Assembly (NCBI GenBank): GCA_012516855.1
Contig: JAAYWB010000060.1
Coordinates: forward strand, 1-64,000
Reading direction: 5' to 3'
Origin: Candidatus Cloacimonadota bacterium
GTDB lineage: Bacteria; Cloacimonadota; Cloacimonadia; Cloacimonadales; Cloacimonadaceae
DNA length: 64,000 bases
A program made the position numbers and the translations under genes. The notes below the pieces were generated by a model. The model saw only the letters and a program-made list of their open reading frames with translations, made no database searches and had not been told where the DNA came from. Positions 1 through 64,000 of this stretch are shown one piece after another. How positions within the stretch are numbered: position 1 is the first letter of the stretch; each line of letters begins with the position of its first letter.

Positions 1-107
1 GGATGACGTATGTTCGATATCCAAGCTTTGAGAAAAGGAAAATGGCGATACAGCGACCGGCTGTACAAATATAGCGGCGCTTGCTGAAGTGCCGAAACTC
101 CCAAACT

Positions 108-167
108 CACGTCATTCCGGGCCTGACCCGGAATCCAGTGTGCGAGGGGCTTACGCTCCGTCGTTAT
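108..167 (+). repeat. Dispersed ~60-nt hairpin repeat, copy 1
   Basis: This stretch matches, in reverse complement, positions 36134-36200 at roughly 85% identity by eye. Shared blocks are CACGTCATTCC, TGACCCGGAATCCAGTGT and AGGGGCTTACGCTCC. It contains a perfect 8-bp hairpin (114-121 with 127-134, loop CCTGA). Both copies lie outside genes. The rest of 1-336 holds no gene I can support; the only other feature is a TTGACA at 288-293, a possible -35 for the gene at 337. Confidence 0.7.
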
Positions 168-336
168 CATTCTGCCACCCTCCGGGCTACCTACTCAGTT
201 TGAAAGGGAGCCTGAAGTTTTCATTGAGGGTGTAAAGAAGGGAAGGTTCAGGGACGCTTGTTTTCTATCTGGCAGGCAAAAATCGCCTTGACAGAAATAC
301 TGCGTCCAAAACCCATAGACACTTAGGAGATTGAAG

Positions 337-1527
337 ATGATTGAAGTAATAGACCAAAGTTGCGTGGGCTGTGGAGCTTGCGTAAAAGCCTGCGCCTATG
401 ACGCCATCAGGATAGAGAACAAGCTGGCAGCCATCGACACAGACAAATGCACCCTCTGCGGCGCCTGCGTCCAGACCTGCCCTTTCAAAGCCATCGTGAT
501 CCGCAAAAAAGGCGAAGTCCAGGCTGACATCCATGAACACCAGGGCATCTGGATTTTCGCCGAGCAAAAGGACGGGGCCATCGCGCCCGTGGTTTTTGAA
601 CTGCTGGGCAAAGGCCGCGACCTGGCTGACCAGATGGAAGCCGAGCTCAGCGCGGTGCTGCTGGGATTTGAGGTCGAGGGCCTCGCCGAAGAGCTGATCG
701 CCTTTGGAGCGGACAAGGTTATCGTGGTGGACGATCCCGAACTGAAGAACTTCCGCGACATCCGCTATGCCAAAGCGCTCACTGAACTGGCCCGCAAACA
801 CAAGCCCGCCGTGATCCTCGCCGGCGCCACAGTTACCGGCAGGTCATTCATTCCGCGGGTGGCTATCCAACTGCATACAGGCCTCACCGCCGACTGCACC
901 GGCCTGGAATACGACTCCGAAACTGGAAACCTGCTCCAAACCAGGCCTGCCTTCGGAGGCAACATCATGGCTACCATCGTCACCTCCAATCACCGACCCC
1001 AAATGGCCACCGTGCGCCATAAAGTGATGAACGCCCTCCCCCGCGACGACAATCGCTCGGGAATCGTTATCCAGGAACAGGTGGCCTTTGAACTGGACGA
1101 GGAAGACAGCTCCTGGCTGGGTTTTGAGCCGGAAGCCTCGACGCTGGTGAACATTACGGAAGCCAACATCATCGTCTCCGGCGGACGCGGACTCAAAGAC
1201 GCCAAAAACTTTGCCCTGCTGGAAGAACTGGCTGCCGCCCTGGATGGAGCTGTGGGGGCTTCACGCGCCGCGGTTGACGCCGAGTGGATTCCCTATTCCC
1301 ATCAGGTGGGGCAAACCGGAAAGACCGTGAAGCCAACTGTTTACATCGCATGCGGAATATCCGGGGCCATTCAGCACCTGGCCGGAATGTCCTCCGCCGA
1401 CTACATCATCGCCATCAATAAGGACCCCGACGCTCCCATTTTCAAGGTGGCGGACCTGGGCATCGTGGGCGACCTTTTTGAAGTGCTGCCCGCCCTCACC
1501 AAAAAGGTTAAGGAACTGCGCGGATAG
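337..1527 (+). CDS. etfA: Electron transfer flavoprotein alpha subunit with N-terminal 2[4Fe-4S] ferredoxin domain
   Basis: 396 aa. Residues 1-60 form a two-cluster ferredoxin with Cys at 9/12/15/19 and 38/41/44/48. The remainder is EtfA, ending with the FAD-binding signature QVGQTGKTVKPTVYIACG and GISGAIQH, then the conserved NKDPDAPIF. EtfA pairs with EtfB to carry FAD and shuttle electrons. Ferredoxin-fused EtfAs are known in bifurcating complexes of anaerobes such as CarE, LctC and AcrA. The ATG at 337 is chosen because AGGAGA ends at 330, six bases upstream; the in-frame TTG at 331 would touch the ribosome site. No etfB or dehydrogenase lies in view, so it may be beyond the left edge. 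Family is certain; the partner and a bifurcating role are inferred. Confidence 0.93.
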   Translation: MIEVIDQSCVGCGACVKACAYDAIRIENKLAAIDTDKCTLCGACVQTCPFKAIVIRKKGEVQADIHEHQGIWIFAEQKDGAIAPVVFELLGKGRDLADQMEAELSAVLLGFEVEGLAEELIAFGADKVIVVDDPELKNFRDIRYAKALTELARKHKPAVILAGATVTGRSFIPRVAIQLHTGLTADCTGLEYDSETGNLLQTRPAFGGNIMATIVTSNHRPQMATVRHKVMNALPRDDNRSGIVIQEQVAFELDEEDSSWLGFEPEASTLVNITEANIIVSGGRGLKDAKNFALLEELAAALDGAVGASRAAVDAEWIPYSHQVGQTGKTVKPTVYIACGISGAIQHLAGMSSADYIIAINKDPDAPIFKVADLGIVGDLFEVLPALTKKVKELRG

Positions 1528-1551
1528 ACCTTAGCCAGCGCGCTCGAAGCC

Positions 1552-2175
1552 GTGAGCCTGTCCGTCTGCGAGATTTTTTACAGCCTGCAGGGCGAATCCA
1601 ACTTCGCTGGCCGTCCCTGCATTTTTGTGCGCCTCAGCGGCTGCAATCTGCGCTGTTCATACTGCGACACCCAATACGCCTGGGTCCCGGGCAAAGAGAT
1701 GGAGATTGGGGAAATACTTTGCGAGGTCCGAAAATTCCCCACCCGGCTGGTGGAAGTCACCGGAGGCGAACCGCTTTGGCAGGAAGATACTTACTCCCTG
1801 TTGCGGGACCTCTGCAAAGAAGGCTATGCCTGCCTGCTGGAGACCAACGGCTCACTCTGGCTGGAGGACATGCCGGATGAGGTGATCCGGATTATCGACG
1901 TCAAATGCCCTGGCAGCGGCTGTGGCGATTCCTTCATGAAATGGAACCTGAAACGGCTCAAACCCCGCGATGAACTGAAGTTCGTGCTGACCAGCCCCTG
2001 GGATTACCGCTTTGCCCTGGATTTCATAGCAGCTAATACCCTGCAGGACAGAACCATCCACTTTTCGCCCGTCACCTCCGTTCTGAAGCCGGAAACACTA
2101 GCCCGATGGATGCTGCGGGATGGCGTGACGGCAAAACTGCAACCGCAACTACACAAGATTCTGGACCTGAAATAG
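1552..2175 (+). CDS. queE: 7-carboxy-7-deazaguanine synthase (radical SAM, QueE)
   Basis: 207 aa. Converts 6-carboxytetrahydropterin to 7-carboxy-7-deazaguanine in the queuosine/preQ0 pathway. It opens with the QueE hallmark IFYSLQGESNFAGRPC, then the radical SAM cluster motif CNLRCSYC (C31, C35, C38) and TGGEP for SAM binding. Length is normal for the family. Translation appears to start at a GTG at 1552, 24 nt after the etfA stop, with only a weak GAAG upstream. No other queuosine genes are nearby. It converges with the helicase gene that ends at 2345; the 169 nt between them hold no strong terminator. Confidence 0.93.
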   Translation: MSLSVCEIFYSLQGESNFAGRPCIFVRLSGCNLRCSYCDTQYAWVPGKEMEIGEILCEVRKFPTRLVEVTGGEPLWQEDTYSLLRDLCKEGYACLLETNGSLWLEDMPDEVIRIIDVKCPGSGCGDSFMKWNLKRLKPRDELKFVLTSPWDYRFALDFIAANTLQDRTIHFSPVTSVLKPETLARWMLRDGVTAKLQPQLHKILDLK

Positions 2176-2344
2176 CATTCTGCAATCAGAGAGTCGCGCT
2201 GTTTTGTTACCCACTATGGGTGGAAGCAGCCATCATGATTTGCTCAATTCCTTGAAAAATTGTCAGATATGGCAGGGTTTGACAATATCATAGCGTACCT
2301 CTTTCACCGGTATGGGATACGCTTTCTTGGCAGGGGATTTGTCC

Positions 2345-5300
2345 TCAGATTTTCAAGTCGATAAAATCCGTTTCCACCTGATAGCCGTTGTCCCTGATCA
2401 CCGGAAGCGCCAGCAAGGCTTGTTTGTATCTTTCCAACTGGCCTTCCTCCCTGCCGGTGCCGGTCTTGTAATCCAGGATCAGGGCGCGTTTATTCGCCGT
2501 ATCCAGCAAGAGGCGGTCGATCCGGAGTTCTCTGCCCCTGTGCCAGAGCGAGAACTCGGTGAAAACCTTGTCGTAGCCGGAAGGGAACACCTGCTTGGTG
2601 GGCAGGTTTGAGCGCAGGATCTCTATCCGGGTCTGGATGGTTTCTCTGGTGAGTAGCGAACCGAAGCGCGCCAGGCACTGTTTGCCGGCGTATTTATGCT
2701 CAGCGGGCTGGTCCTGCTTCACAAAGCTGAGATAGTGGTGGGCGAGGTCGCCGAAAAGGTTCTTGCGGTCTTCCAGCCAAATCTTTTTCCAGTTTTTATG
2801 CTCGTCGATCTCGTTGCGCTGAAGGCCGGCAAAGCGGTCGGTTTCACGAATTGGCAAAACACGGGTCAGCGCTTCCACGGTGACTCCTTCGGCCTTTGGT
2901 TCCCTGCTTTCCCCTTTTTTGGGTTGAATAGGAGTGGCCGGCCAAACATAGGTCCCATTTTCCTTTGGGACCACGGTTTCATCCTTGAAGAATTCCTCCG
3001 CGGCGGCCGCCACCAGCACGGGAAGATTCAGTTTTCCGGTTTTTCTATCCTCCACATACTTATCCCAGCCATCCTTGCCCTGAAAGGCAAAACAGAGATG
3101 CAGTGCGGTTTTGGCGCGGGTGAAAGCCACATAGAGGTTGTTCATTTCCTCCAGCATTTCGCGATGTTCGCTGTTCTCAGCCAGGGCTTTGTGGCTGGAA
3201 GCCTTGATCACATCAGCATAGTGGTAGGTGAGCCCAAAGTCCCTAAGGTCCTGGAAATCCGCCCCTTCGAAACTGGTGTAGGCCTTGAGCTTGTCATGAT
3301 CGCTTCCGCCCCGGGAACTGAGATTGTAGAAAAGAAACACCCGGTCGAATTGCAAGCCTTTGGATTTGTGGACGGTTAGCAGTTGCAATGAACCTCCGCC
3401 CTCCACAGAGACCTGCTTGAGGCTGTCCTGGCCTTCATTGTCCTCCAGATAATCCAGGAACGCGGGGATGCTCACATCTTTCTGCGCGGGGGCTAATTCA
3501 AAGTCGCGCACGAGGTTGAGGAAGGCATGAATGTTCAGATAATCGCGCTCAAAGGCCTGGGGGTTGTCTTCCTCAGCCGCGGCGCCTTTATGGGTCGGCA
3601 GACAGAGGTCTGTGAGCGCCCGGCAGGCTTCGGAGATCGATCCAGTCTGCGTTTGGCTAAGTTTGTAAAGCTCGCGCGCGAGAGGACAGACAGAAAAGTC
3701 AGGTTCTCGAGAAGCTTCACGGGCGGCGGCAATTTCGTCCGCGATTTTCTTGAGCTCAGTTGCTTCGAGCATAATGTAATTCGAGCGCAGCACCTCCAGA
3801 AAATCCAGCCAGTCACGCCAGGCCAGCCAGCGCAGCCAGGCAATGAGCGGTGAAACCCAGGCGTGATTGGGCAAGGCACTGGAAGGCTGATAGATGCTGC
3901 CGATTCCAGCGGCGTCGAGCAAAGACTGGATGGCTTCCAATTCTTTACCGGTGCGGCAGATCACAGCCATGCTTTCCTGACTGTTTTTTGGGTCATGCGG
4001 TTTGATGAAATCCCACACGAAATCGCGGTAAACGGCGTCAAGGCTTTTCCAAGCCTCACCTTTGGAACAGCAGGCGGCGCGAAACTCGATGCAGGTTTGG
4101 GGATCGAGATCCTTCATGCCCTGTTTAAGCGGTTGGTAAGGCCATTGTAAGCCAAACTCTTGCAGGCGGTTGCTGATCAGGGACGACTTGAACACCCGAT
4201 TGACAAAGGATATCATTTTCTCGCTACTGCGGTAGGATGTACCCAGGGATTCTTGGTTCAGGTTTCTCAGCGCGCCAAAGATGGAACGCAGGTTGAGCAA
4301 AAGTTCGCGTTCGCCGCCCCGCCAGCCAAAGATGGACTGCTTTTCATCGCCCACCACGATCATGCCACCGAAATCCTTGGTGCCCTCGCCGCTGGTGATT
4401 TCTTCGATGATCGGCTTGAGGATGGCAAACTGGATCAGCGAAGTATCCTGAAATTCGTCGATCAGGATGAAGCGGCTGCGGTGGGCCAGGAACTGGTAAA
4501 ACTCGGTGGCCACGGCTTCCACCTGCATGTCGAACTGGGGCGGGTCGGTGCTGAACAGGGCTTCCAGGGTGAACCAGGAAATGTCGTCGTAGGTCATGTT
4601 TTTGTAGCGGTAGATCAATTTGTCGTATTCAGCCAGAATGGCCGACCAGACCGAAAGAATCTCTTCCTGCTCAGGCAAAAAGTGGGTGTGGAGCAACAAG
4701 TCGGCCAAGTCTTCATTAAGCTGGGCCTGCAAATCCAGAAAGGTTTGTTTTACCCCCGTCAAGTCCTTGCGCATGAATTTGCTCATGCTGGCGATCTTGC
4801 CCTCGGGGCAGTTCTGAAACAACCTCAGATAGCCGTCGGGTCTCTCACACAGTCTGGCAACCGCCTCACGTAAACCGGCATAGCTATCTGGAAACAGGGG
4901 AAATAAGGAACGGAACTTTTGCACAACGCACTCTTCCGGAGTCAGGTCCGGCCTGTTCTGCGCCATAAGGGTGATCAATAGTTCCAGATTTTCCCTGATA
5001 GCCTTGCGGAGTCGTTCAGGCTCTTCGGCACCGCCATCCCTGAACATCCGCCACAGGGTGCCCTCAGCAGGAGTTTTGTTCTCTGCCTTCCTGATCTGGA
5101 AATGCAGCCAGCGCTGTTCTATTAGTGATTTGAAGAAGTGTTTGTATTCGTCCAGGGAAGGGCTTATCTTGCGGCTGAGCAGGCTGTCCAGCCTGGCTTT
5201 GAATTCCGGTTTCATCAGGTGCTGGAGCAGGAAAGGCAGTCGTTTTTCCACAGCTTTGATGTCGATCTCGAAATTCTCAATGCTGCGCAAGGGACGGACG

Positions 5301-5707
5301 ATATTGCGGAACACGCTGTTGATATAGGCATCTATGGTCATCACCTGCAGTTGCCTGCGGTCGGAGGAAAGGGCGCGCAGGGCCCGGTTCAGCAATTCAA
5401 GGTCCTGATCGGTCAGTTCTGCGTCCTCGCGTTCCGGCCAAAGGCTGTCCAGCAAACCGCTCCGGTCTTTGGCGATCTCTTCGGTGGCGGGTTTGTCGTT
5501 GCAAAGCAATTCCAGATGGGAGTTTATCCTTTCACGGATTTCCGCGGTGGCCTTTTTGGTGAAGGTAAGCACCAGGATGTTGTCCAGGCTGAAATCCTGG
5601 TGTTTTCCGTAAAAATCCAGAATGATGCGAATGTATTCCAGGGCAAGGCGATAGGTTTTTCCCGTGCCGGCGCTGGCGGTGATGATCTTGCTGGAAAACC
5701 GGCTCAT
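2345..5707 (-). CDS. addA: AddA/RecB-like UvrD-family helicase with C-terminal PD-(D/E)XK nuclease
   Basis: 1120 aa. Predicted ATP-dependent 3'-5' helicase/exonuclease subunit processing double-strand breaks. Superfamily 1A motifs are in order: Walker A ASAGTGKT (K17), Walker B FILIDEFQDTS, GDEKQSIFGWRGG, LGTSYRSS, LTVHKSKGLQFDRVFLF and YVAFTRAKTALHL. The end carries a nuclease core with LRIDRLLLD, ALILDYKTGTG and a following QLERYKQAL helix, as in AddA and RecB. Its start overlaps the upstream nuclease gene by 4 nt (ATGA), so the two are coupled. A RecB-type assignment is possible, but the partner is a second nuclease with no RecC or RecD nearby, which favours AddAB. Confidence 0.88.
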   Translation of the reverse strand: MSRFSSKIITASAGTGKTYRLALEYIRIILDFYGKHQDFSLDNILVLTFTKKATAEIRERINSHLELLCNDKPATEEIAKDRSGLLDSLWPEREDAELTDQDLELLNRALRALSSDRRQLQVMTIDAYINSVFRNIVRPLRSIENFEIDIKAVEKRLPFLLQHLMKPEFKARLDSLLSRKISPSLDEYKHFFKSLIEQRWLHFQIRKAENKTPAEGTLWRMFRDGGAEEPERLRKAIRENLELLITLMAQNRPDLTPEECVVQKFRSLFPLFPDSYAGLREAVARLCERPDGYLRLFQNCPEGKIASMSKFMRKDLTGVKQTFLDLQAQLNEDLADLLLHTHFLPEQEEILSVWSAILAEYDKLIYRYKNMTYDDISWFTLEALFSTDPPQFDMQVEAVATEFYQFLAHRSRFILIDEFQDTSLIQFAILKPIIEEITSGEGTKDFGGMIVVGDEKQSIFGWRGGERELLLNLRSIFGALRNLNQESLGTSYRSSEKMISFVNRVFKSSLISNRLQEFGLQWPYQPLKQGMKDLDPQTCIEFRAACCSKGEAWKSLDAVYRDFVWDFIKPHDPKNSQESMAVICRTGKELEAIQSLLDAAGIGSIYQPSSALPNHAWVSPLIAWLRWLAWRDWLDFLEVLRSNYIMLEATELKKIADEIAAAREASREPDFSVCPLARELYKLSQTQTGSISEACRALTDLCLPTHKGAAAEEDNPQAFERDYLNIHAFLNLVRDFELAPAQKDVSIPAFLDYLEDNEGQDSLKQVSVEGGGSLQLLTVHKSKGLQFDRVFLFYNLSSRGGSDHDKLKAYTSFEGADFQDLRDFGLTYHYADVIKASSHKALAENSEHREMLEEMNNLYVAFTRAKTALHLCFAFQGKDGWDKYVEDRKTGKLNLPVLVAAAAEEFFKDETVVPKENGTYVWPATPIQPKKGESREPKAEGVTVEALTRVLPIRETDRFAGLQRNEIDEHKNWKKIWLEDRKNLFGDLAHHYLSFVKQDQPAEHKYAGKQCLARFGSLLTRETIQTRIEILRSNLPTKQVFPSGYDKVFTEFSLWHRGRELRIDRLLLDTANKRALILDYKTGTGREEGQLERYKQALLALPVIRDNGYQVETDFIDLKI

Positions 5708-8583
5708 TCTTCAGCTCCTTTGTCCGCCCGGAAGAGGTCGGCGCGGGTCACCGAGGCCAGTTTCACCCGGTCCCCGGCTTTTTTACCGAGGGTAAATCCT
5801 TGTTCCAGAATCTGTTTCAAGTTCTCTTCCTGTTCCCCGCGCCATTCCTGGCGACGTTTGTCCGTGATCTTCCTGCCTCCGGTTTTCTGATCAAAAACCT
5901 GCCAGAACAGGGATTGCAGTTCCTTGGCCGACCAGGCTTCATCCAGAAGATAGTACAGCCACTCATAGAAGATAAGCTGCTCGTCGTCGCCTTTGCCAGT
6001 TTTGAAATCCACGATGTAGTTGAGTTCGGGGCATTCCACCCTCAAATCCGCCTTTCCACTTATCCAGATAGAGTATTCTTTGCCCGCGTGGTTCACACAG
6101 ACCAGCTTGCGGCCTTCTTTTTCCTCTTTGGTCATGAATTTCTCTTCCGGGATGAGCTTGAAGGAAACGCCTAGCAGCCGGGGCTTTAAAAACTCAAAAT
6201 AGAACACCCGGATGGATTCGACCAGGTTGTCTGAGATAATGCTGACCAGGAATTCGTGGTTGTAGTTCTGCGGTATCTTGTAAAGGTAGAGTTGGTCAGG
6301 ATCGTTCAGAATTCTGTTTAGCGTTGCCGCCAGGCCCTTAGCATCGGAAAAAGCCTGTTCCAGCTGGGGCAGGTCGGCGTCTTCTTTGGCCAGGGGCAGA
6401 AGCACTGCCGAGAGAAACGAGTGCATGATGCTGCCAAAGAGTTTGCGGGTGAGGGTTTCCTCAGGTCGCAAATCAAGTTCCGGCAGTTTGCGCAGATGCT
6501 CCAGATACCAGGCGAAGGGGTTTTTCCTGAACATGGCCAAACTATAATAACTGGTGCGGACAATTCCTTCCACGCCGAAATCCTCAGGAGGCGAACAGGG
6601 CAGGGTGAAAAAGTCCCCAGACGGCTTGGCAACACAGCAGACAGCTTGGTCGGCAAGCCCCGGCAGCCGCTCCGCGTTGGCCGCAACCGTCTCATGGCCA
6701 GCCAGATAGAGCTTGGAAATCCGCGGCGCCAACTGCGTTGGCTTCACAGCCATACCATCCCTGGCCAGTTCCGGCAGAGCGCCATCCGCCATGGCCTGCA
6801 CGAGTTCCGTGACAAAGCTACCAGGCTCGATGTCGTTTTCCTGGTCCCGGTAGCTGAAAATCACGCAGCGCCGGCTGGTTAGCACGGTGCGCAGAAAATA
6901 GTAGCGCTCACGTTCACGGAGGTCGGGATAGCTTTTCAGGCCTAGGCGCGCACGTTGGTTTTCGTTAAGCAGCCAAACCGGGCTTGGATTGGAGGGTATT
7001 TCGCCTTCGATGGCGTGGAAAAAGTAAACGCTGTGATGCTGCAGATTTCTCAGGTCCAAAAGGTTGCTCACCTCCACCCGGGGTTCAGCCTTCAAAGCCT
7101 GATGAAAGCTGAATTTGCCGCTGCCCAGGGATTCCAGGAACAGTTGCAGAACCGCCGCGGCCAAACTCGCTCCCTCACAGCCGAAAAGTCCCTTCCAATC
7201 ATTCACGACGCCCAGGGTTTCCAGGCTGGCGAAGTTGGCCAGGCGTTCGTAGAAAACATCCATGATGTCGCTGTGCAGCAGTTCTTCTTCACGGCATAGG
7301 TCTTTTATCCGCAGCCCATTGGGAGCGTCAACCAGGCCGATAAAGTCTTGCGGCCTGCTTATCAAGCTCAGTTGGCCAAGCAGGGCGAAATGTTTCGGCA
7401 GGATGTTTCCCAGATATGGAAAGCCTTGCTCGCGGTGCAGTTTGTCCAAAAGCTGCAAGTCCCTGTCCACATAGAGGATATCCTTTTGCAGCATGTATCT
7501 CAGCTCTTCAAGAAGCGGTGCCTTATCTTTAACCGCCAGACCGTGATAGCGCAGAAAAGACTCTTGCGCGCAGGCGTCCAGAATGAGCCGCAGCGGCAGG
7601 AAAGCGCCTTCCAGAGTGGCCTCCATCGCCTCCAGGTGCTTTTGGAAAACGAGCAGCAACTGATAGATGCCGCTGCCAACAATGCTTTCGGAGCGCGGAC
7701 ACGAAAAGCGGGCGGGATCGAAAAGGTCACGATAGTGGGCTTGGCTGAAGTGGCTGTCCACAATCACCGCCTCACCATCTTCCCCGCAGGCCTGGCCATG
7801 GTTGGCGAGGAAGGCCAGAACCATCTGTTCGGCGTTTTCGCATTCAACGATTTCCAGATGGCGGATGTTGTAATCCCCCCCCTTCAAGCCGGCCAATTCG
7901 ATTCGGGGCGGCTCCAGGTCACGGGTTTTTTCCTCCTGGGACTGAACCAGCGCGACAACCTCGTTTCCCGCTTGCTCCAAAGCGTCCAGCAGCGCCTTTT
8001 CCAGCCCGCTGTAATAATATTGGTTCACAAAAACCACTTTCCTGCCGGAATAAGGAACCTGGACGCCGGCAGCTTCCCAACTGAAGATGGGATCGCTGAA
8101 GTCCAATTCTTCCAATATGTTCCGGTAGCGACCGCGAATCTCCAGAACTCGGTTCAGATAGTCTTCCTGCCAGTTCAGCAGCGTCATCTGGGCACGGCCG
8201 GGAAGGTCCTGCAGGATTTGGCTGTCCACCCTTTCGTCACACAGCTCCTCGAAAAACTGGAAGAAACTCCCTCCCCACTCCACGATGTCGAAATAGCCGT
8301 TGATGTGGAAGTAGGCGCGATCCTCCTCCGACAGCGCCTGGTAGAGGCAGAGCAGGCGTTTGTCATCACTAATCCGCGGCAGCGGGGGCAGCAGCAGAGC
8401 GGCTTTGAAGTCCTCCATGGCCACAAAATCGCAATCCTGTAAGGCCCAGCCTTCCAGGAAGCGCCTCCGGGCTTTGGATGCGGAGATGCGGGTGGGAAAA
8501 ACCAGGATGCAGCCGTCGGTGACCTGCCCTAAAGTAGCTTCGATCAGGTCCTTACTGAAAGGGACATTGATGAGGGTGCGCAA
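5704..8583 (-). CDS. addB: AddB-like PD-(D/E)XK exonuclease subunit
   Basis: About 959 aa. Likely partner of the AddA-like helicase that follows with a 4-nt overlap. The C-terminal region has a RecB-type nuclease core (IWISGKADLRVE, then YIVDFKTGKG and an EQLIFYEWLYYLL helix). The N-terminus (LVFPTRISASKARRRFLEG) aligns with the start of AddB helicase-like folds but shows no Walker A. I also see no cysteine set for the Fe-S staple found in classical AddB, so this is the iron-free branch. Start: the TTG at 8583 has GGAGG five bases upstream; a GTG at 8595 is in frame but lacks a ribosome site. A TTGACA (8633-8638, minus) may be its -35. Confidence 0.78.
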   Translation of the reverse strand: MRTLINVPFSKDLIEATLGQVTDGCILVFPTRISASKARRRFLEGWALQDCDFVAMEDFKAALLLPPLPRISDDKRLLCLYQALSEEDRAYFHINGYFDIVEWGGSFFQFFEELCDERVDSQILQDLPGRAQMTLLNWQEDYLNRVLEIRGRYRNILEELDFSDPIFSWEAAGVQVPYSGRKVVFVNQYYYSGLEKALLDALEQAGNEVVALVQSQEEKTRDLEPPRIELAGLKGGDYNIRHLEIVECENAEQMVLAFLANHGQACGEDGEAVIVDSHFSQAHYRDLFDPARFSCPRSESIVGSGIYQLLLVFQKHLEAMEATLEGAFLPLRLILDACAQESFLRYHGLAVKDKAPLLEELRYMLQKDILYVDRDLQLLDKLHREQGFPYLGNILPKHFALLGQLSLISRPQDFIGLVDAPNGLRIKDLCREEELLHSDIMDVFYERLANFASLETLGVVNDWKGLFGCEGASLAAAVLQLFLESLGSGKFSFHQALKAEPRVEVSNLLDLRNLQHHSVYFFHAIEGEIPSNPSPVWLLNENQRARLGLKSYPDLRERERYYFLRTVLTSRRCVIFSYRDQENDIEPGSFVTELVQAMADGALPELARDGMAVKPTQLAPRISKLYLAGHETVAANAERLPGLADQAVCCVAKPSGDFFTLPCSPPEDFGVEGIVRTSYYSLAMFRKNPFAWYLEHLRKLPELDLRPEETLTRKLFGSIMHSFLSAVLLPLAKEDADLPQLEQAFSDAKGLAATLNRILNDPDQLYLYKIPQNYNHEFLVSIISDNLVESIRVFYFEFLKPRLLGVSFKLIPEEKFMTKEEKEGRKLVCVNHAGKEYSIWISGKADLRVECPELNYIVDFKTGKGDDEQLIFYEWLYYLLDEAWSAKELQSLFWQVFDQKTGGRKITDKRRQEWRGEQEENLKQILEQGFTLGKKAGDRVKLASVTRADLFRADKGAEE

Positions 8584-8754
8584 AGAAACCTCCACAATAG
8601 CTTTTTCGCACGCTCGGGCCGGGCTGGTTTTCTGTCAAGCCGAAATCCTTTCAATCTCAATGACGGAGGCTTCTGATCGGCCTGGTTCAACTTTCCTGCC
8701 TTCTTCCGCCTCTTAACAAGCCATGCCTGGGACGAAGGCCGGGCAAGCTTGGTG

Positions 8755-8860
8755 GTTAAGGCCCGCTGGTTTCGCCCTCACTCGCCTCCCGCAAGATGGC
8801 CGCACCTGATGCGGGCATTGGGCGGGTGGTTCAAAGCGGGCAGGTTTGAAAGGGCTAAGG
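8755..8860. repeat. 107-nt palindromic dispersed repeat, copy A
   Basis: One of three copies (others at 34558-34664 and 46873-46979). It begins GTTAAGGCCC and ends GGGCTAAGG. The core (8783-8830) has the shared plan CGCCTCCCGCA, GATG.CCGCA, TGATGCGGG, GGCGGG. The inner hairpin is CCGCA pairing with TGCGG; the outer stem is weaker here than in the other copies. It fills most of the gap (8584-8880) between two minus-strand genes. Confidence 0.7.
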
Positions 8861-8880
8861 ACCAGCTCAGCTGGGGGCAT

Positions 8881-9552
8881 TCAGGAAGTTTTTGAGGGAC
8901 ATACAGCCCTCAAAGGACAGTCGGGGCAGAGCGGGGCCTTTTTGCAGAAGTCTTTGCAATGGAGGACGATTTGGGCGTGGAAATCGTTGTAGAGGGGCAC
9001 CTCCGCGGGAATCCGGGCGCAGATGTAGTCCTGAAGCTGATGGTAATCCAACTTTTCAACGGGATAGCCGAGACGCGACAAAAGCCTTTTTGTGTAGGCA
9101 TCGACTACGAAAACGGGCAGGCCGCCGGCATAAAGCAGTATTGAATCGACCGTTTCCGGACCTAACCCTTTGATGGACAGCATCCTGGCACGCAGGGCGG
9201 ACAGCTCCTCCGAGAACAAGATATCCAGGTCGAAACCGCAGGTATCACCGAGAAAACGGGCAAACTCCTTGAGGCGCAAAGCCTTCTGATTGTAGTAGAG
9301 AGTGGGGCGGACGAGGGTGGCAAGCAATTGCAAATCAGCCAGATGGATGTCCCGCAGGGTGAGGATGCCCTGTCCGGCAAGCGCTACCAAAGCCTTTTCA
9401 ACGTTGCCCCAGGCCACGCTTTGGGTGAGGATGGCGCCGATGATGACCTCATCCTGGGTCTGGGCAGGCCACCAGCTTTGGCAGCCATTATGGCTTAACA
9501 GGACTTGGTAAAGCTCCAGCAGTGGGAGTGGCTGATTGCCCGGTCCAGTCAT
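8881..9552 (-). CDS. Endonuclease III-like HhH-GPD DNA glycosylase with [4Fe-4S] cluster
   Basis: 223 aa from the ATG at 9552; a TTG three codons earlier also fits. Family: base-excision repair glycosylase/lyase. Seen: helix-hairpin-helix LSIKGLGPETVDSILLYAGG, then PVFVVDAYTKRLLSRLGY with the catalytic Asp, and a C-terminal cluster motif C-K-D-F-C with CPDCPLRAVC. The N-terminus (EVIIGAILTQSVAWGNVEKAL) resembles the archaeal/thermophile endonuclease III-like branch rather than E. coli Nth. The Lys expected before the HhH in bifunctional Nth is not obvious, so lyase activity is uncertain. It lies 100 nt downstream of ispF on the same strand and could be the last gene of that run. Confidence 0.85.
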   Translation of the reverse strand: MTGPGNQPLPLLELYQVLLSHNGCQSWWPAQTQDEVIIGAILTQSVAWGNVEKALVALAGQGILTLRDIHLADLQLLATLVRPTLYYNQKALRLKEFARFLGDTCGFDLDILFSEELSALRARMLSIKGLGPETVDSILLYAGGLPVFVVDAYTKRLLSRLGYPVEKLDYHQLQDYICARIPAEVPLYNDFHAQIVLHCKDFCKKAPLCPDCPLRAVCPSKTS

Positions 9553-9652
9553 GGTTTGCAAATAAATGATGTGACGATTCAGCCTCCGCTGACGAAGGCT
9601 GTGGCCAGGGTGGCTTTGCTGTTGTGATGGAAACCTGTGATTCCGGGCGCTT

Positions 9653-10129
9653 TCACGAGCGCTTCAGCAGCAGTGTGCAGTGCGCCGCCATCCCGGCACC
9701 ACCGCCCGAAACGCCCAAACCCTCTTCAGTGGTGGCTTTCACACTCACGTTGTCCCGGCTGGTATTCAGGTCCAAAGCCAGGTTGTCCCGTATGTCTTCT
9801 ATGTATGGGTTTAACTTGGGGCGTTCGGCGCAAACGGTGCAGTCGAGATTGGCCAGCGCCCAGCCGCGTTCACGCACCATGGCGAAAACGCGGCGCAGCA
9901 AGTCGCGGCTGTCGGCACCGGCAAAGGCGGGGTCAGTATCTGGAAAATGCGAGCCGATGTCACCCAGGGCCAGAGCTCCCAGCAGGGCGTCGATCACGGC
10001 ATGAACCAGCACGTCGGCATCGGAATGACCCAGCAGCCCAAGATGAAAAGGAATCCGCACTCCGCCAAGGATGAGTTTGCGTCCCGGCGCCATGGTGTGA
10101 ACATCGTAACCCTGGCCAACGCGGAACAT
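9653..10129 (-). CDS. ispF: 2-C-methyl-D-erythritol 2,4-cyclodiphosphate synthase
   Basis: 158 aa, the usual length. Catalyses the fifth MEP-pathway step, CDP-ME-2-phosphate to MEcPP with release of CMP. Zn ligands are in GYDVH near the start. [31 protein letters not shown] and the closing [14 protein letters not shown] are all intact. The ATG lies just after the stop of the GlmS-like gene (TGA GCC ATG), so it is co-transcribed. With ispD 2.8 kb upstream this places two MEP genes in one run, separated by an unrelated-looking gene. Confidence 0.97.
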
Positions 10130-10132
10130 GGC

Positions 10133-12880
10133 TCAATCCACTGTTATTGATTTGGACACGTTTTTTGGCACATCCGGATGCACTCCGTGGTCCTGGATGT
10201 TCAGCTTGTCCAGTTTCTTCATCTTGCGGAGGCTCATCTTGAGGGCAAGCATTTGCAGTGCCACGGTGGCTGAAAAGCAGGTGAGAAGGCTGTCCCCGGT
10301 CTTGGGAAGCATCACGTAGCCCCAGCCGTAGCGGCCTCCCTCGCGGGGATTGTCGCTGGCGTTTTTCAGCAGGCGTTCGTCTTCCTCGGCGATCACATAG
10401 GTGTTGGCGCCACGAATCTTGTGGGTATTTATTTGAGAGATAGTGAGATTCACGTCCCGCGGGTCTGGGCCGGTGACATAGATAAGCGGATAATTACGGT
10501 AGAGGGAATCGAAGAAATTGTGTCCTTCAACCGTGGCGCGGAATAGCTTGTCTGCCTCAGGCGACAGATTGAAAGGCATATTGCCGGTGAATATATAGTC
10601 CACCAGGGCGTTGTTGATGGCCCGGGTTTCCCTGCGGCTGATATTCTGCTCTTCGGCCTTGATGTACAGGTTTTCCACCACTCCGCTTAAAGCGCGCATG
10701 AAGCTGCGCAGGTGCTTGAATCCGTAAACTGTGTTCTTTCCGATAATGGTGTTCGGGCCGTGCTTGAATTCCGAAGCTTCGCGTCCCTCAGCATGATTGA
10801 GAACGGTTTCGCGGATTTTGAGGGCTCCTTCCATCGCCACGCCGCTGATCTTGGTGGCCAGGATGTGCATCGAAGGTTCCATATATATCTGAGCCGCGAT
10901 GGAGTCAACGATATCGGATGTGTTTTCCAGGGTTTCCTTGATCAGGAAGGGAATCTGCTGCAGCGTCTGTTCCCGGGCTTTAAGGCTGGCCAGTTGTTTC
11001 CGGCGCTGTTCTTCGGTTTCGCAATCCAGTCCTTCCTCAAGTTTCATCCTGGCGGTGCGGATGGCCAGATAGTAAATCAGGGTGATCTGGTTCATGAAGC
11101 TCTTGGTGGCGGGCACTGCGATTTCTGGTCCGCAGAGGATTTGGATGGCGAGGTCGCCTTTTTCCAATCCCAAGGTGGAGTTCAGGTTGTTCACCAACAC
11201 CACTTGGGAAGTTTTCACGTTGCTGGCCTCAATGTCGTTGAAGATGTCGATAAGGTCTTTGGTCTCACCGGATTGGGAGACTCCGATGATGAGGTCGTTA
11301 TCCTTTATGCATTGGGAATATCCGCCGCGGAAATCGCCTGGAAGGATGGGTATGATCTCCACTTTGGCGATTTCGTTGAAAAAGAGGGCGCCGACCTTGG
11401 TAGCGTTGTAACTGGTGCCGCAGGCGATGGAATAGGCATTGCGGCTGTTGATTATGGTGTTTTTCACCCGGTCCAGAAATCCCTGCACGCTGAGCTCGAA
11501 TTCCTGCACGCTGTGGCTTTCGGAAACCGCGTCGAAAGCCTTGGCCAGGATAAGCCGCCGAATGTCATACTCCGGGCCGATCAGGTCGATGAGGGTGTTT
11601 TTGTCGTTGGAAAAGAAGTACTTCTTTTCAAAATCCTCCTGAACGGCAACTTCAAAAATAGCGCGGTAATTGGCTTGGGCTGTTTCGAAGAAATTCGTAA
11701 ATTCACTGGAAGCAAGCAGGGCATCAAAGACCATGTTCCGTTGGTCAAAATCATGGCAGTCCAAGATTTCTTTCAGCTTGGAATTGAGCAGTTCATCTAG
11801 ATTTTCCTGCTGGATGAGTTCCAGCATGCGTTTGCCAGAATTCGATCCGCCTTGAAACAGCTTCACCAGCTTGCCGGTGGATTCCACCTGGGCGAAAATC
11901 TCCTGCTCCATGAAGTATTCAAATTCTGGCTGTAGTTCCACGTCTTCGGCGCGAAGCTTGGAAAGCACCGGCTTGGTATCGATCAGGTCACCGGCCACGT
12001 AGGTTTCATCGGGTGCGTTCACACGTTTGAAGCGGAGTTTCTTTTGCGCGTAAACCTTGTAATCCGCGGAGGTGTATTCCACAAACTCGCCATCGCGCAG
12101 GTTCACCAGCATCTTGGTATAGCGCAGAACCGCGGTGAGATCGGAAGAAGCCAGTTTGAAGGGTTCACCGTCAAGCTCGCCCACCCCGAAATAGAGACTG
12201 CTGCCGGCTTTGATGGCCCACATAGTCTGGGTTTTGGGATCCACCACCACCGCGGCGTAGGAACCAACGATTCTTTCCGCTGTGCTAATGATGGCCCGGC
12301 GCATGCAGGCTTTGCGGAGTTCCGCATCCTCGGGATTGCCGGCTTTGTCCATCTCGATATCGAAAAAGTGCTCCACGCTGTGCACCAGCATCTCGCCATC
12401 GTTATCCGAAAGTACTGTGTGGCCTTCTTTGCTAAGCCAGATCTTGAGTTCACGGGTGTTGGTAATGTTTCCGTTGTGGGCGCCGTAGATGTGGCGTTTG
12501 CATTTCACCTCATGGGGTTGGGCGTTGATCTTGTCCACATTGCCGAAGGTAGCCCAGCGCACCTGTCCGCAGAACAGTTTTCCACTCTGCTTCTCGATCC
12601 CGAGGGTCTTCACCAAGGTGCTGGGAGCTCCCACATCCTTGAGCAGAACGATGTTTTCATCCTCACCCTGGAACGCCGCGCCGGTGGAATCAAAACCCCG
12701 GTATTCCAAAGCCCGCAGCAGTTGAGAAGCGTATTCTCCCAGTTTCAGAGTGGTTTTGGGCAACGCCAGGCCCAGAACCCCGCAACCCAATCCCAGGATG
12801 GGCAGCGGCAACCGGATGTCCTTGAAACAGCCCGCAAGCTTGCGCAGGGCATTATTATAAAGCTTAAAAAAGCGTGGCAT
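10133..12880 (-). CDS. Large GlmS-like protein: glutamine amidotransferase plus two SIS domains
   Basis: 915 aa against about 600 for GlmS (glutamine:fructose-6-phosphate aminotransferase). Seen: Ntn-type glutaminase region with CGVLG (Cys33), EYRGFDSTGAAF, WATFGNV and HNGNITN. Then SIS domain 1 (ACGTSYNATKVGALFF, VSQSGETKDLIDIF, GPEIAVPATKSF) and SIS domain 2 (GVAMEGALKIRETVLNHAEG, EFKHGPNTI). Unusual: 32 residues precede the catalytic Cys, which normally is residue 2, so a propeptide would have to be removed to expose it. There is also an extra ~120-residue helical stretch (about 330-450) between the glutaminase and SIS parts. The start at 12880 has AGGAAG six bases upstream, so the leader is probably translated. 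Long GlmS-like SIS proteins occur in other phyla; whether this makes glucosamine-6-phosphate is unproven. Confidence 0.8.
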   Translation of the reverse strand: MPRFFKLYNNALRKLAGCFKDIRLPLPILGLGCGVLGLALPKTTLKLGEYASQLLRALEYRGFDSTGAAFQGEDENIVLLKDVGAPSTLVKTLGIEKQSGKLFCGQVRWATFGNVDKINAQPHEVKCKRHIYGAHNGNITNTRELKIWLSKEGHTVLSDNDGEMLVHSVEHFFDIEMDKAGNPEDAELRKACMRRAIISTAERIVGSYAAVVVDPKTQTMWAIKAGSSLYFGVGELDGEPFKLASSDLTAVLRYTKMLVNLRDGEFVEYTSADYKVYAQKKLRFKRVNAPDETYVAGDLIDTKPVLSKLRAEDVELQPEFEYFMEQEIFAQVESTGKLVKLFQGGSNSGKRMLELIQQENLDELLNSKLKEILDCHDFDQRNMVFDALLASSEFTNFFETAQANYRAIFEVAVQEDFEKKYFFSNDKNTLIDLIGPEYDIRRLILAKAFDAVSESHSVQEFELSVQGFLDRVKNTIINSRNAYSIACGTSYNATKVGALFFNEIAKVEIIPILPGDFRGGYSQCIKDNDLIIGVSQSGETKDLIDIFNDIEASNVKTSQVVLVNNLNSTLGLEKGDLAIQILCGPEIAVPATKSFMNQITLIYYLAIRTARMKLEEGLDCETEEQRRKQLASLKAREQTLQQIPFLIKETLENTSDIVDSIAAQIYMEPSMHILATKISGVAMEGALKIRETVLNHAEGREASEFKHGPNTIIGKNTVYGFKHLRSFMRALSGVVENLYIKAEEQNISRRETRAINNALVDYIFTGNMPFNLSPEADKLFRATVEGHNFFDSLYRNYPLIYVTGPDPRDVNLTISQINTHKIRGANTYVIAEEDERLLKNASDNPREGGRYGWGYVMLPKTGDSLLTCFSATVALQMLALKMSLRKMKKLDKLNIQDHGVHPDVPKNVSKSITVD

Positions 12881-12891
12881 AATTACTTCCT

Positions 12892-13581
12892 TTAGATAAG
12901 ATTGTTGTCCAGGATCTGCCGGGCGAAGAACAGATCTACTTCGTCGGTGATTTTCAGATTCAGGTCTGAACAGAATTTATAGCGAACTTTACCACCATTG
13001 TGTTCCACCAAAGCGGAATCATCAGTGCTCACATAGCCTTCCTGGTAGGCGCGCTCATAGGCAGCCAGGATCAACCGGTAGGCAAAAACCTGAGGCGTGA
13101 ATACCTGCACCAGGTTGTGACGGGGAATGGTTTGTTCAATATAATCGCCTTTTATGCTCTTGATGGTGTTTTTTAGCCTGGCAACGGGGATAACGGCCTT
13201 GTCCTTTTGCACGATTTTCAGCAGTTCTTCGATCAGGTCTTCCGTGATGAAGGGGCGCACGGCATCGTGGATGAGCACGAATTCCGTTTCTGTCGGGCAG
13301 TTTTGCAGGGCGCAGAACACGCTGTCCTGCCTCTCGATACCGCCGCAAACCACCAGCCAGGGCTTCACGGAGTCCTCAAAGTATTCGTGAATCAATTCTT
13401 CGCAGTAGCCAAGTTCCTCTTCGGGGGCGGTTACGATGATGTTGTCCACGTGGGCTGAGTTAAAAAACTTTTGCAAGGTGTGAATGAGGATGGGAATACC
13501 GCCCAGACGTAGCCACTGTTTGCGCACGTTTCCACCCATGCGGCTGCCTGAGCCGGCGGCGGTAACTATCGCTGTGGTCAT
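12892..13581 (-). CDS. ispD: 2-C-methyl-D-erythritol 4-phosphate cytidylyltransferase
   Basis: 229 aa. Transfers CMP from CTP to MEP in isoprenoid synthesis. The nucleotide-binding loop AAGSGSRMGGNVRKQWLRLGG, the HDAVRPFI motif and the late TDDSALVE motif are all present. Start: the ATG at 13581 overlaps the TGA of the radical SAM gene (ATGA), with GGAAG three bases upstream; an ATG at 13590 would add three residues. It is followed 11 nt later by the GlmS-like gene and then ispF. Confidence 0.95.
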   Translation of the reverse strand: MTTAIVTAAGSGSRMGGNVRKQWLRLGGIPILIHTLQKFFNSAHVDNIIVTAPEEELGYCEELIHEYFEDSVKPWLVVCGGIERQDSVFCALQNCPTETEFVLIHDAVRPFITEDLIEELLKIVQKDKAVIPVARLKNTIKSIKGDYIEQTIPRHNLVQVFTPQVFAYRLILAAYERAYQEGYVSTDDSALVEHNGGKVRYKFCSDLNLKITDEVDLFFARQILDNNLI

Positions 13582-14525
13582 TGCTTCCATGAGTAAAAGA
13601 TTCCCCTTTGTTCGCGCCTGACGCTGATTTTATGCTCAGAGTTCAACTGGCGCAGATACTTGCTGATTTCGTTGATGTGCAGTCCCAGAGTGACGGAGAG
13701 GTCTTCCGCGGTGGAAGGACGCCGCTTGAGTGTGGCAGCGATTGTTGCTTCAATATCTTCCGGCACAGGCGGAACCGCTATTTCCTGCTGCGCTTTGGCG
13801 ATGATTTCCACAGGCATGTCTAGCCGGGCGCTGAAATAGTTTAAAACCTTGGTCAGGACTTCATCCCCCGCCGCTTTAACCCAGGCTTCCGCGCCGGGGC
13901 GGTCCAGGGAATTGATCTGAACCAAATCCGGCCGAATCCTTTCTATCGCTCTGCAAAGGCAGGCCATCTCATCCTCGGAATCGTTGACTCCGGCGATGAT
14001 GAAAACCTCCAGCCAGATCAGGCCTTTGTAATCTTCCCGAAGCAAGGTTAGGGCTTCCACCAACCCTTCAGCCGTTAGGGCAGGATGGGGCTGGTTGATT
14101 ATCCTGAAAGTCTGCTGGTGGCAGGCGTCGAGGGATGGCAGGATGAGGTCGCAGGGCAGGATTTCCTGCCGCAGGGCGGCATCGTTCAGCAGAGTCCCGT
14201 TGGTGAGCAGAGCCAGTTTGTACTCTGGATATTCGCCCTTAACAAAGCGCACGATTTCGCCGATGCGGCTGTAAAGCGTGGGTTCACCAGCACCGGAAAA
14301 GGTGATGTAATCCAGTTCCGGCTTTGTTTTCAGAAAATCCACCAGTTCAGCGGTGATCTCTTCCAGAGGAAAGAACTCCCGGCGTTCCAAGGTGAGGTGG
14401 TCAGTTATCTGAACCTCGCAATAGACGCAGCTCAACGGACAGTATTTGAAAGGAACCAGGTCCACGCCGAGGGAATATCCCAACCGGCGGGAATGGACCG
14501 GGCCGAAAAGATGTTTGTATTTCAT
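13578..14525 (-). CDS. Radical SAM protein with C-terminal winged-helix-like domain
   Basis: 315 aa. Opens with GPVHSRRLGYSLGVDLVPFK followed by the cluster motif CPLSCVYC. Later come YITFSGAGEPTLY (SAM-binding GGE-like) and LLTNGTLL. This is the COG0731-type radical SAM family often found beside wybutosine-like or cofactor genes. Residues ~255-315 (TAEDLSVTLGLHINEISKYLRQL) look like a winged helix, suggesting nucleic-acid binding. No specific substrate can be assigned. Its ATG directly follows the bamA stop (TGAATG), and its own stop overlaps ispD, so it is translationally coupled on both sides. Confidence 0.85.
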   Translation of the reverse strand: MKYKHLFGPVHSRRLGYSLGVDLVPFKYCPLSCVYCEVQITDHLTLERREFFPLEEITAELVDFLKTKPELDYITFSGAGEPTLYSRIGEIVRFVKGEYPEYKLALLTNGTLLNDAALRQEILPCDLILPSLDACHQQTFRIINQPHPALTAEGLVEALTLLREDYKGLIWLEVFIIAGVNDSEDEMACLCRAIERIRPDLVQINSLDRPGAEAWVKAAGDEVLTKVLNYFSARLDMPVEIIAKAQQEIAVPPVPEDIEATIAATLKRRPSTAEDLSVTLGLHINEISKYLRQLNSEHKISVRREQRGIFYSWKQ

Positions 14526-16796
14526 TCAGAAGGTAGTGCCAAACTGGAGATGCGGTTCCCAAGTGCCTTTGTCAAGGTTGTAGGCATAGTCGAATCCGAT
14601 CAGGCCAAAGGGGCTCTGGATGCGGACACCCGCCCCCACGCCCTTCTTGAACTTGAGGAAATTGAAATCGCGAAGCTTGTTGTAGCAATCGCCGGCGTCG
14701 AAGAAAACCTGTCCGATGATCTGGTCGCTTCCGATGGGATAGCCCAGTTCAGTGGAAAAGATGATTTCTCGGGTTCCGCCAGTATCCATCTCTCCGTCCC
14801 CGTCCTCGTCAACCCCGATCCGGCGGTCTGGGTAGCCACGGATGCCGTCAACCCCGGTGCCCCCCAGATAGAATTTTTCGTCTGGCGGAGCGTCTGTGGA
14901 AGAACCGTAGGGGGTGATGTAGCCAAAGCGCCATTTGGTGCGCAGGGTCAGCTTATACCAGAGTTCCATGTACCAGTTCACCTGGGCAATTTGTTTGAAA
15001 TAATCGAAGTTTCCTCCCAGCAAGCCGCCGGCAAGTTCCGAAAACAGAGTCATCTGCGTGCCGCGGGAAGGGAAATAGATATTGTTGCGGGTGTCCCGGC
15101 TCACGGTGGCGCTCACAGCGCTGGTATAGCGCCAGCCCAGGGTGTCCAGTTCCACCAGAGTGGCATTGGTGAAGGGATCGATCATGCTATGGTTGGTGAT
15201 CTCGTATTTCTTAGAATAGAGTGAATAACCCGCTACCAGCCTGGTTCGGTCAACCCAGGGCAAATACTGGCCCAGCCTAATGCTCGCGCCCCGGGTGAAA
15301 ATCTTGTAGTAAAAGGAGCTCCAGTCCTTGGTTGTGTAATAGATCGACGACCCAAGCAGAATGTCGGTGTCCATCAGATTGGGATTGGTGAAGCTGAACT
15401 GAAAATCCTGGGTTTTGCCTCCGAACTCCCAGGCCAGGCTGCTCGACCAGTTGTTGCCCATGATGTTGTTCATGGAAAGCGAAAGCTGGCCCACAAAGCC
15501 GTCCTGGCTGTTATAGCCCACTCCTCCGTTGGCAGAGCCGGCGGATTTGTCAATCACGTCGATTTGGAGGTCGATGTCTCCGTTAGCGTTTATGGGAGTG
15601 TAGTCCAGCCGGATGTCAGGCTCGAAGAAGCCCAGGTTGTAGATGTTCTGCTGGCTGCGAATCACCTGGCTCTGGCGGAAATAATCCCCCGGCGCGATTT
15701 CCAGTTCCCGGAGCAGCACCTTATCCTTGGTGCGCTCGTTTCCTGTGATGTGGATTTGGCGGATGCGGGCCCGGGCACCTTCCTTCACGTTCAGAACTAT
15801 GGTCAGAGTGCTGTCGGCCCTCTGTATTTCCTGGTCGATCCCTATGTATATGAAGCCTTCGTCATAATAGAGTGAATAGATCTTGTTCAGTTGTTCGTCA
15901 AACTTGGTCTGGTCGAAGGGTTCGTCAACTTTCAGGGTAAAGGTTTCCTGCAGTTTCTCGGTGGTGAAATGCTCATTGCCTGTCACTGTGATTCCAGAGA
16001 AAGTGTATCTCTTGCCTTCGGTGATGTTGATCACAAGTTCCTGGGTTTTCTCTCCGGTGGAGATAAGTTCGTGCGGTCCAACTATCACGTCAATATAGCC
16101 GTTCTTCTTGTAATAGTCAGCCAGTTTGATCAGGTCCTGGTCAAATTTATCCTGTTCGAAGCGCCCGGAGCGAAAGAGGTTCGCGGGTTTGGTTTTCATT
16201 CGTTTCAGCAGGGCGCTATCTTCAATATTCTCGTTTCCCACAAAGGTCACGGCGTTTATAGCCAGGCGTCCGCTCTCCACCACGCTCACCTTCACCCTTA
16301 TCTTGCCTTCAGCGTCCGTCTGCTCGTCCAGCATCACCTTGGCATTGTTGTAACCTTTGCTATTGTATTCCGCGGTTAACTTGCTTACCAGTTCGTGCTT
16401 TTGAAAGTCGCTCCAGAAAGAGCCGACGCGCACTGTTACCAGTTCGTCCAGCTTTTCCTTTTTAACTGCTTTCATTCCCTCATATTCTATGATAGCCAGC
16501 ACCGGGTTTTCCACCACGTCCACGATTAGGTTCACGCCTGTCCGGTAGGGCTCTGTGGAGATCCGGACATCCGAAAACATCCGCATCTTGTAGAGCTGCC
16601 GGATGGAACGGGCGACTTCCTCCGGATTGAGCAGATCGCCTGTGCGCAGGGTGATGGCGGTGGTCACCATCTGGGGTGAGACCGCCTTGTTTCCGCGCAC
16701 GATGATATCGTAGATAGTTTCGCCTGCCGCGAACAGGCTGCCACAGCTGATCAACAGCATCAGGCAGGGCACCAGGCACCTTTTGAAAATGTGCAT
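14526..16796 (-). CDS. bamA: Outer-membrane protein assembly factor BamA (Omp85)
   Basis: 756 aa with an N-terminal signal peptide (CLMLLISCGSLFAAG). Residues ~25-420 carry a row of POTRA domains, recognisable by repeats such as GNKAVSPQMVTTA, GNENIEDSALLKRM, GNEHFTTEKLQETF and GNERTKDKVLLREL. The rest is a beta-barrel with the Omp85 FYLGGTGVDGIRGYPDR motif (loop 6) and a terminal FGTTF ending in Phe, the typical assembly signal. It inserts barrel proteins such as the receptors later in this window. GGGAGGAGAA precedes the ATG. It heads the run bamA, radical SAM, ispD, GlmS-like, ispF. The 183-nt divergent gap to the metallopeptidase holds both promoters. Confidence 0.95.
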   Translation of the reverse strand: MHIFKRCLVPCLMLLISCGSLFAAGETIYDIIVRGNKAVSPQMVTTAITLRTGDLLNPEEVARSIRQLYKMRMFSDVRISTEPYRTGVNLIVDVVENPVLAIIEYEGMKAVKKEKLDELVTVRVGSFWSDFQKHELVSKLTAEYNSKGYNNAKVMLDEQTDAEGKIRVKVSVVESGRLAINAVTFVGNENIEDSALLKRMKTKPANLFRSGRFEQDKFDQDLIKLADYYKKNGYIDVIVGPHELISTGEKTQELVINITEGKRYTFSGITVTGNEHFTTEKLQETFTLKVDEPFDQTKFDEQLNKIYSLYYDEGFIYIGIDQEIQRADSTLTIVLNVKEGARARIRQIHITGNERTKDKVLLRELEIAPGDYFRQSQVIRSQQNIYNLGFFEPDIRLDYTPINANGDIDLQIDVIDKSAGSANGGVGYNSQDGFVGQLSLSMNNIMGNNWSSSLAWEFGGKTQDFQFSFTNPNLMDTDILLGSSIYYTTKDWSSFYYKIFTRGASIRLGQYLPWVDRTRLVAGYSLYSKKYEITNHSMIDPFTNATLVELDTLGWRYTSAVSATVSRDTRNNIYFPSRGTQMTLFSELAGGLLGGNFDYFKQIAQVNWYMELWYKLTLRTKWRFGYITPYGSSTDAPPDEKFYLGGTGVDGIRGYPDRRIGVDEDGDGEMDTGGTREIIFSTELGYPIGSDQIIGQVFFDAGDCYNKLRDFNFLKFKKGVGAGVRIQSPFGLIGFDYAYNLDKGTWEPHLQFGTTF

Positions 16797-16979
16797 TTCT
16801 CCTCCCTTGGGAATTGACGCCTATTTCTGGCAAGGCCGCTTTTTCGTAAAGAGATTTTTTTGCTACCTCGCCATCTCTGGTCCCTATCAGGCTGTTATTG
16901 ACAGAAATCTACCGTTTTGGAAACTTTATTGCATGACTTTGGGGCAGTGCCCAAACCATTTTGGGTAAGGAGATCAGAA

Positions 16980-19868
16980 ATGAAACTTAGTCCGGCTTTG
17001 TTTGCCGTTTTGATTCTGGCCTTGGCTGTCTGCGCCTCGGCGGAGCCCGCGCTGGCCCGCAAACCCTGGGCTGCCGCTTCCGGCCGGAGTTTTGAAGCCC
17101 GCGCCGATTCCCTCACAGGATTCGATGTGCTATCCTACGACCTTACCTTGAATATAAACCACGCTGCCCAGCACATCAGCGGAAACGTGCTCGCCACTGT
17201 GCTCGCGGAGCAGAACCTGACGTCCATTCCCTACAATCTGGTGGGGCTCAGCGTCAGCCAAGTGCTGGTCAACGGAAATCCTGCCTCCTACACCCACAGC
17301 GGGGGAATCATCAACATCAACCTGAATATCCAGGCAGGCCAGACTTTCACCACCCAGGTCTTCTATTCAGGCAATCCACAGCTTTCACCCAACGTTTACC
17401 ATATCGGCATGATCTTCAATGCCAACACCGTGTTCACCATCTCCGATCCTGATGCGGCCCGCTATTGGTGGCCCTGTTACGATCATCCCTGGGACAAAGC
17501 CATCGTCAATTTGAGCGTTACCCTGCGCAGCGACTGGAAAGTGGCGGCCAACGGCATCCGCACATCCATCGTGGACCACGGCGACGGCACCGCCACAACT
17601 TACTGGACCGGCTCACATCCAATGACCACTTATCTGGTTTGCGTCACCTGCGGCCCTTACGTTGAGATAAATCAAAACGCCGGCGACCTGCCCATCCAGA
17701 ATTTCGTGATGCAAAACCAACACAACAATGCCCTGACAGACTTCGCCAACCTGCCGGACATGATTGACTATTTTTCCCAGATCTTTGGGCCCTATCCCTT
17801 TGAAAAATATGGCAACACGGTGGTGAACATGAGCACCTACGGCGCCATGGAACACCAAACCATGACCACCTTGGGCAGTTACATCATCACCGGAACCGGT
17901 GCTCACGAATTGATAATCGCCCATGAGCTTGCCCACCAATGGTTTGGCAACGCCGTTTCTTTCCTCACTTTCGCCGATGTCTGGCTTTCAGAGGGCTTCG
18001 CAACCTACTCAGAACATCTCTGGACCGATAAAACCGAGGGCTGGCAAGCCGCCTGCGATTATGTGGCCAACTACTACCACCAGTATTACATAAACTGGGA
18101 GGGCAGCAGCCCGCAAACCATCTACAATCCGTCTTTCAACAACTATTTCGCTCCTCCTTCCTACGAAAAAGCGGCATCGGTGCTCCATATGCTACGCCTC
18201 AGGCTGGGCGACGCCCAGTTCTTCCAATTGCTCCAATCCTGGTTCAACACCTATAAATACGGAAACGCCATCACCCCGGAATTCCAGGCCATGGCACAGA
18301 ACATCAGCGGGCAGGACCTCAGCCAGTTTTTCAACCAGTGGATTTACAGCGCCGGCATTCCCTCTCTGGAATACAGCGTCTGGAACAACCCTGTCTGCAA
18401 TTCCCCTCTGAAAATTATCGCCAAAACCGTTTCCAACACATCAACCCCATTCCATATCGATGTGCCTTTCCGCTTTGTTGACGGAGCTTTCACTGATTCC
18501 CTTCTGGTGAAGGCATCCCCCGAAGGGACACTAAATCACTTCTGGCCTGAATTGACACCCAACACTGTGCTCACGCCCAATTACCACAATTGGACTTTGC
18601 TGAGAGGCATCACAGAACTCAGCCCCGCTTTGGCGGAATGCCTGCCCTCCAACTCTTCCGTGCTCCTGGCTTGGGATTCTTTCCTGAATGACGGCAGCCT
18701 TGGCTATAACATATACCGGCGTGTGTCTGGCGGTTCGGAAGACTGGCTGCTCCTCAATCCGGAGCCGATCTCAAGCCTCAGCTTCACTGACTTCACCGCT
18801 CAAAACGGCGTTTGCTACGAATACGCCTTGTCGGCTGTGGACACAGGCGGCTGGATCAGTAAAATGTCCTCTCCGGTCTCGGCCACTCCGGTGTCTTTCA
18901 GCTTTTCCCACAATCTCCTGGTGGTGGATGAAACCCGCGATGGCAACGGCGCCAGCATCAACCCCGACGACCAGATGGTGGATGACTTTTACGACACGGT
19001 GCTGCACCCCATCCCACACGACGACTGGGATGTAGCCACCCAGGGCCTTCCCCCGCTGGATGTTTTGGGACAGTACAGACTGCTGCTCTGGCACGCGGAT
19101 GACTTTTCCCAAAACCAGTTGATAGACCATCAGAACACACTCGGCGGCTACCTCCACGGCGGCGGAAAGCTGATCCTTTCCGGCTGGAAAACCGCTTCCG
19201 TGCTGTCAGCAAGCTTCCTTAACCGCTTCGGCGGAATCATCGAGCTCATCTATGACAATTCACCCAGCCTGATCAGCGCCCAGTCCAGTTCCTACGCGAC
19301 GCTCAACATCGACCCGGAAAAGCTGATCCCTGCCTGGAACGGAATGTTGCCATACATTTACACTTTCAACAAGGTTGCCTACCCCATCTACACCGCGAAC
19401 ATGCTTCCCACGGCACAGGGCAACGGCGCTTGCGTGGCTTTGCGCAGCGGCGATCCGGATACAGGCTCTGTGTTCGTCCTTTTCGGTTTTCCGCTCTATT
19501 TCGCTCAAGCCTCCGGCGTTAGGGCCTTTTTGCAGGAAATCATCCCGGAACTCATTGACCTCACGCCGGTTGAGGATCCCGCCACCCCGCCCGCTTCCGC
19601 GGCTCTGGAAATCTGGCCCAATCCGTTCAGCGCCTCCGCTTCCCTGCGAATCTCGCTGCCTGCCAAAGGCCCGCTCAGCCTTGTTCTATACAGCCTTCGC
19701 GGCCAGGCTCTGCGCCGGATCCATGCCGGGGAAAAGGATTCAGGCATCCACAGCTTTACACTCGAATGCCGTGATGACAGCGGAAACCCGCTCGCAGACG
19801 GCATCTATTTGCTGAAGATGGAATACGCCGGAAAAACCCTGGTGAGGAAGGTCAGCCTGATAAAATAA
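16980..19868 (+). CDS. Secreted M1-family metallopeptidase with C-terminal sorting domain
   Basis: 962 aa. The start at 16980 follows TAAGGAGA and gives a clear signal peptide (LFAVLILALAVCASAEPALA). Gluzincin signature: HELAH at 315-319 with E338 as third zinc ligand (HEXXH-X18-E) and the exopeptidase loop GAMEH at 288-292, a variant of GAMEN. After ~500 come a Fn3-like segment and a GATase-like alpha/beta region (GGYLHGGGKLILSGW). The last ~90 residues are a sorting tail (WPNPFSASASLRISLP ... GIYLLKMEY ... KVSLIK). Predicted to release N-terminal residues from peptides outside the cell, fitting an amino-acid-degrading lifestyle. TTGACA at 16898-16903 is a possible -35. The next gene starts 38 nt later. 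Confidence 0.9.
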   Translation: MKLSPALFAVLILALAVCASAEPALARKPWAAASGRSFEARADSLTGFDVLSYDLTLNINHAAQHISGNVLATVLAEQNLTSIPYNLVGLSVSQVLVNGNPASYTHSGGIININLNIQAGQTFTTQVFYSGNPQLSPNVYHIGMIFNANTVFTISDPDAARYWWPCYDHPWDKAIVNLSVTLRSDWKVAANGIRTSIVDHGDGTATTYWTGSHPMTTYLVCVTCGPYVEINQNAGDLPIQNFVMQNQHNNALTDFANLPDMIDYFSQIFGPYPFEKYGNTVVNMSTYGAMEHQTMTTLGSYIITGTGAHELIIAHELAHQWFGNAVSFLTFADVWLSEGFATYSEHLWTDKTEGWQAACDYVANYYHQYYINWEGSSPQTIYNPSFNNYFAPPSYEKAASVLHMLRLRLGDAQFFQLLQSWFNTYKYGNAITPEFQAMAQNISGQDLSQFFNQWIYSAGIPSLEYSVWNNPVCNSPLKIIAKTVSNTSTPFHIDVPFRFVDGAFTDSLLVKASPEGTLNHFWPELTPNTVLTPNYHNWTLLRGITELSPALAECLPSNSSVLLAWDSFLNDGSLGYNIYRRVSGGSEDWLLLNPEPISSLSFTDFTAQNGVCYEYALSAVDTGGWISKMSSPVSATPVSFSFSHNLLVVDETRDGNGASINPDDQMVDDFYDTVLHPIPHDDWDVATQGLPPLDVLGQYRLLLWHADDFSQNQLIDHQNTLGGYLHGGGKLILSGWKTASVLSASFLNRFGGIIELIYDNSPSLISAQSSSYATLNIDPEKLIPAWNGMLPYIYTFNKVAYPIYTANMLPTAQGNGACVALRSGDPDTGSVFVLFGFPLYFAQASGVRAFLQEIIPELIDLTPVEDPATPPASAALEIWPNPFSASASLRISLPAKGPLSLVLYSLRGQALRRIHAGEKDSGIHSFTLECRDDSGNPLADGIYLLKMEYAGKTLVRKVSLIK

Positions 19869-19906
19869 CCCACGGACAGACCGAAAGGCCCTGATGGGAG
19901 CTGAAC

Positions 19907-21163
19907 ATGACCGAAATCGCCAATCCACGCAGGATATTCCTGCTGCTGTTCTGCCTGCTGTCCGGGCTGGTTTGGGCGCAGCCGGAGTTCTTTTTCCTTA
20001 GGGGACTGCAGTTCCACAGTTCCGGCAGTGGGGAAGGCGGTCCGGACTGGATCTCTCTGGAGCGTTACAGCTATTTTTCCGACCCCCTGGAACCGCTCAG
20101 GATAAGCTTTGTCCGCTGGCAATCAGACCTTTGGGCGGACCCGGACTCAGATTACCATTACGACAACACCTTCGCGTTCCTGGGGTTGGTGAATTACGCC
20201 TCGGATGAAGTGTTGATCCGCTCCCCCGGCTATGACCACACCAACGGCAACGGCTACCGCGTGAGCCGTATCAGCAACAGCGGCTATTACTTGGAGGACC
20301 GATACACGGAAAATCCCTGGGCCGCCTTTGCCCAGATACAAATCAACTATTTCTACAATGACGACATGCTCCTGGTCCGGAAAATCCGCCGAGTCAACTG
20401 GCCTCTGGAATACTGGAAGCACGAATACTCTTTAGACGCCAGGGGACGGCGTTTGCTGGAAACCGTAAGCAGTTCTGTAGATTCGCTGAACTGGACGCCC
20501 CGCCATAGCTATGCCTACGTTTATGGCAACCAGGCTGTCCTGGACGGCTATCAGTTTGAAAAGTATAGCAGCTACGTGCCCTGGCGCTATTCCAGCGAAA
20601 CCACGGAGCTGCCGCCATTTCCCTACTTAAACGACAGCCAGGTGGTCAGTTCCATCATCCACAGGGAATTTGTCGGCGGCGTCTGGAGCGAGCCTGACAC
20701 TTTTGCTCTGAACCTCACTTTCTCTGCCACCGGCGCTTCCGTGGATTACCGGAATGGTATTTTCACCTGGACCAGCGAAGGTTTGCCCAAAAGCGTTGAG
20801 CTTCCTCCGGACGCGAACCCTTACCTCGGAGTCAACTTCACTTTTGACCACTCCGCGAGTTCCGCAGCGAGCGAGCCTCTGCTGCCCGCAGTCCCATCTC
20901 CGCGGGTAAGCCCAAATCCTGTTCAGGACAAAGCTTGGGTCAATCTTGGCATCATCCCGAAAGGGCCTGTTCGACTGCTGATTTTCAATCTACGCGGACA
21001 ACTGATGCGTGAGGAAATCCATCCCAACCTCGCCCAGGGAGAGAATAAACTGGAATTGCCGCTGGTGAATGCACACGGCGAGCACCTGCCCAATGGCCTC
21101 TATTTCCTCCGGATGGAATCCCGAGAAAGCTCGGAAACCTGTCGCTTCCTGGTTTTGCGCTGA
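19907..21163 (+). CDS. Exported protein of unknown function with sorting tail (paralog of 34804-36048)
   Basis: 418 aa. Signal peptide IFLLLFCLLSGLVWAQ. No known enzyme motif. It aligns along most of its length with the product of 34804-36048: both have a Gly-rich FGGPDWW/EGGPDWIS segment near the start, a D-SLNW motif, DGYQFEK or PGYQFEK, PYLND, and a wind-down into a sorting tail (SPNPVQDKAWVNLG ... GLYFLRMES). Many Tyr and Trp suggest a beta-rich, carbohydrate- or surface-facing fold, but no function is claimed. It follows the metallopeptidase by 38 nt, probably in one transcript. Confidence 0.75.
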   Translation: MTEIANPRRIFLLLFCLLSGLVWAQPEFFFLRGLQFHSSGSGEGGPDWISLERYSYFSDPLEPLRISFVRWQSDLWADPDSDYHYDNTFAFLGLVNYASDEVLIRSPGYDHTNGNGYRVSRISNSGYYLEDRYTENPWAAFAQIQINYFYNDDMLLVRKIRRVNWPLEYWKHEYSLDARGRRLLETVSSSVDSLNWTPRHSYAYVYGNQAVLDGYQFEKYSSYVPWRYSSETTELPPFPYLNDSQVVSSIIHREFVGGVWSEPDTFALNLTFSATGASVDYRNGIFTWTSEGLPKSVELPPDANPYLGVNFTFDHSASSAASEPLLPAVPSPRVSPNPVQDKAWVNLGIIPKGPVRLLIFNLRGQLMREEIHPNLAQGENKLELPLVNAHGEHLPNGLYFLRMESRESSETCRFLVLR

Positions 21164-21261
21164 CCGCTACCCGCGAAAACCCTTTCCAGATGGGCATTCC
21201 GCTATCCGGGAGCATACCCAAACCCTTTCTGCATAAGCATTCCGGCTTTTCCTCCCTGACC

Positions 21262-21374
21262 CGTCCTTTGCCCTATCCCATCCGCCTCCTGACTACCTCC
21301 CGCTGAGTTCCCGCCTCTCAAACGGGAACACAGCGGGAAGTGAATGAGATGTGAAAGGGATGGGGCAAAGGACG
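21262..21374. repeat. Nested inverted repeat between convergent genes
   Basis: Outer arms 21262-21279 and 21357-21374 pair over 18 positions with one G-T wobble. An inner hairpin (21299-21305 plus 21307-21313 with 21323-21329 plus 21331-21337) pairs 14 bp with one A-A mismatch and a 9-nt loop. It sits in the 444-nt gap (21164-21607) where two transcripts converge, so it may act as a two-way terminator, though no T-run follows. The rest of the gap shows nothing else. It is unlike the 107-nt family in sequence but similar in size. Confidence 0.6.
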
Positions 21375-21607
21375 AAGGCCACAGGATACCTCCTGGATTG
21401 GCATTCAGAACCTGTCGCAAACTTCTAAGTATAATGGGTAATAATAGTTGGATATTTCCTTTGGACGGTGAAAAGCAAGTTACAAATCAGCTGATGCATA
21501 GGAGAAACTGCCTTTGGGGCCAACCTAAGCCTTTAACAAGATGAGGGTTGCGACTCCGAGAAGAACGGAGGTGACGACGAGGTCGCGGGTATTGAAATGC
21601 TTGAACG

Positions 21608-22084
21608 TTAAAGCAGCTTCTTCATTTTGCCGCTCTCCATGTCGAAATGGATCAATTCCACCCCGGCTTCTGCCAACAACTGCTCCGCAAGGGCGTCTGG
21701 ATAGGTGTTGGAGATGTAAACGGTAACGATTTCGGCGTTGATGATCATCCTGGCGCAGATGCTGCAGGGCTGATGTGTGCAGTAAAGCGTGGCTCCGCGG
21801 GCGCTGGAACCGTTCAGGCCGGCCTGGATGATGGCGTTCTGTTCTGCGTGTAGGCCGCGGCAAAGCTCATGCTGCTGGCCGGAGGGAACCTTATTCTGGA
21901 GGCGCAGGCAGCCTGTTTCAGAACAGTGACGCACGCCTTTTGGGCTGCCGTTGTAGCCGGTGGAAAGGATTTGGTTTTCCTTCACCAGCACGGCCCCGAC
22001 CTGCCTTCGCAAACAGGTGCTGCGCGAGGAGGCCAGGATCGCCATTTGTATGAAATATTGCTGCCATGAGGGTCGTTCGTTCAT
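21608..22084 (-). CDS. dCMP deaminase-type zinc-dependent deaminase
   Basis: 158 aa. Converts dCMP to dUMP for thymidylate supply; a ComEB-type label would also fit. Seen: [22 protein letters not shown], the zinc/catalytic motif HAEQNAI and the paired PCSICARMI. The ATG at 22084 is preferred because AAGGA lies seven bases upstream; a GTG two codons earlier almost touches it. TTGACA at 22137-22142 (minus) is a possible -35. Single gene, convergent with the upstream secreted protein and divergent from the ABC exporter. Beyond its stop, the other frame encodes a short hydrophobic tail (see findings). Confidence 0.93.
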
Positions 22085-22460
22085 CGTCACGTCCTTAGAG
22101 GGGATTTGCGCTCATGCTTGTCGGGGGCGGCTTTCTGTCAAGCGCCAAATCCAGAGGACGCTCTGAATGTGAAAAAACTTGCTAGAACCGATAGTATTAG
22201 AAAGGTAATAGGCAAATAACTGAGCATTTTCAAATTTCATGCTGGGGATTTTTCGGAGAAATGTGGATAACTGCCACGAGTCAATTCCTGAGAGTTAATT
22301 GCTTGGCATTACGCAAAGGTCTTTTTTATATTGACAAAATGGGACTGCGGGGGAGTTTGGCGCGCACTATCCGGTGTTGTCAACGGAAAGTGGAAAGCTC
22401 TCCAAAACAGAACAGTAGGGGGTTTCCGGTTTGCGTTGAGAATATCAATAGGGAGAACTA
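22085..22460. other. 376-nt divergent intergenic region, no gene seen
   Basis: Separates the dCMP deaminase (minus) from the ABC exporter (plus). It is AT-richer than its surroundings. Two TTGACA boxes are present: 22137-22142 on the minus strand and 22331-22336 on the plus strand. Neither has a convincing -10 at 17 nt. No RNA or protein feature is recognised. Confidence 0.4.
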
Positions 22461-24212
22461 ATGCGCACTTTTGACGCCGTTCTTCCATATCTGAAGAAGA
22501 GTTATGGAAGAATAGCCGGGGGCATAGTGATGCTGATCCTGGTGGATATTGTGCAGCTTATCACCCCCCGGGTGATGCAATACGCCATCGACAGCATCCA
22601 GGAGCGGAGAATCACCTCCACAGGGCTGATTTGGGTGGCGCTGATCATCATCGGGCTGGCTTTGGCAGTGATGATACTGCGCTATTTCTGGAGGGTTTTG
22701 ATCATCGGCAATGCCTTCAGGATCGAAAAGCATCTGCGGCAGGATTTTTACAACCATCTACTGAGGCTTTCTCAGAACTTTTTTAACCGCAGTAAGATCG
22801 GCGACCTGATGGCCTATGCCACCAACGACCTGAACGCCGTGAGGATGCTCTTTGGCATGGGGCTTATCGCGGGAATGGACATCGTGCTGATGACGATCGC
22901 CAGCTTCAGCTTCATGGGCTCGATAGACTGGCGCCTGACCGGTTTGGCGGTGCTGCCGATGCCTATCCTGACCATCACCATCACGATTTTCGGCAAGAAG
23001 ATGCACAAAAGCTTCTTTCGGGTGCAGAAAAGCTTCGCCACGCTCTCCGGGGCCATCCAGGAAAGCATCTCCGGGATTCGCATCGTGAAAGCCTTTGGCC
23101 AGGAAAAATCCGAGCTGGAGAAAGTGGATGAGGTTTCCTGGCAGTTTGTGCAGGAAAATATCCGCATGGCTAAAATCGCCGGCTTTTTCCACCCCTTCCA
23201 GAGCCTGGTGATCAGTCTTTCGATGGTGATAACCCTTTTCTTTGGCGGTCGCGCAGCCATCCGCGGCGACATCACTATCGGGCAGTTCATAGCCTTCTTC
23301 CAGTATCTGGGAATGCTGGTCTGGCCGATGATAGCCATCGGCTGGATCGTTGACATGTACCAGCGTGGCACCGCCTCGCTGAAGCGGCTGAACGAGATTT
23401 TCCAGACCGCCCCGGAAATCGACGACAGCGAGGCCGACCCTGCCATCAAATCCCTGCAGGGCAACATCGAAATCCGCGACCTCAGCTTTCGCTACGGTGA
23501 TAATCTGCCCCTGATCTTCGACGGTATCAGCACCTCGGTCTCCGACGGCAAAACCCTGGCCGTCGTGGGCCCCACAGGCTGCGGCAAAACTACTTTAATA
23601 GAGCTGCTGGTGCGCATCTACGAACCTCCCAAAGGCAGCATCCTCATTGACGGGCACCCGCTGCACCGGATTCCGCTGAATGTGCTGAGGCGCGACATGG
23701 TGCTGGTTCCCCAGGACATCTTCCTCTTTTCGGACAGCATCTCCAACAACATCCGGCTTGGGAGCCCGGAAACAAGCACTGAACAGGTTTTGGAAGCAGC
23801 CAAGCTGGCCCAGATACACGATGAGGTCATGGAATTTGAAAACAAATTCGACACCGTGATTGGCGAACGCGGCGTAACCCTCTCCGGAGGCCAGAAACAA
23901 CGCGTCGCCATCGCCAGGGCGCTGCTTACCAATCCCGAAATTCTGATCCTGGACGACGCCCTCTCCGCCGTGGATACCAAAACCGAACGTTTCATCCTGG
24001 AAAAACTTATCGAGACCCGCAAAGGCAAGACCACCATCATCATCGCCCACCGCATCTCTTCAATCCAGCATGCCGACCGCATCATCGTCCTAGGTGACGG
24101 CAAAATCACCGAAAGCGGCACTCATGACGAACTGGTAGCCCTGGGCGGCCTGTATCATGACCTCTACGAAAAACAACGCATCCGGGCCCGCCTGGAAGGG
24201 GAGGAGTTATGA
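22461..24212 (+). CDS. ABC exporter half-transporter, degenerate-site subunit
   Basis: 583 aa: a six-helix membrane domain (residues ~15-300) fused to an ATPase domain. Walker A is GPTGCGKTT, the signature LSGGQKQRVAIARAL, and the H-loop IIIAHRIS. Walker B reads ILILDDALSAVD, with Asp where the catalytic Glu normally is; this is the hallmark of the non-hydrolysing site in heterodimeric exporters such as TM287/288. It overlaps the partner gene by 4 nt (ATGA). The substrate (lipid, drug or peptide) cannot be deduced. AGGGAGAA lies before the ATG. Confidence 0.9.
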   Translation: MRTFDAVLPYLKKSYGRIAGGIVMLILVDIVQLITPRVMQYAIDSIQERRITSTGLIWVALIIIGLALAVMILRYFWRVLIIGNAFRIEKHLRQDFYNHLLRLSQNFFNRSKIGDLMAYATNDLNAVRMLFGMGLIAGMDIVLMTIASFSFMGSIDWRLTGLAVLPMPILTITITIFGKKMHKSFFRVQKSFATLSGAIQESISGIRIVKAFGQEKSELEKVDEVSWQFVQENIRMAKIAGFFHPFQSLVISLSMVITLFFGGRAAIRGDITIGQFIAFFQYLGMLVWPMIAIGWIVDMYQRGTASLKRLNEIFQTAPEIDDSEADPAIKSLQGNIEIRDLSFRYGDNLPLIFDGISTSVSDGKTLAVVGPTGCGKTTLIELLVRIYEPPKGSILIDGHPLHRIPLNVLRRDMVLVPQDIFLFSDSISNNIRLGSPETSTEQVLEAAKLAQIHDEVMEFENKFDTVIGERGVTLSGGQKQRVAIARALLTNPEILILDDALSAVDTKTERFILEKLIETRKGKTTIIIAHRISSIQHADRIIVLGDGKITESGTHDELVALGGLYHDLYEKQRIRARLEGEEL

Positions 24213-26365
24213 TGCGCGGCGGACGCGGCGGCGGTTTCGCGGAAGACGACCTCAAGAACAGGGTTTTCGACAAACACCTTTACAGGAGGATGTTGCGCTA
24301 CCTGTTGCCATACATGAAATGGGTGGTTATCTCGTTCCTCATCCTGATGGTGGTGGCCGGGGCAGAACTGGTGCAGCCCCTTATCCAGCAACACGCCATC
24401 GACGATTATATCGTTTCCGACAAAAACATAGCCATTTTCAACAGCGAAGCTGAGGCGGACGCCTTTCTGGCCAAATACGAACTACTGAAACTGAAGAAAC
24501 TCTCACACAGCGGCAAATACTTTCTGGTGATACCAAGCAGGGAAATGAACAAAATCAACCGCCAGGATGTGGATGACCTCAACCGGCGCAACATCCTTGC
24601 CGAGGCAAAGGTGTATCTGATCAAGGACAAAGCCTCCAACGTGGCCATCCTGAATAAATATCTGCCGGAAATCAGCGCTCCGCAAGGCGGCAAAGGAGGA
24701 TTGCAAGGCTGGTTCAGGCTGGGAAACGGCCAAATCGCCCTGGAGCGCGAGCAGCTTAACAAAATTCCGGGAAAGGAACGCTTCCAAGTCCGCAGTGAAG
24801 CGGCTCACAGCCTCATCTGGCTGGCGCTGGCCTTCTTTGGAATCAGCCTAATGCGCTTTGTGGCGGGGTATTCCCAGATGGTTATCACCACCACCTTTTC
24901 GCAGAAAGCGATGAACGACATGCGCCATGACGTTTTTGCCCACCTGCAGCGCATGCCGGTGCAGTATTTCGACAAAAACCCCGTCGGACGCCTGGTCACC
25001 CGCGTCACCAACGACATCCGCGCCATCGACGAGATGCTCTCTTCAGGGGTGATCACGCTGTTCCAGGACGTGCTGATGATCATTGCCATCGTTGTGCTGA
25101 TGCTGTTTCTGGACTGGGAACTGGCGCTGATCAGCTTCGCCATCCTGCCCGGGGTGATCTGGGTAATCCGTGAATTCCGCAAACGCACCCGGGTGCTTTA
25201 CCGCGAGGTGCGCAAGCAATTGGCAGCGTTGAACGCCACCCTGGCAGAACATATCAGCGGGCAGAAAATCATTCAGCTCTTCAACCAGTATTTCCACAAG
25301 CGGGATGAGTTTTCACGCATCAACCGGGAATACTTCAACACTTCGCTGAAGCAGATGAAGCTCTTCGCCTTCTTCCGGCCTATCATCCACGTGAGCAGCC
25401 AGATCGCGGTGGCCCTGATCATCTGGTACGGCGGCGGGCAAATCCTGCGAAACGCCATCACCATCGGCCTGCTGATGGCCTTCACGCAGTACATCACCAA
25501 GCTATTTCAGCCCATCAACGATTTCTCGGAAAAATTCAACGTGCTGCAGGGTGCTTTGGCAGGCGCAGAGCGCATCTTTGACCTCATGGACCAGGAACCG
25601 GAGGATTACCGCGACGACTTGACCTGCGACGTGAAGCTGAAAGGCGAAATCGAGTTCCGAAACGTCTGGCTGGCCTACAATCCGGGCGAATGGGTGCTGA
25701 AAGACGTGAGCTTCAAGATCAAGCCCGGCGAAAAGATAGCGCTGGTGGGCCACACCGGCAGCGGCAAGACATCCATCGTAAACCTTGTCCTGGGCATGTA
25801 CCCCTTCCAGAAAGGAGAAATCCTGCTGGATGGGAAGCCGCTCTCCTCCTACGCTTTGGCAGACCTGCGCAGAAACGTGGGCATCGTTCAGCAGGACGTG
25901 TTCATCTTCAGCGGAAACATCAGGGACAATATAGCCCTTAACAACACCGCGCTCAGCTGCGAGCAAATCATCCAGGTGGCCAAGTATGTGAACGCGGATA
26001 AATTCATCAGCAAGCTGCCCGAGGGTTATGACGAACCGGTTATGGAACGTGGCGCCACCCTCTCCACCGGGCAGCGGCAGTTAATAGCTTTCGCACGCGT
26101 GCTGGCTTACGATCCCTCCATCTTTATCCTGGATGAGGCGACCTCCAATATCGACACTGAAACCGAACTGCTGATCCAAGACGCCTTGGCCAAACTGATC
26201 GTTAACCGCTCTTCGATCATCATCGCCCACCGCCTTTCCACCATCCAGCACGCCGACCGGATCATCGTTCTGCACAAAGGCGAAATCGTGGAGGAAGGCT
26301 CACATTTTGATCTTTTGGACCAAAAAGGCCTCTACTATGACCTCTACCGGCTGCAGTACACGTAA
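24209..26365 (+). CDS. ABC exporter half-transporter with ~130-residue extracytoplasmic insertion
   Basis: 718 aa, about 130 longer than its partner. The extra part (residues ~66-198) is hydrophilic and lies between the first and second membrane helices, so it faces the periplasm. The ATPase domain has Walker A GHTGSGKTS, Walker B IFILDEATSNID with the catalytic Glu, H-loop IIIAHRLS, and a deviant signature LSTGQRQ. With the partner's Asp, this makes one canonical and one degenerate ATP site, as in known heterodimers. Similar insertions occur in other FCB and Thermotogae exporters (recollection). Translation is coupled to the partner. Confidence 0.9.
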   Translation: MMRGGRGGGFAEDDLKNRVFDKHLYRRMLRYLLPYMKWVVISFLILMVVAGAELVQPLIQQHAIDDYIVSDKNIAIFNSEAEADAFLAKYELLKLKKLSHSGKYFLVIPSREMNKINRQDVDDLNRRNILAEAKVYLIKDKASNVAILNKYLPEISAPQGGKGGLQGWFRLGNGQIALEREQLNKIPGKERFQVRSEAAHSLIWLALAFFGISLMRFVAGYSQMVITTTFSQKAMNDMRHDVFAHLQRMPVQYFDKNPVGRLVTRVTNDIRAIDEMLSSGVITLFQDVLMIIAIVVLMLFLDWELALISFAILPGVIWVIREFRKRTRVLYREVRKQLAALNATLAEHISGQKIIQLFNQYFHKRDEFSRINREYFNTSLKQMKLFAFFRPIIHVSSQIAVALIIWYGGGQILRNAITIGLLMAFTQYITKLFQPINDFSEKFNVLQGALAGAERIFDLMDQEPEDYRDDLTCDVKLKGEIEFRNVWLAYNPGEWVLKDVSFKIKPGEKIALVGHTGSGKTSIVNLVLGMYPFQKGEILLDGKPLSSYALADLRRNVGIVQQDVFIFSGNIRDNIALNNTALSCEQIIQVAKYVNADKFISKLPEGYDEPVMERGATLSTGQRQLIAFARVLAYDPSIFILDEATSNIDTETELLIQDALAKLIVNRSSIIIAHRLSTIQHADRIIVLHKGEIVEEGSHFDLLDQKGLYYDLYRLQYT

Positions 26366-26533
26366 AGCGTTTCATAACGCCATATCTGCAAATGAGTTGG
26401 GTTGATAATATGTTCCTGCCAATGGAATGAAACTTGCTTTTATGGTAACATCAATGAAAAAACTGATTGACAGGAAACGCAGATCAGTTGTTATTGCATA
26501 GATAAACTATCCCTTGATTCATAAGGAGGATCA

Positions 26534-29341
26534 ATGAAAAAAAGATGGCTTGTAATTCTGGCCCTGACAATTGTCGCAGCCATGTTTGCCAACGGCAGCC
26601 GCTACGAAGTGGTGGCATGGCAGGAAACCTTTGAAGACGGTGCTGCCGGATGGACCCACTTTGATGGTAGCGTCCCTCCCAACAACTGGCATATCCATAA
26701 CTACGGCGGAGCACAGGGCGACGTCTGGTGGATGGGCGACCCCGACCTTGCCTCCGGATCCAACATCGGCGGTTATTACGACCACCAGTATCTGGTTCTG
26801 GACACCCCGGCCCGCACTATCGCGTCCGGCAATGCCACCCTTACCTTCAAGATGGCCACCGGCCTCGAATCCGTGGGCGGAACCGGCGAATACAACGGCT
26901 GGGACTCCTTCAACGTTCGCGTCTCCACCAACAACGGCACCACGTGGACCGTCCTGACCCCTACAACCCCAGTTTATGACTTCACCTCTTCCTACGCCTT
27001 CGGTTTTGAGCATGGCGAAGGTGTCGGCATTCCCGGCTGGGGTGGCGTGCACACTGCCTGGACCCCCGTTAGCGTGGATCTTTCAGCCTACGTTGGCCAG
27101 AGCGTCAAGATCCGTTTCGCCTTTGCCTCCGACCCGGCTTATTCGACCGGCGACAACCTTGCCCTCTTCGGCGTGATGGTTGATGACATCTCCTTCGGCG
27201 GCTATACCAATAACGGCACCGACGACGGCCAAATGACCATGAGCAGTCTTGTGCCCGTGGGCGGCGATATCTGGTCCATTGGCACAGACCCCACCGCTCC
27301 GTCACCTACCCACATGATGCAATGTCAAAACGCCCAGGGCAGCTACAATCCCAACATGATGAACTATTTGGTGAGCCCGCCCATCCAGCTTCCCAACGAT
27401 GGCGACATCCGCGTGGATTTCATGATCAAAGGTTACTTCGATGATCTGGACGCATTCCCGCAATGTGACTATTTCGGCTGGGAAATCTCCCCCAACAACG
27501 GCCTTAGCTGGTATGCCATGAGTAATCCCTACAACGATCCCACCGGCACCAACTATGTCTATTCCGACGCTCCGGATGTCTGGGCATCCATGGTCAACAG
27601 TTATTCATTGAACGGTCTCATCTCCGATTACGCCGGACAGACCATCATGCTGCGCTGGTTCTTCAAATCCGATGAAGATACTCCCATTGGCACCGGCATC
27701 ATGATCGACGACGTGACCGTTTACAACGACATCTTCATCGCGCCTCCGGCCAATCTGGCCGCCACGGTTGCCGGCAACAATGTCACTCTCACTTGGGATG
27801 AACCCGGTTCCGGCGGTGGCGGCGGCGAAGAAGGCTGGCTGCACTATGACGGTGAAAATTCCGGCAACTCCATCGGCACAAACTCCGCTGCCGATTTCGC
27901 GGTCGCGGCCAAGTGGGATCCCATCGGAGAACATGGCATTTTTGACTATGTGGGCATGAACATCACCAAGATCAAATTCTTCCCTGGCGAAGTCAACTGC
28001 GTTTACACCCTTCGCATTTGGACTGGTGCTGCTGGCGATATCGCCTATGAACAGACAGTGCCATCACCCACCATCGGCGCTTGGAACGAAGTGGAACTCA
28101 CCACTCCGTGGACCATTCCCTCCCAAACCCAGATCATGGCCGGTTACCGCTGCAACACCCAGGCTGGCTTTCCTGCTGGTTGCGATGACGGCCCCCATGT
28201 TCCCGGCTACGGCAATATGATGTACTGGCAGAATAACTGGACCACTCTGAATGCGGTAAGCTCAACCCTCACATACAACTGGAATATTCGTATCTATGTC
28301 GCTGACCCCGTCACTGGCAAAGAATACGTGCTGGGCCATGGCCCCTACGAACAGGAAGTACATGCCTATACTGATGCCATCCTGCAAGAGAAGGGATCCA
28401 CCCAGCCTGTCCGCACCCTCGACGGCTACAAAATCTTCCGCGACGACATTGAAATCGACCAAGTGGGCGCAACAGTTCTCACTTACACCGATTCTGGCGT
28501 TGAAGGCGGCATTCACACCTACTATCTGAAAGCCGTTTACGGCGCCAACACCTCCGAAGCTTCGAACACGGTCACAACCTTCGTGCTTCCTCAATCACAC
28601 GCTGAACTGATGCACGACGACGGAACCGCGGAAGAGGGCTTCAACGTTGGCTCCACCAAGCAGATGGCTGTGAAACACTCTTATGGCCAGGCTGTTACAG
28701 TGAAGTATGCCAAAGTCTATGTCCATACCGTTGGAACCCCCGGCATCATCGTCCGCGTCTTCGATAACGACGGCCCCAACAACATGCCCGGCACCCAACT
28801 GGCCCAGTATCAGTATCCTGCCGCATCAGTGGTGGAAGGCTGGAACTGGATCGCCCTGCCGGCAGACATCAACGTTGCCGACGGCGAATTCTACCTTGCC
28901 ATCATGGAAACCGCTGGCGCTTCCGCGATCGGTCTGGATACCTCCAGCAACGGCTACAGCTACAAGAAAATCGCCACCGATTGGGAGCCCGTCACCACCG
29001 GCGAGATCATGCTCCGCGCGATAGTGGAATACGGCAGCGCCGCCGATGACGACGTGATCCCGGCTTACACCCTGGACGCGAAGAACTATCCCAACCCCTT
29101 CAATCCTGAAACCACCATCGCCTTCAGCGTTCCCAAAACCGGCCCTGCCAGCCTCAAGGTTTATAACACCAAAGGCCAGCTTGTCCGCACCCTGGTGAAC
29201 GATGTCCGCGAAGCCGGCAACCACAGCGTTGTCTGGAACGGAATGGACGAACAGGGCAACAGCGTTTCCAGTGGACTGTATTTCTATCGCCTCAGCAGCG
29301 ACGGCAATACCGTCACCCGCAAGATGCTGCTCGCCAAATAA
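26534..29341 (+). CDS. Large exported protein with two jelly-roll (choice-of-anchor J/MAM-like) domains, Fn3 and sorting tail
   Basis: 935 aa, signal peptide ending near MFANG. Residues ~28-225 and ~290-400 are two related beta-sandwich domains with [36 protein letters not shown] and MVDDISF. A Fn3-like strand set ([20 protein letters not shown]) is followed by a Gly-rich linker ([10 protein letters not shown]) and further beta modules. The last 90 residues are a classic sorting tail ([17 protein letters not shown] ... GLYFYRLSS ... KMLLAK). No catalytic motif is seen; adhesion or substrate binding is the likely role. AAGGAGG precedes the ATG and TTGACA is at 26467-26472. A hairpin follows the stop. 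Confidence 0.82.
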
Positions 29342-29376
29342 TCCACAAAAACCTGGCTAAAAAGCCACAACATACT

Positions 29377-29410
29377 GGGAGCGACCCTCGTGGCCGCTCC
29401 CTTATTGTTT
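29377..29410 (+). terminator. Probable intrinsic terminator of the exported protein gene
   Basis: GGGAGCG (29377-29383) pairs with CGCTCCC (29395-29401), extended by CC/GG, followed by TTATTGTTT. The T-run is interrupted, so the call is moderate. Confidence 0.55.
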
Positions 29411-29500
29411 GAGCGGCGGGAGCTAGGAAATTTGTGGTTGACAGCTTTGAAGCCCCGAAACTCTTTAATCACACTTGAAAACCAAATCATGGGAGAATTG

Positions 29501-31828
29501 ATGCGTAAACACATGCTGCCGCTACTGCTGATGCTTGTGGCCGGGAGGCTTTTCAGCGCCACCGTGAGCGGATTTGTGACCCGCGAGGACAGCGGCGAGC
29601 CCCTGCAGTATGTGAGCGTGAGGGTGGCTGGCACCAAAATCGGCGCGCAGACGAACAAACAGGGATATTACGTGCTCACGGTCAACCAGACCGGCAGCTT
29701 CAAGCTGGAGTTTTCCCTGGTCTCCCACCTGCGGGAAAGCAGAAACTTCAGCATCCGCTCCCAGAGTGACGAAATCGTCCTGAACACCCAGATGAAAAAG
29801 TCCGCGGTGAAACTCAACAAAATAGTGGTGACAGCCGACGCCGAGTCCGGCCTAGAAGGCCCCGTGATCCGAACCAGTTCCATTCACCGGGGCCGGGAGG
29901 ACATCCAGGCAATTGTTTCCGTCGTGGAGGCAGACGTGTTTCGCGCGGTGCTCACTCTCCCTGGCGTGATGCCCATTTCTGACTTCTTTTCAGGACTTTA
30001 CGTGCGGGGCGGTTCGCCCGACCAGAATCTTATCCTGCTGGACGACACCGATGTTTACAACCCCAGCCATCTGGGTGGGTTGTTCAGCACTTTCAATACC
30101 GATGCAGTGGAAAACGTAGAACTCATCAAGGGCGGCTACCCTGCCAAGTTCGGCGGCAGGCTGTCTTCCGTGCTGGATGTCACCAACCGCCAGGGCAACC
30201 GGGTCAAATCCCAAGGCGTGGCTCGGGTAAGCCTCATTTCATCTTCCGCCACGCTGGAAGGGCCTTGGAGTGTCGGTTCCGCAGACGGGTCCTACATGGC
30301 TTCGTTCCGCCGCACCTATCTGGAATTGATAAAAACCATCTACGACAAACTTCCAGACTACTATTTCTACGACGGCCATGCCAAGTTCAACTTGGACGCG
30401 GACAACAGCAACAAGCTCAGTTTCAGCGGCTACATCGGACGCGACGACCTTTCTTACTATTTGGGAAGCGTTCTGGACGTTGACTGGGGCAACAGCAATA
30501 TCTCCGCGCGCTGGCTGCATCTCTTTTCCCCGCGCCTCTATTCCAATTTCACGCTCGCCGGAAGTCAGTTCAGCAGCGGAATGAGCCAGACCGCCGCAGA
30601 AGGGGACGAAACCATCTTCCGCACCGACAATTCCATCAAAGACCTCACCGCCAAGGGGATACTGAACTGGAAGCCGAACAACAGCCACGAGGTGGAAAGC
30701 GGTTTCGAAGTGAAATGGAACGACACCGCCCTGAAGATGGAAACCTCCTATCAAATCGATCCGGACGGGCTTCCGGACAGCGCCATCTCTTCGCTCACAT
30801 CCTCCCTTTTCCTGCAGGATACATGGGTGATAAACCCTCTCTGGACCTTGCAGCCGGGCCTGCGGCTGAATTGGTATCGCACGGGAAGGATCATACCGGA
30901 CCAGATTCCCGCCGCGAATTATCTGAACCTGGAACCTCGCCTTTCCTTCAGATGGACCCTCGACGCCGGAGAAAGCGTCTATACCAATTTTGGCGTTTAC
31001 AACCAGTATCTAACCCTGCTGGCGATGGACGTGAACACCCCCTTCGACGTCTGGCTGCCGCTGGACGGCTCGCTGCGCCCGGCCCGCTCGCTGCATTACA
31101 TCCTCGGCTACCAGAGGCGCCTGGGCAAGCATCTGGCCCTGGAAACCGAAGCCTATTACAAGGATTACGACAACCTAGCCCAACTGGATTTTAACGCCTT
31201 TTTCAACTGGAACAACAGCACCGGCAACCTCGGCAGCGCCATGCGCGTCGGCATCGGCCACGCCTATGGGGCGGAATTGCTGCTCCGCAACGACTGGAAC
31301 GGCCTCGAAGGCTTTATCGGCTACACCTTCAGCCGCACCCGACGCAAGATAGAAGGCCTCAACCTTGATCCCCAAACCGGCGAGGCCAGTTATTTCTTTC
31401 CCCGATTTGACCGCAGCCACAGCGTCTCCATGGTGGAAAGCTACAACCTCAGCGCCAACACCGGCTGGCAGCCCCTCGGCGCGGATTTCAAGCTTGGCCT
31501 GAACTTCAGCTACAATTCCGGCCAGCCCTTAGAGGTGCCGGAGCGTATCTATTTCGACGGCGACAGTTTCCAAATCATCTACAGCTACAAAGATGGCCAC
31601 CGCCTGCCCTATTACATGCGGCTGGACCTGAGCGCAAAAGTGCAGTGGAACACCCGTTGGGGCAGCGTCGAACCCTATCTGGACGTCATCAATGTCTTCG
31701 GCCGCAAAAACGTAAGCTTCCGCACTTACCAACTCGTGCCGCAGGAAGACCTGACCCTGCGGCTGGAAACTCAGGACGGCTCCCAGTTCCCCTTCCTGCC
31801 TTTCATTGGAGTGAACGTCACATGGTAG
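29501..31828 (+). CDS. TonB-dependent receptor with N-terminal carboxypeptidase-regulatory-like domain
   Basis: 775 aa. The start at 29501 follows GGGAGA and yields a signal peptide (MLPLLLMLVAGRLFSA). Residues ~22-110 are the CarboxypepD_reg-like beta domain (GEPLQYVSVRVAGTKIG), ~130-230 the plug (YVRGGSPDQNLILLDDTDVYN, ELIKGGYPAKFGGRLSS), and the rest a 22-strand-type barrel. This layout is typical of FCB nutrient receptors. It overlaps the lipoprotein gene by 7 nt. In Bacteroidetes, DUF4249 lipoproteins commonly accompany such receptors. The ligand is unknown. Confidence 0.9.
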   Translation: MRKHMLPLLLMLVAGRLFSATVSGFVTREDSGEPLQYVSVRVAGTKIGAQTNKQGYYVLTVNQTGSFKLEFSLVSHLRESRNFSIRSQSDEIVLNTQMKKSAVKLNKIVVTADAESGLEGPVIRTSSIHRGREDIQAIVSVVEADVFRAVLTLPGVMPISDFFSGLYVRGGSPDQNLILLDDTDVYNPSHLGGLFSTFNTDAVENVELIKGGYPAKFGGRLSSVLDVTNRQGNRVKSQGVARVSLISSSATLEGPWSVGSADGSYMASFRRTYLELIKTIYDKLPDYYFYDGHAKFNLDADNSNKLSFSGYIGRDDLSYYLGSVLDVDWGNSNISARWLHLFSPRLYSNFTLAGSQFSSGMSQTAAEGDETIFRTDNSIKDLTAKGILNWKPNNSHEVESGFEVKWNDTALKMETSYQIDPDGLPDSAISSLTSSLFLQDTWVINPLWTLQPGLRLNWYRTGRIIPDQIPAANYLNLEPRLSFRWTLDAGESVYTNFGVYNQYLTLLAMDVNTPFDVWLPLDGSLRPARSLHYILGYQRRLGKHLALETEAYYKDYDNLAQLDFNAFFNWNNSTGNLGSAMRVGIGHAYGAELLLRNDWNGLEGFIGYTFSRTRRKIEGLNLDPQTGEASYFFPRFDRSHSVSMVESYNLSANTGWQPLGADFKLGLNFSYNSGQPLEVPERIYFDGDSFQIIYSYKDGHRLPYYMRLDLSAKVQWNTRWGSVEPYLDVINVFGRKNVSFRTYQLVPQEDLTLRLETQDGSQFPFLPFIGVNVTW

Positions 31829-32757
31829 GCAAGCATCTTTTCCGCCTTATGCCCCTGCTGCTTCTGGCGCTGCTGCTTGCCTCCTGCGAAAACACCAGCG
31901 GGCCCCGCTTTGAGGGCGACGTTTTCACCGTGGCGGGCCTGCTGAAGGCCGGTCAACCTGTGAACTTTGAGTATCCCATATATGTGACCCGCAGTTCCGC
32001 CATCGAGGATTTCAACCCCTTGGAAATCTTCGTTTACGACGCCACCGTCACCATCCGGGACCTGGATGCCGACCTGGAGTTCCAGCTCACCCCCGCCCTG
32101 CACGAATTCAAATTCAAATACATTGACCTTGCTGAAAACATCATCGAGCCCGGCCACCGCTACCGGATCGAGGTGCTCGTTCCCGGCGCTAATTCGCTGA
32201 TTTGGGCCGAAACGACCGTTCCCATCGCCCTTGTGGCGGCGCCCGATCCCTACGGAACCAATCCCCCCGGAACCGGCTATTCGGTGGACCCCAATACCGA
32301 AAACACAATGCCTTTCAGCCTCATCGACAGCCATTACCCTGTCTTCGCCTCCACCGGGGCCAACGCCGGCAAATTCAACCTGATGGCGGAATTCTACTGC
32401 CTGGAACCCTTCAGCACAGATCTCGAATTCACGTCGGAATTGATGCCGACGGCGCATCCCGACTCCAGCCTGGCAGACAGCTACAACGCCGGCCAGCCGC
32501 CCCGCCGCCTCAGCATCATGTACCGCTTTGTCTCAGCGCCTTTGCCCGGTTTGCAGGATAACTACCTCGTGCTGGAAAACTACTCCTCTGCCTTCATCTT
32601 TTACGGTCGCTACCGCCTGCGCCTGCTGATAGTTGACGACAACTACTTCAACTACAATTTCATGGAGGAAGGCTACCTCCACGGCGGAATCCACAACGCC
32701 CTGGGCTATTTCGGCTCCGCCAGCGGAGTCGATATGTTTGCCCGCATCGTGAAATAG
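31822..32757 (+). CDS. DUF4249-like outer-membrane lipoprotein
   Basis: 311 aa. The start (ATG 31822) lies inside the receptor gene's last codons. Signal peptide with lipobox LLASC, so Cys is lipidated. The N-terminal third (FTVAGLLKAGQPVNFEYPIYVTRS, VYDATVTIRD) matches the pattern of DUF4249 proteins, which pair with TonB-dependent receptors. The assignment is by pattern, not alignment. Likely a surface lid or accessory of the receptor 29501-31828. Confidence 0.7.
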   Translation: MVGKHLFRLMPLLLLALLLASCENTSGPRFEGDVFTVAGLLKAGQPVNFEYPIYVTRSSAIEDFNPLEIFVYDATVTIRDLDADLEFQLTPALHEFKFKYIDLAENIIEPGHRYRIEVLVPGANSLIWAETTVPIALVAAPDPYGTNPPGTGYSVDPNTENTMPFSLIDSHYPVFASTGANAGKFNLMAEFYCLEPFSTDLEFTSELMPTAHPDSSLADSYNAGQPPRRLSIMYRFVSAPLPGLQDNYLVLENYSSAFIFYGRYRLRLLIVDDNYFNYNFMEEGYLHGGIHNALGYFGSASGVDMFARIVK

Positions 32758-32866
32758 CAGACGCCCAGAAAGCCCGATAGGGCTTCACTCCGGGATTTCC
32801 TGACAGCTTTGGCGGCCTGCCTGTCGGTTACAAAAAGACTTCCATTCCTTTCCCGACTGATATTCT

Positions 32867-32895
32867 TTGAATAATGGCCTGCTTATTGCTATATT
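32867..32895 (+). promoter_or_regulatory. Candidate sigma-70-type promoter
   Basis: TTGAAT (32867-32872), exactly 17 nt, TATATT (32890-32895), with the ATG of the next gene 32 nt further on. Both hexamers are near consensus. Confidence 0.6.
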
Positions 32896-32926
32896 GGATG
32901 GATAGATTTCCCAGGGAGGTGAACAA

Positions 32927-34501
32927 ATGAAAGCTATTTGGAAAAACTGGCCCACCATCCTTCTTCTGGGGACGCTGGCTTTCGCGGCCAAGCCCTTGGG
33001 AGCGGTTGATGTGATGAATGTTTATTTCACCGGCAGTTCTCAGCTAAGCCACGGATTCCAGGCCTGCCAGACCGTGGGGGACAGCCTGCGCCTGTATGAC
33101 TGTGAAATCATGAATGACCGCGTCCTCATCAAGCTGGCCACGGTCGGCCCTGACGGACTCTGCGGGCCCCAGCAGACAATCCACCAAATCATAGCCGAAT
33201 CCGATTGGGGCGATTTATCTGATACTCCCCTGGCCTTTTCCTGTAAGGCCGGCAAGCTGCTTTCCGCCTTCCGCGCGGCCAACCGGGTCATTGTCTGCTG
33301 CACTGATGACAGCGGCACCAGCCAGCATGTTTTCAATACCTCCGGGCTGAATGTCGAGGATTCCAGCTTCGGCCCCGTCCTCTACATCGTGGATGAAACG
33401 CTGGCCTACCTCTGCTCCACCAGGGGAGCCTATCCCCAGATCAACCATGAGGTGTACATCCTGAACCTGAGCAACAACAGCCAGCATCTCCTGTACCAAG
33501 GCCCGGGCTGGCTTTCCCATCAGGTCCAATCCTTTGCAGATGAATACTTTCTCCTCTGGACTTTAGACGGACCGGACCTCCTGGTGCAAAACAACAACAT
33601 CATCCAAACCTTCCCTCAGGGCTGGTTCCCAGCCAGCGAAGGCGGAGGAGCGGGCTTCACGCAGACCAGGAAACTCTGCGGCGACTACTTTCAGACCCTG
33701 GCCATCGACCTCATTGAAGGCGGACCCACCTCAGCCTACCTGGTCTGGCTGGAAGGGAGCGAACTGCATAGACAATGGGTCGACAGCTCCATCTGGCCCT
33801 GGCAGACTCCGCATTTCAGGGAAGTAATAACCCTCAGCGACACCAGCTTTTCAGCAATATCTTACCAGTATAACGAGTGGTCATTCTGCCACAAATCCCT
33901 TGTTAATGGCGTATTCAGCGACCTGGCTGGCTTCCCTGACCTGACTGGATACCCGAACGCGGCTTTTCTGAGAAAGATGGACGCAGACTACACTCTGGCC
34001 ATCAACCGACCGACCGACACGCAGTACGGCTTCCATCTGGTTGACCATCCCCTGGGCCTGGTGAGGGATTACAGTTTTGACGGAATGGATGTTTGGGCAA
34101 GATATTGCTTTAATTCAGAACGCAGCGTCTATCTGCTGGGCAGGGCCGCGTATGACGCTCCCTGGCAGGTTTACGCCTTCCATCTGGAACTTGGCCTCTC
34201 AACCCCGGATGAAGAAGACCCGCCAGCTTTGGCGGGAATCACCGCCTTCCCCAACCCCTTCAGGTCATCCTGCCAAATCGAAATCAAAACCGGGGTCCCG
34301 CAGGAGGCGAACCTGGATGTTTTCAACCTCAGGGGTCAGAAAGTGGCGCGGATTTTCTCTGGCAAACTGGACAGGGGCGAAAGCCATCATATTTGGGACG
34401 GCCGCGATGACGACCTGCGACCAGTTTCCAGCGGGATATACCTGCTCCGGCTGACAACTCCGGAAGGCTCTTCCAGCCGTAGGATAATGCAGGCCAAATG
34501 A
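32927..34501 (+). CDS. Exported protein of unknown function with sorting tail
   Basis: 524 aa. GGGAGGTGA lies ahead of the ATG. Signal peptide IWKNWPTILLLGTLAFAAKP. The body shows repeated short beta-strand blocks with Trp and Gly but no enzyme motif; a propeller-like fold is possible. It ends in a sorting tail (AFPNPFRSSCQIEI ... DVFNLRGQKVARIF ... GIYLLRLTT ... RIMQAK). It has its own promoter, and no related gene lies in the window. Confidence 0.72.
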   Translation: MKAIWKNWPTILLLGTLAFAAKPLGAVDVMNVYFTGSSQLSHGFQACQTVGDSLRLYDCEIMNDRVLIKLATVGPDGLCGPQQTIHQIIAESDWGDLSDTPLAFSCKAGKLLSAFRAANRVIVCCTDDSGTSQHVFNTSGLNVEDSSFGPVLYIVDETLAYLCSTRGAYPQINHEVYILNLSNNSQHLLYQGPGWLSHQVQSFADEYFLLWTLDGPDLLVQNNNIIQTFPQGWFPASEGGGAGFTQTRKLCGDYFQTLAIDLIEGGPTSAYLVWLEGSELHRQWVDSSIWPWQTPHFREVITLSDTSFSAISYQYNEWSFCHKSLVNGVFSDLAGFPDLTGYPNAAFLRKMDADYTLAINRPTDTQYGFHLVDHPLGLVRDYSFDGMDVWARYCFNSERSVYLLGRAAYDAPWQVYAFHLELGLSTPDEEDPPALAGITAFPNPFRSSCQIEIKTGVPQEANLDVFNLRGQKVARIFSGKLDRGESHHIWDGRDDDLRPVSSGIYLLRLTTPEGSSSRRIMQAK

Positions 34502-34557
34502 TTTACACAAGGTAAAGCCGCTCCCTAACAAGGCCACGAGCCTTTTCCCTGCTCCCC

Positions 34558-34664
34558 GTTAGCGCCCCCTGATTCGGGTTCGGGCAGCCTCTCGCATAAT
34601 GCCCGCACCGGATGCGGGTATCTTCCGGGAGGCGGGCAAGAGGCAACTTTCCGGGCGTTAAGGA
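34558..34664. repeat. 107-nt palindromic dispersed repeat, copy B
   Basis: Begins GTTAGCGCCC and ends GGGCGTTAAGG, so the ends are themselves inverted. The core (34587-34633) has an outer stem GCCTCTCG/CGGGAGGC and an inner stem ATGCCCGCA/TGCGGGTAT. It fills the centre of the 302-nt gap 34502-34803. The rest of that gap has only a TATAAT at 34708-34713 that may serve the next gene. Confidence 0.75.
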
Positions 34665-34803
34665 GGCTTGGTCTGACATTTGCCGGGCGGATGGAATGGT
34701 GTTTGCATATAATTATATTACTGAGAAAATGATGCCAACAAGCCGGGATGCCACCGAGCGATGAACTCTGGCCTGGAAGCGGGACATCCGGCGGGGAGGA
34801 ACG

Positions 34804-36048
34804 ATGAAGGCATATTTTGGACACAGCCTGTTGCTGCTGGCGCTGCTGCTGCCGGCATTGCTGGCAGGGCAGGATTATCCCCAGACCTACTACCTGAGTG
34901 GCATTGACCGCCATGCTTCGGGCGGAGGATTCGGCGGTCCGGACTGGTGGTCGGTGGATTGTTACACCTACACACAAGCCCCGGGCAACACTCTGCTGAT
35001 TACCCAAATCGGCCACCTCCACCGGGGCTGGATGTACGACTTTCCCCCCAGCGAATATTATGAAGTTGAGGATTTTGACGGCGAACTGACCCTGTACCCG
35101 GAGTATTACGTCATCACCAGCCCCCTGACCCTGCAATCGAACATCGACTTCACCCGGACCCGCAAGATGGATTATCAGGGCTATTGCCACGAGGATGACT
35201 GGTACGATTACTACTCCAACCACTACCACGCCTGGCACAGCTACAACGCCGATATGAAGCTGACCCGTACCGTGATAAAAAAAGCGCGCCAGAACCAAAC
35301 CGTTGAGTGGTTGGACTGCGTTTGCACCCTCGACAGCCTGGGGCGCCGGGTGGAGGAACTCACCCTCAGCTCCGCCGATTCACTCAACTGGGTGAATCAC
35401 CGCCGCCGGCAGTATATCTATTCCGGTGAGCAGCTTCCCCCCGGTTACCAATTCGAAAAACACAACCACCAACTGCCCGACTACATCCTCAATTTAGTGA
35501 CCATTCGCGTTCCCTATCTCAATGACGGCTGGATCATCTCCCAAGTGACAGAGCAAACAGCCAATGCCCAGGGCGTGTGGTACAATCCGGAGACTTGGAG
35601 CTTAAACATCGAGGTGGATACCGAAACAGGAGAAGTCACCGCCGAATATTGTTGCACCTTCAGCGCGGAGGGGTTGCTGACAAGAATTGTAATTATAGAT
35701 GGGGACGGCATTCCCAGCTATGATTTCCATTTCGCCCACACTTCGGACACCGCAGCGGATGACGGCGTGCCTCAGGTGACCGAAACCCTGCGGGCCTGGC
35801 CCAACCCGGCGAGGGAAAAGGCGACTCTGAGCCTGCCCGGCAAGCTATCCGGCCCGGTAACCCTGAGCACCTACAACACCCGGGGACAACTAATCAAAGA
35901 GGAAAGCCGCGCTGTGGACGCTATAAACCGCGACCTTGGCTGGCAGGCGCTGGACAGGGAAGGCCGGCCTTTGGACAGCGGAATATACCTGATTCGCGCC
36001 CGGGGCACGGATTTCTGCCAGACGGCCAGGGTGATGGTCCTGCGGTAG
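34804..36048 (+). CDS. Exported protein of unknown function with sorting tail (paralog of 19907-21163)
   Basis: 414 aa. Signal peptide SLLLLALLLPALLAGQ. Matches the earlier paralog in order of motifs: GGGFGGPDWWSVD, SADSLNWV, PPGYQFEK, PYLNDGWIIS, then a sorting tail (AWPNPAREKATLSLP ... GIYLIRARG ... VMVLR). The two are far diverged, so the duplication is old. GGGGAGGAACG precedes the ATG. No function can be named. Confidence 0.75.
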   Translation: MKAYFGHSLLLLALLLPALLAGQDYPQTYYLSGIDRHASGGGFGGPDWWSVDCYTYTQAPGNTLLITQIGHLHRGWMYDFPPSEYYEVEDFDGELTLYPEYYVITSPLTLQSNIDFTRTRKMDYQGYCHEDDWYDYYSNHYHAWHSYNADMKLTRTVIKKARQNQTVEWLDCVCTLDSLGRRVEELTLSSADSLNWVNHRRRQYIYSGEQLPPGYQFEKHNHQLPDYILNLVTIRVPYLNDGWIISQVTEQTANAQGVWYNPETWSLNIEVDTETGEVTAEYCCTFSAEGLLTRIVIIDGDGIPSYDFHFAHTSDTAADDGVPQVTETLRAWPNPAREKATLSLPGKLSGPVTLSTYNTRGQLIKEESRAVDAINRDLGWQALDREGRPLDSGIYLIRARGTDFCQTARVMVLR

Positions 36049-36133
36049 CGTTTAGGGCCCCGCTTTCCGTCAGCCTCAGTGGAAGAACGTTGGGCGGAAT
36101 GATTTTCCGGACTGAACGAGTCCGTATGGCGAC

Positions 36134-36200
36134 ATAACGATTGCGAGAGGAGCGTAAGCCCCTTGTACACTGGATTCCGGGTCAATCCTGGAATGACGTG
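36134..36200 (-). repeat. Dispersed ~60-nt hairpin repeat, copy 2
   Basis: Reverse complement of the repeat at 108-167, with a 7-nt insertion (TCTCGCA) between GGCTTACGCTCC and TCGTTAT. The hairpin arms here are less perfect. Located between convergent genes, next to the hydrogenase terminator. Confidence 0.7.
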
Positions 36201-36229
36201 CAAGACGTTGGCCGATTGAACACAAGCCT

Positions 36230-36257
36230 AAAAAAGGCGGGAGTGGATCCCGCCTTT
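36230..36257 (-). terminator. Intrinsic terminator of the hydrogenase cluster
   Basis: On the minus strand, AAAGGCGGGA and TCCCGCCTTT form a 10-bp stem with a 5-nt loop (36233-36257). T residues continue from the stem (36230-36235). It lies 24 nt beyond the hydA stop. Confidence 0.85.
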
Positions 36258-36280
36258 CATATTGCCTGTATTTGGCTGCG

Positions 36281-38071
36281 TCAGTGGGCTTCGTGCTTTT
36301 GGGTGACCTGTTCGACCACCTGGCCGCTGCTGACGGAGCGTTTGAAGTAGTAGGTGTGGAGCAGCTTGAGGGCGAGGGGGGAGTTGGGTTCGCCGAGGAA
36401 GCGCTCATAGATTTTGACGACTTCGGGGTTTTTGTGGGACTGACGCACAGGGAGGCTGCGGTCTTCCTCATAGAGGGAGAGGCCCCTGCGGGCGCGGGAC
36501 GCGATGTCGTTGCCATAGGGCTGTCCGCCGCCGCCGACGCAGCCGCCGGGGCAGGCCATGATTTCGATGAAGTGCCAGGGCGATTCGCCTTTGGTGGCGA
36601 GGCCTTCGCGCACTTGATCCATTACCTTGCGGGCGTTGGAAAGCCCGTGGGCGACCGCCACGCGGATTTCGCCGAAGCCGGGAACATCGACCGCGGCTTC
36701 CTTCACGCCTTCCAAACCGCGCACGGCGGTGATTTCAACGTCTTCCAGCTCGGTGCCGGTGACAAGGAAATAGGCGGAGCGGATAGCCGCCTCCATCACG
36801 CCGCCGGTGGCGCCAAAGATGGTGCCGGCGCCGGTATAGTAGCTCATGCCTTCGTCGGGCTCCTCTTCGGGGAGGTTGGCGAAATCGATGCCCGCTTCCT
36901 TTATCATGCGAATAAGTTCACGGGTGGTGAGCACATAGTCGGTATCCTGGAATCCGGAGTCACGGAGTTCGGGGCGCCGGGCCTCGAATTTCTTCGCGGT
37001 GCAGGGCATCACGGCCACAGAGACAATTTTAGCGGGGTCGATGCCGTGTTCCTGGGCGTAGTAGGTTTTGGACAGCACGCCGAACATGCTCATGGGTGAT
37101 TTGGCGGTGGAAACGCAATCCGCGAGGTCGGGATAGTAGGTTTCCATGAACTTGATCCAGCCTGGTGAGCAGGAGGTGATGAGAGGGCGTTTTTCGCCGG
37201 CTTTGAGCTTGGTTACGCATTCGGTGCCTTCCTCAAGGATGGTGAGGTCGGCGGTGAAGTTGGTGTCCATCACGCTGTCGAAGCCTATCTTGCGGAGGGC
37301 GGCATACATTTTCTTGGGGGTCACGGAGCCAAGGGGCAGGCCGAAATCCTCACCCAGGGAAACGCGGACGGAGGGGGCTTCCTGCACGATCACGTGTTTT
37401 TCGGGATCGAGGATGGCATCCCAAACCTCGTCAATCTCCCCGCGCTCGCGCAGGGCGCCGGTGGGGCAATAGACCGTGCACTGGCCGCAGTTCACGCAGG
37501 GGCTGTTGGCCATGCCGAGGCTGAAGGCGGTGTCAATATGGGAATCGATTCCGCGGTCGGCAAAGGTGAGGGCATAGACGGTCTGGGTTTCGTTGCAGAC
37601 GTTGATGCAGCGTCCGCAGGCGATGCATTTGTTCACGTCGCGGACGATGGAGAGGGAGCTGTCGTCAACAGGCTTTTTCACCAGAATGCTTGGCAGGGCT
37701 TCGGGATCCACGCCGAGGTTGTTTGCCAATGTTTGGAGCTCGCATTTGTTGTTTGCCACGCAGGTGGGGCAAACCACGTCGTGGTTGGAAAGGATCATTT
37801 CCACCAGGGTTTTGCGGTAAGCGCGCAGCTTCTTGGAGTTGGTAATGATTTTCATCCCTTCGGTCACCGGAGTGCAGCAGGCGCGCTTGGGAACGGGGCT
37901 TCCGGAGAGTTCAATCACACAGACGCCGCAATTTGCCGTGGGCGGCAAATCGGGATGGTAACACAGCCTGGGGATATAAATCCCGTGTTTGTCGGCGGCT
38001 TCGATGATTGTCATCGTATCCGGAACTTCCAGATGTTTGTCATCTATCCAGATATTTACTGTTTTAGCCAT
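36281..38071 (-). CDS. hydA: [FeFe]-hydrogenase catalytic subunit HydA/HndD (NuoG-like N-terminus)
   Basis: 596 aa, usual M3 architecture. Residues 1-80 are a [2Fe-2S] ferredoxin (C37, C48, C51, C65). H97-C101-C104-C110 is the His-Cys3 [4Fe-4S] site, and C149-C159 plus C192-C202 are two more clusters. The H-cluster loops are TSCSPGW (299-305), MPCTAKKFE (C357) and EIMACPGGCVGGGGQP (C507, C511). It oxidises or forms H2, and with NuoE/NuoF subunits probably couples NADH and ferredoxin. Position 302 is Ser where the classical motif has a second Cys (see findings). Last gene of the cluster, 17 nt after the second NuoF. Confidence 0.95.
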   Translation of the reverse strand: MAKTVNIWIDDKHLEVPDTMTIIEAADKHGIYIPRLCYHPDLPPTANCGVCVIELSGSPVPKRACCTPVTEGMKIITNSKKLRAYRKTLVEMILSNHDVVCPTCVANNKCELQTLANNLGVDPEALPSILVKKPVDDSSLSIVRDVNKCIACGRCINVCNETQTVYALTFADRGIDSHIDTAFSLGMANSPCVNCGQCTVYCPTGALRERGEIDEVWDAILDPEKHVIVQEAPSVRVSLGEDFGLPLGSVTPKKMYAALRKIGFDSVMDTNFTADLTILEEGTECVTKLKAGEKRPLITSCSPGWIKFMETYYPDLADCVSTAKSPMSMFGVLSKTYYAQEHGIDPAKIVSVAVMPCTAKKFEARRPELRDSGFQDTDYVLTTRELIRMIKEAGIDFANLPEEEPDEGMSYYTGAGTIFGATGGVMEAAIRSAYFLVTGTELEDVEITAVRGLEGVKEAAVDVPGFGEIRVAVAHGLSNARKVMDQVREGLATKGESPWHFIEIMACPGGCVGGGGQPYGNDIASRARRGLSLYEEDRSLPVRQSHKNPEVVKIYERFLGEPNSPLALKLLHTYYFKRSVSSGQVVEQVTQKHEAH

Positions 38072-38088
38072 TTCATATCCTCTTTATT

Positions 38089-39651
38089 TTACTTTTTTGT
38101 AATCGCTATGAATTCGTCTTTGAAGTATTCGACCGCGCTCCGGATCACCATCACGGGGGATTGGCCAAGGGCGCAGAAGCTGGTGGAGAACATGGTTTCG
38201 GAGATGGTGACCATGAGATCGACATCCTCCATGGTCCCTTCGCCCTTCTTGATTTTGGTTATCAGCCTGTAAAGCTGCTGGCAGCCGTTGCGGCAGGGCG
38301 CGCATTTTCCGCAGGATTCGTGGCGGAAGAAGCGCAGGATCGACCACAGCATGTCCACGATGCTCTGATGCTCGTTCATCACGAGGATGGCGCCAGAGCC
38401 GAGAACGGCGGCGTAATGCTTGAGGCTGGCATAGTCCATGTTCACGTCCAGCATCCGTTCCGGCAGGAAAACACCTGCCGCGCCGCCAACCAGGGCGGCC
38501 TTGAAGCGGAAGCCTTTTTTCATCCCGCCGGCATAATCGTTGATGATGGTGCGCAGGGTGGTGCCCATGTCAACTTCGCAGAGGCCTGGATGGGCGACGT
38601 CGCCGAGGATGGTGTAAACCTTGGTTCCTGTGGAATCCTGGGTGCCGTGGGCCCTGAAAGCATCGGCGCCTTCCTTGATGATGAAGGGTACGTTGGCCAG
38701 GGTTTCCACGTTGTTAACCACGGTGGGGCATTTCCAGAGGCCTTCGACTCCGGGGAAGGGGGGTTTCCAGCGCGGGTTGCCCCGGTTCCCTTCCAGGGAT
38801 TCGATGAGGGCGGTCTCTTCTCCGCAAACATAGGCCCCGGCGCCGATCTTTATGGCGATGTCGAGGTCAAATCCGCTGTCGAAGATGTTTTTTCCGATGA
38901 TGCCGTATTCGCGGCACTGGTCGATGGCTTTCTGGAGGCGCTCGATGCAGAGCTTGTATTCGCCGCGGATGTAGATCCAGGCTTTGGAGGCTCCCACCGC
39001 GCGGGCGCAAATCATCACACCTTCCAGCAACTGGTGGGGGTCGCCTTCCATAATCAGGCGGTCCTTGAAGGTTCCGGGTTCGCCTTCGTCGGCATTCACC
39101 ACCACGTATTTCTGGGGCGCGTCGATGGGGGCAGTGAAGCTCCACTTCACGCCGGTGGGGAAGCCGGCACCGCCGCGGCCTTGGAGGCCGGATTTTCTCA
39201 CTTCGCTGACGATTTCCATCGGCTGCATCCGGACGAGGGCCTTTTCCCAGGCTTCGTAGCCTCCGGCACCGATGTATTCGTCGATGCTTTCAGGATCGAT
39301 GATGCCGGAATTGCGGAGGACGATGCGGTTTTGGTAGTTGAGCTTGGGGGTGAATTTCCCTGTCGCGTCCAGCATCAGCCGGGTTACGGGACGTCCCTTG
39401 AGGAAATGCTCTTCCACGAGTTCGGGGATGTCCTCTGCCTTTATGTCTTGGTAACTTACGTTTTCCGGATAGACGGAGAGGCAAATCCCGCGGCCGAAAA
39501 AGCCCAGGGGGCCGGTCTCGAGGATGTTGATCTCTTCCTGGAGGTTGTATTTTGCCAGTTCGGCGCGGAGGGCTACGATGAAGTTTTCCACTCCGGCCAG
39601 TAGCGAGGTTTCATTTATGCCCACAAGGATGTGGCTGCGATAGAATTTCAT
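38089..39651 (-). CDS. NuoF-like diaphorase subunit, second copy, without N-terminal Fe-S cysteines
   Basis: 520 aa. FMN/NADH domain intact: GRGGAGFPTGVKW, NADEGEPGTFKDR, GAGAYVCGEETALIESLEG, with the C-terminal cluster ESCGKCAPCRNG and a later Cys in FCALGQS. The N-terminal ~95 residues keep the thioredoxin-like ferredoxin shape, but every ligand position has lost its Cys (ILVGINETSLLAG, ETGPLGFFGRG). The C-terminal two-cluster ferredoxin of the other NuoF is absent. ATG at 39651 with GGGGGA upstream; it overlaps its NuoE by 4 nt. Confidence 0.92.
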   Translation of the reverse strand: MKFYRSHILVGINETSLLAGVENFIVALRAELAKYNLQEEINILETGPLGFFGRGICLSVYPENVSYQDIKAEDIPELVEEHFLKGRPVTRLMLDATGKFTPKLNYQNRIVLRNSGIIDPESIDEYIGAGGYEAWEKALVRMQPMEIVSEVRKSGLQGRGGAGFPTGVKWSFTAPIDAPQKYVVVNADEGEPGTFKDRLIMEGDPHQLLEGVMICARAVGASKAWIYIRGEYKLCIERLQKAIDQCREYGIIGKNIFDSGFDLDIAIKIGAGAYVCGEETALIESLEGNRGNPRWKPPFPGVEGLWKCPTVVNNVETLANVPFIIKEGADAFRAHGTQDSTGTKVYTILGDVAHPGLCEVDMGTTLRTIINDYAGGMKKGFRFKAALVGGAAGVFLPERMLDVNMDYASLKHYAAVLGSGAILVMNEHQSIVDMLWSILRFFRHESCGKCAPCRNGCQQLYRLITKIKKGEGTMEDVDLMVTISETMFSTSFCALGQSPVMVIRSAVEYFKDEFIAITKK

Positions 39652-40106
39652 TGGTTCCCCCTTCTGATCCTGGCGATGATTTCCTCCACCCGTTCTTCGG
39701 TGAGGTCGCCGTAAACATCGTTGTTTACCATCATTACGGGAGCGTTTCCGCAAACTCCGAGGCAGGCGCAGAGTTCCAGGGTGAAAACCCCGTCTTTGGT
39801 GGTTTCGCCTGTTTTGACGCCGAGGAGTTCCCTGAGCTTGCGGAGGATGTTTTCGCTGCCTTTGATATAGCAGGGCGGCGATTCGCAGAGGCGGATGATG
39901 TTCTTTCCCCGGGGTTTGGTGCTGTACATGGTGTAGAAGGTCAGCACGCCGTAGATGTGGTTGGGCGGCAGATCCAGATATTCCGCCACCGTCTGCACCG
40001 CCTCTTCGGAGATGTAATGCTGGGGATGGGTGTCCTGTATCTCGTGCAGGATGCAGATCAGGTTGTCTTTGTCAGGAGTGTATTTGGTGCAAATCTCTTT
40101 GTACAT
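39648..40106 (-). CDS. NuoE-like [2Fe-2S] subunit, second copy
   Basis: 152 aa. Thioredoxin-like [2Fe-2S] protein with CESPPC and CACLGVC ligand pairs. It carries electrons between NuoF and the hydrogenase. Overlaps the following NuoF by ATGA and follows the first NuoF by 12 nt. HIYGVLTFYTMYSTKPRG is the typical NuoE helix region. Confidence 0.94.
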   Translation of the reverse strand: MYKEICTKYTPDKDNLICILHEIQDTHPQHYISEEAVQTVAEYLDLPPNHIYGVLTFYTMYSTKPRGKNIIRLCESPPCYIKGSENILRKLRELLGVKTGETTKDGVFTLELCACLGVCGNAPVMMVNNDVYGDLTEERVEEIIARIRRGNQ

Positions 40107-40118
40107 GGGTACTCCTTG

Positions 40119-41966
40119 TCATTCTTCTTCTGATTTGGCGAGGTTTTCCGCGTGCCTGACCACTTCGGGGTGCATTCCGGGAATCCTGTCGATGGCCTTT
40201 ACAGGACAGACATCCTGGCAGTTCCCGCATTTAACGCAATCCACTTGGTTGATGGTGAATTTTTCCTCGCGTGAACCGCTGATGCAGGTCGCCGGGCATT
40301 TGCGTGAGCAGAGCGAGCAGCCGATGCAGCGGTCTTTGTCGATGCTGAAATGGAAGAGGTCTGTGCAGACCTTGTTGGGGCAGGATTTGTCGCGGATATG
40401 GGCTTCATATTCTTCGCGGAAATAGCGGAGGGTGGAAAGGACGGGATTCGGCGCTGTCTGGCCAAGCCCGCAGAGCGAGAGCTTGCTGATGGTTTCGCCA
40501 AGGCGCAGCAGTTCGTCGAGGTCGCTTTCCTTCCCCTGGCCTTTGGTGATGCGGTCCAGGATGTTGTACATCTGCTTGAGGCCGAGTCGGCAGGGTGGAC
40601 ATTTTCCGCAGGATTCGTCCACGCAAAAATCCACGAAGAACTTGGCCACGTTGACCATGCACTTCTGGTCGTTCATCACGATGACTCCGCCGGAACCCAT
40701 CATGGCGCCGCGTTCCTTGAGGCTTTCATAGTCCACCGGCACGTCGAGGTGTTCGACGGTGAGGCAGCCTCCGGAAGGGCCTCCGAGCTGGACGGCTTTG
40801 AACTTGTGTCCGTCGGTCATTCCGCCGCCTACGTCAAAGATCATCTCACGCAGGGTGATTCCCATCGGAACTTCCACCAGACCGGTGTTTTGGATGTCGC
40901 CGGTGAGGGCGAAGACCTTGGTGCCCTTGCTGGTCTCGGTTCCCATGGAGGAAAACCATTCCGCGCCTTTGAGGAAGATGGTGGGAAGGTTGGCCATGGT
41001 TTCCACGTTGTTCACCACGGTGGGCTTTTCCCAAAGTCCCTTCACTGCCGGGTAGGGCGGTTTGGGGGTGGGGTTTCCGCGCTCGCCTTCCAATGAATGG
41101 ATTAGGGCCATTTCCTCTCCGCAGACAAAGGCTCCGGCGCCTGTGCGGACTTCGGCGTCGAAAGAGAAATCGGAGCCGAAGATGTTTTCGCCCATCAGGC
41201 CAACTTCCTTGGCCTGGGCGATTGCCTGTTTGATGCGTTTGATGGCTAGCGGATATTCCGCGCGGATGTAGAAAAAGCCTTTGGAGGCTCCGATGGAATA
41301 GGCGCCCAGCATCATCCCTTCCAGGATGCGGTGGGGGTCGCCTTCCAGTAGGGAGCGGTCCATGAAGGCGCCGGGGTCTCCCTCGTCACCGTTGCAGATG
41401 ATGTACTTCTGGTCGGCTTTGATGTCGTGCACCAGTCTCCACTTGATGTGGGTGGGGAAGCCGCCGCCGCCGCGTCCGCGGAGGCCGGATTTTTTCACCA
41501 CCTCGATGGCTTCTTCAGGCTTCATCTGGGTGAGCACGGTTCCCAAAGCCTCGTATCCGCCGGTGGCGATGTATTCTTCCAGGCTTTCGGGGTCGATGTA
41601 GCCGCAGTTGGCAAGGGCGACCTTGACTTGCTTCTGGTAAAAGGGCACTTCCTTTTGGGCGGCGATCAGCCTTTCCTCTTCCTGAAGCATCAGGCGCTGG
41701 ACTGGACGGCCTTTCACAAAATGTTCGGATACGATCTCCTCCACATCCTCCACCTTCACGTGTTTGTAGAAGGTGCCTTCGGGATAGACCACCATGACAG
41801 GGCCGTAGTCGCAGGGGCCCATGCAGCCGGTTTCGATGATGTTCACTTCGTTGGCGATGCCTTTATCCGCCAGAACTTCGTGAAACCGTTCCTTGATTTT
41901 CAAAGCGCCTGCAGACACACAGCCGGAGCCGCAGCAGATCAGCAGGTCAATTCTTTTCAGAGACAT
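40119..41966 (-). CDS. NuoF-like diaphorase subunit HndC/HydB, full domain set
   Basis: 615 aa. The N-terminal [2Fe-2S] thioredoxin-like domain is intact (C11, C16, C48, C52). The FMN/NADH domain follows with GRGGGGFPTHIKW, NGDEGDPGAFMDR and GAGAFVCGEEMALIHSLEG. Then a [4Fe-4S] site ESCGKCPPCRLG and, at the end, two ferredoxin motifs CIGCSLCSRKC and CVKCGNCQDVC. This is the layout of the bifurcating HydB/HndC subunit. It oxidises or reduces NAD(P)H via FMN and passes electrons to the clusters. Preceded by HndB (15 nt). Confidence 0.94.
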   Translation of the reverse strand: MSLKRIDLLICCGSGCVSAGALKIKERFHEVLADKGIANEVNIIETGCMGPCDYGPVMVVYPEGTFYKHVKVEDVEEIVSEHFVKGRPVQRLMLQEEERLIAAQKEVPFYQKQVKVALANCGYIDPESLEEYIATGGYEALGTVLTQMKPEEAIEVVKKSGLRGRGGGGFPTHIKWRLVHDIKADQKYIICNGDEGDPGAFMDRSLLEGDPHRILEGMMLGAYSIGASKGFFYIRAEYPLAIKRIKQAIAQAKEVGLMGENIFGSDFSFDAEVRTGAGAFVCGEEMALIHSLEGERGNPTPKPPYPAVKGLWEKPTVVNNVETMANLPTIFLKGAEWFSSMGTETSKGTKVFALTGDIQNTGLVEVPMGITLREMIFDVGGGMTDGHKFKAVQLGGPSGGCLTVEHLDVPVDYESLKERGAMMGSGGVIVMNDQKCMVNVAKFFVDFCVDESCGKCPPCRLGLKQMYNILDRITKGQGKESDLDELLRLGETISKLSLCGLGQTAPNPVLSTLRYFREEYEAHIRDKSCPNKVCTDLFHFSIDKDRCIGCSLCSRKCPATCISGSREEKFTINQVDCVKCGNCQDVCPVKAIDRIPGMHPEVVRHAENLAKSEEE

Positions 41967-41981
41967 TGATCAACCTCCAGC

Positions 41982-42347
41982 TCAGTCGCCAGTCGCAACG
42001 ACGTAATCGGAGACAACCCTGCCATTGACGATGTGCTCGACGACCACCTTTCTCACCTTGTCCGGATTCATGTTTCCATAGGTGACTTTGGCTTTGCCCT
42101 CTTCGATGAGGTCAACGACCGGTTCCATCGAGGAAAGGCCCTTTTCACCGGTCTGGGTTACCAAAACGTCGGTGAGGTTGCGGTTGGAAATCTCTTCCAG
42201 AAAGGTCTTCATGACTTCACGGGCGCCCATCGCGATGCCGGATGTTCCCATCCCCACCACGATTTTGACGCGCATGTTGCCGCCACGAAGCTTCATCTCT
42301 TCCTGGGCTTTTTCACGGATTTTTTTCAGGTCTGCAAGTGTTTTCAT
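41982..42347 (-). CDS. HndB-like thioredoxin-fold ferredoxin-like protein lacking cysteines
   Basis: 121 aa. Resembles the thioredoxin-like ferredoxin domain (VVGMGTSGIAMGAREVMKTF) found in HndB of NADP-reducing hydrogenase. It contains no cysteine at all, so it cannot hold a [2Fe-2S] cluster. A structural or regulatory role in the complex is more likely. ATG overlaps the preceding stop (TGATG). Confidence 0.85.
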   Translation of the reverse strand: MKTLADLKKIREKAQEEMKLRGGNMRVKIVVGMGTSGIAMGAREVMKTFLEEISNRNLTDVLVTQTGEKGLSSMEPVVDLIEEGKAKVTYGNMNPDKVRKVVVEHIVNGRVVSDYVVATGD

Positions 42348-42919
42348 CAGACATTCTCCATGTTTGTATTTTGTATTCCTTCATTTAAAGATTGGTCGAT
42401 GTACTCAATCACGTCCGGATAGGTGAGCGGAATATCGCCCAATTCCTCTTTGATGGCGGCAGTTTCAAAGTGGAAGGAGTTTTCCTTGCCGCCGTCGTGG
42501 TTGATGAGGATGATTTGGAAATCCACTTCCGGATGGCCGACTATCGCTCCCAGCAAAGTGGCTTTGAGATTGCCCAGGGGCATGCGGTCGATGTGGTTGA
42601 GCCCGAAATCCACCGTTAGCACGGTTCCGAAGCCGGGCTGGCTGCTCATGTTGAAAGAGCCGTTGCTGAGTTCCGCGTTCTGCTTGAACAGCGGGATGCC
42701 CAGCCCCACTTTCTTTTCTCGCTGCGCCTTGCTGGTGTAAAAAGGGTTTTGGGCCATGGCCAGGGTCTCGCTGTCCATCCCCGAGCCGTCGTCCTCAACG
42801 ATAAGCCGGAGAAGGTTTTCGCCCACATCTTTGATGACGCGGATCTTCACGTTTCTGGCCTTGGCCCGGACGCTGTTTTCGATGATGTCCAGCAGATGCA
42901 GGGAAATGTCTTGCATCAC
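42347..42919 (-). CDS. Small GHKL-type ATPase (histidine-kinase-like), copy 2
   Basis: 190 aa. Only an ATP-binding domain of the GHKL fold is seen: N-box LLDIIENSVRAKA, G1 EDDGSGMD, G2 VGLGIPLFKQNA, and GFGTVLTVDF. There is no sensor, phospho-acceptor His domain or membrane helix. Such stand-alone ATPases are known in hydrogenase operons of anaerobes. It sits between NuoE (6 nt) and HndB (1-nt overlap), so a role tied to the complex is inferred. Confidence 0.85.
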   Translation of the reverse strand: MMQDISLHLLDIIENSVRAKARNVKIRVIKDVGENLLRLIVEDDGSGMDSETLAMAQNPFYTSKAQREKKVGLGIPLFKQNAELSNGSFNMSSQPGFGTVLTVDFGLNHIDRMPLGNLKATLLGAIVGHPEVDFQIILINHDGGKENSFHFETAAIKEELGDIPLTYPDVIEYIDQSLNEGIQNTNMENV

Positions 42920-42925
42920 GCCGGC

Positions 42926-43408
42926 CTATTGATATTTTTTGAGTATTTCGGACACCTTTTCCCGAGTGTCCACCCGGCCGTAGGTTTCTTCACCGATCAC
43001 GAAGACCGGAGCCAGCGAGCAGGCTCCAACGCAGCGAACCGCGCTCACGGTGAAGCGCAGGTCGGCTGTCGTCTCGCCCATTTTAACGCCCAGTTCCTCT
43101 TCGATCATCCGGGCCAGGCGGGGCGCGCCTTTCACAAAGCAGGCCGTGCCCATGCACAGGTTCAGGGTGTATTTGCCCCGAGGGATCATGGTGAAGAAGT
43201 TGTAGAACGTCACCACTCCGTAGATCTTGTTGGCCGGGATGTTCATTTCCCGGGAGATGAATTCCTGCACTTCAACGGGCAGGTAGCCAAAAATCTCCTG
43301 AGCCTGGCGCAGAACCTCGATGAGGGGATTGCGCAGGCCGCGGCTGGCTGCGATGACGGCTCTCAGCCGGTCATACAGCGGATTGTCTTGCTGTGTAGCG
43401 GGAGTCAT
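42926..43408 (-). CDS. NuoE-like [2Fe-2S] subunit HndA/HydC, first copy
   Basis: 160 aa. Ligand motifs CMGTAC and CVGAC with the helix KIYGVVTFYNFFTMIPRG. Pairs with the NuoF at 40119-41966. Only distantly similar to the second NuoE (39648-40106), so these are not recent duplicates. AGGAGG precedes the ATG; the PHP gene ends 21 nt upstream. Confidence 0.94.
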   Translation of the reverse strand: MTPATQQDNPLYDRLRAVIAASRGLRNPLIEVLRQAQEIFGYLPVEVQEFISREMNIPANKIYGVVTFYNFFTMIPRGKYTLNLCMGTACFVKGAPRLARMIEEELGVKMGETTADLRFTVSAVRCVGACSLAPVFVIGEETYGRVDTREKVSEILKKYQ

Positions 43409-43429
43409 TAACTCCTCCTGTTTTATTTT

Positions 43430-44167
43430 TTATACTAAAATCATCCTGTCATCAAGGCCCAACGCCGCCTTGGCAAGCTCTTCCACCTTGGGAGCCCCTG
43501 CCAGAACCCGGCTGAAGCCAGAGCCCATATCGGCCAGGTAATGCGCGTCTGAACTGCGCAGCCAGCTTTTCCCGGCAAGTTCCGGATGGCTGCTGAGCAA
43601 ACGCGCTAGGTCCGCTTTGGCTGAGAGGCCGAGGAGCTCGAAATGAGGCTCCGCGGGCAAAAAACCCAGTTGTCCGATAAGGCTGTTGACCGTGGCGTCC
43701 ACATGGGCCGGAACGCAGTATCCTCCATGGTTTCGGGCCACTTCGACAGCGGTGCTGAGGTCCCAAATGGAGGAATTCATCAGCGCTCTAAGTTCCATTC
43801 CTAAAATGTTCTCATTTTCGTCAATGATAACTTGATCACCAAAAAATTCCGGGTCGTTGTCCAGCGGCAACAGCGAGGCATAAAGCTCGCCGCCAAAGGA
43901 TTTGGCCGCCGCCGGGTCGTCAAAATAGACCAGCAAATGGATTTCCTCGGCGGTCTGCATTTCCACGCCCCAGGTGAAAGCCAGCCCCTCCCTTTCTGCG
44001 ACGGCGGAATAAGCAGGGCAGTTGGCAAGGGAATTGTGGTCCGTGATGGCCATCCAGTCAATCCCGCAACTCTTGGCCCGCGCAACGACTTCCCGGGGCG
44101 ACATTTCCAGGCCCCCGCAGGGTGAAAGCACGGAATGGATGTGCAGGTCCGCCTTGAACCATCGCAT
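43430..44167 (-). CDS. PHP-domain metal-dependent hydrolase
   Basis: 245 aa. PHP metal motifs: DLHIHSVLSPCGG near the start, ITDHN, then a late CVPAHVDA and RSSDAHYLADMG. Close to the polymerase/histidinol-phosphatase family of phosphoesterases. The substrate is unknown. The gene is embedded in the hydrogenase cluster, 3 nt after the DRTGG gene. PHP proteins have been seen in this neighbourhood in other anaerobes (recollection). Confidence 0.85.
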   Translation of the reverse strand: MRWFKADLHIHSVLSPCGGLEMSPREVVARAKSCGIDWMAITDHNSLANCPAYSAVAEREGLAFTWGVEMQTAEEIHLLVYFDDPAAAKSFGGELYASLLPLDNDPEFFGDQVIIDENENILGMELRALMNSSIWDLSTAVEVARNHGGYCVPAHVDATVNSLIGQLGFLPAEPHFELLGLSAKADLARLLSSHPELAGKSWLRSSDAHYLADMGSGFSRVLAGAPKVEELAKAALGLDDRMILV

Positions 44168-44170
44168 CGG

Positions 44171-44539
44171 CTAGATCAACTGATGCAGCATCCCGTAAAG
44201 GATTCCCGCCAGGCTGAAGGTGTCCAGCGGGCTGGATACCAGACAGATTCCCTCGCTGGCGGCTTTTTCCACCACCATCTCGTCCGGGGTGTTGCCTTTG
44301 GCGAAAACTATCGCCGGAATTCCGGTGAGCGAAGCCACGGCCACGGTGTTCAGGTGCTTCATGATGGTTATCCAGGCCTGGCCTTCCCGGGCGGAGCCCA
44401 TAACGTCGCTGAGCATATCGCAAACGTAGCCGCCGCTCAGGGAAACCTGTTCGGGGTCGACTTGGGGGGTGTGGTTGGTGCCTTCGATGGCGGTCATTAA
44501 ATCTGCCAGTGTTATCGTCATCTCTGTATCCTGTGTCAT
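44171..44539 (-). CDS. DRTGG-like domain protein, copy 2
   Basis: 122 aa. Alpha/beta domain of the DRTGG type, found in HPr kinase and phosphotransacetylase regulators: LSGGYVCDMLSDVM, WITIMKHLNTVAVASLTGIPAIVFAKG, EGICLVSSPLDTFSLAG. Its start overlaps the divergent hydrogenase gene by 4 nt (ATGA). A downstream ATG at 44521 with AGGA upstream is an alternative. Probable small-molecule sensor; inferred. Confidence 0.78.
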   Translation of the reverse strand: MTQDTEMTITLADLMTAIEGTNHTPQVDPEQVSLSGGYVCDMLSDVMGSAREGQAWITIMKHLNTVAVASLTGIPAIVFAKGNTPDEMVVEKAASEGICLVSSPLDTFSLAGILYGMLHQLI

Positions 44540-45819
44540 TCCTGTTCTTCTTCTTTGGAGTGGCGCTTGAGCAGCACCACGCAGTCGTCGATGGTGGCTT
44601 TGCCCTGCACGATGTCCTCTGCCAGTGCGTAGCAGGTAGGCGAGCCGCAGGCGCTGCAGTTCAGGCCTGGCAGGGAGGTGAGTATCTCATTTATTCTCTT
44701 CATCTTAAAGATGGCTGTCTTGATGTCTTTGTCCAGTTCCATGATGGAGCGCGGGGTCAGGGGCACCACGTCGAATTCCCCGGCGCGGTAAAGGTTGTCC
44801 AGCTCGTGCACGTCTGCCTCGCTGTTGGTGCTTTCCTTTATCATCTTTTTGATGCGGCTCATCGCCACGAAGGGGTTTTCCACGTTGAAGGAACCGCCCA
44901 CACAGCCGTTGGTGCAGCTTCGGAGCACGATGTAGTCGTATTGGTCCAGATAGTGGTCTTCCACGCGGGAAAGGATTTCCATCACGTTGTCCACGCCGTT
45001 CACGGAAAGCGCCCTGATGTCCTCGCAGTCAACCAGATCGGCCTGCACGCCGGAAAGCGCCCAGGTGAGGCCTTTGGGAAAAGTTTGTATCCGGGGCGGA
45101 TGATTTTGCAGTTTTTTGATGTGTTCGTGCACCCTGCCGTAAATCATGCCGATGGAGAAGGCGCCGTCCTGAAGGTGTTTGTAGGCTCCCTCCGGCTGGT
45201 GCACGGCGGTCACGTGGGCGGGGCAGGGCACGATGAGGAAAATTCCGATATCCTCTTCTGCCAGGCCGGTTTCCGCCTTGATCCTGTCGCGCAGGTAACT
45301 GGTGAGGATGCTCATCGGGGCTTCGAGGTGGAAGAGGTTTGGCAGCAGCGAGGGGTATTTGAGCTGGATTAGCCGCACCACGGTGGGGCAATTGCTGCTC
45401 AGGATCGGCCGCGTGTTCCGTTTGTGGCGGATGTAGTCGCGGATCATGCCGATCATGAATTCCGTGACCATAGCCTCTTCCTGCACTTCGTCAAAGCCCA
45501 GTTCGTAGATGGCCTGCTTGGCCACTTCATAGGAAACGTCTTCGGTGAACTGCCCGAAATAGGAGGTGGAAACCACCGCCACCTTATACTTGAACCTGTG
45601 GATTATGTCCAGGGGGTCGCTGCGGGGGATGATTGCATGGAACTCACATGTTTCCAGGCATCTGCCGCAGTCAACGCAGCGGTTGGCGTCGATTCGCGCC
45701 TTGCGGTTGCGCACCCGGATGGCCTCTGTGGGGCAAACCCTCACGCAGGCGGTGCAGCCGGTACAGTTGTCTTCCAGTATCCGGAGCGCGTGGTAGTATT
45801 GTGTTTCCTTTTTATCCAT
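44536..45819 (-). CDS. Divergent [FeFe]-hydrogenase-like protein (putative sensory type)
   Basis: 427 aa. Two ferredoxin clusters (C19, C22, C25, C29 and C48, C51, C54, C58). An H-cluster-like domain has L1 SSNCPTVV (C144), L2 VPCPAHV (C199) and L3 SCTNGCVGG (C302, C306). C-terminal Fes-type [4Fe-4S] motif C388, C391, C396, C413. Loop motifs depart strongly from catalytic HydA (no KxxE after L2, no GGGxP in L3), as in the low-activity, putatively sensory group. It overlaps the small ATPase gene by 8 nt and the DRTGG gene by 4 nt. A redox or H2 sensor feeding the ATPase is inferred; electron carrier is the alternative. Confidence 0.85.
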   Translation of the reverse strand: MDKKETQYYHALRILEDNCTGCTACVRVCPTEAIRVRNRKARIDANRCVDCGRCLETCEFHAIIPRSDPLDIIHRFKYKVAVVSTSYFGQFTEDVSYEVAKQAIYELGFDEVQEEAMVTEFMIGMIRDYIRHKRNTRPILSSNCPTVVRLIQLKYPSLLPNLFHLEAPMSILTSYLRDRIKAETGLAEEDIGIFLIVPCPAHVTAVHQPEGAYKHLQDGAFSIGMIYGRVHEHIKKLQNHPPRIQTFPKGLTWALSGVQADLVDCEDIRALSVNGVDNVMEILSRVEDHYLDQYDYIVLRSCTNGCVGGSFNVENPFVAMSRIKKMIKESTNSEADVHELDNLYRAGEFDVVPLTPRSIMELDKDIKTAIFKMKRINEILTSLPGLNCSACGSPTCYALAEDIVQGKATIDDCVVLLKRHSKEEEQE

Positions 45820-46312
45820 CTTGCCTGAAAAAGATCAAAAACTCCAGCGTTGTGGTGTCGCCGGCTGCCGAACTAATATGCAGCGCGTCGGTGTTCTTTT
45901 TGATGTTTGGCAGGCCCAGCCCAGCTCCGAATCCCATTTCCCGGACCATGTCGTCCGCGGTTGAATAGCCCGGAACCATCGCCTGTTCGATGTTTCCAAT
46001 CCCCGGCCCGTTGTCCTGGAAGATCATGTGGATGAGGTCCGGATAGACGTGGCTTAGCATCGCCCCGCCCGATGAGTGTGCCGCAACGTTGATTTCGGCT
46101 TCATAGGCCGCAACGGCCACCCGGCGCAGGATTTCCGGGTTCACGCCCAGGCGCTTGAGCAGGTTTTTCACATCTGCCGAACCTTTTCCGGCGCTGTTGA
46201 AATCCTTTTCCGGAATCAGCGAATCCAGGGAAACGTCGGCTTCGGGAGGCTCCGCGAAATGTTTTTTCACGGCTTCCTCAAAGCCTTCGTGGATATGCCA
46301 GAATTCTGCCAT
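45812..46312 (-). CDS. Small RsbW-like GHKL ATPase, copy 1
   Basis: About 166 aa. RsbW/anti-sigma-like ATP-binding fold: N-box EAEINVAAHS, G1 QDNGPGIG, G2 GFGAGLGLPNIKK. ATG 46312 starts one base after the stop of the DRTGG gene; an upstream ATG at 46342 would overlap by 29 nt and has no ribosome site. Predicted serine kinase or ATP switch paired with the divergent hydrogenase. No anti-anti-sigma partner lies in view. Confidence 0.85.
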   Translation of the reverse strand: MAEFWHIHEGFEEAVKKHFAEPPEADVSLDSLIPEKDFNSAGKGSADVKNLLKRLGVNPEILRRVAVAAYEAEINVAAHSSGGAMLSHVYPDLIHMIFQDNGPGIGNIEQAMVPGYSTADDMVREMGFGAGLGLPNIKKNTDALHISSAAGDTTTLEFLIFFRQDG

Positions 46313-46313
46313 C

Positions 46314-46661
46314 TCAGATTTTGCAGCTTCGCAGTCCGGCATTGAACAGCAACCCGCTGGAACGGTACATGGTTAGGTTGCTGCAGAATAGAGGCAGGTT
46401 GCGTTCCCTGGCCATCTCTATTACTTCGTCCAGGGGGCGTTTGCCGCGCACGAACACGATGCCCACGATGTCGATCATGTCCGAAAGCCTGATGACTTGG
46501 TTGTTGGTAAGGCCGGTCAAAAGCAGGGTCGGTTCTTTGGTGCACATAAGTATGTCGCTGATAAGGTCGGACGAGAAGGCGCAGGGCACCTCCACATCCA
46601 AATCGGCTTCGGGGGTCAGCACTTCCGCGTCGAGGAGCTGTACGATATCCTTTAATGTCAT
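46314..46661 (-). CDS. DRTGG-like domain protein, copy 1; first gene of the hydrogenase cluster
   Basis: 115 aa. Same fold as the second copy: VPCAFSSDLISDILMC, LLLTGLTNNQVIRLSDM, GIVFVRGKRPLDEVIEMA. No catalytic motif. Start with AGGTGA upstream. A TTGACT at 46714-46719 (minus) may belong to the cluster's promoter, but the -10 is unclear. Confidence 0.78.
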   Translation of the reverse strand: MTLKDIVQLLDAEVLTPEADLDVEVPCAFSSDLISDILMCTKEPTLLLTGLTNNQVIRLSDMIDIVGIVFVRGKRPLDEVIEMARERNLPLFCSNLTMYRSSGLLFNAGLRSCKI

Positions 46662-46872
46662 TCACTGTCACCTGTTCATATTGATGACGCCACTACAATT
46701 CAAAGGCCATACAAGTCAAGCAAATAATTGCGCCCCAGATTTGGCGTAGCGGACAATGCTGTCGGTCGCTGAATCGCTTTTCTTCCCCATTTTAACCAAG
46801 TGTATGCAGAAAACAGCCCGGAGGGCAGTAGAAACCAATCCCCGCGAAAAAGCGAAGCGACGCCGACTGGCC

Positions 46873-46979
46873 GTTAAGGCCCTATCATTTGTGCCGGGTG
46901 CGCCTCCCGCACGATGCCCGCATTTGATGCGAGTATTTGTCGGGAGGCGTGGGAGTGGGATGGAAGCGAGCGCTAAGGG
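46873..46979. repeat. 107-nt palindromic dispersed repeat, copy C
   Basis: Begins GTTAAGGCCC and ends GCGCTAAGG. The core 46901-46949 has outer stem CGCCTCCCG/CGGGAGGCG (9 bp, perfect) and inner stem GCCCGCA/TGCGAGT. Lies in the 454-nt gap 46662-47115 between the hydrogenase cluster and the last exported paralog. The only other items in that gap are the terminator at 47050-47078 and a possible -35 at 46714. Confidence 0.75.
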
Positions 46980-47049
46980 CGTGACAGACAGGACGGGTCG
47001 CGGAAAGTACGCAATGAACGGACACTGAAGCTGACATTGGAAAAGCAAG

Positions 47050-47078
47050 AAAAAAGGGACGGCCGAAATGGCCGTCCC
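47050..47078 (-). terminator. Intrinsic terminator of the third exported paralog
   Basis: Perfect 9-bp stem GGGACGGCC/GGCCGTCCC with loop of 5 (47056-47078). Followed on the minus strand by a run of six T. Confidence 0.88.
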
Positions 47079-47115
47079 CGGATATTTGAACCGGGCAAAT
47101 TCCGGTTGGTTGGAT

Positions 47116-49293
47116 TTATTTCATCAGCATCATTTTGCGGCTTTCGCTATGGCTGCTGGTGGTGAGGCGATAGAAGTAGATGCCGCTGGAGACGCTGTTG
47201 CCGCCGTTGTCGGTTCCGTTCCAGACATAGCTGTGGCGGCCGAATTCATGGTTGCCTTCAGCCAGGGTTTTCACCATCTGGCCTCTGACGTTGTAGATCT
47301 CAAGGCGGGCGGGCCCGGAAGCCGGCATGTCGAAACTGATGGTGGTTTCAGGGTTGAAGGGGTTGGGATAGTTTTGCAGCAGAAGCCTTGTCACGGAGGG
47401 CATGGTAGGATCGTCGGCAGCGGAACCAAGCGGGAAAACGATCTTGAGTTCCATGAACATCACTTCGCCGCCGTCCGGGGTGTTATGGTAGGGGGGAGAA
47501 TTCACGTTTGAGCCCCAAGTGAAGTCATTGTAGAACATCACGCCGATCTTGCCAACCTTATTCGGGCCTTGCATGCCGGTGTAGATCACTTTGTCCGCGG
47601 GATAAACGTACATCGGTTTGATGCCGGCCAGTTGAGGGGTTTCCACATTGTTCAGGATGATGGGTTCGCTCCAGGTGTTGCCATTGTCAGGGGTAACTGA
47701 AATGTAGATTTCGGGGGTCTGGGCGAAGTTGATATAATCGGTATCGGAGTAGTAATTGTACATCCGGGCGCGTTGGGAATCCTGCCAGATGCAAACCATC
47801 ATGCCCTGATCGTTGGGCTCGGAGACTTTCACACCATTGTAGTGGAACATCATCGCGTCGTTGTGGGCAGATGTATCCCAGTGGGGGAAAGGCCAGTCAG
47901 AGAACATCATCGGATAGAATCCGCCTGCTCCGTCATCGCCGTATTGGTCAACTTCACCCCAGGGCGCTTCCAAGTCCCAGGGGGTGAAAGTGCCGTTGAA
48001 ATCATCGTTGGGATCCTGCTGGGGAAAGATGTCGCGGATCATGAATTCGTGCGTGTTGATGTCAAAGACGAATTCTTTTACGAACTGCAGGGCGGGATAG
48101 TAGTAACCGCTGTAGGCATGCAGGCCCCAGAGGCTGGGAACGTGCAGCTTGCCATCAGGGCCTATGGTGGCGTTGACATGGCCGGAGTTGTAAATTCCCC
48201 AGTACAATTCGCCGTTGTCACCATAGGGGATATCGCCGGCGTCAGGATTGGTGTAATAGCCAGTGGTGTCATTGGGGGCGCCGTTGGGATTGATGGAGGG
48301 GATGTTGCCGAATCCGCTGTAGCGGGTCCAGGTGCCCTGGCCGTAATTCGGACAGACAAAGACGTCCATGTCTGCTTCGTCCAGGTGGTTGTCCGCGGCG
48401 TCATAGGCGACATGGTGTCCAGCCCAGTAGAGGTTTCCGGCATTGTCCACGGCGAGAGTGCCTGCCGGGCGGCGGAATTCAACCGTGTCGTGGTTCCAAG
48501 CATCCTGCTCAGGAATGGAGGTGTGTGTCCAGTTCATTGGGGTGCCCATCTCTATATCGTCACCATTGAAATCGGCATAGGCAATGTACATGTTTTCGCT
48601 GGGGTTGCCGTTCATGGCGTGTGAGATCTTGTTGCGCATGCCAACATAAACGCGGCGTTTTCCATCTACTGGCGAGGGACCGATCACTATGCAGGGCCAG
48701 ATGAATTCGTTGTCGGTGGTGGCTGTTCCATTGGGCGGGGTGATGGTGGTGGGTGCGTCTGCAACGAGGCAGATATCGTTGAAAAGGCCTGAGATGCCTG
48801 CGATGAAGGCGTCCGAAGTGAACTCGGTTTCGTTCTCGGCATCAGAGTCGGCATTGGCATGCCAGGCGTAGAGGGGCTTTCCGGAAACCGGATCGACCGC
48901 TACACCGGGGAAACCTTCATGGTTTTGCACACTGGTGATTTCGTTGTTGTTGATCACATTGCCGGCAGGGTCCAGGTAGGCATAAAACACGCGGCGGGTG
49001 CTGTTGGCCTGGCGGCGTCCATGATAGGTCATGAAATATCCGCCCCCTGCCGCGTCCGGGATCACTAACAGGGGAAGCTCATTGTAGCTGCCGATCATGT
49101 AATCATAGTAATTGGTGATGATGGCGGTGGGATTTTTTGTGAAGGTATAGCTTGGCACATCTCGCTGCGCGGGCATCCTAATGCCCTTGGGGCTGGGCAG
49201 CGGTTTCAGTTGCGGTCCGGGGACCATGGTCTCAGCCAGCACCAGGGCTGGCAGAAGGGCCAGGACCATCATGAATAAACAAATGCGTTTCAT
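47116..49293 (-). CDS. Exported beta-propeller-like protein with Asp-box and sorting tail, paralog 3 of 3
   Basis: 725 aa. ATG at 49293 with GGAG seven bases ahead; signal peptide FMMVLALLPALVLAE. Conserved with its two neighbours: AIITNYYDYMIGSYN, GGGYFMTYHGRRQ, GPSPVDGKRRVY, PNYGQGTWTR and the Asp-box TPDNGNTWSEP, a sialidase/propeller motif. Sorting tail [17 protein letters not shown] ... GIYFYRLTT ... KMMLMK. This is the most diverged of the three. The function is not known; binding or cleavage of polysaccharide is a guess. It has its own terminator. Confidence 0.8.
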   Translation of the reverse strand: MKRICLFMMVLALLPALVLAETMVPGPQLKPLPSPKGIRMPAQRDVPSYTFTKNPTAIITNYYDYMIGSYNELPLLVIPDAAGGGYFMTYHGRRQANSTRRVFYAYLDPAGNVINNNEITSVQNHEGFPGVAVDPVSGKPLYAWHANADSDAENETEFTSDAFIAGISGLFNDICLVADAPTTITPPNGTATTDNEFIWPCIVIGPSPVDGKRRVYVGMRNKISHAMNGNPSENMYIAYADFNGDDIEMGTPMNWTHTSIPEQDAWNHDTVEFRRPAGTLAVDNAGNLYWAGHHVAYDAADNHLDEADMDVFVCPNYGQGTWTRYSGFGNIPSINPNGAPNDTTGYYTNPDAGDIPYGDNGELYWGIYNSGHVNATIGPDGKLHVPSLWGLHAYSGYYYPALQFVKEFVFDINTHEFMIRDIFPQQDPNDDFNGTFTPWDLEAPWGEVDQYGDDGAGGFYPMMFSDWPFPHWDTSAHNDAMMFHYNGVKVSEPNDQGMMVCIWQDSQRARMYNYYSDTDYINFAQTPEIYISVTPDNGNTWSEPIILNNVETPQLAGIKPMYVYPADKVIYTGMQGPNKVGKIGVMFYNDFTWGSNVNSPPYHNTPDGGEVMFMELKIVFPLGSAADDPTMPSVTRLLLQNYPNPFNPETTISFDMPASGPARLEIYNVRGQMVKTLAEGNHEFGRHSYVWNGTDNGGNSVSSGIYFYRLTTSSHSESRKMMLMK

Positions 49294-49491
49294 GGTTTTC
49301 TCCATATCCTTAGTTGTTTGGTTCAAATTAAACAGCTTTGCCCCGAAGAGGGCGAAACCTTATCAAAAGTGCGAACAACGCTACCGGCCATTGGCCTGTC
49401 TGTCAAGAAGAACCATTAACCGATGAAAGTAATGTCTTTTAGGCTGCGAATAATTGTCAAGCAGAAAATCCACGGACAGAAATGATAGGAG

Positions 49492-49518
49492 AAAAAAACC
49501 CGGGTGCGGGCACCCGGG
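49492..49518 (-). terminator. Intrinsic terminator of paralog 2
   Basis: 8-bp stem CCCGGGTG/CACCCGGG with a 4-nt loop (49499-49518), then seven T on the minus strand. Nearly identical to the terminator at 51941-51967. Confidence 0.88.
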
Positions 49519-49546
49519 CAATTGAATCAGTGTATCTTGCCAAGTT

Positions 49547-51739
49547 TTACTTCATCAGCATCATTTTTTTGGTCTCCACGTTGCCGTTGGCGGTGAGGCG
49601 GTAGAAATAGATGCCGCTGGAGACGTTGCGACCGTCGTTGTCGGTGCCGTTCCAGACGAAGCTATGCTTGCCGAACTCCAGGTTTCCGTCCGTGATGGTT
49701 TTGACCAGCTGGCCCTTAACGTTGTACACGGAAAGGTTGGCATGGCCGGACTTCGGCATGTCGAAACCGATGGTTGTTTCCGGATTGAAGGGGTTGGGGT
49801 AGTTCTGATGCAGCATGCGGGTGATGGCAGGGGCGGTGTTTTCGCCATCGGCAGAGCCGATTGGGAAAACGATCTCGAGCTCCATGAACATCACTTCACC
49901 GCCGTCCGGGGTGTTATGGTAGGCAGGAGTGATGGCATTGGAGCCCCAAGTGAAGTCATTGTAGAACATAAAGCCAAGTTTTCCAACCTTGTGCTGGTCT
50001 TGCATGCGGGTGAAGATCACTTGGTCCGCGGGATAGACCCACATGGGTTTGATCCCGGAGAACTGGGGTGTTTCGACATTGTTGAGAATGATGGGCTCGC
50101 TCCAGGTGATGCCGTTGTCCGGAGATACCGCAATGAAGATCTCGGGAGTGTTGGCAAAGGCGGCGTAATCGGTGTCGGAATCAGCGTTAAACCAACGGGC
50201 ACGTTGGGAATCCTGCCAGACCGCGGCCATCATGCCTTTGTCGTTGGCATTTGTGATCTTGACGTTGTTGTAGTGGAAGAACATGAGTTCGCCGTGGGCG
50301 GATTGATCCCAGTGGGGGAAGGGCCATTTGAGGCCGGGATGCCCGCCGCCGGCGGCAGCTACAGTCAGGTAGTAATTGCCGTCATCAGCCTGGAAGTATT
50401 CCGGGGTGCCCCAGGGCGCTTCCATATCCCAGGGCACAAAGCACGGGTTGAATGTGTCATCGGGGTGCTTCTGAGGAAACACGTCTTTAACTGTAAATTC
50501 CTGGGTTGCGGGGTCGAAAACGAATTCCTTGATGACCTGGAATCTTGGCCAGTATATGCCGTCTTTGGTGGACTGGGTCCAAATGCCCAAAACGTGGATG
50601 CGGCCAAGATTGTCCAGACTGGCATTGAGGTGGGAGGAGTTGGCAATGGCCCAGACGAGAACGGAGTCGGGATAGGGGATACTGTCTTCGTTCACGAAAA
50701 GACCTTCGTTGCCACCCTGCTGTAAAGGGGGGTTGCAGGAAGGTATCCAACTGTAGTCGCTGATGCGGGTCCATTCACCCTGTCCGTAGTTCGGGCAGAT
50801 GAAGACATCCAGATCGGGTTCGCGGATGTTGGTCTCGCCATCAGAATCAACGGCGAAGTGGTAACCGGCATAATAGACGTTGCCGGCGTTGTCGGTGGTG
50901 AGGCTGTGGAAGGGACGGCGCCACTGGGCGTCCACGTTCCATTGGTTCATTTCGGGGATAGTGACATGGTTCCAGGTAAGGGGCACGTTGGTCTCGATAT
51001 CGATACCATCGAAATCGGTATAGGCGATCATCAGGTTTTCCGAGGGGCCTTGAGTTCCAGTGACATAGTTCCTGGTTGCCAGGTACACCCTTCTCTTGCC
51101 GGCAACCGGCGAGGGTCCGATTTGCGCGGTGGGCCAGATGAACTCGTTGTTTTCGGTGGTGACTCCGCTGGGTGAAGTGATAGTGATGGGGTTGTCGATG
51201 GCCACTTGGATATTGAAAAGGCCCGAGATGCCTGCCATGAAAGCGTCGGAAGCTACTTCAACTTCGTTTTCGGCATCAGTGTCCTTGTTGCAGTGCCAGG
51301 CGTAGAATGGCTTTCCGGACACGGGATCGACAGCCGTGGTGCAGTAACCTTCGTGATTCTGCACGCTGGTGATTTCGTTGTTGTTAATCACACTCAACAC
51401 GCCTTGGTCATCGTGGTTGATGTAGGCGTAGAAAACCCGACGGGTACTGTTGGCCTGGCGGCGTCCATGATAACTCATGAAATATCCGCCGCCGGCGGCA
51501 TCAGGGATGACACGCAGCGGCAGGCCGTTGTAGCTGCCTATCATGTAGTCGTAATAATTGGTGATGATGGCGGTGGGCTCTTTTGTAAAGGTATAGCTTG
51601 GCATATCTCGCTGCGCGGGCATCCTCATGCCCTTGGAGCTGGGCAGCGGTTTCAGGTGCGGTCCGGGGACCATGGTCTCAGCCAACGCTAAGGCTGGCAG
51701 GAGAACCAGGATCATCATGAACAAACAAATGCGTTTCAT
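49547..51739 (-). CDS. Exported beta-propeller-like protein with Asp-box and sorting tail, paralog 2 of 3 (mosaic)
   Basis: 730 aa. The ATG at 51739 has GGAGA upstream. The leader region and first ~40 residues (MKRICLFMMILVLLPALALA) are almost those of paralog 3. From about AIITNYYDYMIGSYNGLPLR on, the protein is close to paralog 1 (NHEGYCTTAVDPVSGKPFYAWHC, GEWTRISDYSWIPS, LKWPFPHWD). Asp-box SPDNGITWSEP and the same sorting tail are kept. It has a strong own promoter (51880-51908) and terminator. Confidence 0.82.
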   Translation of the reverse strand: MKRICLFMMILVLLPALALAETMVPGPHLKPLPSSKGMRMPAQRDMPSYTFTKEPTAIITNYYDYMIGSYNGLPLRVIPDAAGGGYFMSYHGRRQANSTRRVFYAYINHDDQGVLSVINNNEITSVQNHEGYCTTAVDPVSGKPFYAWHCNKDTDAENEVEVASDAFMAGISGLFNIQVAIDNPITITSPSGVTTENNEFIWPTAQIGPSPVAGKRRVYLATRNYVTGTQGPSENLMIAYTDFDGIDIETNVPLTWNHVTIPEMNQWNVDAQWRRPFHSLTTDNAGNVYYAGYHFAVDSDGETNIREPDLDVFICPNYGQGEWTRISDYSWIPSCNPPLQQGGNEGLFVNEDSIPYPDSVLVWAIANSSHLNASLDNLGRIHVLGIWTQSTKDGIYWPRFQVIKEFVFDPATQEFTVKDVFPQKHPDDTFNPCFVPWDMEAPWGTPEYFQADDGNYYLTVAAAGGGHPGLKWPFPHWDQSAHGELMFFHYNNVKITNANDKGMMAAVWQDSQRARWFNADSDTDYAAFANTPEIFIAVSPDNGITWSEPIILNNVETPQFSGIKPMWVYPADQVIFTRMQDQHKVGKLGFMFYNDFTWGSNAITPAYHNTPDGGEVMFMELEIVFPIGSADGENTAPAITRMLHQNYPNPFNPETTIGFDMPKSGHANLSVYNVKGQLVKTITDGNLEFGKHSFVWNGTDNDGRNVSSGIYFYRLTANGNVETKKMMLMK

Positions 51740-51879
51740 GGTTTTCTCCATATCCTTAGTTGTTGGGTTCAAATAGTCGGCTTCGCCTCTGCTGGGACGG
51801 AACCTCTTCACACGGTACGAAATACTATCGGCCATTGGCCTGCCTGCCTGCCAAAACGAAACCAAAAACCGACATATAT

Positions 51880-51908
51880 ATTATATTCAAGCTGCGCATA
51901 ATTGTCAA
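51880..51908 (-). promoter_or_regulatory. Strong consensus promoter of paralog 2
   Basis: On the minus strand, TTGACA (51908-51903), 17 nt, TATAAT (51885-51880). Both hexamers are perfect. The start codon is ~140 nt away, giving a leader that includes the palindrome GGCCAATGGCC (51830-51840). Confidence 0.85.
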
Positions 51909-51940
51909 GCAGAAAATCCGCAACAAGAAATAATAGGCAC

Positions 51941-51967
51941 AAAAAAACCCGGGTGCAGGCACCCGGG
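51941..51967 (-). terminator. Intrinsic terminator of paralog 1
   Basis: 8-bp stem CCCGGGTG/CACCCGGG (51948-51967), loop CAGG, then seven T on the minus strand. It lies 33 nt upstream of the next promoter's -35. Confidence 0.88.
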
Positions 51968-51995
51968 CTATTGAATCGGTGTATCTGGCGAAGTA

Positions 51996-54209
51996 TTACT
52001 TCATCAGCATCATTTTATTGGCCTCGACGCTGCCGTTGGCAGTGAGGCGGTAGAAATAGATGCCGCTGGAGACGTTGCGACCGTCATTGTCGGTGCCGTT
52101 CCAGACGAAGCTATGCTTGCCGAAATTCAGGTTTTCGTCCGCGAGGGTCTTGACCAGCTGGCCTTTCACGTTGTACACGGAAAGGTTGGCATGGCCGGAC
52201 TTCGGCAGGTCGAAACTGATGGTTGTTTCCGGATTGAAGGGGTTGGGGTAGTTCTGATGCAGCATGCGGGTGATGGCAGGGGCGGTGTTTTCTCCATCGG
52301 CAGAGCCGACCGGGAAGACAATCTGCAGTTCCATGAACATCACTTCACCGCCGTCCGGGGTGTTATGGTAGGAAGGAGTGATGGCATTGGAGCCCCAAGT
52401 GAAGTCATTATAGAACATAAAGCCAAGTTTTCCAACCTTGTGCTCGCCTTGCATGCCGACGAAGAGCACCTTGTCAGCAGGATAAACCCACATGGGCTTG
52501 ATCCCGGAGAACTGGGGTGTTTCGACATTGTTGAGAATGATAGGCTCGCTCCAGGTGATGCCGTTGTCCGGAGACACCGAAATATAGAGCTCGGGAGTGT
52601 TTGCATAGGTGGAGAAATCAGTGGCGGATTCATAGTTAAACCAACGGGCACGCTGGCAATCCTGCCAGACCGCGGCCATCATGCCATTGTCATTGGCATC
52701 GGTGATCTTGGTGTTGTTGTAGTGGAAGATCATGGCATCGCCGTGGGCGGTTGTATCCCAGTGGGGGAAGGGCCATTTGAGGCCTGGATGCCCGCCGCCG
52801 GCGGCAGCGATGGTCAGATAGTAATTGCCGTCGTCAGCCTGGAAGTATTCCGGGGTACCCCAGGGCGCTTCCATATCCCAAGGCACAAAGCACTGGTTGA
52901 ATGTGTCTGCGGGGTTCTTCTGCGGATACACATCTTTAACTGAGAATTCCTGGGTGGCAGGGTCGAAAACGAATTCCTTCACGACTTGGAAATCCAGCCA
53001 GTATCCACCATCTTTGGTGGACTGGGCCCAAGTGCCCAAAACGTGGATGCGGCCAAGATTGTCCAGGCTGGCATTGAGGTGGGAGGAGTTGGCGATGGCC
53101 CAGACGAGAACGGAGTCGGGATAACCGATGCTGTTTTCGTCCACAAAATAACCGTTGTTGCTACCCTGCTGTCCGGGGGGGTTCCAGGAAGGGATCCAGC
53201 TGTAGTCGCTGATGCGGGTCCATTCTCCCTGGCCGTAGTTCGGGCAGACGAAGACATCGATATCGGCTTCGCGGATGTTGGTGGAGCCGTCGGATTCAGT
53301 GGCGAAATGGTAACCGGCATAATAGACATTGCCGGCGTTGTCGGTGGTGAGGCTGTGGAAGGGACGGCGCCACTGGGCGTCCACGTTCCATTGGTTCATC
53401 TCGGGGATGGTGACATGGTTCCAGGTAAGGGGCACGCCGTTCTCAATGTCGTCGCCGTCGAAATCGGCATAGGCGATCATCAGGTTTTCCGAGGGGCCGT
53501 AAGTTCCAGTGACGGAGTTCCTGGTAGCCATATACACCCTTCTCTTGCCGGCAACAGGTGAGGGTCCGATCTGCGCGGTGGGCCAGATGAACTCATTGGT
53601 GTTGGTGGTAATTCCGCTGGGGGAAGTTATGGTGGTGGGGTTGTCGATGGCGATCTGGGTATCGTTAAAAAGGCCTGAGATGCCTGCGATGAAAGCGTCG
53701 GTGGCTACTTCAACTTCGTATTCGGCATCCGCGTCCTTGTCGCAGTGCCAGGCATAGAATGGTTTTCCGGATATGGGATCGACTGCCGTGGTGCAGTAAC
53801 CTTCGTGATTCTGCACACTGGTGATTTCGTTGTTGTTCACCACATCGCCGTTGGCATCGATATAGGTATAAAAAGAGCGGCGGGTGCTGGTGGGCTGGCG
53901 CCGGCCGTGATAGCTCATGAAATATCCGCCGCCGGCGGTATCAGGGATGTTACGCAGCGGCAGGCCGTTGTAACTACCGATCATGTAGTCGTAGTAGTTG
54001 GTGATGATCGCGGTGGGCAGCTTGGTGAAGGTGTACTCCGGAGCAGTGCGGGTTTGCACAACGGGATACACGGTACTGGGATCCACAGGGACTTTGTCCT
54101 CCATGAGAACCGGCATTTCCTTCAGGTTGGTAGCGGGCTGCATTTCCTTTGCAAAAGCAAAGGAGAGCATGAAGCCAAGCGTTAATATGACCAATAAGGT
54201 TTTTTTCAT
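51996..54209 (-). CDS. Exported beta-propeller-like protein with Asp-box and sorting tail, paralog 1 of 3
   Basis: 737 aa. ATG at 54209 with GGAGG six bases ahead. Its signal peptide (KKTLLVILTLGFMLSFAFAKE) and following ~40 residues are unlike those of the other two. The body is nearly identical to paralog 2. Starts 31 nt after the PorV-like gene with no terminator between, so it is probably the last gene of the TonB block. Sorting tail ends KMMLMK. Confidence 0.82.
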   Translation of the reverse strand: MKKTLLVILTLGFMLSFAFAKEMQPATNLKEMPVLMEDKVPVDPSTVYPVVQTRTAPEYTFTKLPTAIITNYYDYMIGSYNGLPLRNIPDTAGGGYFMSYHGRRQPTSTRRSFYTYIDANGDVVNNNEITSVQNHEGYCTTAVDPISGKPFYAWHCDKDADAEYEVEVATDAFIAGISGLFNDTQIAIDNPTTITSPSGITTNTNEFIWPTAQIGPSPVAGKRRVYMATRNSVTGTYGPSENLMIAYADFDGDDIENGVPLTWNHVTIPEMNQWNVDAQWRRPFHSLTTDNAGNVYYAGYHFATESDGSTNIREADIDVFVCPNYGQGEWTRISDYSWIPSWNPPGQQGSNNGYFVDENSIGYPDSVLVWAIANSSHLNASLDNLGRIHVLGTWAQSTKDGGYWLDFQVVKEFVFDPATQEFSVKDVYPQKNPADTFNQCFVPWDMEAPWGTPEYFQADDGNYYLTIAAAGGGHPGLKWPFPHWDTTAHGDAMIFHYNNTKITDANDNGMMAAVWQDCQRARWFNYESATDFSTYANTPELYISVSPDNGITWSEPIILNNVETPQFSGIKPMWVYPADKVLFVGMQGEHKVGKLGFMFYNDFTWGSNAITPSYHNTPDGGEVMFMELQIVFPVGSADGENTAPAITRMLHQNYPNPFNPETTISFDLPKSGHANLSVYNVKGQLVKTLADENLNFGKHSFVWNGTDNDGRNVSSGIYFYRLTANGSVEANKMMLMK

Positions 54210-54240
54210 TCTTACCTCCATTATTTATCGAGTCATTTGT

Positions 54241-55272
54241 TTAGTAGCGGAATTTTATCGACAGTCTGTGAGCGCTTTTGAGGAAGGTTTCAGCCAGTGC
54301 GCCCATATCCGTGTAGGCATAGTCGATATTGATGATGGCAAAGCGGGTGGGGATCTGATATCCGACCCCGGCGCTGAAGCCGTTGGCATCGTAGTTGATC
54401 TGGTAGCCGCCACGGAGATAGAGATTGCCCATCTTGTATTCCGTGCCGATGTTCCAGGTTTCCATGCGGTCGACGACGTTGTCGAGCTGAGCCGAAACGA
54501 TCCAGTGGGAAGTTTCGGTTCGCATGATGTCTCCGCAGATTCCCAGAGAGAAGCTCATGGGGATTTTGGAATCGAGTTCCGGTCCGTCTTCGTCAATCAA
54601 GCCGTCACCGTCATTATCGAAGAGGTCAAAAGGATCCTCATCGATGGCGCCGTCTTCATCGTCGTCCACCAAATAGCGGATGTCTGGCCCGAAATTTCGG
54701 AGGGCCATGCCGATCTTGATGTTTCTGAATCCGGTATTGTAGATGGAGCCGATATCGAAGGCATAGCTGTTCACCGAGAAGGTGTAGAGGTTTTCTCGCA
54801 GGTACTTAACACCGATGCCCGCGGAAAACTTGTTGGTGAACTGCTGGGCGTAGTTGAGCCCGAAAGCCAGGCTGCTGTTGGTGAATTGCTCACCGGTGGG
54901 GCTAAATGTCTCCTCGTCGGTGATGTCCATCTTGTCCATGTGCAGCACGGAACCGTAGGCAGCGAAGGTGGAGGGGCCGTTGGTATAGGTGCCTGCCACG
55001 AAATCATGCATGATGCCGGCAGGCCAGTTCGTATGAGAGGCCAGCACCTGGTTTTCGAAGGCAGGGGCAAGTCCGGCGGGGTTCCAGTAAACAGAGGAAA
55101 CGTCGTCTGTAACCGCGGTGTAGGCTTCGCCCATGCCGATTGCGCGGGCGTCCACACCCAGTTTGAGGAATTGCAGGGCGGCCGTTCCCACTTTGCCGAA
55201 GGGCTTGGCGGAAAGCAGGCCGGGCAACAGCATCAGAGCCAGCACGATGATCAGTAGGGTTTGTTTTTTCAC
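54241..55272 (-). CDS. PorV/PorQ-family (UPF0164) outer-membrane barrel protein
   Basis: 343 aa. GTG start at 55272 with GGGGAGG five bases ahead; signal peptide LLIIVLALMLLPGLLSA. Family marks: LKLGVDARAIGMGEAYTAVTDDVSSVYWNPAG near the N-terminus and a beta-rich rest ending in FRY. PorV is the outer-membrane partner of the type IX system that delivers cargo with the sorting tail, so location beside such cargo fits. A loop carries acidic calcium-type repeats (DDDEDGAIDEDP, DNDGDGLIDEDG). No other type IX core gene is in view. Confidence 0.85.
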   Translation of the reverse strand: MKKQTLLIIVLALMLLPGLLSAKPFGKVGTAALQFLKLGVDARAIGMGEAYTAVTDDVSSVYWNPAGLAPAFENQVLASHTNWPAGIMHDFVAGTYTNGPSTFAAYGSVLHMDKMDITDEETFSPTGEQFTNSSLAFGLNYAQQFTNKFSAGIGVKYLRENLYTFSVNSYAFDIGSIYNTGFRNIKIGMALRNFGPDIRYLVDDDEDGAIDEDPFDLFDNDGDGLIDEDGPELDSKIPMSFSLGICGDIMRTETSHWIVSAQLDNVVDRMETWNIGTEYKMGNLYLRGGYQINYDANGFSAGVGYQIPTRFAIINIDYAYTDMGALAETFLKSAHRLSIKFRY

Positions 55273-55282
55273 TGTTCCTCCC

Positions 55283-58200
55283 CTATTTGATGATGACGAA
55301 CTTGCCGACCTTGATCTTGTTGTCGGCTTTATTTTGTACGGAGTACAGATACACTCCGGGCGCAATGATCTGATTGTGCTTGGTGAGCAGGTTCCAATCG
55401 TGCATGCCGCTGGCGGAGATGCCTTTGGTCGCGGCTTTGGAAACCGTGATGATGTCAGCCTGGTATGCGCCGTTGTGATCCAGTTCCTGAACGAGGTCGC
55501 CAGCCAGGGTGTAGATGCGGATCTTGCACTCCTGAGGCAAGTTTATGAACCAGAGACGGCGGCTTTTGTCGCCTTTTTCATCATTGTCGCGTCGGCCGTC
55601 GAAGGTGCTTCTGCCGATGTAGGGATTTGGCACCACATAGATATTATCCATGGATTCCTGGGCAAGGGTGCCGGGGAAGAAGATCTTCATGTTGGCATCG
55701 GCGTCGCGTCCGGTTTCAAGGTAGTTAAGGTCGTTTTCAGGAATGCCGCGGTCGAAGGCTGTTACGGCAATGTAGTATTCAACACCTTTGCGGGGATACA
55801 TAATGGCGGAGTGGTAATACCTGCGGGCCAGCCGCTGGGTTTTCAATTTTGCCATGCGATCAGTGTATTCCGGATCATCCGGATTATTTACGTTGATATT
55901 GACCTGTCCACCATGCCCTGGAAGCGGTATCATCTTGGAGTCGTAGAGTTCGTCAAAGATTTCAGGCCGCATTTCGGGATGTTTGAAAATGCGTGCCTGC
56001 ATGGCTTTGATCACGAAATCCGGACATCCGTCATATTCCTCCGCGATGGCCTCAGCCTGGGCTTTGGTTTCCACGCTCCACTCCTTGTGGGGATCGTAGA
56101 TGGGCCAACCCCAGAAGAGATCGTCGGGATTGCTGGTGTATAGGTAGTTTTGATCGAAAGCGGTATAAAGGCTGTAATCTTCGGTCTTAGTCCAGGCGTT
56201 CCGGTTGGGAAGGCCTTTGTCTATTCCCAGATAACCACCGTAATTCCAATGCAGTGAATCGGCTGGATGCGAGAAGTTCACTTGGTAATCCAGCAAATCC
56301 TGCGGAGTTTCGATCTTATCCCAGCGCTCCATCAAGATCCAGTCTTCCCGTGATCCGCTGCCGCTTCGGCCCCAGGTGGCATATCCCTGGAAATCGTGGC
56401 GTAGCCTATGGCCTGTGAACGGATTGACAGTGGCGTTCATGTTGAACGCGAGGGAATCGGATAAAGCCGGGGGCTGGAATTCTTCGGGATAGTCACTCCA
56501 GTCAACAGCGTATGGGTCAGAATCCAAGCCGGGGATCAGATTGGGGCTGGTGGGGTTCTGCCAACCGATCTTTCCACTGGAAACGGTCTTGGTGTCATAG
56601 GAGAATTCACTGCGGTTGTCCCAGTAGAGGTCTATGCGGTTGCCGTTGTCGGCCATTTCCGCAAAGAGCTTGGGAATCTCCGGGGGTTCGGGAGGATTGT
56701 AATGAGGGAACGTGTCTGGCAATACCACGGTGGTGAGGGTTTGCGCTCTGTCGTAAATTTCTTTGGCCCACTGCGCTGAGGCTTTGAGGTCTTCCTGATT
56801 TTCACCGGGGAATACAGCGATCACGATCTTCATGGTCTTGCCGGGAGGCAGGTTCCAGGAGCTTTCGGATGGGTCGGTCATGCCTTCCTGGTCACCGTAG
56901 AAAGCGAACAGAAACCGGGTGTCATTGGGAGTGGGCTGTTCCCATTCCATCACGTCGATCTGCTCGGGGCGGAGGGCTGTATATTTTGATTCATCGGGAT
57001 TTCTACCCGTCAGCAGCCAGTATTTTTCATTGGCCGTGCGCCGCGGTGAGAAGTTCCAACTGTAGGGGTTGAAGTCGTCCGGGCCGTCCCCCACTTTCCA
57101 GTACCAGCAATGGAATTGAAGCTGTTCGGGGTCCGGGGTGCAAACACGGGCGCCAACGCGACCGGTTGTCAGGCCGCCGTCGCCATCGGCATCATAGGTG
57201 TAGGCAAATTCGTAGCCCGTACCTTTCACATATCCGGATTTATCGTCCGCGGCTTTCTCGGGGCCCATGCTCTGGGGACCAACGTCGCAATCCATGTAAA
57301 TACCCATGGCGCAGTCAAACAGGGTGTCCTGGGTGGCGATATTCATATTGGTAATGTTGAATTCCACATACACCATGTTCTTGATGTAGTCATAACTCCA
57401 CTGGTAGGACATCTGGCGAACGCGCACGTTCAGCGGATAATGGCGGTTGCGGCTTCTGGACCGACCCAGGTCCCTGTCTCCAACTGTGCCAAGGGGGCAA
57501 TAATCGTAATAGTAGGAGATGAAGTCCTGCTCGGAAACAGGAGCCCCGTCTTCATCCACCTGGCCGTCTCCGTCGTCGTCATAAGGATTGGAAAAGTCAT
57601 AGGTGGGATGAGAGGTGTCGGACAACTCCATGAAGCCCAAAGGAAACCAGATTTCGGAATTGGTTCCTTCATTGATGATGTTATAGTTGTTGGTGTCGGC
57701 GATGTACTGTCCGCCGAAGGACTGGAACTGGACGGGCAATTCGTGCGCGGCTCTCAACGGGAAAGTGTAGCCAACAAAGTCCTCGTCGATGATGCCGTCT
57801 CCATCGTCATCCACACCCCGCTTCTGATAGCGGGTACTGGCGGTCGCGATTCCATCCAGGGCATTGTAGGCGTTGTACATGTCCACGGCATCCGCATTTC
57901 CGGCCACCAGAGGATTGTAGGCGGGCAGGAATTCGTAGAGGTCCAAGTCACCGTCAAAGCCAACCGTGACCAGAGTGTCCACCACCGGTTTCATCCAGGG
58001 CTGCCAGTCAGGGGTGCCTTCCGCGACTGTGGCGGTGCTGTCGGCGCTGGGATTGAGCGCTTTCCAGTAGAGCTTGCGGCCGGCGTCGTCGCGGCGGTAT
58101 TTCTTGGCCCCGAACCAGAGCGCGCCCTGGTAGAGGTAATCGATACCGCTGCCACCAGGATACTCCAGCGACGGGTATTGAGGCACCACGTCGTCTCCGG

Positions 58201-58369
58201 AGCCGAAGAAACCGTAGTTACTCACCCGCAGCCAAATGTTACCCACATTATGGTATAGGGAAAGGTCAAGTTTCTTGGACCCTGATGAAGATTCCGCCAT
58301 TGCCGCGAAAGCAGTTCCGGAGAACAGCAACGCGAGTATCAAGCAGAACAATAATTTGTTAAACTTCAT
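55283..58369 (-). CDS. Large exported protein with calcium-type acidic motifs, unknown function
   Basis: 1028 aa. Signal peptide LLFCLILALLFSGTAFAA. Contains DDDGDGIIDEDF, DDDGDGQVDEDG and DADGDGGL motifs (DxDGxxDE type). C-terminus has VPNPYIGRSTFDGR, KIRIYTLAGDLVQEL and GVYLYSVQNK ... GKFVIIK, a long variant of the sorting tail. Proteins of this kind with a PorV partner next door occur in FCB genomes. It lies 10 nt before the PorV-like gene and 19 nt after tonB, so it is co-transcribed. No enzymatic motif. Confidence 0.78.
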   Translation of the reverse strand: MKFNKLLFCLILALLFSGTAFAAMAESSSGSKKLDLSLYHNVGNIWLRVSNYGFFGSGDDVVPQYPSLEYPGGSGIDYLYQGALWFGAKKYRRDDAGRKLYWKALNPSADSTATVAEGTPDWQPWMKPVVDTLVTVGFDGDLDLYEFLPAYNPLVAGNADAVDMYNAYNALDGIATASTRYQKRGVDDDGDGIIDEDFVGYTFPLRAAHELPVQFQSFGGQYIADTNNYNIINEGTNSEIWFPLGFMELSDTSHPTYDFSNPYDDDGDGQVDEDGAPVSEQDFISYYYDYCPLGTVGDRDLGRSRSRNRHYPLNVRVRQMSYQWSYDYIKNMVYVEFNITNMNIATQDTLFDCAMGIYMDCDVGPQSMGPEKAADDKSGYVKGTGYEFAYTYDADGDGGLTTGRVGARVCTPDPEQLQFHCWYWKVGDGPDDFNPYSWNFSPRRTANEKYWLLTGRNPDESKYTALRPEQIDVMEWEQPTPNDTRFLFAFYGDQEGMTDPSESSWNLPPGKTMKIVIAVFPGENQEDLKASAQWAKEIYDRAQTLTTVVLPDTFPHYNPPEPPEIPKLFAEMADNGNRIDLYWDNRSEFSYDTKTVSSGKIGWQNPTSPNLIPGLDSDPYAVDWSDYPEEFQPPALSDSLAFNMNATVNPFTGHRLRHDFQGYATWGRSGSGSREDWILMERWDKIETPQDLLDYQVNFSHPADSLHWNYGGYLGIDKGLPNRNAWTKTEDYSLYTAFDQNYLYTSNPDDLFWGWPIYDPHKEWSVETKAQAEAIAEEYDGCPDFVIKAMQARIFKHPEMRPEIFDELYDSKMIPLPGHGGQVNINVNNPDDPEYTDRMAKLKTQRLARRYYHSAIMYPRKGVEYYIAVTAFDRGIPENDLNYLETGRDADANMKIFFPGTLAQESMDNIYVVPNPYIGRSTFDGRRDNDEKGDKSRRLWFINLPQECKIRIYTLAGDLVQELDHNGAYQADIITVSKAATKGISASGMHDWNLLTKHNQIIAPGVYLYSVQNKADNKIKVGKFVIIK

Positions 58370-58388
58370 GCAATACTCCCAATATATC

Positions 58389-59039
58389 TTAATTTAATTT
58401 GAACTCAACGTCCAGAATAACCAGGGTGTTCACTGGGTTTCCGTTCATCTTGCCAGGCTGGAAGCGGGCGGCTTTGACGGCGGCAATCGCCGCTTCATCC
58501 AATCCACCGGCTCCGGACTGAACCGATTTCCGAACTTCCACATTGCCCACCCGGCCGTCTTTGTAAACCTCCACTTCCAACACCACTGTTCCCTGCACAC
58601 CGGCCTTTTTGGCAAAGGCGGGATAGGCAGGATTGATGCTACTGATGGGAACGGGGGCATCTTCATAAGGCTCGAAGCCGGGAGGCATTTCGTCTTCATC
58701 GACTTGCAGGGTAGTGCTGGTGGTGGCCTGGTAGTCTCCAAAGATCTGCAAGGCCTGGGCTCTTTGTTCAGCCAGTTCCGGAGTGTCTTCAGTGGCCAGT
58801 TCTTCACTGAACACGGGGATGCTGATCTCTATCTCCTGTTCCTGCACGTCCTCTTCTTTTTCGCGCTGGTCCGGCGGCGCTTCGGCCATTTCAGCCAGCG
58901 CGGATTCTTCTTTGCTTTGTTGCGATTCCATCCTTGGCATAACCAGGAAGCCGAACAGTATAAGGGTTATGGCCAAGGCCAGCGCTTTGCTGAACTGGGC
59001 GTTGGCGTGGTCTTTCCAGTCAATTATCTTGGCAGCCAT
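58389..59039 (-). CDS. tonB: TonB-family energy-transducing protein
   Basis: 216 aa. One N-terminal membrane helix (ALAITLILFGFLVM), an acidic Glu-rich spacer (~40-100) rather than Pro-rich, and a C-terminal TonB domain (YPAFAKKAGVQGTVVLEVEV, DEAAIAAVKAARFQPGK). Transmits proton-motive force from ExbB/ExbD to the receptor. Eleven nt after exbD. Confidence 0.93.
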   Translation of the reverse strand: MAAKIIDWKDHANAQFSKALALAITLILFGFLVMPRMESQQSKEESALAEMAEAPPDQREKEEDVQEQEIEISIPVFSEELATEDTPELAEQRAQALQIFGDYQATTSTTLQVDEDEMPPGFEPYEDAPVPISSINPAYPAFAKKAGVQGTVVLEVEVYKDGRVGNVEVRKSVQSGAGGLDEAAIAAVKAARFQPGKMNGNPVNTLVILDVEFKLN

Positions 59040-59049
59040 ATTTCACCTC

Positions 59050-59475
59050 TTATAGCTTTCTTTGCACTTCAAAGACAACGTTGCGGGTGTCAGCGTCCTG
59101 AAGGCGCATCATTACATCACGCACAGCCTGATAGCGGGTGTCTCTGTCCGTTCTGAAACATACCTGCAGGGTAGGGATCTCCCGGGCTTTGGCTTTCATC
59201 GTGGTAACAATGGAATCATCTTCCACCGAGCGAGGAAAGTCGTCGATCAGGATATCCTCCTTACGCGTGATATATATGGTCGCGGATTCGTTGCGGGATA
59301 CACGTTCTATGTTTTCCGAGGCAAAGGGAAATCTGTCCCTATTCACCCAGAAAACCCGTTCCTGCACGAAAACCGTGGAAACCATGAAGAAGAGCAACAG
59401 CAAAAAGGCGATGTCGCCGGTCGAAGTGGTGGGAATGCTCACTTCCGGCTTTTCTTTCAACATAATCTTGGCCAT
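59050..59475 (-). CDS. exbD: ExbD/TolR-family protein, copy 2
   Basis: 141 aa. IPTTSTGDIAFLLLLFFMVSTVF is the single helix with the conserved proton-carrying Asp. Periplasmic domain of standard size. Together with the other ExbD it may form a hetero-dimer in the ExbB ring. Ten nt spacing to each neighbour. Confidence 0.92.
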   Translation of the reverse strand: MAKIMLKEKPEVSIPTTSTGDIAFLLLLFFMVSTVFVQERVFWVNRDRFPFASENIERVSRNESATIYITRKEDILIDDFPRSVEDDSIVTTMKAKAREIPTLQVCFRTDRDTRYQAVRDVMMRLQDADTRNVVFEVQRKL

Positions 59476-59485
59476 TGCTTTGCTC

Positions 59486-59959
59486 CTATATTGCTGTGGA
59501 GATGGAGATCATGGCCCGGTCACGGTATGTGACCAAGTGGTCAACCAGTCTCACCATCTCGCTGTATTTGGCTTCGGGATTCGTCTTCACCAGGAAGAGC
59601 ATCTTAGTTGATTTAAGCTTGGGGTCTGTTTCCTGCCTGTTGATGGAGTCGCGCAATTGTATCTTTTCCAGGATAAGCTTGTCCAGTTCGGCATCGCTGT
59701 AGGAGCGCGGCTCATCATTATTGACCTTCAACAATCCTGTTTCCATGATCTCGAGGCGGGTCATTTCCTTTTCTGTGAGCTTGAGCTGGGTGGTCTGAAG
59801 CTGTTCCTGGGTTACGGCTTTGTTCAACTGAACCTTCACGCCTTCCTTGACGTCGAACTTGGTGGTTGACATAAAGAAGACAATCAGCAGGAAAGCGATG
59901 TCGCCAGTTGACGTGGTCGGTATACTGACGCTACCCCTTTTCTTGCGGGTGATTTTCAT
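59486..59959 (-). CDS. exbD: ExbD/TolR-family protein, copy 1
   Basis: 157 aa. IPTTSTGDIAFLLIVFFMSTTKF carries the conserved Asp in the helix. The periplasmic part is longer than in copy 2 and Lys/Glu-rich. Starts 12 nt after exbB. Confidence 0.92.
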   Translation of the reverse strand: MKITRKKRGSVSIPTTSTGDIAFLLIVFFMSTTKFDVKEGVKVQLNKAVTQEQLQTTQLKLTEKEMTRLEIMETGLLKVNNDEPRSYSDAELDKLILEKIQLRDSINRQETDPKLKSTKMLFLVKTNPEAKYSEMVRLVDHLVTYRDRAMISISTAI

Positions 59960-59971
59960 TATTTCCCCCTA

Positions 59972-60796
59972 TCAAGACTCGATGAGGGCTTCTGTAACCT
60001 TCTCTGAGGCTCTTTGCATGTCGATAACTATGCCATCCACCATGGTGGTGAAGATGTTATAAAGCAATTGCACGGGAATGGCGACGATCAAGCCCCATTT
60101 GGTGGTGATCAAAGCGACCTTGATACCGTCGGCCACAATGGTGGCGTCCACAGAACGGGCTTTGGCGATGGCGTCGAAGGCGATGATCATACCGTCAACC
60201 GTACCCAAGAACCCCAGCATGGGGGCCAGGGTGATGGCTGAGGTCATTTCCACGAAGCCTTTCTCGAGGTAAGACATTTCGATCATGGCGGCGTTTTCCA
60301 TGTTCTTTTCCACCGCATCTGCGCCGCGTTCGGCTTTCAGCAGGCCGGCATAGACAACTGCCGACACGGGGCCGCGGGTGTTTTTTGCAAATTCAATGGC
60401 TTCCTTGATCTTCTTCTCTTTGACCAGGGCCAGGATCTTGTTCAGGAAGTCGTTGAGGTTGATCTTCGCGTACATCAGGGCAATGAATTTCCAGATCATG
60501 TAGGCGAGGCCGTAAATGGCAACGAACAGGATCGGCCACATGGCCCATCCGCCATCGATGAATTCTTTCACCAGGGCACGGCCGAACAGGAATTCAGCCA
60601 CTCCTTTGAGTCCGGATGATTTTTCTTCGATCGGAGCGGTTTCGGCTACAGGTTCTTCAGCGATGGGTTCGGTGATGGCGGTGTCGCTTTCGGCAGCCGC
60701 TGTGGTGGTTGTTTCTGTTTGGGCATAAGCCAGGCCAACGAGCAGCATGCTCATCAGCACTATCAGGGGCAGTATTTTCGAGAAGCTTTTTCTCAT
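59972..60796 (-). CDS. exbB: ExbB/TolQ/MotA-family proton channel with signal-peptide-like N-terminus
   Basis: 274 aa from the ATG at 60796 (GGAGGAAAG eight bases ahead). N-terminal signal-like helix LPLIVLMSMLLVGLAYA, then a Thr/Glu/Pro/Ala-rich segment (~25-60), then the usual three helices (WPILFVAIYGLAYMIW; ITLAPMLGFLGTVDGMI; VALITTKWGLIVAIPVQLLYN). The extra N-terminal part is seen in FCB and other ExbB-like proteins. Forms the channel with ExbD. Gap to the receptor gene is 23 nt. Confidence 0.92.
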   Translation of the reverse strand: MRKSFSKILPLIVLMSMLLVGLAYAQTETTTTAAAESDTAITEPIAEEPVAETAPIEEKSSGLKGVAEFLFGRALVKEFIDGGWAMWPILFVAIYGLAYMIWKFIALMYAKINLNDFLNKILALVKEKKIKEAIEFAKNTRGPVSAVVYAGLLKAERGADAVEKNMENAAMIEMSYLEKGFVEMTSAITLAPMLGFLGTVDGMIIAFDAIAKARSVDATIVADGIKVALITTKWGLIVAIPVQLLYNIFTTMVDGIVIDMQRASEKVTEALIES

Positions 60797-60819
60797 GTTA
60801 TCTTTCCTCCAGGGGATTT

Positions 60820-63800
60820 CTAAAAGTTGAACGACACACCAAAGGTGACGCCGCGATAGTTGCTCCAAAAACTGGGGTTTTGGATGTATTTATCGTAAAC
60901 AAATCTAACTTCGGGATAGGTGTAGCCGGTATTGGCGTCGGCGAGGTCCGGTTCGCTTCCGGTATGCAGTTCGCTGCCGGTTTTGGGGTACACGGTGTAC
61001 ACGTTTCTGGTTCCGAAGAGGTTTTCCACGTCCATGAAGAGGCGAAGGTTCATCTTCTGGGAGAGGGTGATGCCTTTGGTGATGCGCAGATTGGCCTGAT
61101 GGGTAAATTTCTTGCGGGCGCTGTTAGTGTCCAGCATGCTGTTCCCTTCCACGCTCTGCGGAGTATAGGGCGCCCCGGAGGCGAAGCTCCAGTTGATGTT
61201 CGCGCTCAGGTCATCCACGGGCAGGATGAAGTCTGTGAAAGGAACGAAGAATTCTTCGCCGCGGCCTATCCTGAAGGTGTAGTTCAGGCTCAGGTTGTGG
61301 CGCACATCCCAGTCCAGCGGAAATTCGCGCAGGTTGGTGGCTTCGTCCTGAATCACGGTGGAGGAGTTGTTTCCCTGCGCCCAGGCCAGAGAGTAGGCCA
61401 CGGACCAGTTGTTGAAGTTGGACATCATTTTTTCCAATTGGACGTCGATTCCGCGGGCGGAACCGTAGTCCTCGGAAATGAACTGGTACCAGAAGATCTG
61501 CTCTTCGCCGGGTTTGGCGACCTTCATTGTGCTTACATAGTTGTAAAGGTTCTTGTAATAGGCGGTCATGTCAAGCACGTAGTCGTCGGAAAGCTGGTGG
61601 GAAAGGCCTACTTCGTAGGTCTTGGTGATCTGCGGCTCCAGCTTGGTGTTGCCGACAGTGATGGTCTGGTCGGAAACATTGGCGTCGGCGGGGGTTTTGG
61701 AAGTGAAGATGAACTGCATCTGAGGCAACTGGTTCTGATAGTTGTAGGCGAAGCGCAGCACGTCGCGGTCGGTGATGGGGTGTGAAACGCCCAGGCGCGG
61801 GGAAAGCATAAGCTGCCAGCGCTCGCTGGGGTCGAAATCCACTTCCCGGTAGCTGGCGTCGTCTTGCAGCACCTTGTATTTGGTTCCCAGATACCAGAGG
61901 TCAAGACGCAGGCCGGCATTCACGATCATGCCTTCCCATACCATCTTGTCCTGGAGGTAGTAAGCCGCCTGCCAGGGATCGGCTTGATAGCCGTCGCGTT
62001 TGCCTGAAGCTTCCTGGGCGGCTTTGAAATAATCAGCGGGTTTGTAGATGGGAATCAACACTCCGTCGTCGGTTTCGTACATTGAGTAAAGTTCATTAGG
62101 CACGTTGGTTATGTTGCCGTCTGCATCATATTCGGGAACAAAATCCGCCATGCCGTTCCATTTGCGTTTCAGGCTGGCTTGGAACCTGTCTTCATAGATA
62201 TTCAGGAAATTCTGCAGCTGGTCTTTCTTGATCGAGTGCTTGATCAGCTCCAGGCCGGTCTTGGCCAGATGGGTTTCGTTAACCTGCCATTCAAAGTCGG
62301 CCCGGGCGCTCGCTGAAGTGGTGATGTCGTCCTGGAAAAACTGATAGATGTAGCCGGGGGGCGTGAAGCCCGTCACCATGCGCGGGTCTTCCACGCTGGC
62401 GATGCGGTAGGTCCAGAAAGAATAATCGAAGTAATCGGCATCGCTGATCCCGTCACCGTTGTAGTCAGGGCTGTACACACCGTCTGAGTTGTGGTCCACG
62501 CTGTCCCAGCCCTGGTTGCCCAGCAGCACGTTGTCCACGTAGTCCTCGCCGGGATTTTCAGGATCCAGGCCATCATACATATAGAGGTAGTTGCTGCGGT
62601 CGATCCCGCGGGGTCCAGTTTTGCTATCCTTTTGGTAATAGCTGCCTTTCACCTTGATGTTCATGGCCGGGTTGAAAGCGTATTCGTAGTTGGCGACATA
62701 CTGCCTCTGTTCGGTTTCGCTCACGGCATAGGTGTCCAGCGCGTAACGGTTTTGCCAGGAGAAGGGGTAATCGAGGGAGCGGTCGCCGCGGATGCCCAGA
62801 GTGATGCGCTGGATGTCGCTGATCACGAACTTGGTTTTCAGGTTCACGTTGTAGGCATTATAGTTGCGGTTGCCGAAATCGATGCCCAGGAATCTGGTCC
62901 TGTCGGCATAGGGGTCGTTGACCGGATACTCATATTCCAGCAACTGCCGGTACTTGCCGGTGAGCGAATCGAAAAAGACATACTCCGACATCGGGTCCGC
63001 GACGTAGTATTGTTTCATCCGGCCGTCCATCCATTCGCCGCCGCCATTGAAGAAGAAGGTGAGGCGTTCGCGCAGTTTTTCTGAGCCCAGTGCCCAGATG
63101 GGACCGCCAATGGCAAATTTGACCACGTCAGAGTTCCTGCCTGAGCCGATGATGTGATCGGTGTTGTATTCGATCTTTCCGGAAAAGAAAGGATCGCCGT
63201 CCTTGGTGACGATGTTGACCACGGCGGCCTGGGCGTTTCCGTATTCAGCAGGGAAACCGCCGGTCATCACTTTCATGTCGAGGATGGCATCCGTATCCAC
63301 CTGGAGAGCGCTGCCGCCGTCCACGGGATCGGTAACCGATTGGCCGTCAACCGTGAAGTTGATTTCGTTGGCGCGACTGCCACGGACGTGAAGCTCTCCG
63401 CCGATGTTGGAAACACCGGCCTGCAGAGCCATGATCCCGGCCACGTCACTCACAGAGACATCGCTCATGCGGTCCATTTCGATCTGGCGCTCAGACGCCG
63501 TGCGGTCTTTACCAACCACGTCCTGTTCTGCGGTTACCGTGACGGAGGCGATTTTAACGCCGGCTTTTTTCATCACGGGCGAGAGGCTGGCAGTCTGGTC
63601 AACCTGGATGCGGACATCAGTGTAGGTGACGGAGTCGTAGCCAATCAGAGAAAACTTCACTGTGTACATCCCGGGCGGGATGTTGATGAGAATTCTGCTT
63701 CCCTTGGCGTCGGTCTGTCCACCGGTAATCCGCTGGTTACCTCTCATGACAATGATGTTAACGTATTCAAGTGGTTTGCCTGCGTTGTCTCGCACGCGAA

Positions 63801-63885
63801 CAGCGAGGCGTCCGGTCGTGGCTGCTTCCAAAAAAGTGGCGCAACCGATTAACAGTATAAGCAGGATCAATGCAGTTTTTCGCAT
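60820..63885 (-). CDS. TonB-dependent receptor heading the TonB/ExbBD block
   Basis: 1021 aa. The ATG at 63885 follows AAGGGAGG; signal peptide ALILLILLIGCATFLEAA. Residues ~25-115 are the carboxypeptidase-regulatory-like domain (GKPLEYVNIIVMRG), ~140-240 the plug (VRGSRANEINFTVDGQSVTDP, MTGGFPAEYGNAQAAVVNIVTKDG), and the rest a barrel ending in FGVSFNF. Contains acidic loops (NSDGVYSPDYNGDGISDAD). The ligand is unknown. First gene of the run; no clear promoter in the 115 nt to the right edge. Confidence 0.92.
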   Translation of the reverse strand: MRKTALILLILLIGCATFLEAATTGRLAVRVRDNAGKPLEYVNIIVMRGNQRITGGQTDAKGSRILINIPPGMYTVKFSLIGYDSVTYTDVRIQVDQTASLSPVMKKAGVKIASVTVTAEQDVVGKDRTASERQIEMDRMSDVSVSDVAGIMALQAGVSNIGGELHVRGSRANEINFTVDGQSVTDPVDGGSALQVDTDAILDMKVMTGGFPAEYGNAQAAVVNIVTKDGDPFFSGKIEYNTDHIIGSGRNSDVVKFAIGGPIWALGSEKLRERLTFFFNGGGEWMDGRMKQYYVADPMSEYVFFDSLTGKYRQLLEYEYPVNDPYADRTRFLGIDFGNRNYNAYNVNLKTKFVISDIQRITLGIRGDRSLDYPFSWQNRYALDTYAVSETEQRQYVANYEYAFNPAMNIKVKGSYYQKDSKTGPRGIDRSNYLYMYDGLDPENPGEDYVDNVLLGNQGWDSVDHNSDGVYSPDYNGDGISDADYFDYSFWTYRIASVEDPRMVTGFTPPGYIYQFFQDDITTSASARADFEWQVNETHLAKTGLELIKHSIKKDQLQNFLNIYEDRFQASLKRKWNGMADFVPEYDADGNITNVPNELYSMYETDDGVLIPIYKPADYFKAAQEASGKRDGYQADPWQAAYYLQDKMVWEGMIVNAGLRLDLWYLGTKYKVLQDDASYREVDFDPSERWQLMLSPRLGVSHPITDRDVLRFAYNYQNQLPQMQFIFTSKTPADANVSDQTITVGNTKLEPQITKTYEVGLSHQLSDDYVLDMTAYYKNLYNYVSTMKVAKPGEEQIFWYQFISEDYGSARGIDVQLEKMMSNFNNWSVAYSLAWAQGNNSSTVIQDEATNLREFPLDWDVRHNLSLNYTFRIGRGEEFFVPFTDFILPVDDLSANINWSFASGAPYTPQSVEGNSMLDTNSARKKFTHQANLRITKGITLSQKMNLRLFMDVENLFGTRNVYTVYPKTGSELHTGSEPDLADANTGYTYPEVRFVYDKYIQNPSFWSNYRGVTFGVSFNF

Positions 63886-64000
63886 CGAAAAACCTCCCTT
63901 CTTGTATGGCTTTTTTACTCTTAATTCACGCTCTGTAAAGAAATACATTCATTCTCAACACAGTATTTCTACGTAGGATGCGATTATCTGGCTCAGCCAA

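Follow-up and report, generated by a model that had tools for sequence, protein, structure and literature searches.

A conserved ATPase, DRTGG and PHP cassette with an exchangeable hydrogenase-like component as a candidate regulator of NuoE/HydB-type redox enzymes in Cloacimonadota

The group D (M2e) [FeFe]-hydrogenase-like proteins are described in earlier work as "putative sensory" hydrogenases that have an ATPase encoded next to them (PMC8163306, PMC3561251); how they transfer their signal has been called an open question (PMC8163306). A locus in which such a protein (HydS below) is surrounded by two ATPases, two DRTGG proteins and a PHP-family phosphoesterase raises the question of what these neighbours do with it and which enzyme they serve. 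The locus lies in a Candidatus Cloacimonadota bacterium (GCA_012516855.1, contig JAAYWB010000060.1), positions 1-64,000 of the forward strand constituting the 64,000-nt window analysed here. The cluster itself is already on record, both as group D hydrogenases with an ATPase in the papers just cited and as a nearly whole operon in Halanaerobium (PMC4237134); what is new is the conservation of its order, a gene fusion, the exchange of HydS for a CBS pair, swaps of the partner enzyme, genomes with HydS and no maturases, and the joint loss of the set. The best explanation, in which we place moderate confidence, is that these genes form a cassette that regulates NuoE/HydB (NuoF-type) NAD(H)-linked redox enzymes and whose sensor can be exchanged, HydS being one of its inputs.

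An earlier note on the interval 42926-46661 had counted six genes there, two of them ATPases. All the families that it named are indeed present, in one compact minus-strand operon with the order DRTGG-A, ATPase-A, HydS-like, DRTGG-B, PHP, NuoE-type, ATPase-B (Table 1), and the interval does hold six genes, but ATPase-A is the only ATPase among them, as ATPase-B lies just outside and the NuoE-type subunit falls inside instead. From DRTGG-A to ATPase-B the junctions are overlaps of 29, 8 and 4 nt followed by gaps of 3, 21 and 6 nt; since ATPase-A of relatives mostly starts with MAEYW, its start is likely at 46312, which would reduce the first junction to 1 nt. We count the NuoE-type subunit to the enzyme side, and it is missing next to the Parabacteroides copy of the cassette. 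The HydA at the far end is an NADH-dependent [FeFe]-hydrogenase (A6), scoring above the NF040763 cut-off of 765 bits.

Table 1. Genes of the cassette and of the adjoining enzyme in the window, in the order of transcription
Feature	Positions	Strand	Description	Basis
DRTGG-A	46314..46661	-	single-domain DRTGG protein, 115 aa	PF07085 20.3 bits
ATPase-A	45812..46342	-	SpoIIAB/RsbW-type Bergerat ATPase, candidate Ser/Thr switch kinase, 176 aa	HATPase_c_2, TIGR01925
HydS-like	44536..45819	-	HydS-like protein, 427 aa	Fe_hyd_lg_C 80.9 bits, PF04060 54.2 bits
DRTGG-B	44171..44539	-	second single-domain DRTGG protein, 122 aa	PF07085 21.8 bits; conservation
PHP	43430..44167	-	PHP-family phosphoesterase, 245 aa	PF02811 42.4 bits, over cut-off
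NuoE-type	42926..43408	-	NuoE/HydC-type 2Fe-2S thioredoxin-like subunit	PF01257 155.3 bits
ATPase-B	42347..42919	-	GHKL ATPase, 190 aa	HATPase_c 51.4 bits; AlphaFold; Foldseek
Ferredoxin	41982..42347	-	small thioredoxin-like 2Fe-2S ferredoxin relative	NF041612 40.6 bits, under cut-off
HydB 1	40119..41966	-	HydB/NuoF-type flavoprotein subunit 1, 615 aa	sequence; adjoins cassette in most loci
NuoE 2	39648..40106	-	second NuoE-type subunit	sequence
HydB 2	38089..39651	-	HydB/NuoF-type flavoprotein subunit 2	start 39651 inferred
HydA	36281..38071	-	catalytic [FeFe]-hydrogenase	NF040763 795.9 bits

ATPase-A is by sequence and fold a switch kinase of the SpoIIAB/RsbW type, and kinase activity is predicted for it. 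Its boxes read YEAEIN (N-box), DxGPGI (G1) and GFGAGLGLPN (G2), the Glu and Asn of the N-box are invariant in alignments of relatives, one relative finds SpoIIAB in the PDB by sequence (3.5e-7), and its half of an AlphaFold model of the fusion protein described below matches 1til and 1l0o, the former over 0.82 of the target. The common Bergerat fold, the N-box Glu/Asn, G1 and G2 are thus shared with SpoIIAB, RsbW and RsbT, and the model overlays SpoIIAB, but ATPase-A differs from these in reaching only 36.7 bits with the SpoIIAB equivalog TIGR01925 (cut-off 135), in having no STAS partner in the operon and in having DRTGG or CBS domains as partners or fused parts. That SpoIIAB and RsbW are nearest to ATPase-A, and that SpoIIE-type phosphatases adjoin group C sensory hydrogenases, would suit a transcriptional partner switch, in which ATPase-A sequesters a sigma factor or an anti-anti-sigma factor and the cassette governs transcription. 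However, neither a STAS protein, the usual substrate of SpoIIAB and RsbW, nor a PP2C is found in the operon or conserved in the cassette across loci, sigma factor genes are likewise not conserved in it, and outside the operon a single STAS match over cut-off and a single SpoIIE phosphatase are encoded in the genome; we regard such a switch as distinctly improbable. In the group C (M2f) loci with SpoIIE phosphatase (L072, L073) a sensor resembling a hydrogenase likewise has a switch kinase/phosphatase relative as its neighbour, but these proteins belong to a group with a PAS domain, have a phosphatase in place of the kinase and, as outgroup, stand apart from the cassette HydS in the tree with support of 100/100.

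Both DRTGG assignments are weak, falling below the Pfam gathering cut-off of 25.2 bits. DRTGG-A displays the motifs SDLxSDxL, GLTNxQ and FVRGK, conserved in 59 relatives, and in two genomes (G080 and G120, loci L096 and L115) it is fused to ATPase-A in a protein of 275 aa, the alignment rows of which are adjacent in-frame genes translated through a single intervening stop. The AlphaFold model of this fusion has a pTM of 0.69 and a disordered linker, and its DRTGG half matches the CBS pyrophosphatase structures 3l2b and 3l31; this fold match applies to DRTGG-A only, and a sequence search of the PDB with DRTGG-B gave no match. The DRTGG fold is common to the cassette and the CBS-DRTGG region of these pyrophosphatases, in which the DRTGG domain and a CBS pair cooperate (PMC10742508), and the cassette without HydS likewise puts a CBS pair next to DRTGG-A, but the cassette DRTGG proteins are free-standing, with no attached pyrophosphatase to regulate. 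The PHP protein keeps the metal-site motifs DLHxH, DHN, GxE, EEIH, AHxD and SDAH in an alignment of 58; its profile relatives are mostly nucleases and nucleotide phosphatases, and a role as protein phosphatase is accordingly a guess.

ATPase-B consists of an ATPase domain from about residue 5 and a conserved C-terminal alpha/beta domain of about 80 aa, and its AlphaFold model (pLDDT 87) falls by Foldseek into the MutL/Hsp90/histidine-kinase fold class. Neither profiles, the model nor Foldseek detected a DHp or phosphoacceptor His domain, which rules out the usual annotation as a histidine kinase. Its gene sits between NuoE and ferredoxin/HydB, and it keeps company with NuoE, ferredoxin and HydB in the genomes where the locus is split (G046, G037 and Subdoligranulum); rows of Subdoligranulum and Parabacteroides were left out of the ATPase-B and fusion alignments.

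HydS has the architecture of group D, with two N-terminal 4Fe-4S clusters, an [FeFe]-hydrogenase H-domain and a C-terminal CX2CX4CX16C motif (spacing from the sequence), and a profile search for a PAS domain gave no match. The eight N-terminal and four C-terminal cluster cysteines are near-invariant in 60 HydS sequences, none of which has Cys at CpI residue 299, the proton-relay position, where the window HydS has Asn. At the position of M353, for which Ser or Thr is reported as well conserved in group D (PMC8163306), the window HydS and most of those in Cloacimonadota have Val, Thr being found in L070, L071, L095 and L096. Compared with operons of the type of TamHydS, a characterised group D enzyme, the window locus shares the architecture, CX2CX4CX16C, the lack of PAS and of C299, the ATPase neighbour and the position upstream of a multimeric bifurcating-type hydrogenase (PMC8163306, PMC3561251), but its lineage differs in Val at position 353 and Arg at 497, and its relatives are also found next to formate dehydrogenase, as well as in genomes that have no H-cluster maturases.

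These latter genomes bear directly on what HydS reads. The earlier note had it reading H2 or redox state, with the DRTGG proteins as putative ligand sensors, and as a strict H2 sensor, the view taken in the literature, HydS would bind H2 at a complete H-cluster while the ATPases relay the signal to the expression or activity of the hydrogenase. TamHydS does turn over H2, slowly, and H2 alters its secondary structure (PMC8163306, PMC13104023). In the window genome H2 could indeed be read, since HydE, HydF and HydG are present and the cysteines corresponding to CpI C300, C355, C499 and C503 are all kept. However, six genomes of 93-100% completeness with HydS (G043, G060, G080, G092, G097 and G098) contain no HydE, HydF, HydG or group A HydA, and in four of them HydS is full-length, the copies of G097 and G098 being split or cut at contig ends; G119 likewise has no maturases and was kept apart from this set on account of 8% contamination. 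Furthermore, C355 is replaced by Ser in five HydS lineages (L065/L083, L069/L085, L075, L081 and L091), all next to formate dehydrogenase, and the missing C299 argues in the same direction. H2 as such is therefore not supported as the signal in the form first claimed, and a strict H2 sensor is unlikely; as the cassette also stands beside formate dehydrogenases in bacteria without hydrogenases or maturases, it is probably the redox state, and not H2 alone, that is read.

The earlier note had also suggested following the co-occurrence and order of the families over genomes, and in a survey of about 125 Cloacimonadota genomes and of loci in Clostridia and Bacteroidota the order proved near-invariant. 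DRTGG-A, ATPase-A, HydS, DRTGG-B and PHP keep a constant order in all Cloacimonadota HydS loci with full flanks, apart from G040 (PHP elsewhere) and G080 (rearranged), some other loci being cut by contig ends. The same order from DRTGG-A to PHP is found in a Clostridia locus, and Parabacteroides has a stand-alone operon of six genes, including ATPase-B, without HydABC; the cross-phylum evidence comes from two plasmid-collection records, probably chromosomal contigs, and from papers. Since this order recurs across many families and in two further phyla, chance adjacency and contamination were rejected. A role in anti-phage defence was rejected as PADLOC gave no match, and HydS had no match in viral contigs.

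Among loci with flanks no HydS was found without ATPase-A and a DRTGG gene, but the core does occur without HydS. In ten loci HydS is missing between ATPase-A and DRTGG-B and a CBS pair is fused to ATPase-A (PF00571 100.5 bits), while L112 and L113 lack HydS with no replacement, L114 being a probable third with its ATPase-A cut by a contig end. These exchanges, seen at the level of gene content, support the notion that HydS acts as an exchangeable input. HydS might instead belong to the enzyme complex itself, as a further subunit for catalysis or electron transfer, while the ATPases power the flow of electrons. This would agree with its near-invariant cluster cysteines and with its being encoded with the enzyme, but enzyme genes occur without HydS (L103-L110, L126 and L127) and HydS occurs away from them (L071, L076 and L094). 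Moreover, driving electron transfer is not a known function of GHKL ATPases, and such a role of HydS is highly improbable.

The enzyme beside the cassette varies as well. The partner may be HydA, a formate dehydrogenase or a protein resembling Hdr or NuoG while NuoE and HydB stay, and ATPase-B stays too except in the NuoG-like locus of G080; a formate dehydrogenase closes the operon in seven of the loci examined, TIGR01591 being over cut-off among the formate dehydrogenase matches. HydA is hence the variable subunit, and NuoE, ATPase-B and HydB are as a rule retained, which speaks against regulation of HydA, as had been proposed, and points to NuoE/HydB as the target. It had further been held that absence of the ATPase and DRTGG genes from relatives with a working cluster would count against a regulatory module. 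On this point the outcome is mixed. Two genomes (G015 and G033) do keep HydABC although HydS and PHP are gone together with the two DRTGG genes and the two ATPases, a C-terminal ATPase-B scar remaining in front of the ferredoxin gene, but so complete a joint loss fits an accessory regulatory unit. The same genomes bear on a role in assembly or repair, in which the two GHKL ATPases and the DRTGG proteins would act as chaperones and put together or reactivate the flavoprotein complex of NuoE and HydB. The likeness of ATPase-B to MutL and Hsp90 ATPase domains and the position of its gene speak for such a role, but HydABC genes persist in G015 and G033 without any intact cassette gene, the exchange of HydS for a CBS pair suits a sensor better than a chaperone, and the Parabacteroides copy has no adjoining NuoE/HydB, all of which makes it quite unlikely. 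Taken with the invariant core, the DRTGG-A::ATPase-A fusion and the stand-alone copies, the joint loss of core and ATPase-B supports the claim that the parts work as a single unit and include an ATPase switch.

For the regulatory cassette the following course of events may be envisaged. DRTGG-A, ATPase-A, DRTGG-B and PHP would form the core and HydS a plug-in input, the Fe-S chain of which would respond to how reduced the ferredoxin/NADH/H2 couple is and thereby set ATPase-A, acting as a unit with DRTGG-A. ATPase-A may phosphorylate a DRTGG protein at the conserved SDxxSD motif, PHP may be the phosphoesterase that undoes this, and ATPase-B, located with NuoE, ferredoxin and HydB, would most likely pass the output to these as a post-translational adjustment of the enzyme. 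Two findings speak against this course, namely that the operon has neither a STAS protein nor a PP2C, and that reduction of the C-terminal HydS cluster as a signal has been tested with a reported outcome against it (PMC13104023). If the course is right, NAD(H)-linked flavin enzymes, which stand at the centre of fermentation and syntrophy, are under a reversible form of control that has so far escaped notice. Likely signalling partners of the group D proteins can in any case now be named, the DRTGG-A/ATPase-A pair being fused in nature, and HydS without H-cluster assembly, the core without HydS and HydABC without the cassette provide natural test cases.

More tentatively, and with somewhat less than even confidence, we suggest that group D "sensory hydrogenases" as a class are Fe-S redox sensors and not obligate H2 sensors. 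They would feed, as inputs open to exchange, into a cassette of kinase, DRTGG proteins and PHP, and this cassette would control flavin enzymes of the NuoEF type, among them hydrogenase, formate dehydrogenase and Hdr-type enzymes. Their di-iron subcluster would be dispensable in lineages that lost H-cluster maturation, and a CBS pair carried by the kinase could take their place. The Halanaerobium hydrogeniformans operon (Halsa_1862-1871), compared by its published annotation, matches the window in order, running from HydA, NADH dehydrogenase, a ferredoxin-like protein, a histidine-kinase-like ATPase and NuoE to PHP, an iron-sulfur hydrogenase protein, an iron-sulfur cluster protein, an anti-sigma-type kinase and an ORF, but it has one NADH dehydrogenase gene where the window has two NuoE and two HydB genes (PMC4237134).

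Around the hydrogenase-like protein HydS, the genome from which the window comes (G000, 98.8% complete) carries one minus-strand operon that reads DRTGG-A, ATPase-A, HydS-like, DRTGG-B, PHP, NuoE, ATPase-B, ferredoxin-like, HydB, NuoE, HydB, HydA, its genes overlapping or separated by gaps of at most 21 nt. The interval that the earlier note gave to HydS, two GHKL ATPases, two DRTGG proteins and PHP (42926-46661) fits this only in part, since it includes NuoE and stops one gene short, leaving outside the ATPase-B that it counted. At HydS loci with both flanks available, HydS comes immediately after DRTGG-A and ATPase-A and immediately before DRTGG-B and PHP, the exceptions being contig ends, G040, where PHP adjoins NuoE on a separate contig, and G080, where the order is DRTGG-B, a DRTGG-A::ATPase-A fusion, HydS. 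Subdoligranulum (Clostridia, record L070) carries the same five genes, pointing away from a NuoE, ATPase-B, ferredoxin, HydB and HydA series, and in a Bacteroidota record (Parabacteroides, L071) the five, in the window's order and followed by ATPase-B, form a stand-alone operon that HydABC does not adjoin; in the remainder of the plasmid collection, full-length matches to PHP and ATPase-B were absent or remote.

Published work covers group D hydrogenases, the kinase-like protein encoded beside them and their location upstream of bifurcating hydrogenases (PMC3561251, PMC8163306), and, for Halanaerobium, nearly the whole operon (PMC4237134). Among the open-access papers searched we found none that deals with DRTGG proteins or PHP in a group D context, with the formate dehydrogenase or CBS variants described below, or with HydS without maturases. 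HydS appears to belong to group D (M2e), judged by its architecture, its motifs and its distinctness from group C (M2f); one trait reported for group D, Ser/Thr at position 353, is absent from the window's lineage.

HydS itself is exchangeable. In ten loci (L101-L110) DRTGG-A, ATPase-A and DRTGG-B are present with no HydS between them, and PHP as well except in L101, which reaches its contig end; in all ten a pair of CBS domains has been added to the N-terminus of ATPase-A. In L112 and L113, and probably L114, HydS is absent with nothing in its place. Wherever flanks allow, HydS was never seen without ATPase-A and a DRTGG gene, and because the core thus occurs without HydS and the reverse is not seen, we take HydS to feed into the core, not the core to assist HydS.

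The enzyme partnered with the cassette varies too. It is HydABC in the window's family, and in families f6, f7, f8 and parts of f9 the final gene encodes an NAD-linked formate dehydrogenase (TIGR01591, above cut-off). G043 has the window's layout with formate dehydrogenase replacing HydA, if its loci L089 and L116, whose contigs both break inside PHP, are neighbours. In G080 the partner is a NuoG-like protein. The CBS variant adjoins NuoE, ferredoxin and HydB and, where the contig extends, a 1,090-aa protein that combines HdrA-like parts with a 2Fe-2S domain (NF040770, 820 bits, under cut-off); FrhB-, MvhD- and HdrA2-like genes occur there in single loci, and these clusters possibly encode an undescribed NADH-linked Hdr complex. 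The usual constants across these changes are NuoE and HydB, and also, leaving aside the fusion locus of G080, ATPase-B; in split clusters (G046, G037) ATPase-B remains with NuoE and HydB. The link between cassette and enzyme is not absolute, since stand-alone cores exist.

Among 46 HydS-bearing genomes (completeness at least 90%, contamination at most 5%), HydF, HydG and group A HydA are all present in 34, one or two are absent in six, and all three are absent in a further six (G043, G060, G080, G092, G097, G098), where HydE was likewise not found by a search that did detect it in G000 and G021. A gene missing on its own looks like a gap in the assembly, which is not so of four genes missing together from six genomes that are 93-100% complete. 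HydS is full-length in the first four of these genomes and split or cut by a contig end in G097 and G098. Furthermore, the C355 ligand (CpI numbering) is Ser in HydS of five lineages, every one beside formate dehydrogenase, and these proteins fall in at least two places in the tree. Such HydS are by known biology unable to carry the di-iron subcluster, and H2 binding alone is therefore unlikely as the shared function of the class; the earlier suggestion that HydS reads H2 may still apply in G000.

Natural deletions bear on whether the cassette regulates the enzyme or is essential for its assembly. G015 (99% complete) and G033 (86%) retain NuoE, HydB and HydA, yet searches of both genomes gave no match to HydS, DRTGG or ATPase-A, and PHP and ATPase-B genes were not found beside the enzyme; G015 also has a broken ferredoxin gene. 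The earlier note had asked whether relatives that keep a working cluster lack the ATPase and DRTGG genes; these two lack them, HydABC being known there from its genes. The cassette is therefore dispensable for keeping HydABC, and joint loss of the core and ATPase-B is expected of a regulator and not of an essential assembly factor. In G069 ATPase-B is kept and DRTGG-A has decayed.

By sequence and model, ATPase-A is a SpoIIAB-type Bergerat ATPase: the Parabacteroides protein matches SpoIIAB among PDB sequences (3.5e-7), and alignments show no variation in the N-box Glu, which serves SpoIIAB as catalytic base, in the N-box Asn or in the G boxes. ATPase-B is a distinct GHKL protein whose predicted structure is closest to the ATPase domains of MutL, Hsp90 and histidine kinases; it carries a conserved alpha/beta domain at its C-terminus and lacks a phosphoacceptor domain. 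PHP retains its metal-site motifs in alignment. Both DRTGG proteins score under the Pfam cut-off and share an SDxxSD-like motif. No other direct evidence for a physical pairing of DRTGG and ATPase is as strong as the fusion, a single 275-aa protein in G080 and G120 (91% identity); in its 21-row alignment, rows 3-14 come from neighbouring but unfused genes, read through the stop that divides them. The AlphaFold model of the fusion (pLDDT 81, pTM 0.69) has both domains formed and overlays on SpoIIAB (1til) with a TM of 0.82 of target, its DRTGG half matching DRTGG structures of CBS-pyrophosphatase; since the model came with no inter-domain error and its linker is disordered, we claim no interface. 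In this model the SDxxSD-like motif lies at a helix start following a strand, a position that presumably resembles that of the phosphorylated Ser of STAS proteins.

The gene unit, fusion, swaps, joint losses and protein families are direct observations, and beyond them we propose that HydS would sense redox state, plus H2 where the H-cluster is held, that its signal would set ATPase-A together with DRTGG-A, that DRTGG-B and PHP would complete a reversible switch, and that ATPase-B may link this switch to NuoE/HydB. That a sensor-to-kinase cassette acts on NuoE/HydB enzymes has in our view roughly even chances, and that DRTGG specifically is phosphorylated, with PHP reversing it, seems rather improbable.

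Coordinates of features in the window and at compared loci
Location	Coordinates	Strand	Feature
Window	36281-41966		Within the single hydrogenase operon, two different HydB-type and two NuoE-type genes; L091 and L116, where the operon is of the formate dehydrogenase version, have the duplicated pair too
Window	47116-54221	minus	Upstream of the hydrogenase operon, three clearly similar tandem paralogues (736, 772, 741 aa), each with a sorting-type C-terminal domain
L080; L091 (Cloacimonadota)	137-2827; 10329-12000		Formate dehydrogenase with in-frame TGA (NVDHCARL-TGA-HSSTVAGLA), as expected for selenocysteine
L126; L127 (G015/G033)	12864-13090; 6571-7031		Before the ferredoxin gene, a sequence like the ATPase-B C-terminus, read by us as a remnant
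L129	5683-6018		Decayed DRTGG-A, a cassette scar
L070 (Subdoligranulum)	8236-8995		About 0.76 kb separating ATPase-A from HydS, matching no cassette protein
L077	15468-17447		SpoIIE-type phosphatase with C-terminal RsbW-like ATPase, downstream of cassette and HydB; one genome only
L096	10306-17224		Directly after the cassette, NuoE, HydB, NuoG-like molybdopterin protein and two NfnAB-like genes, which may make up a composite flavin-bifurcating locus
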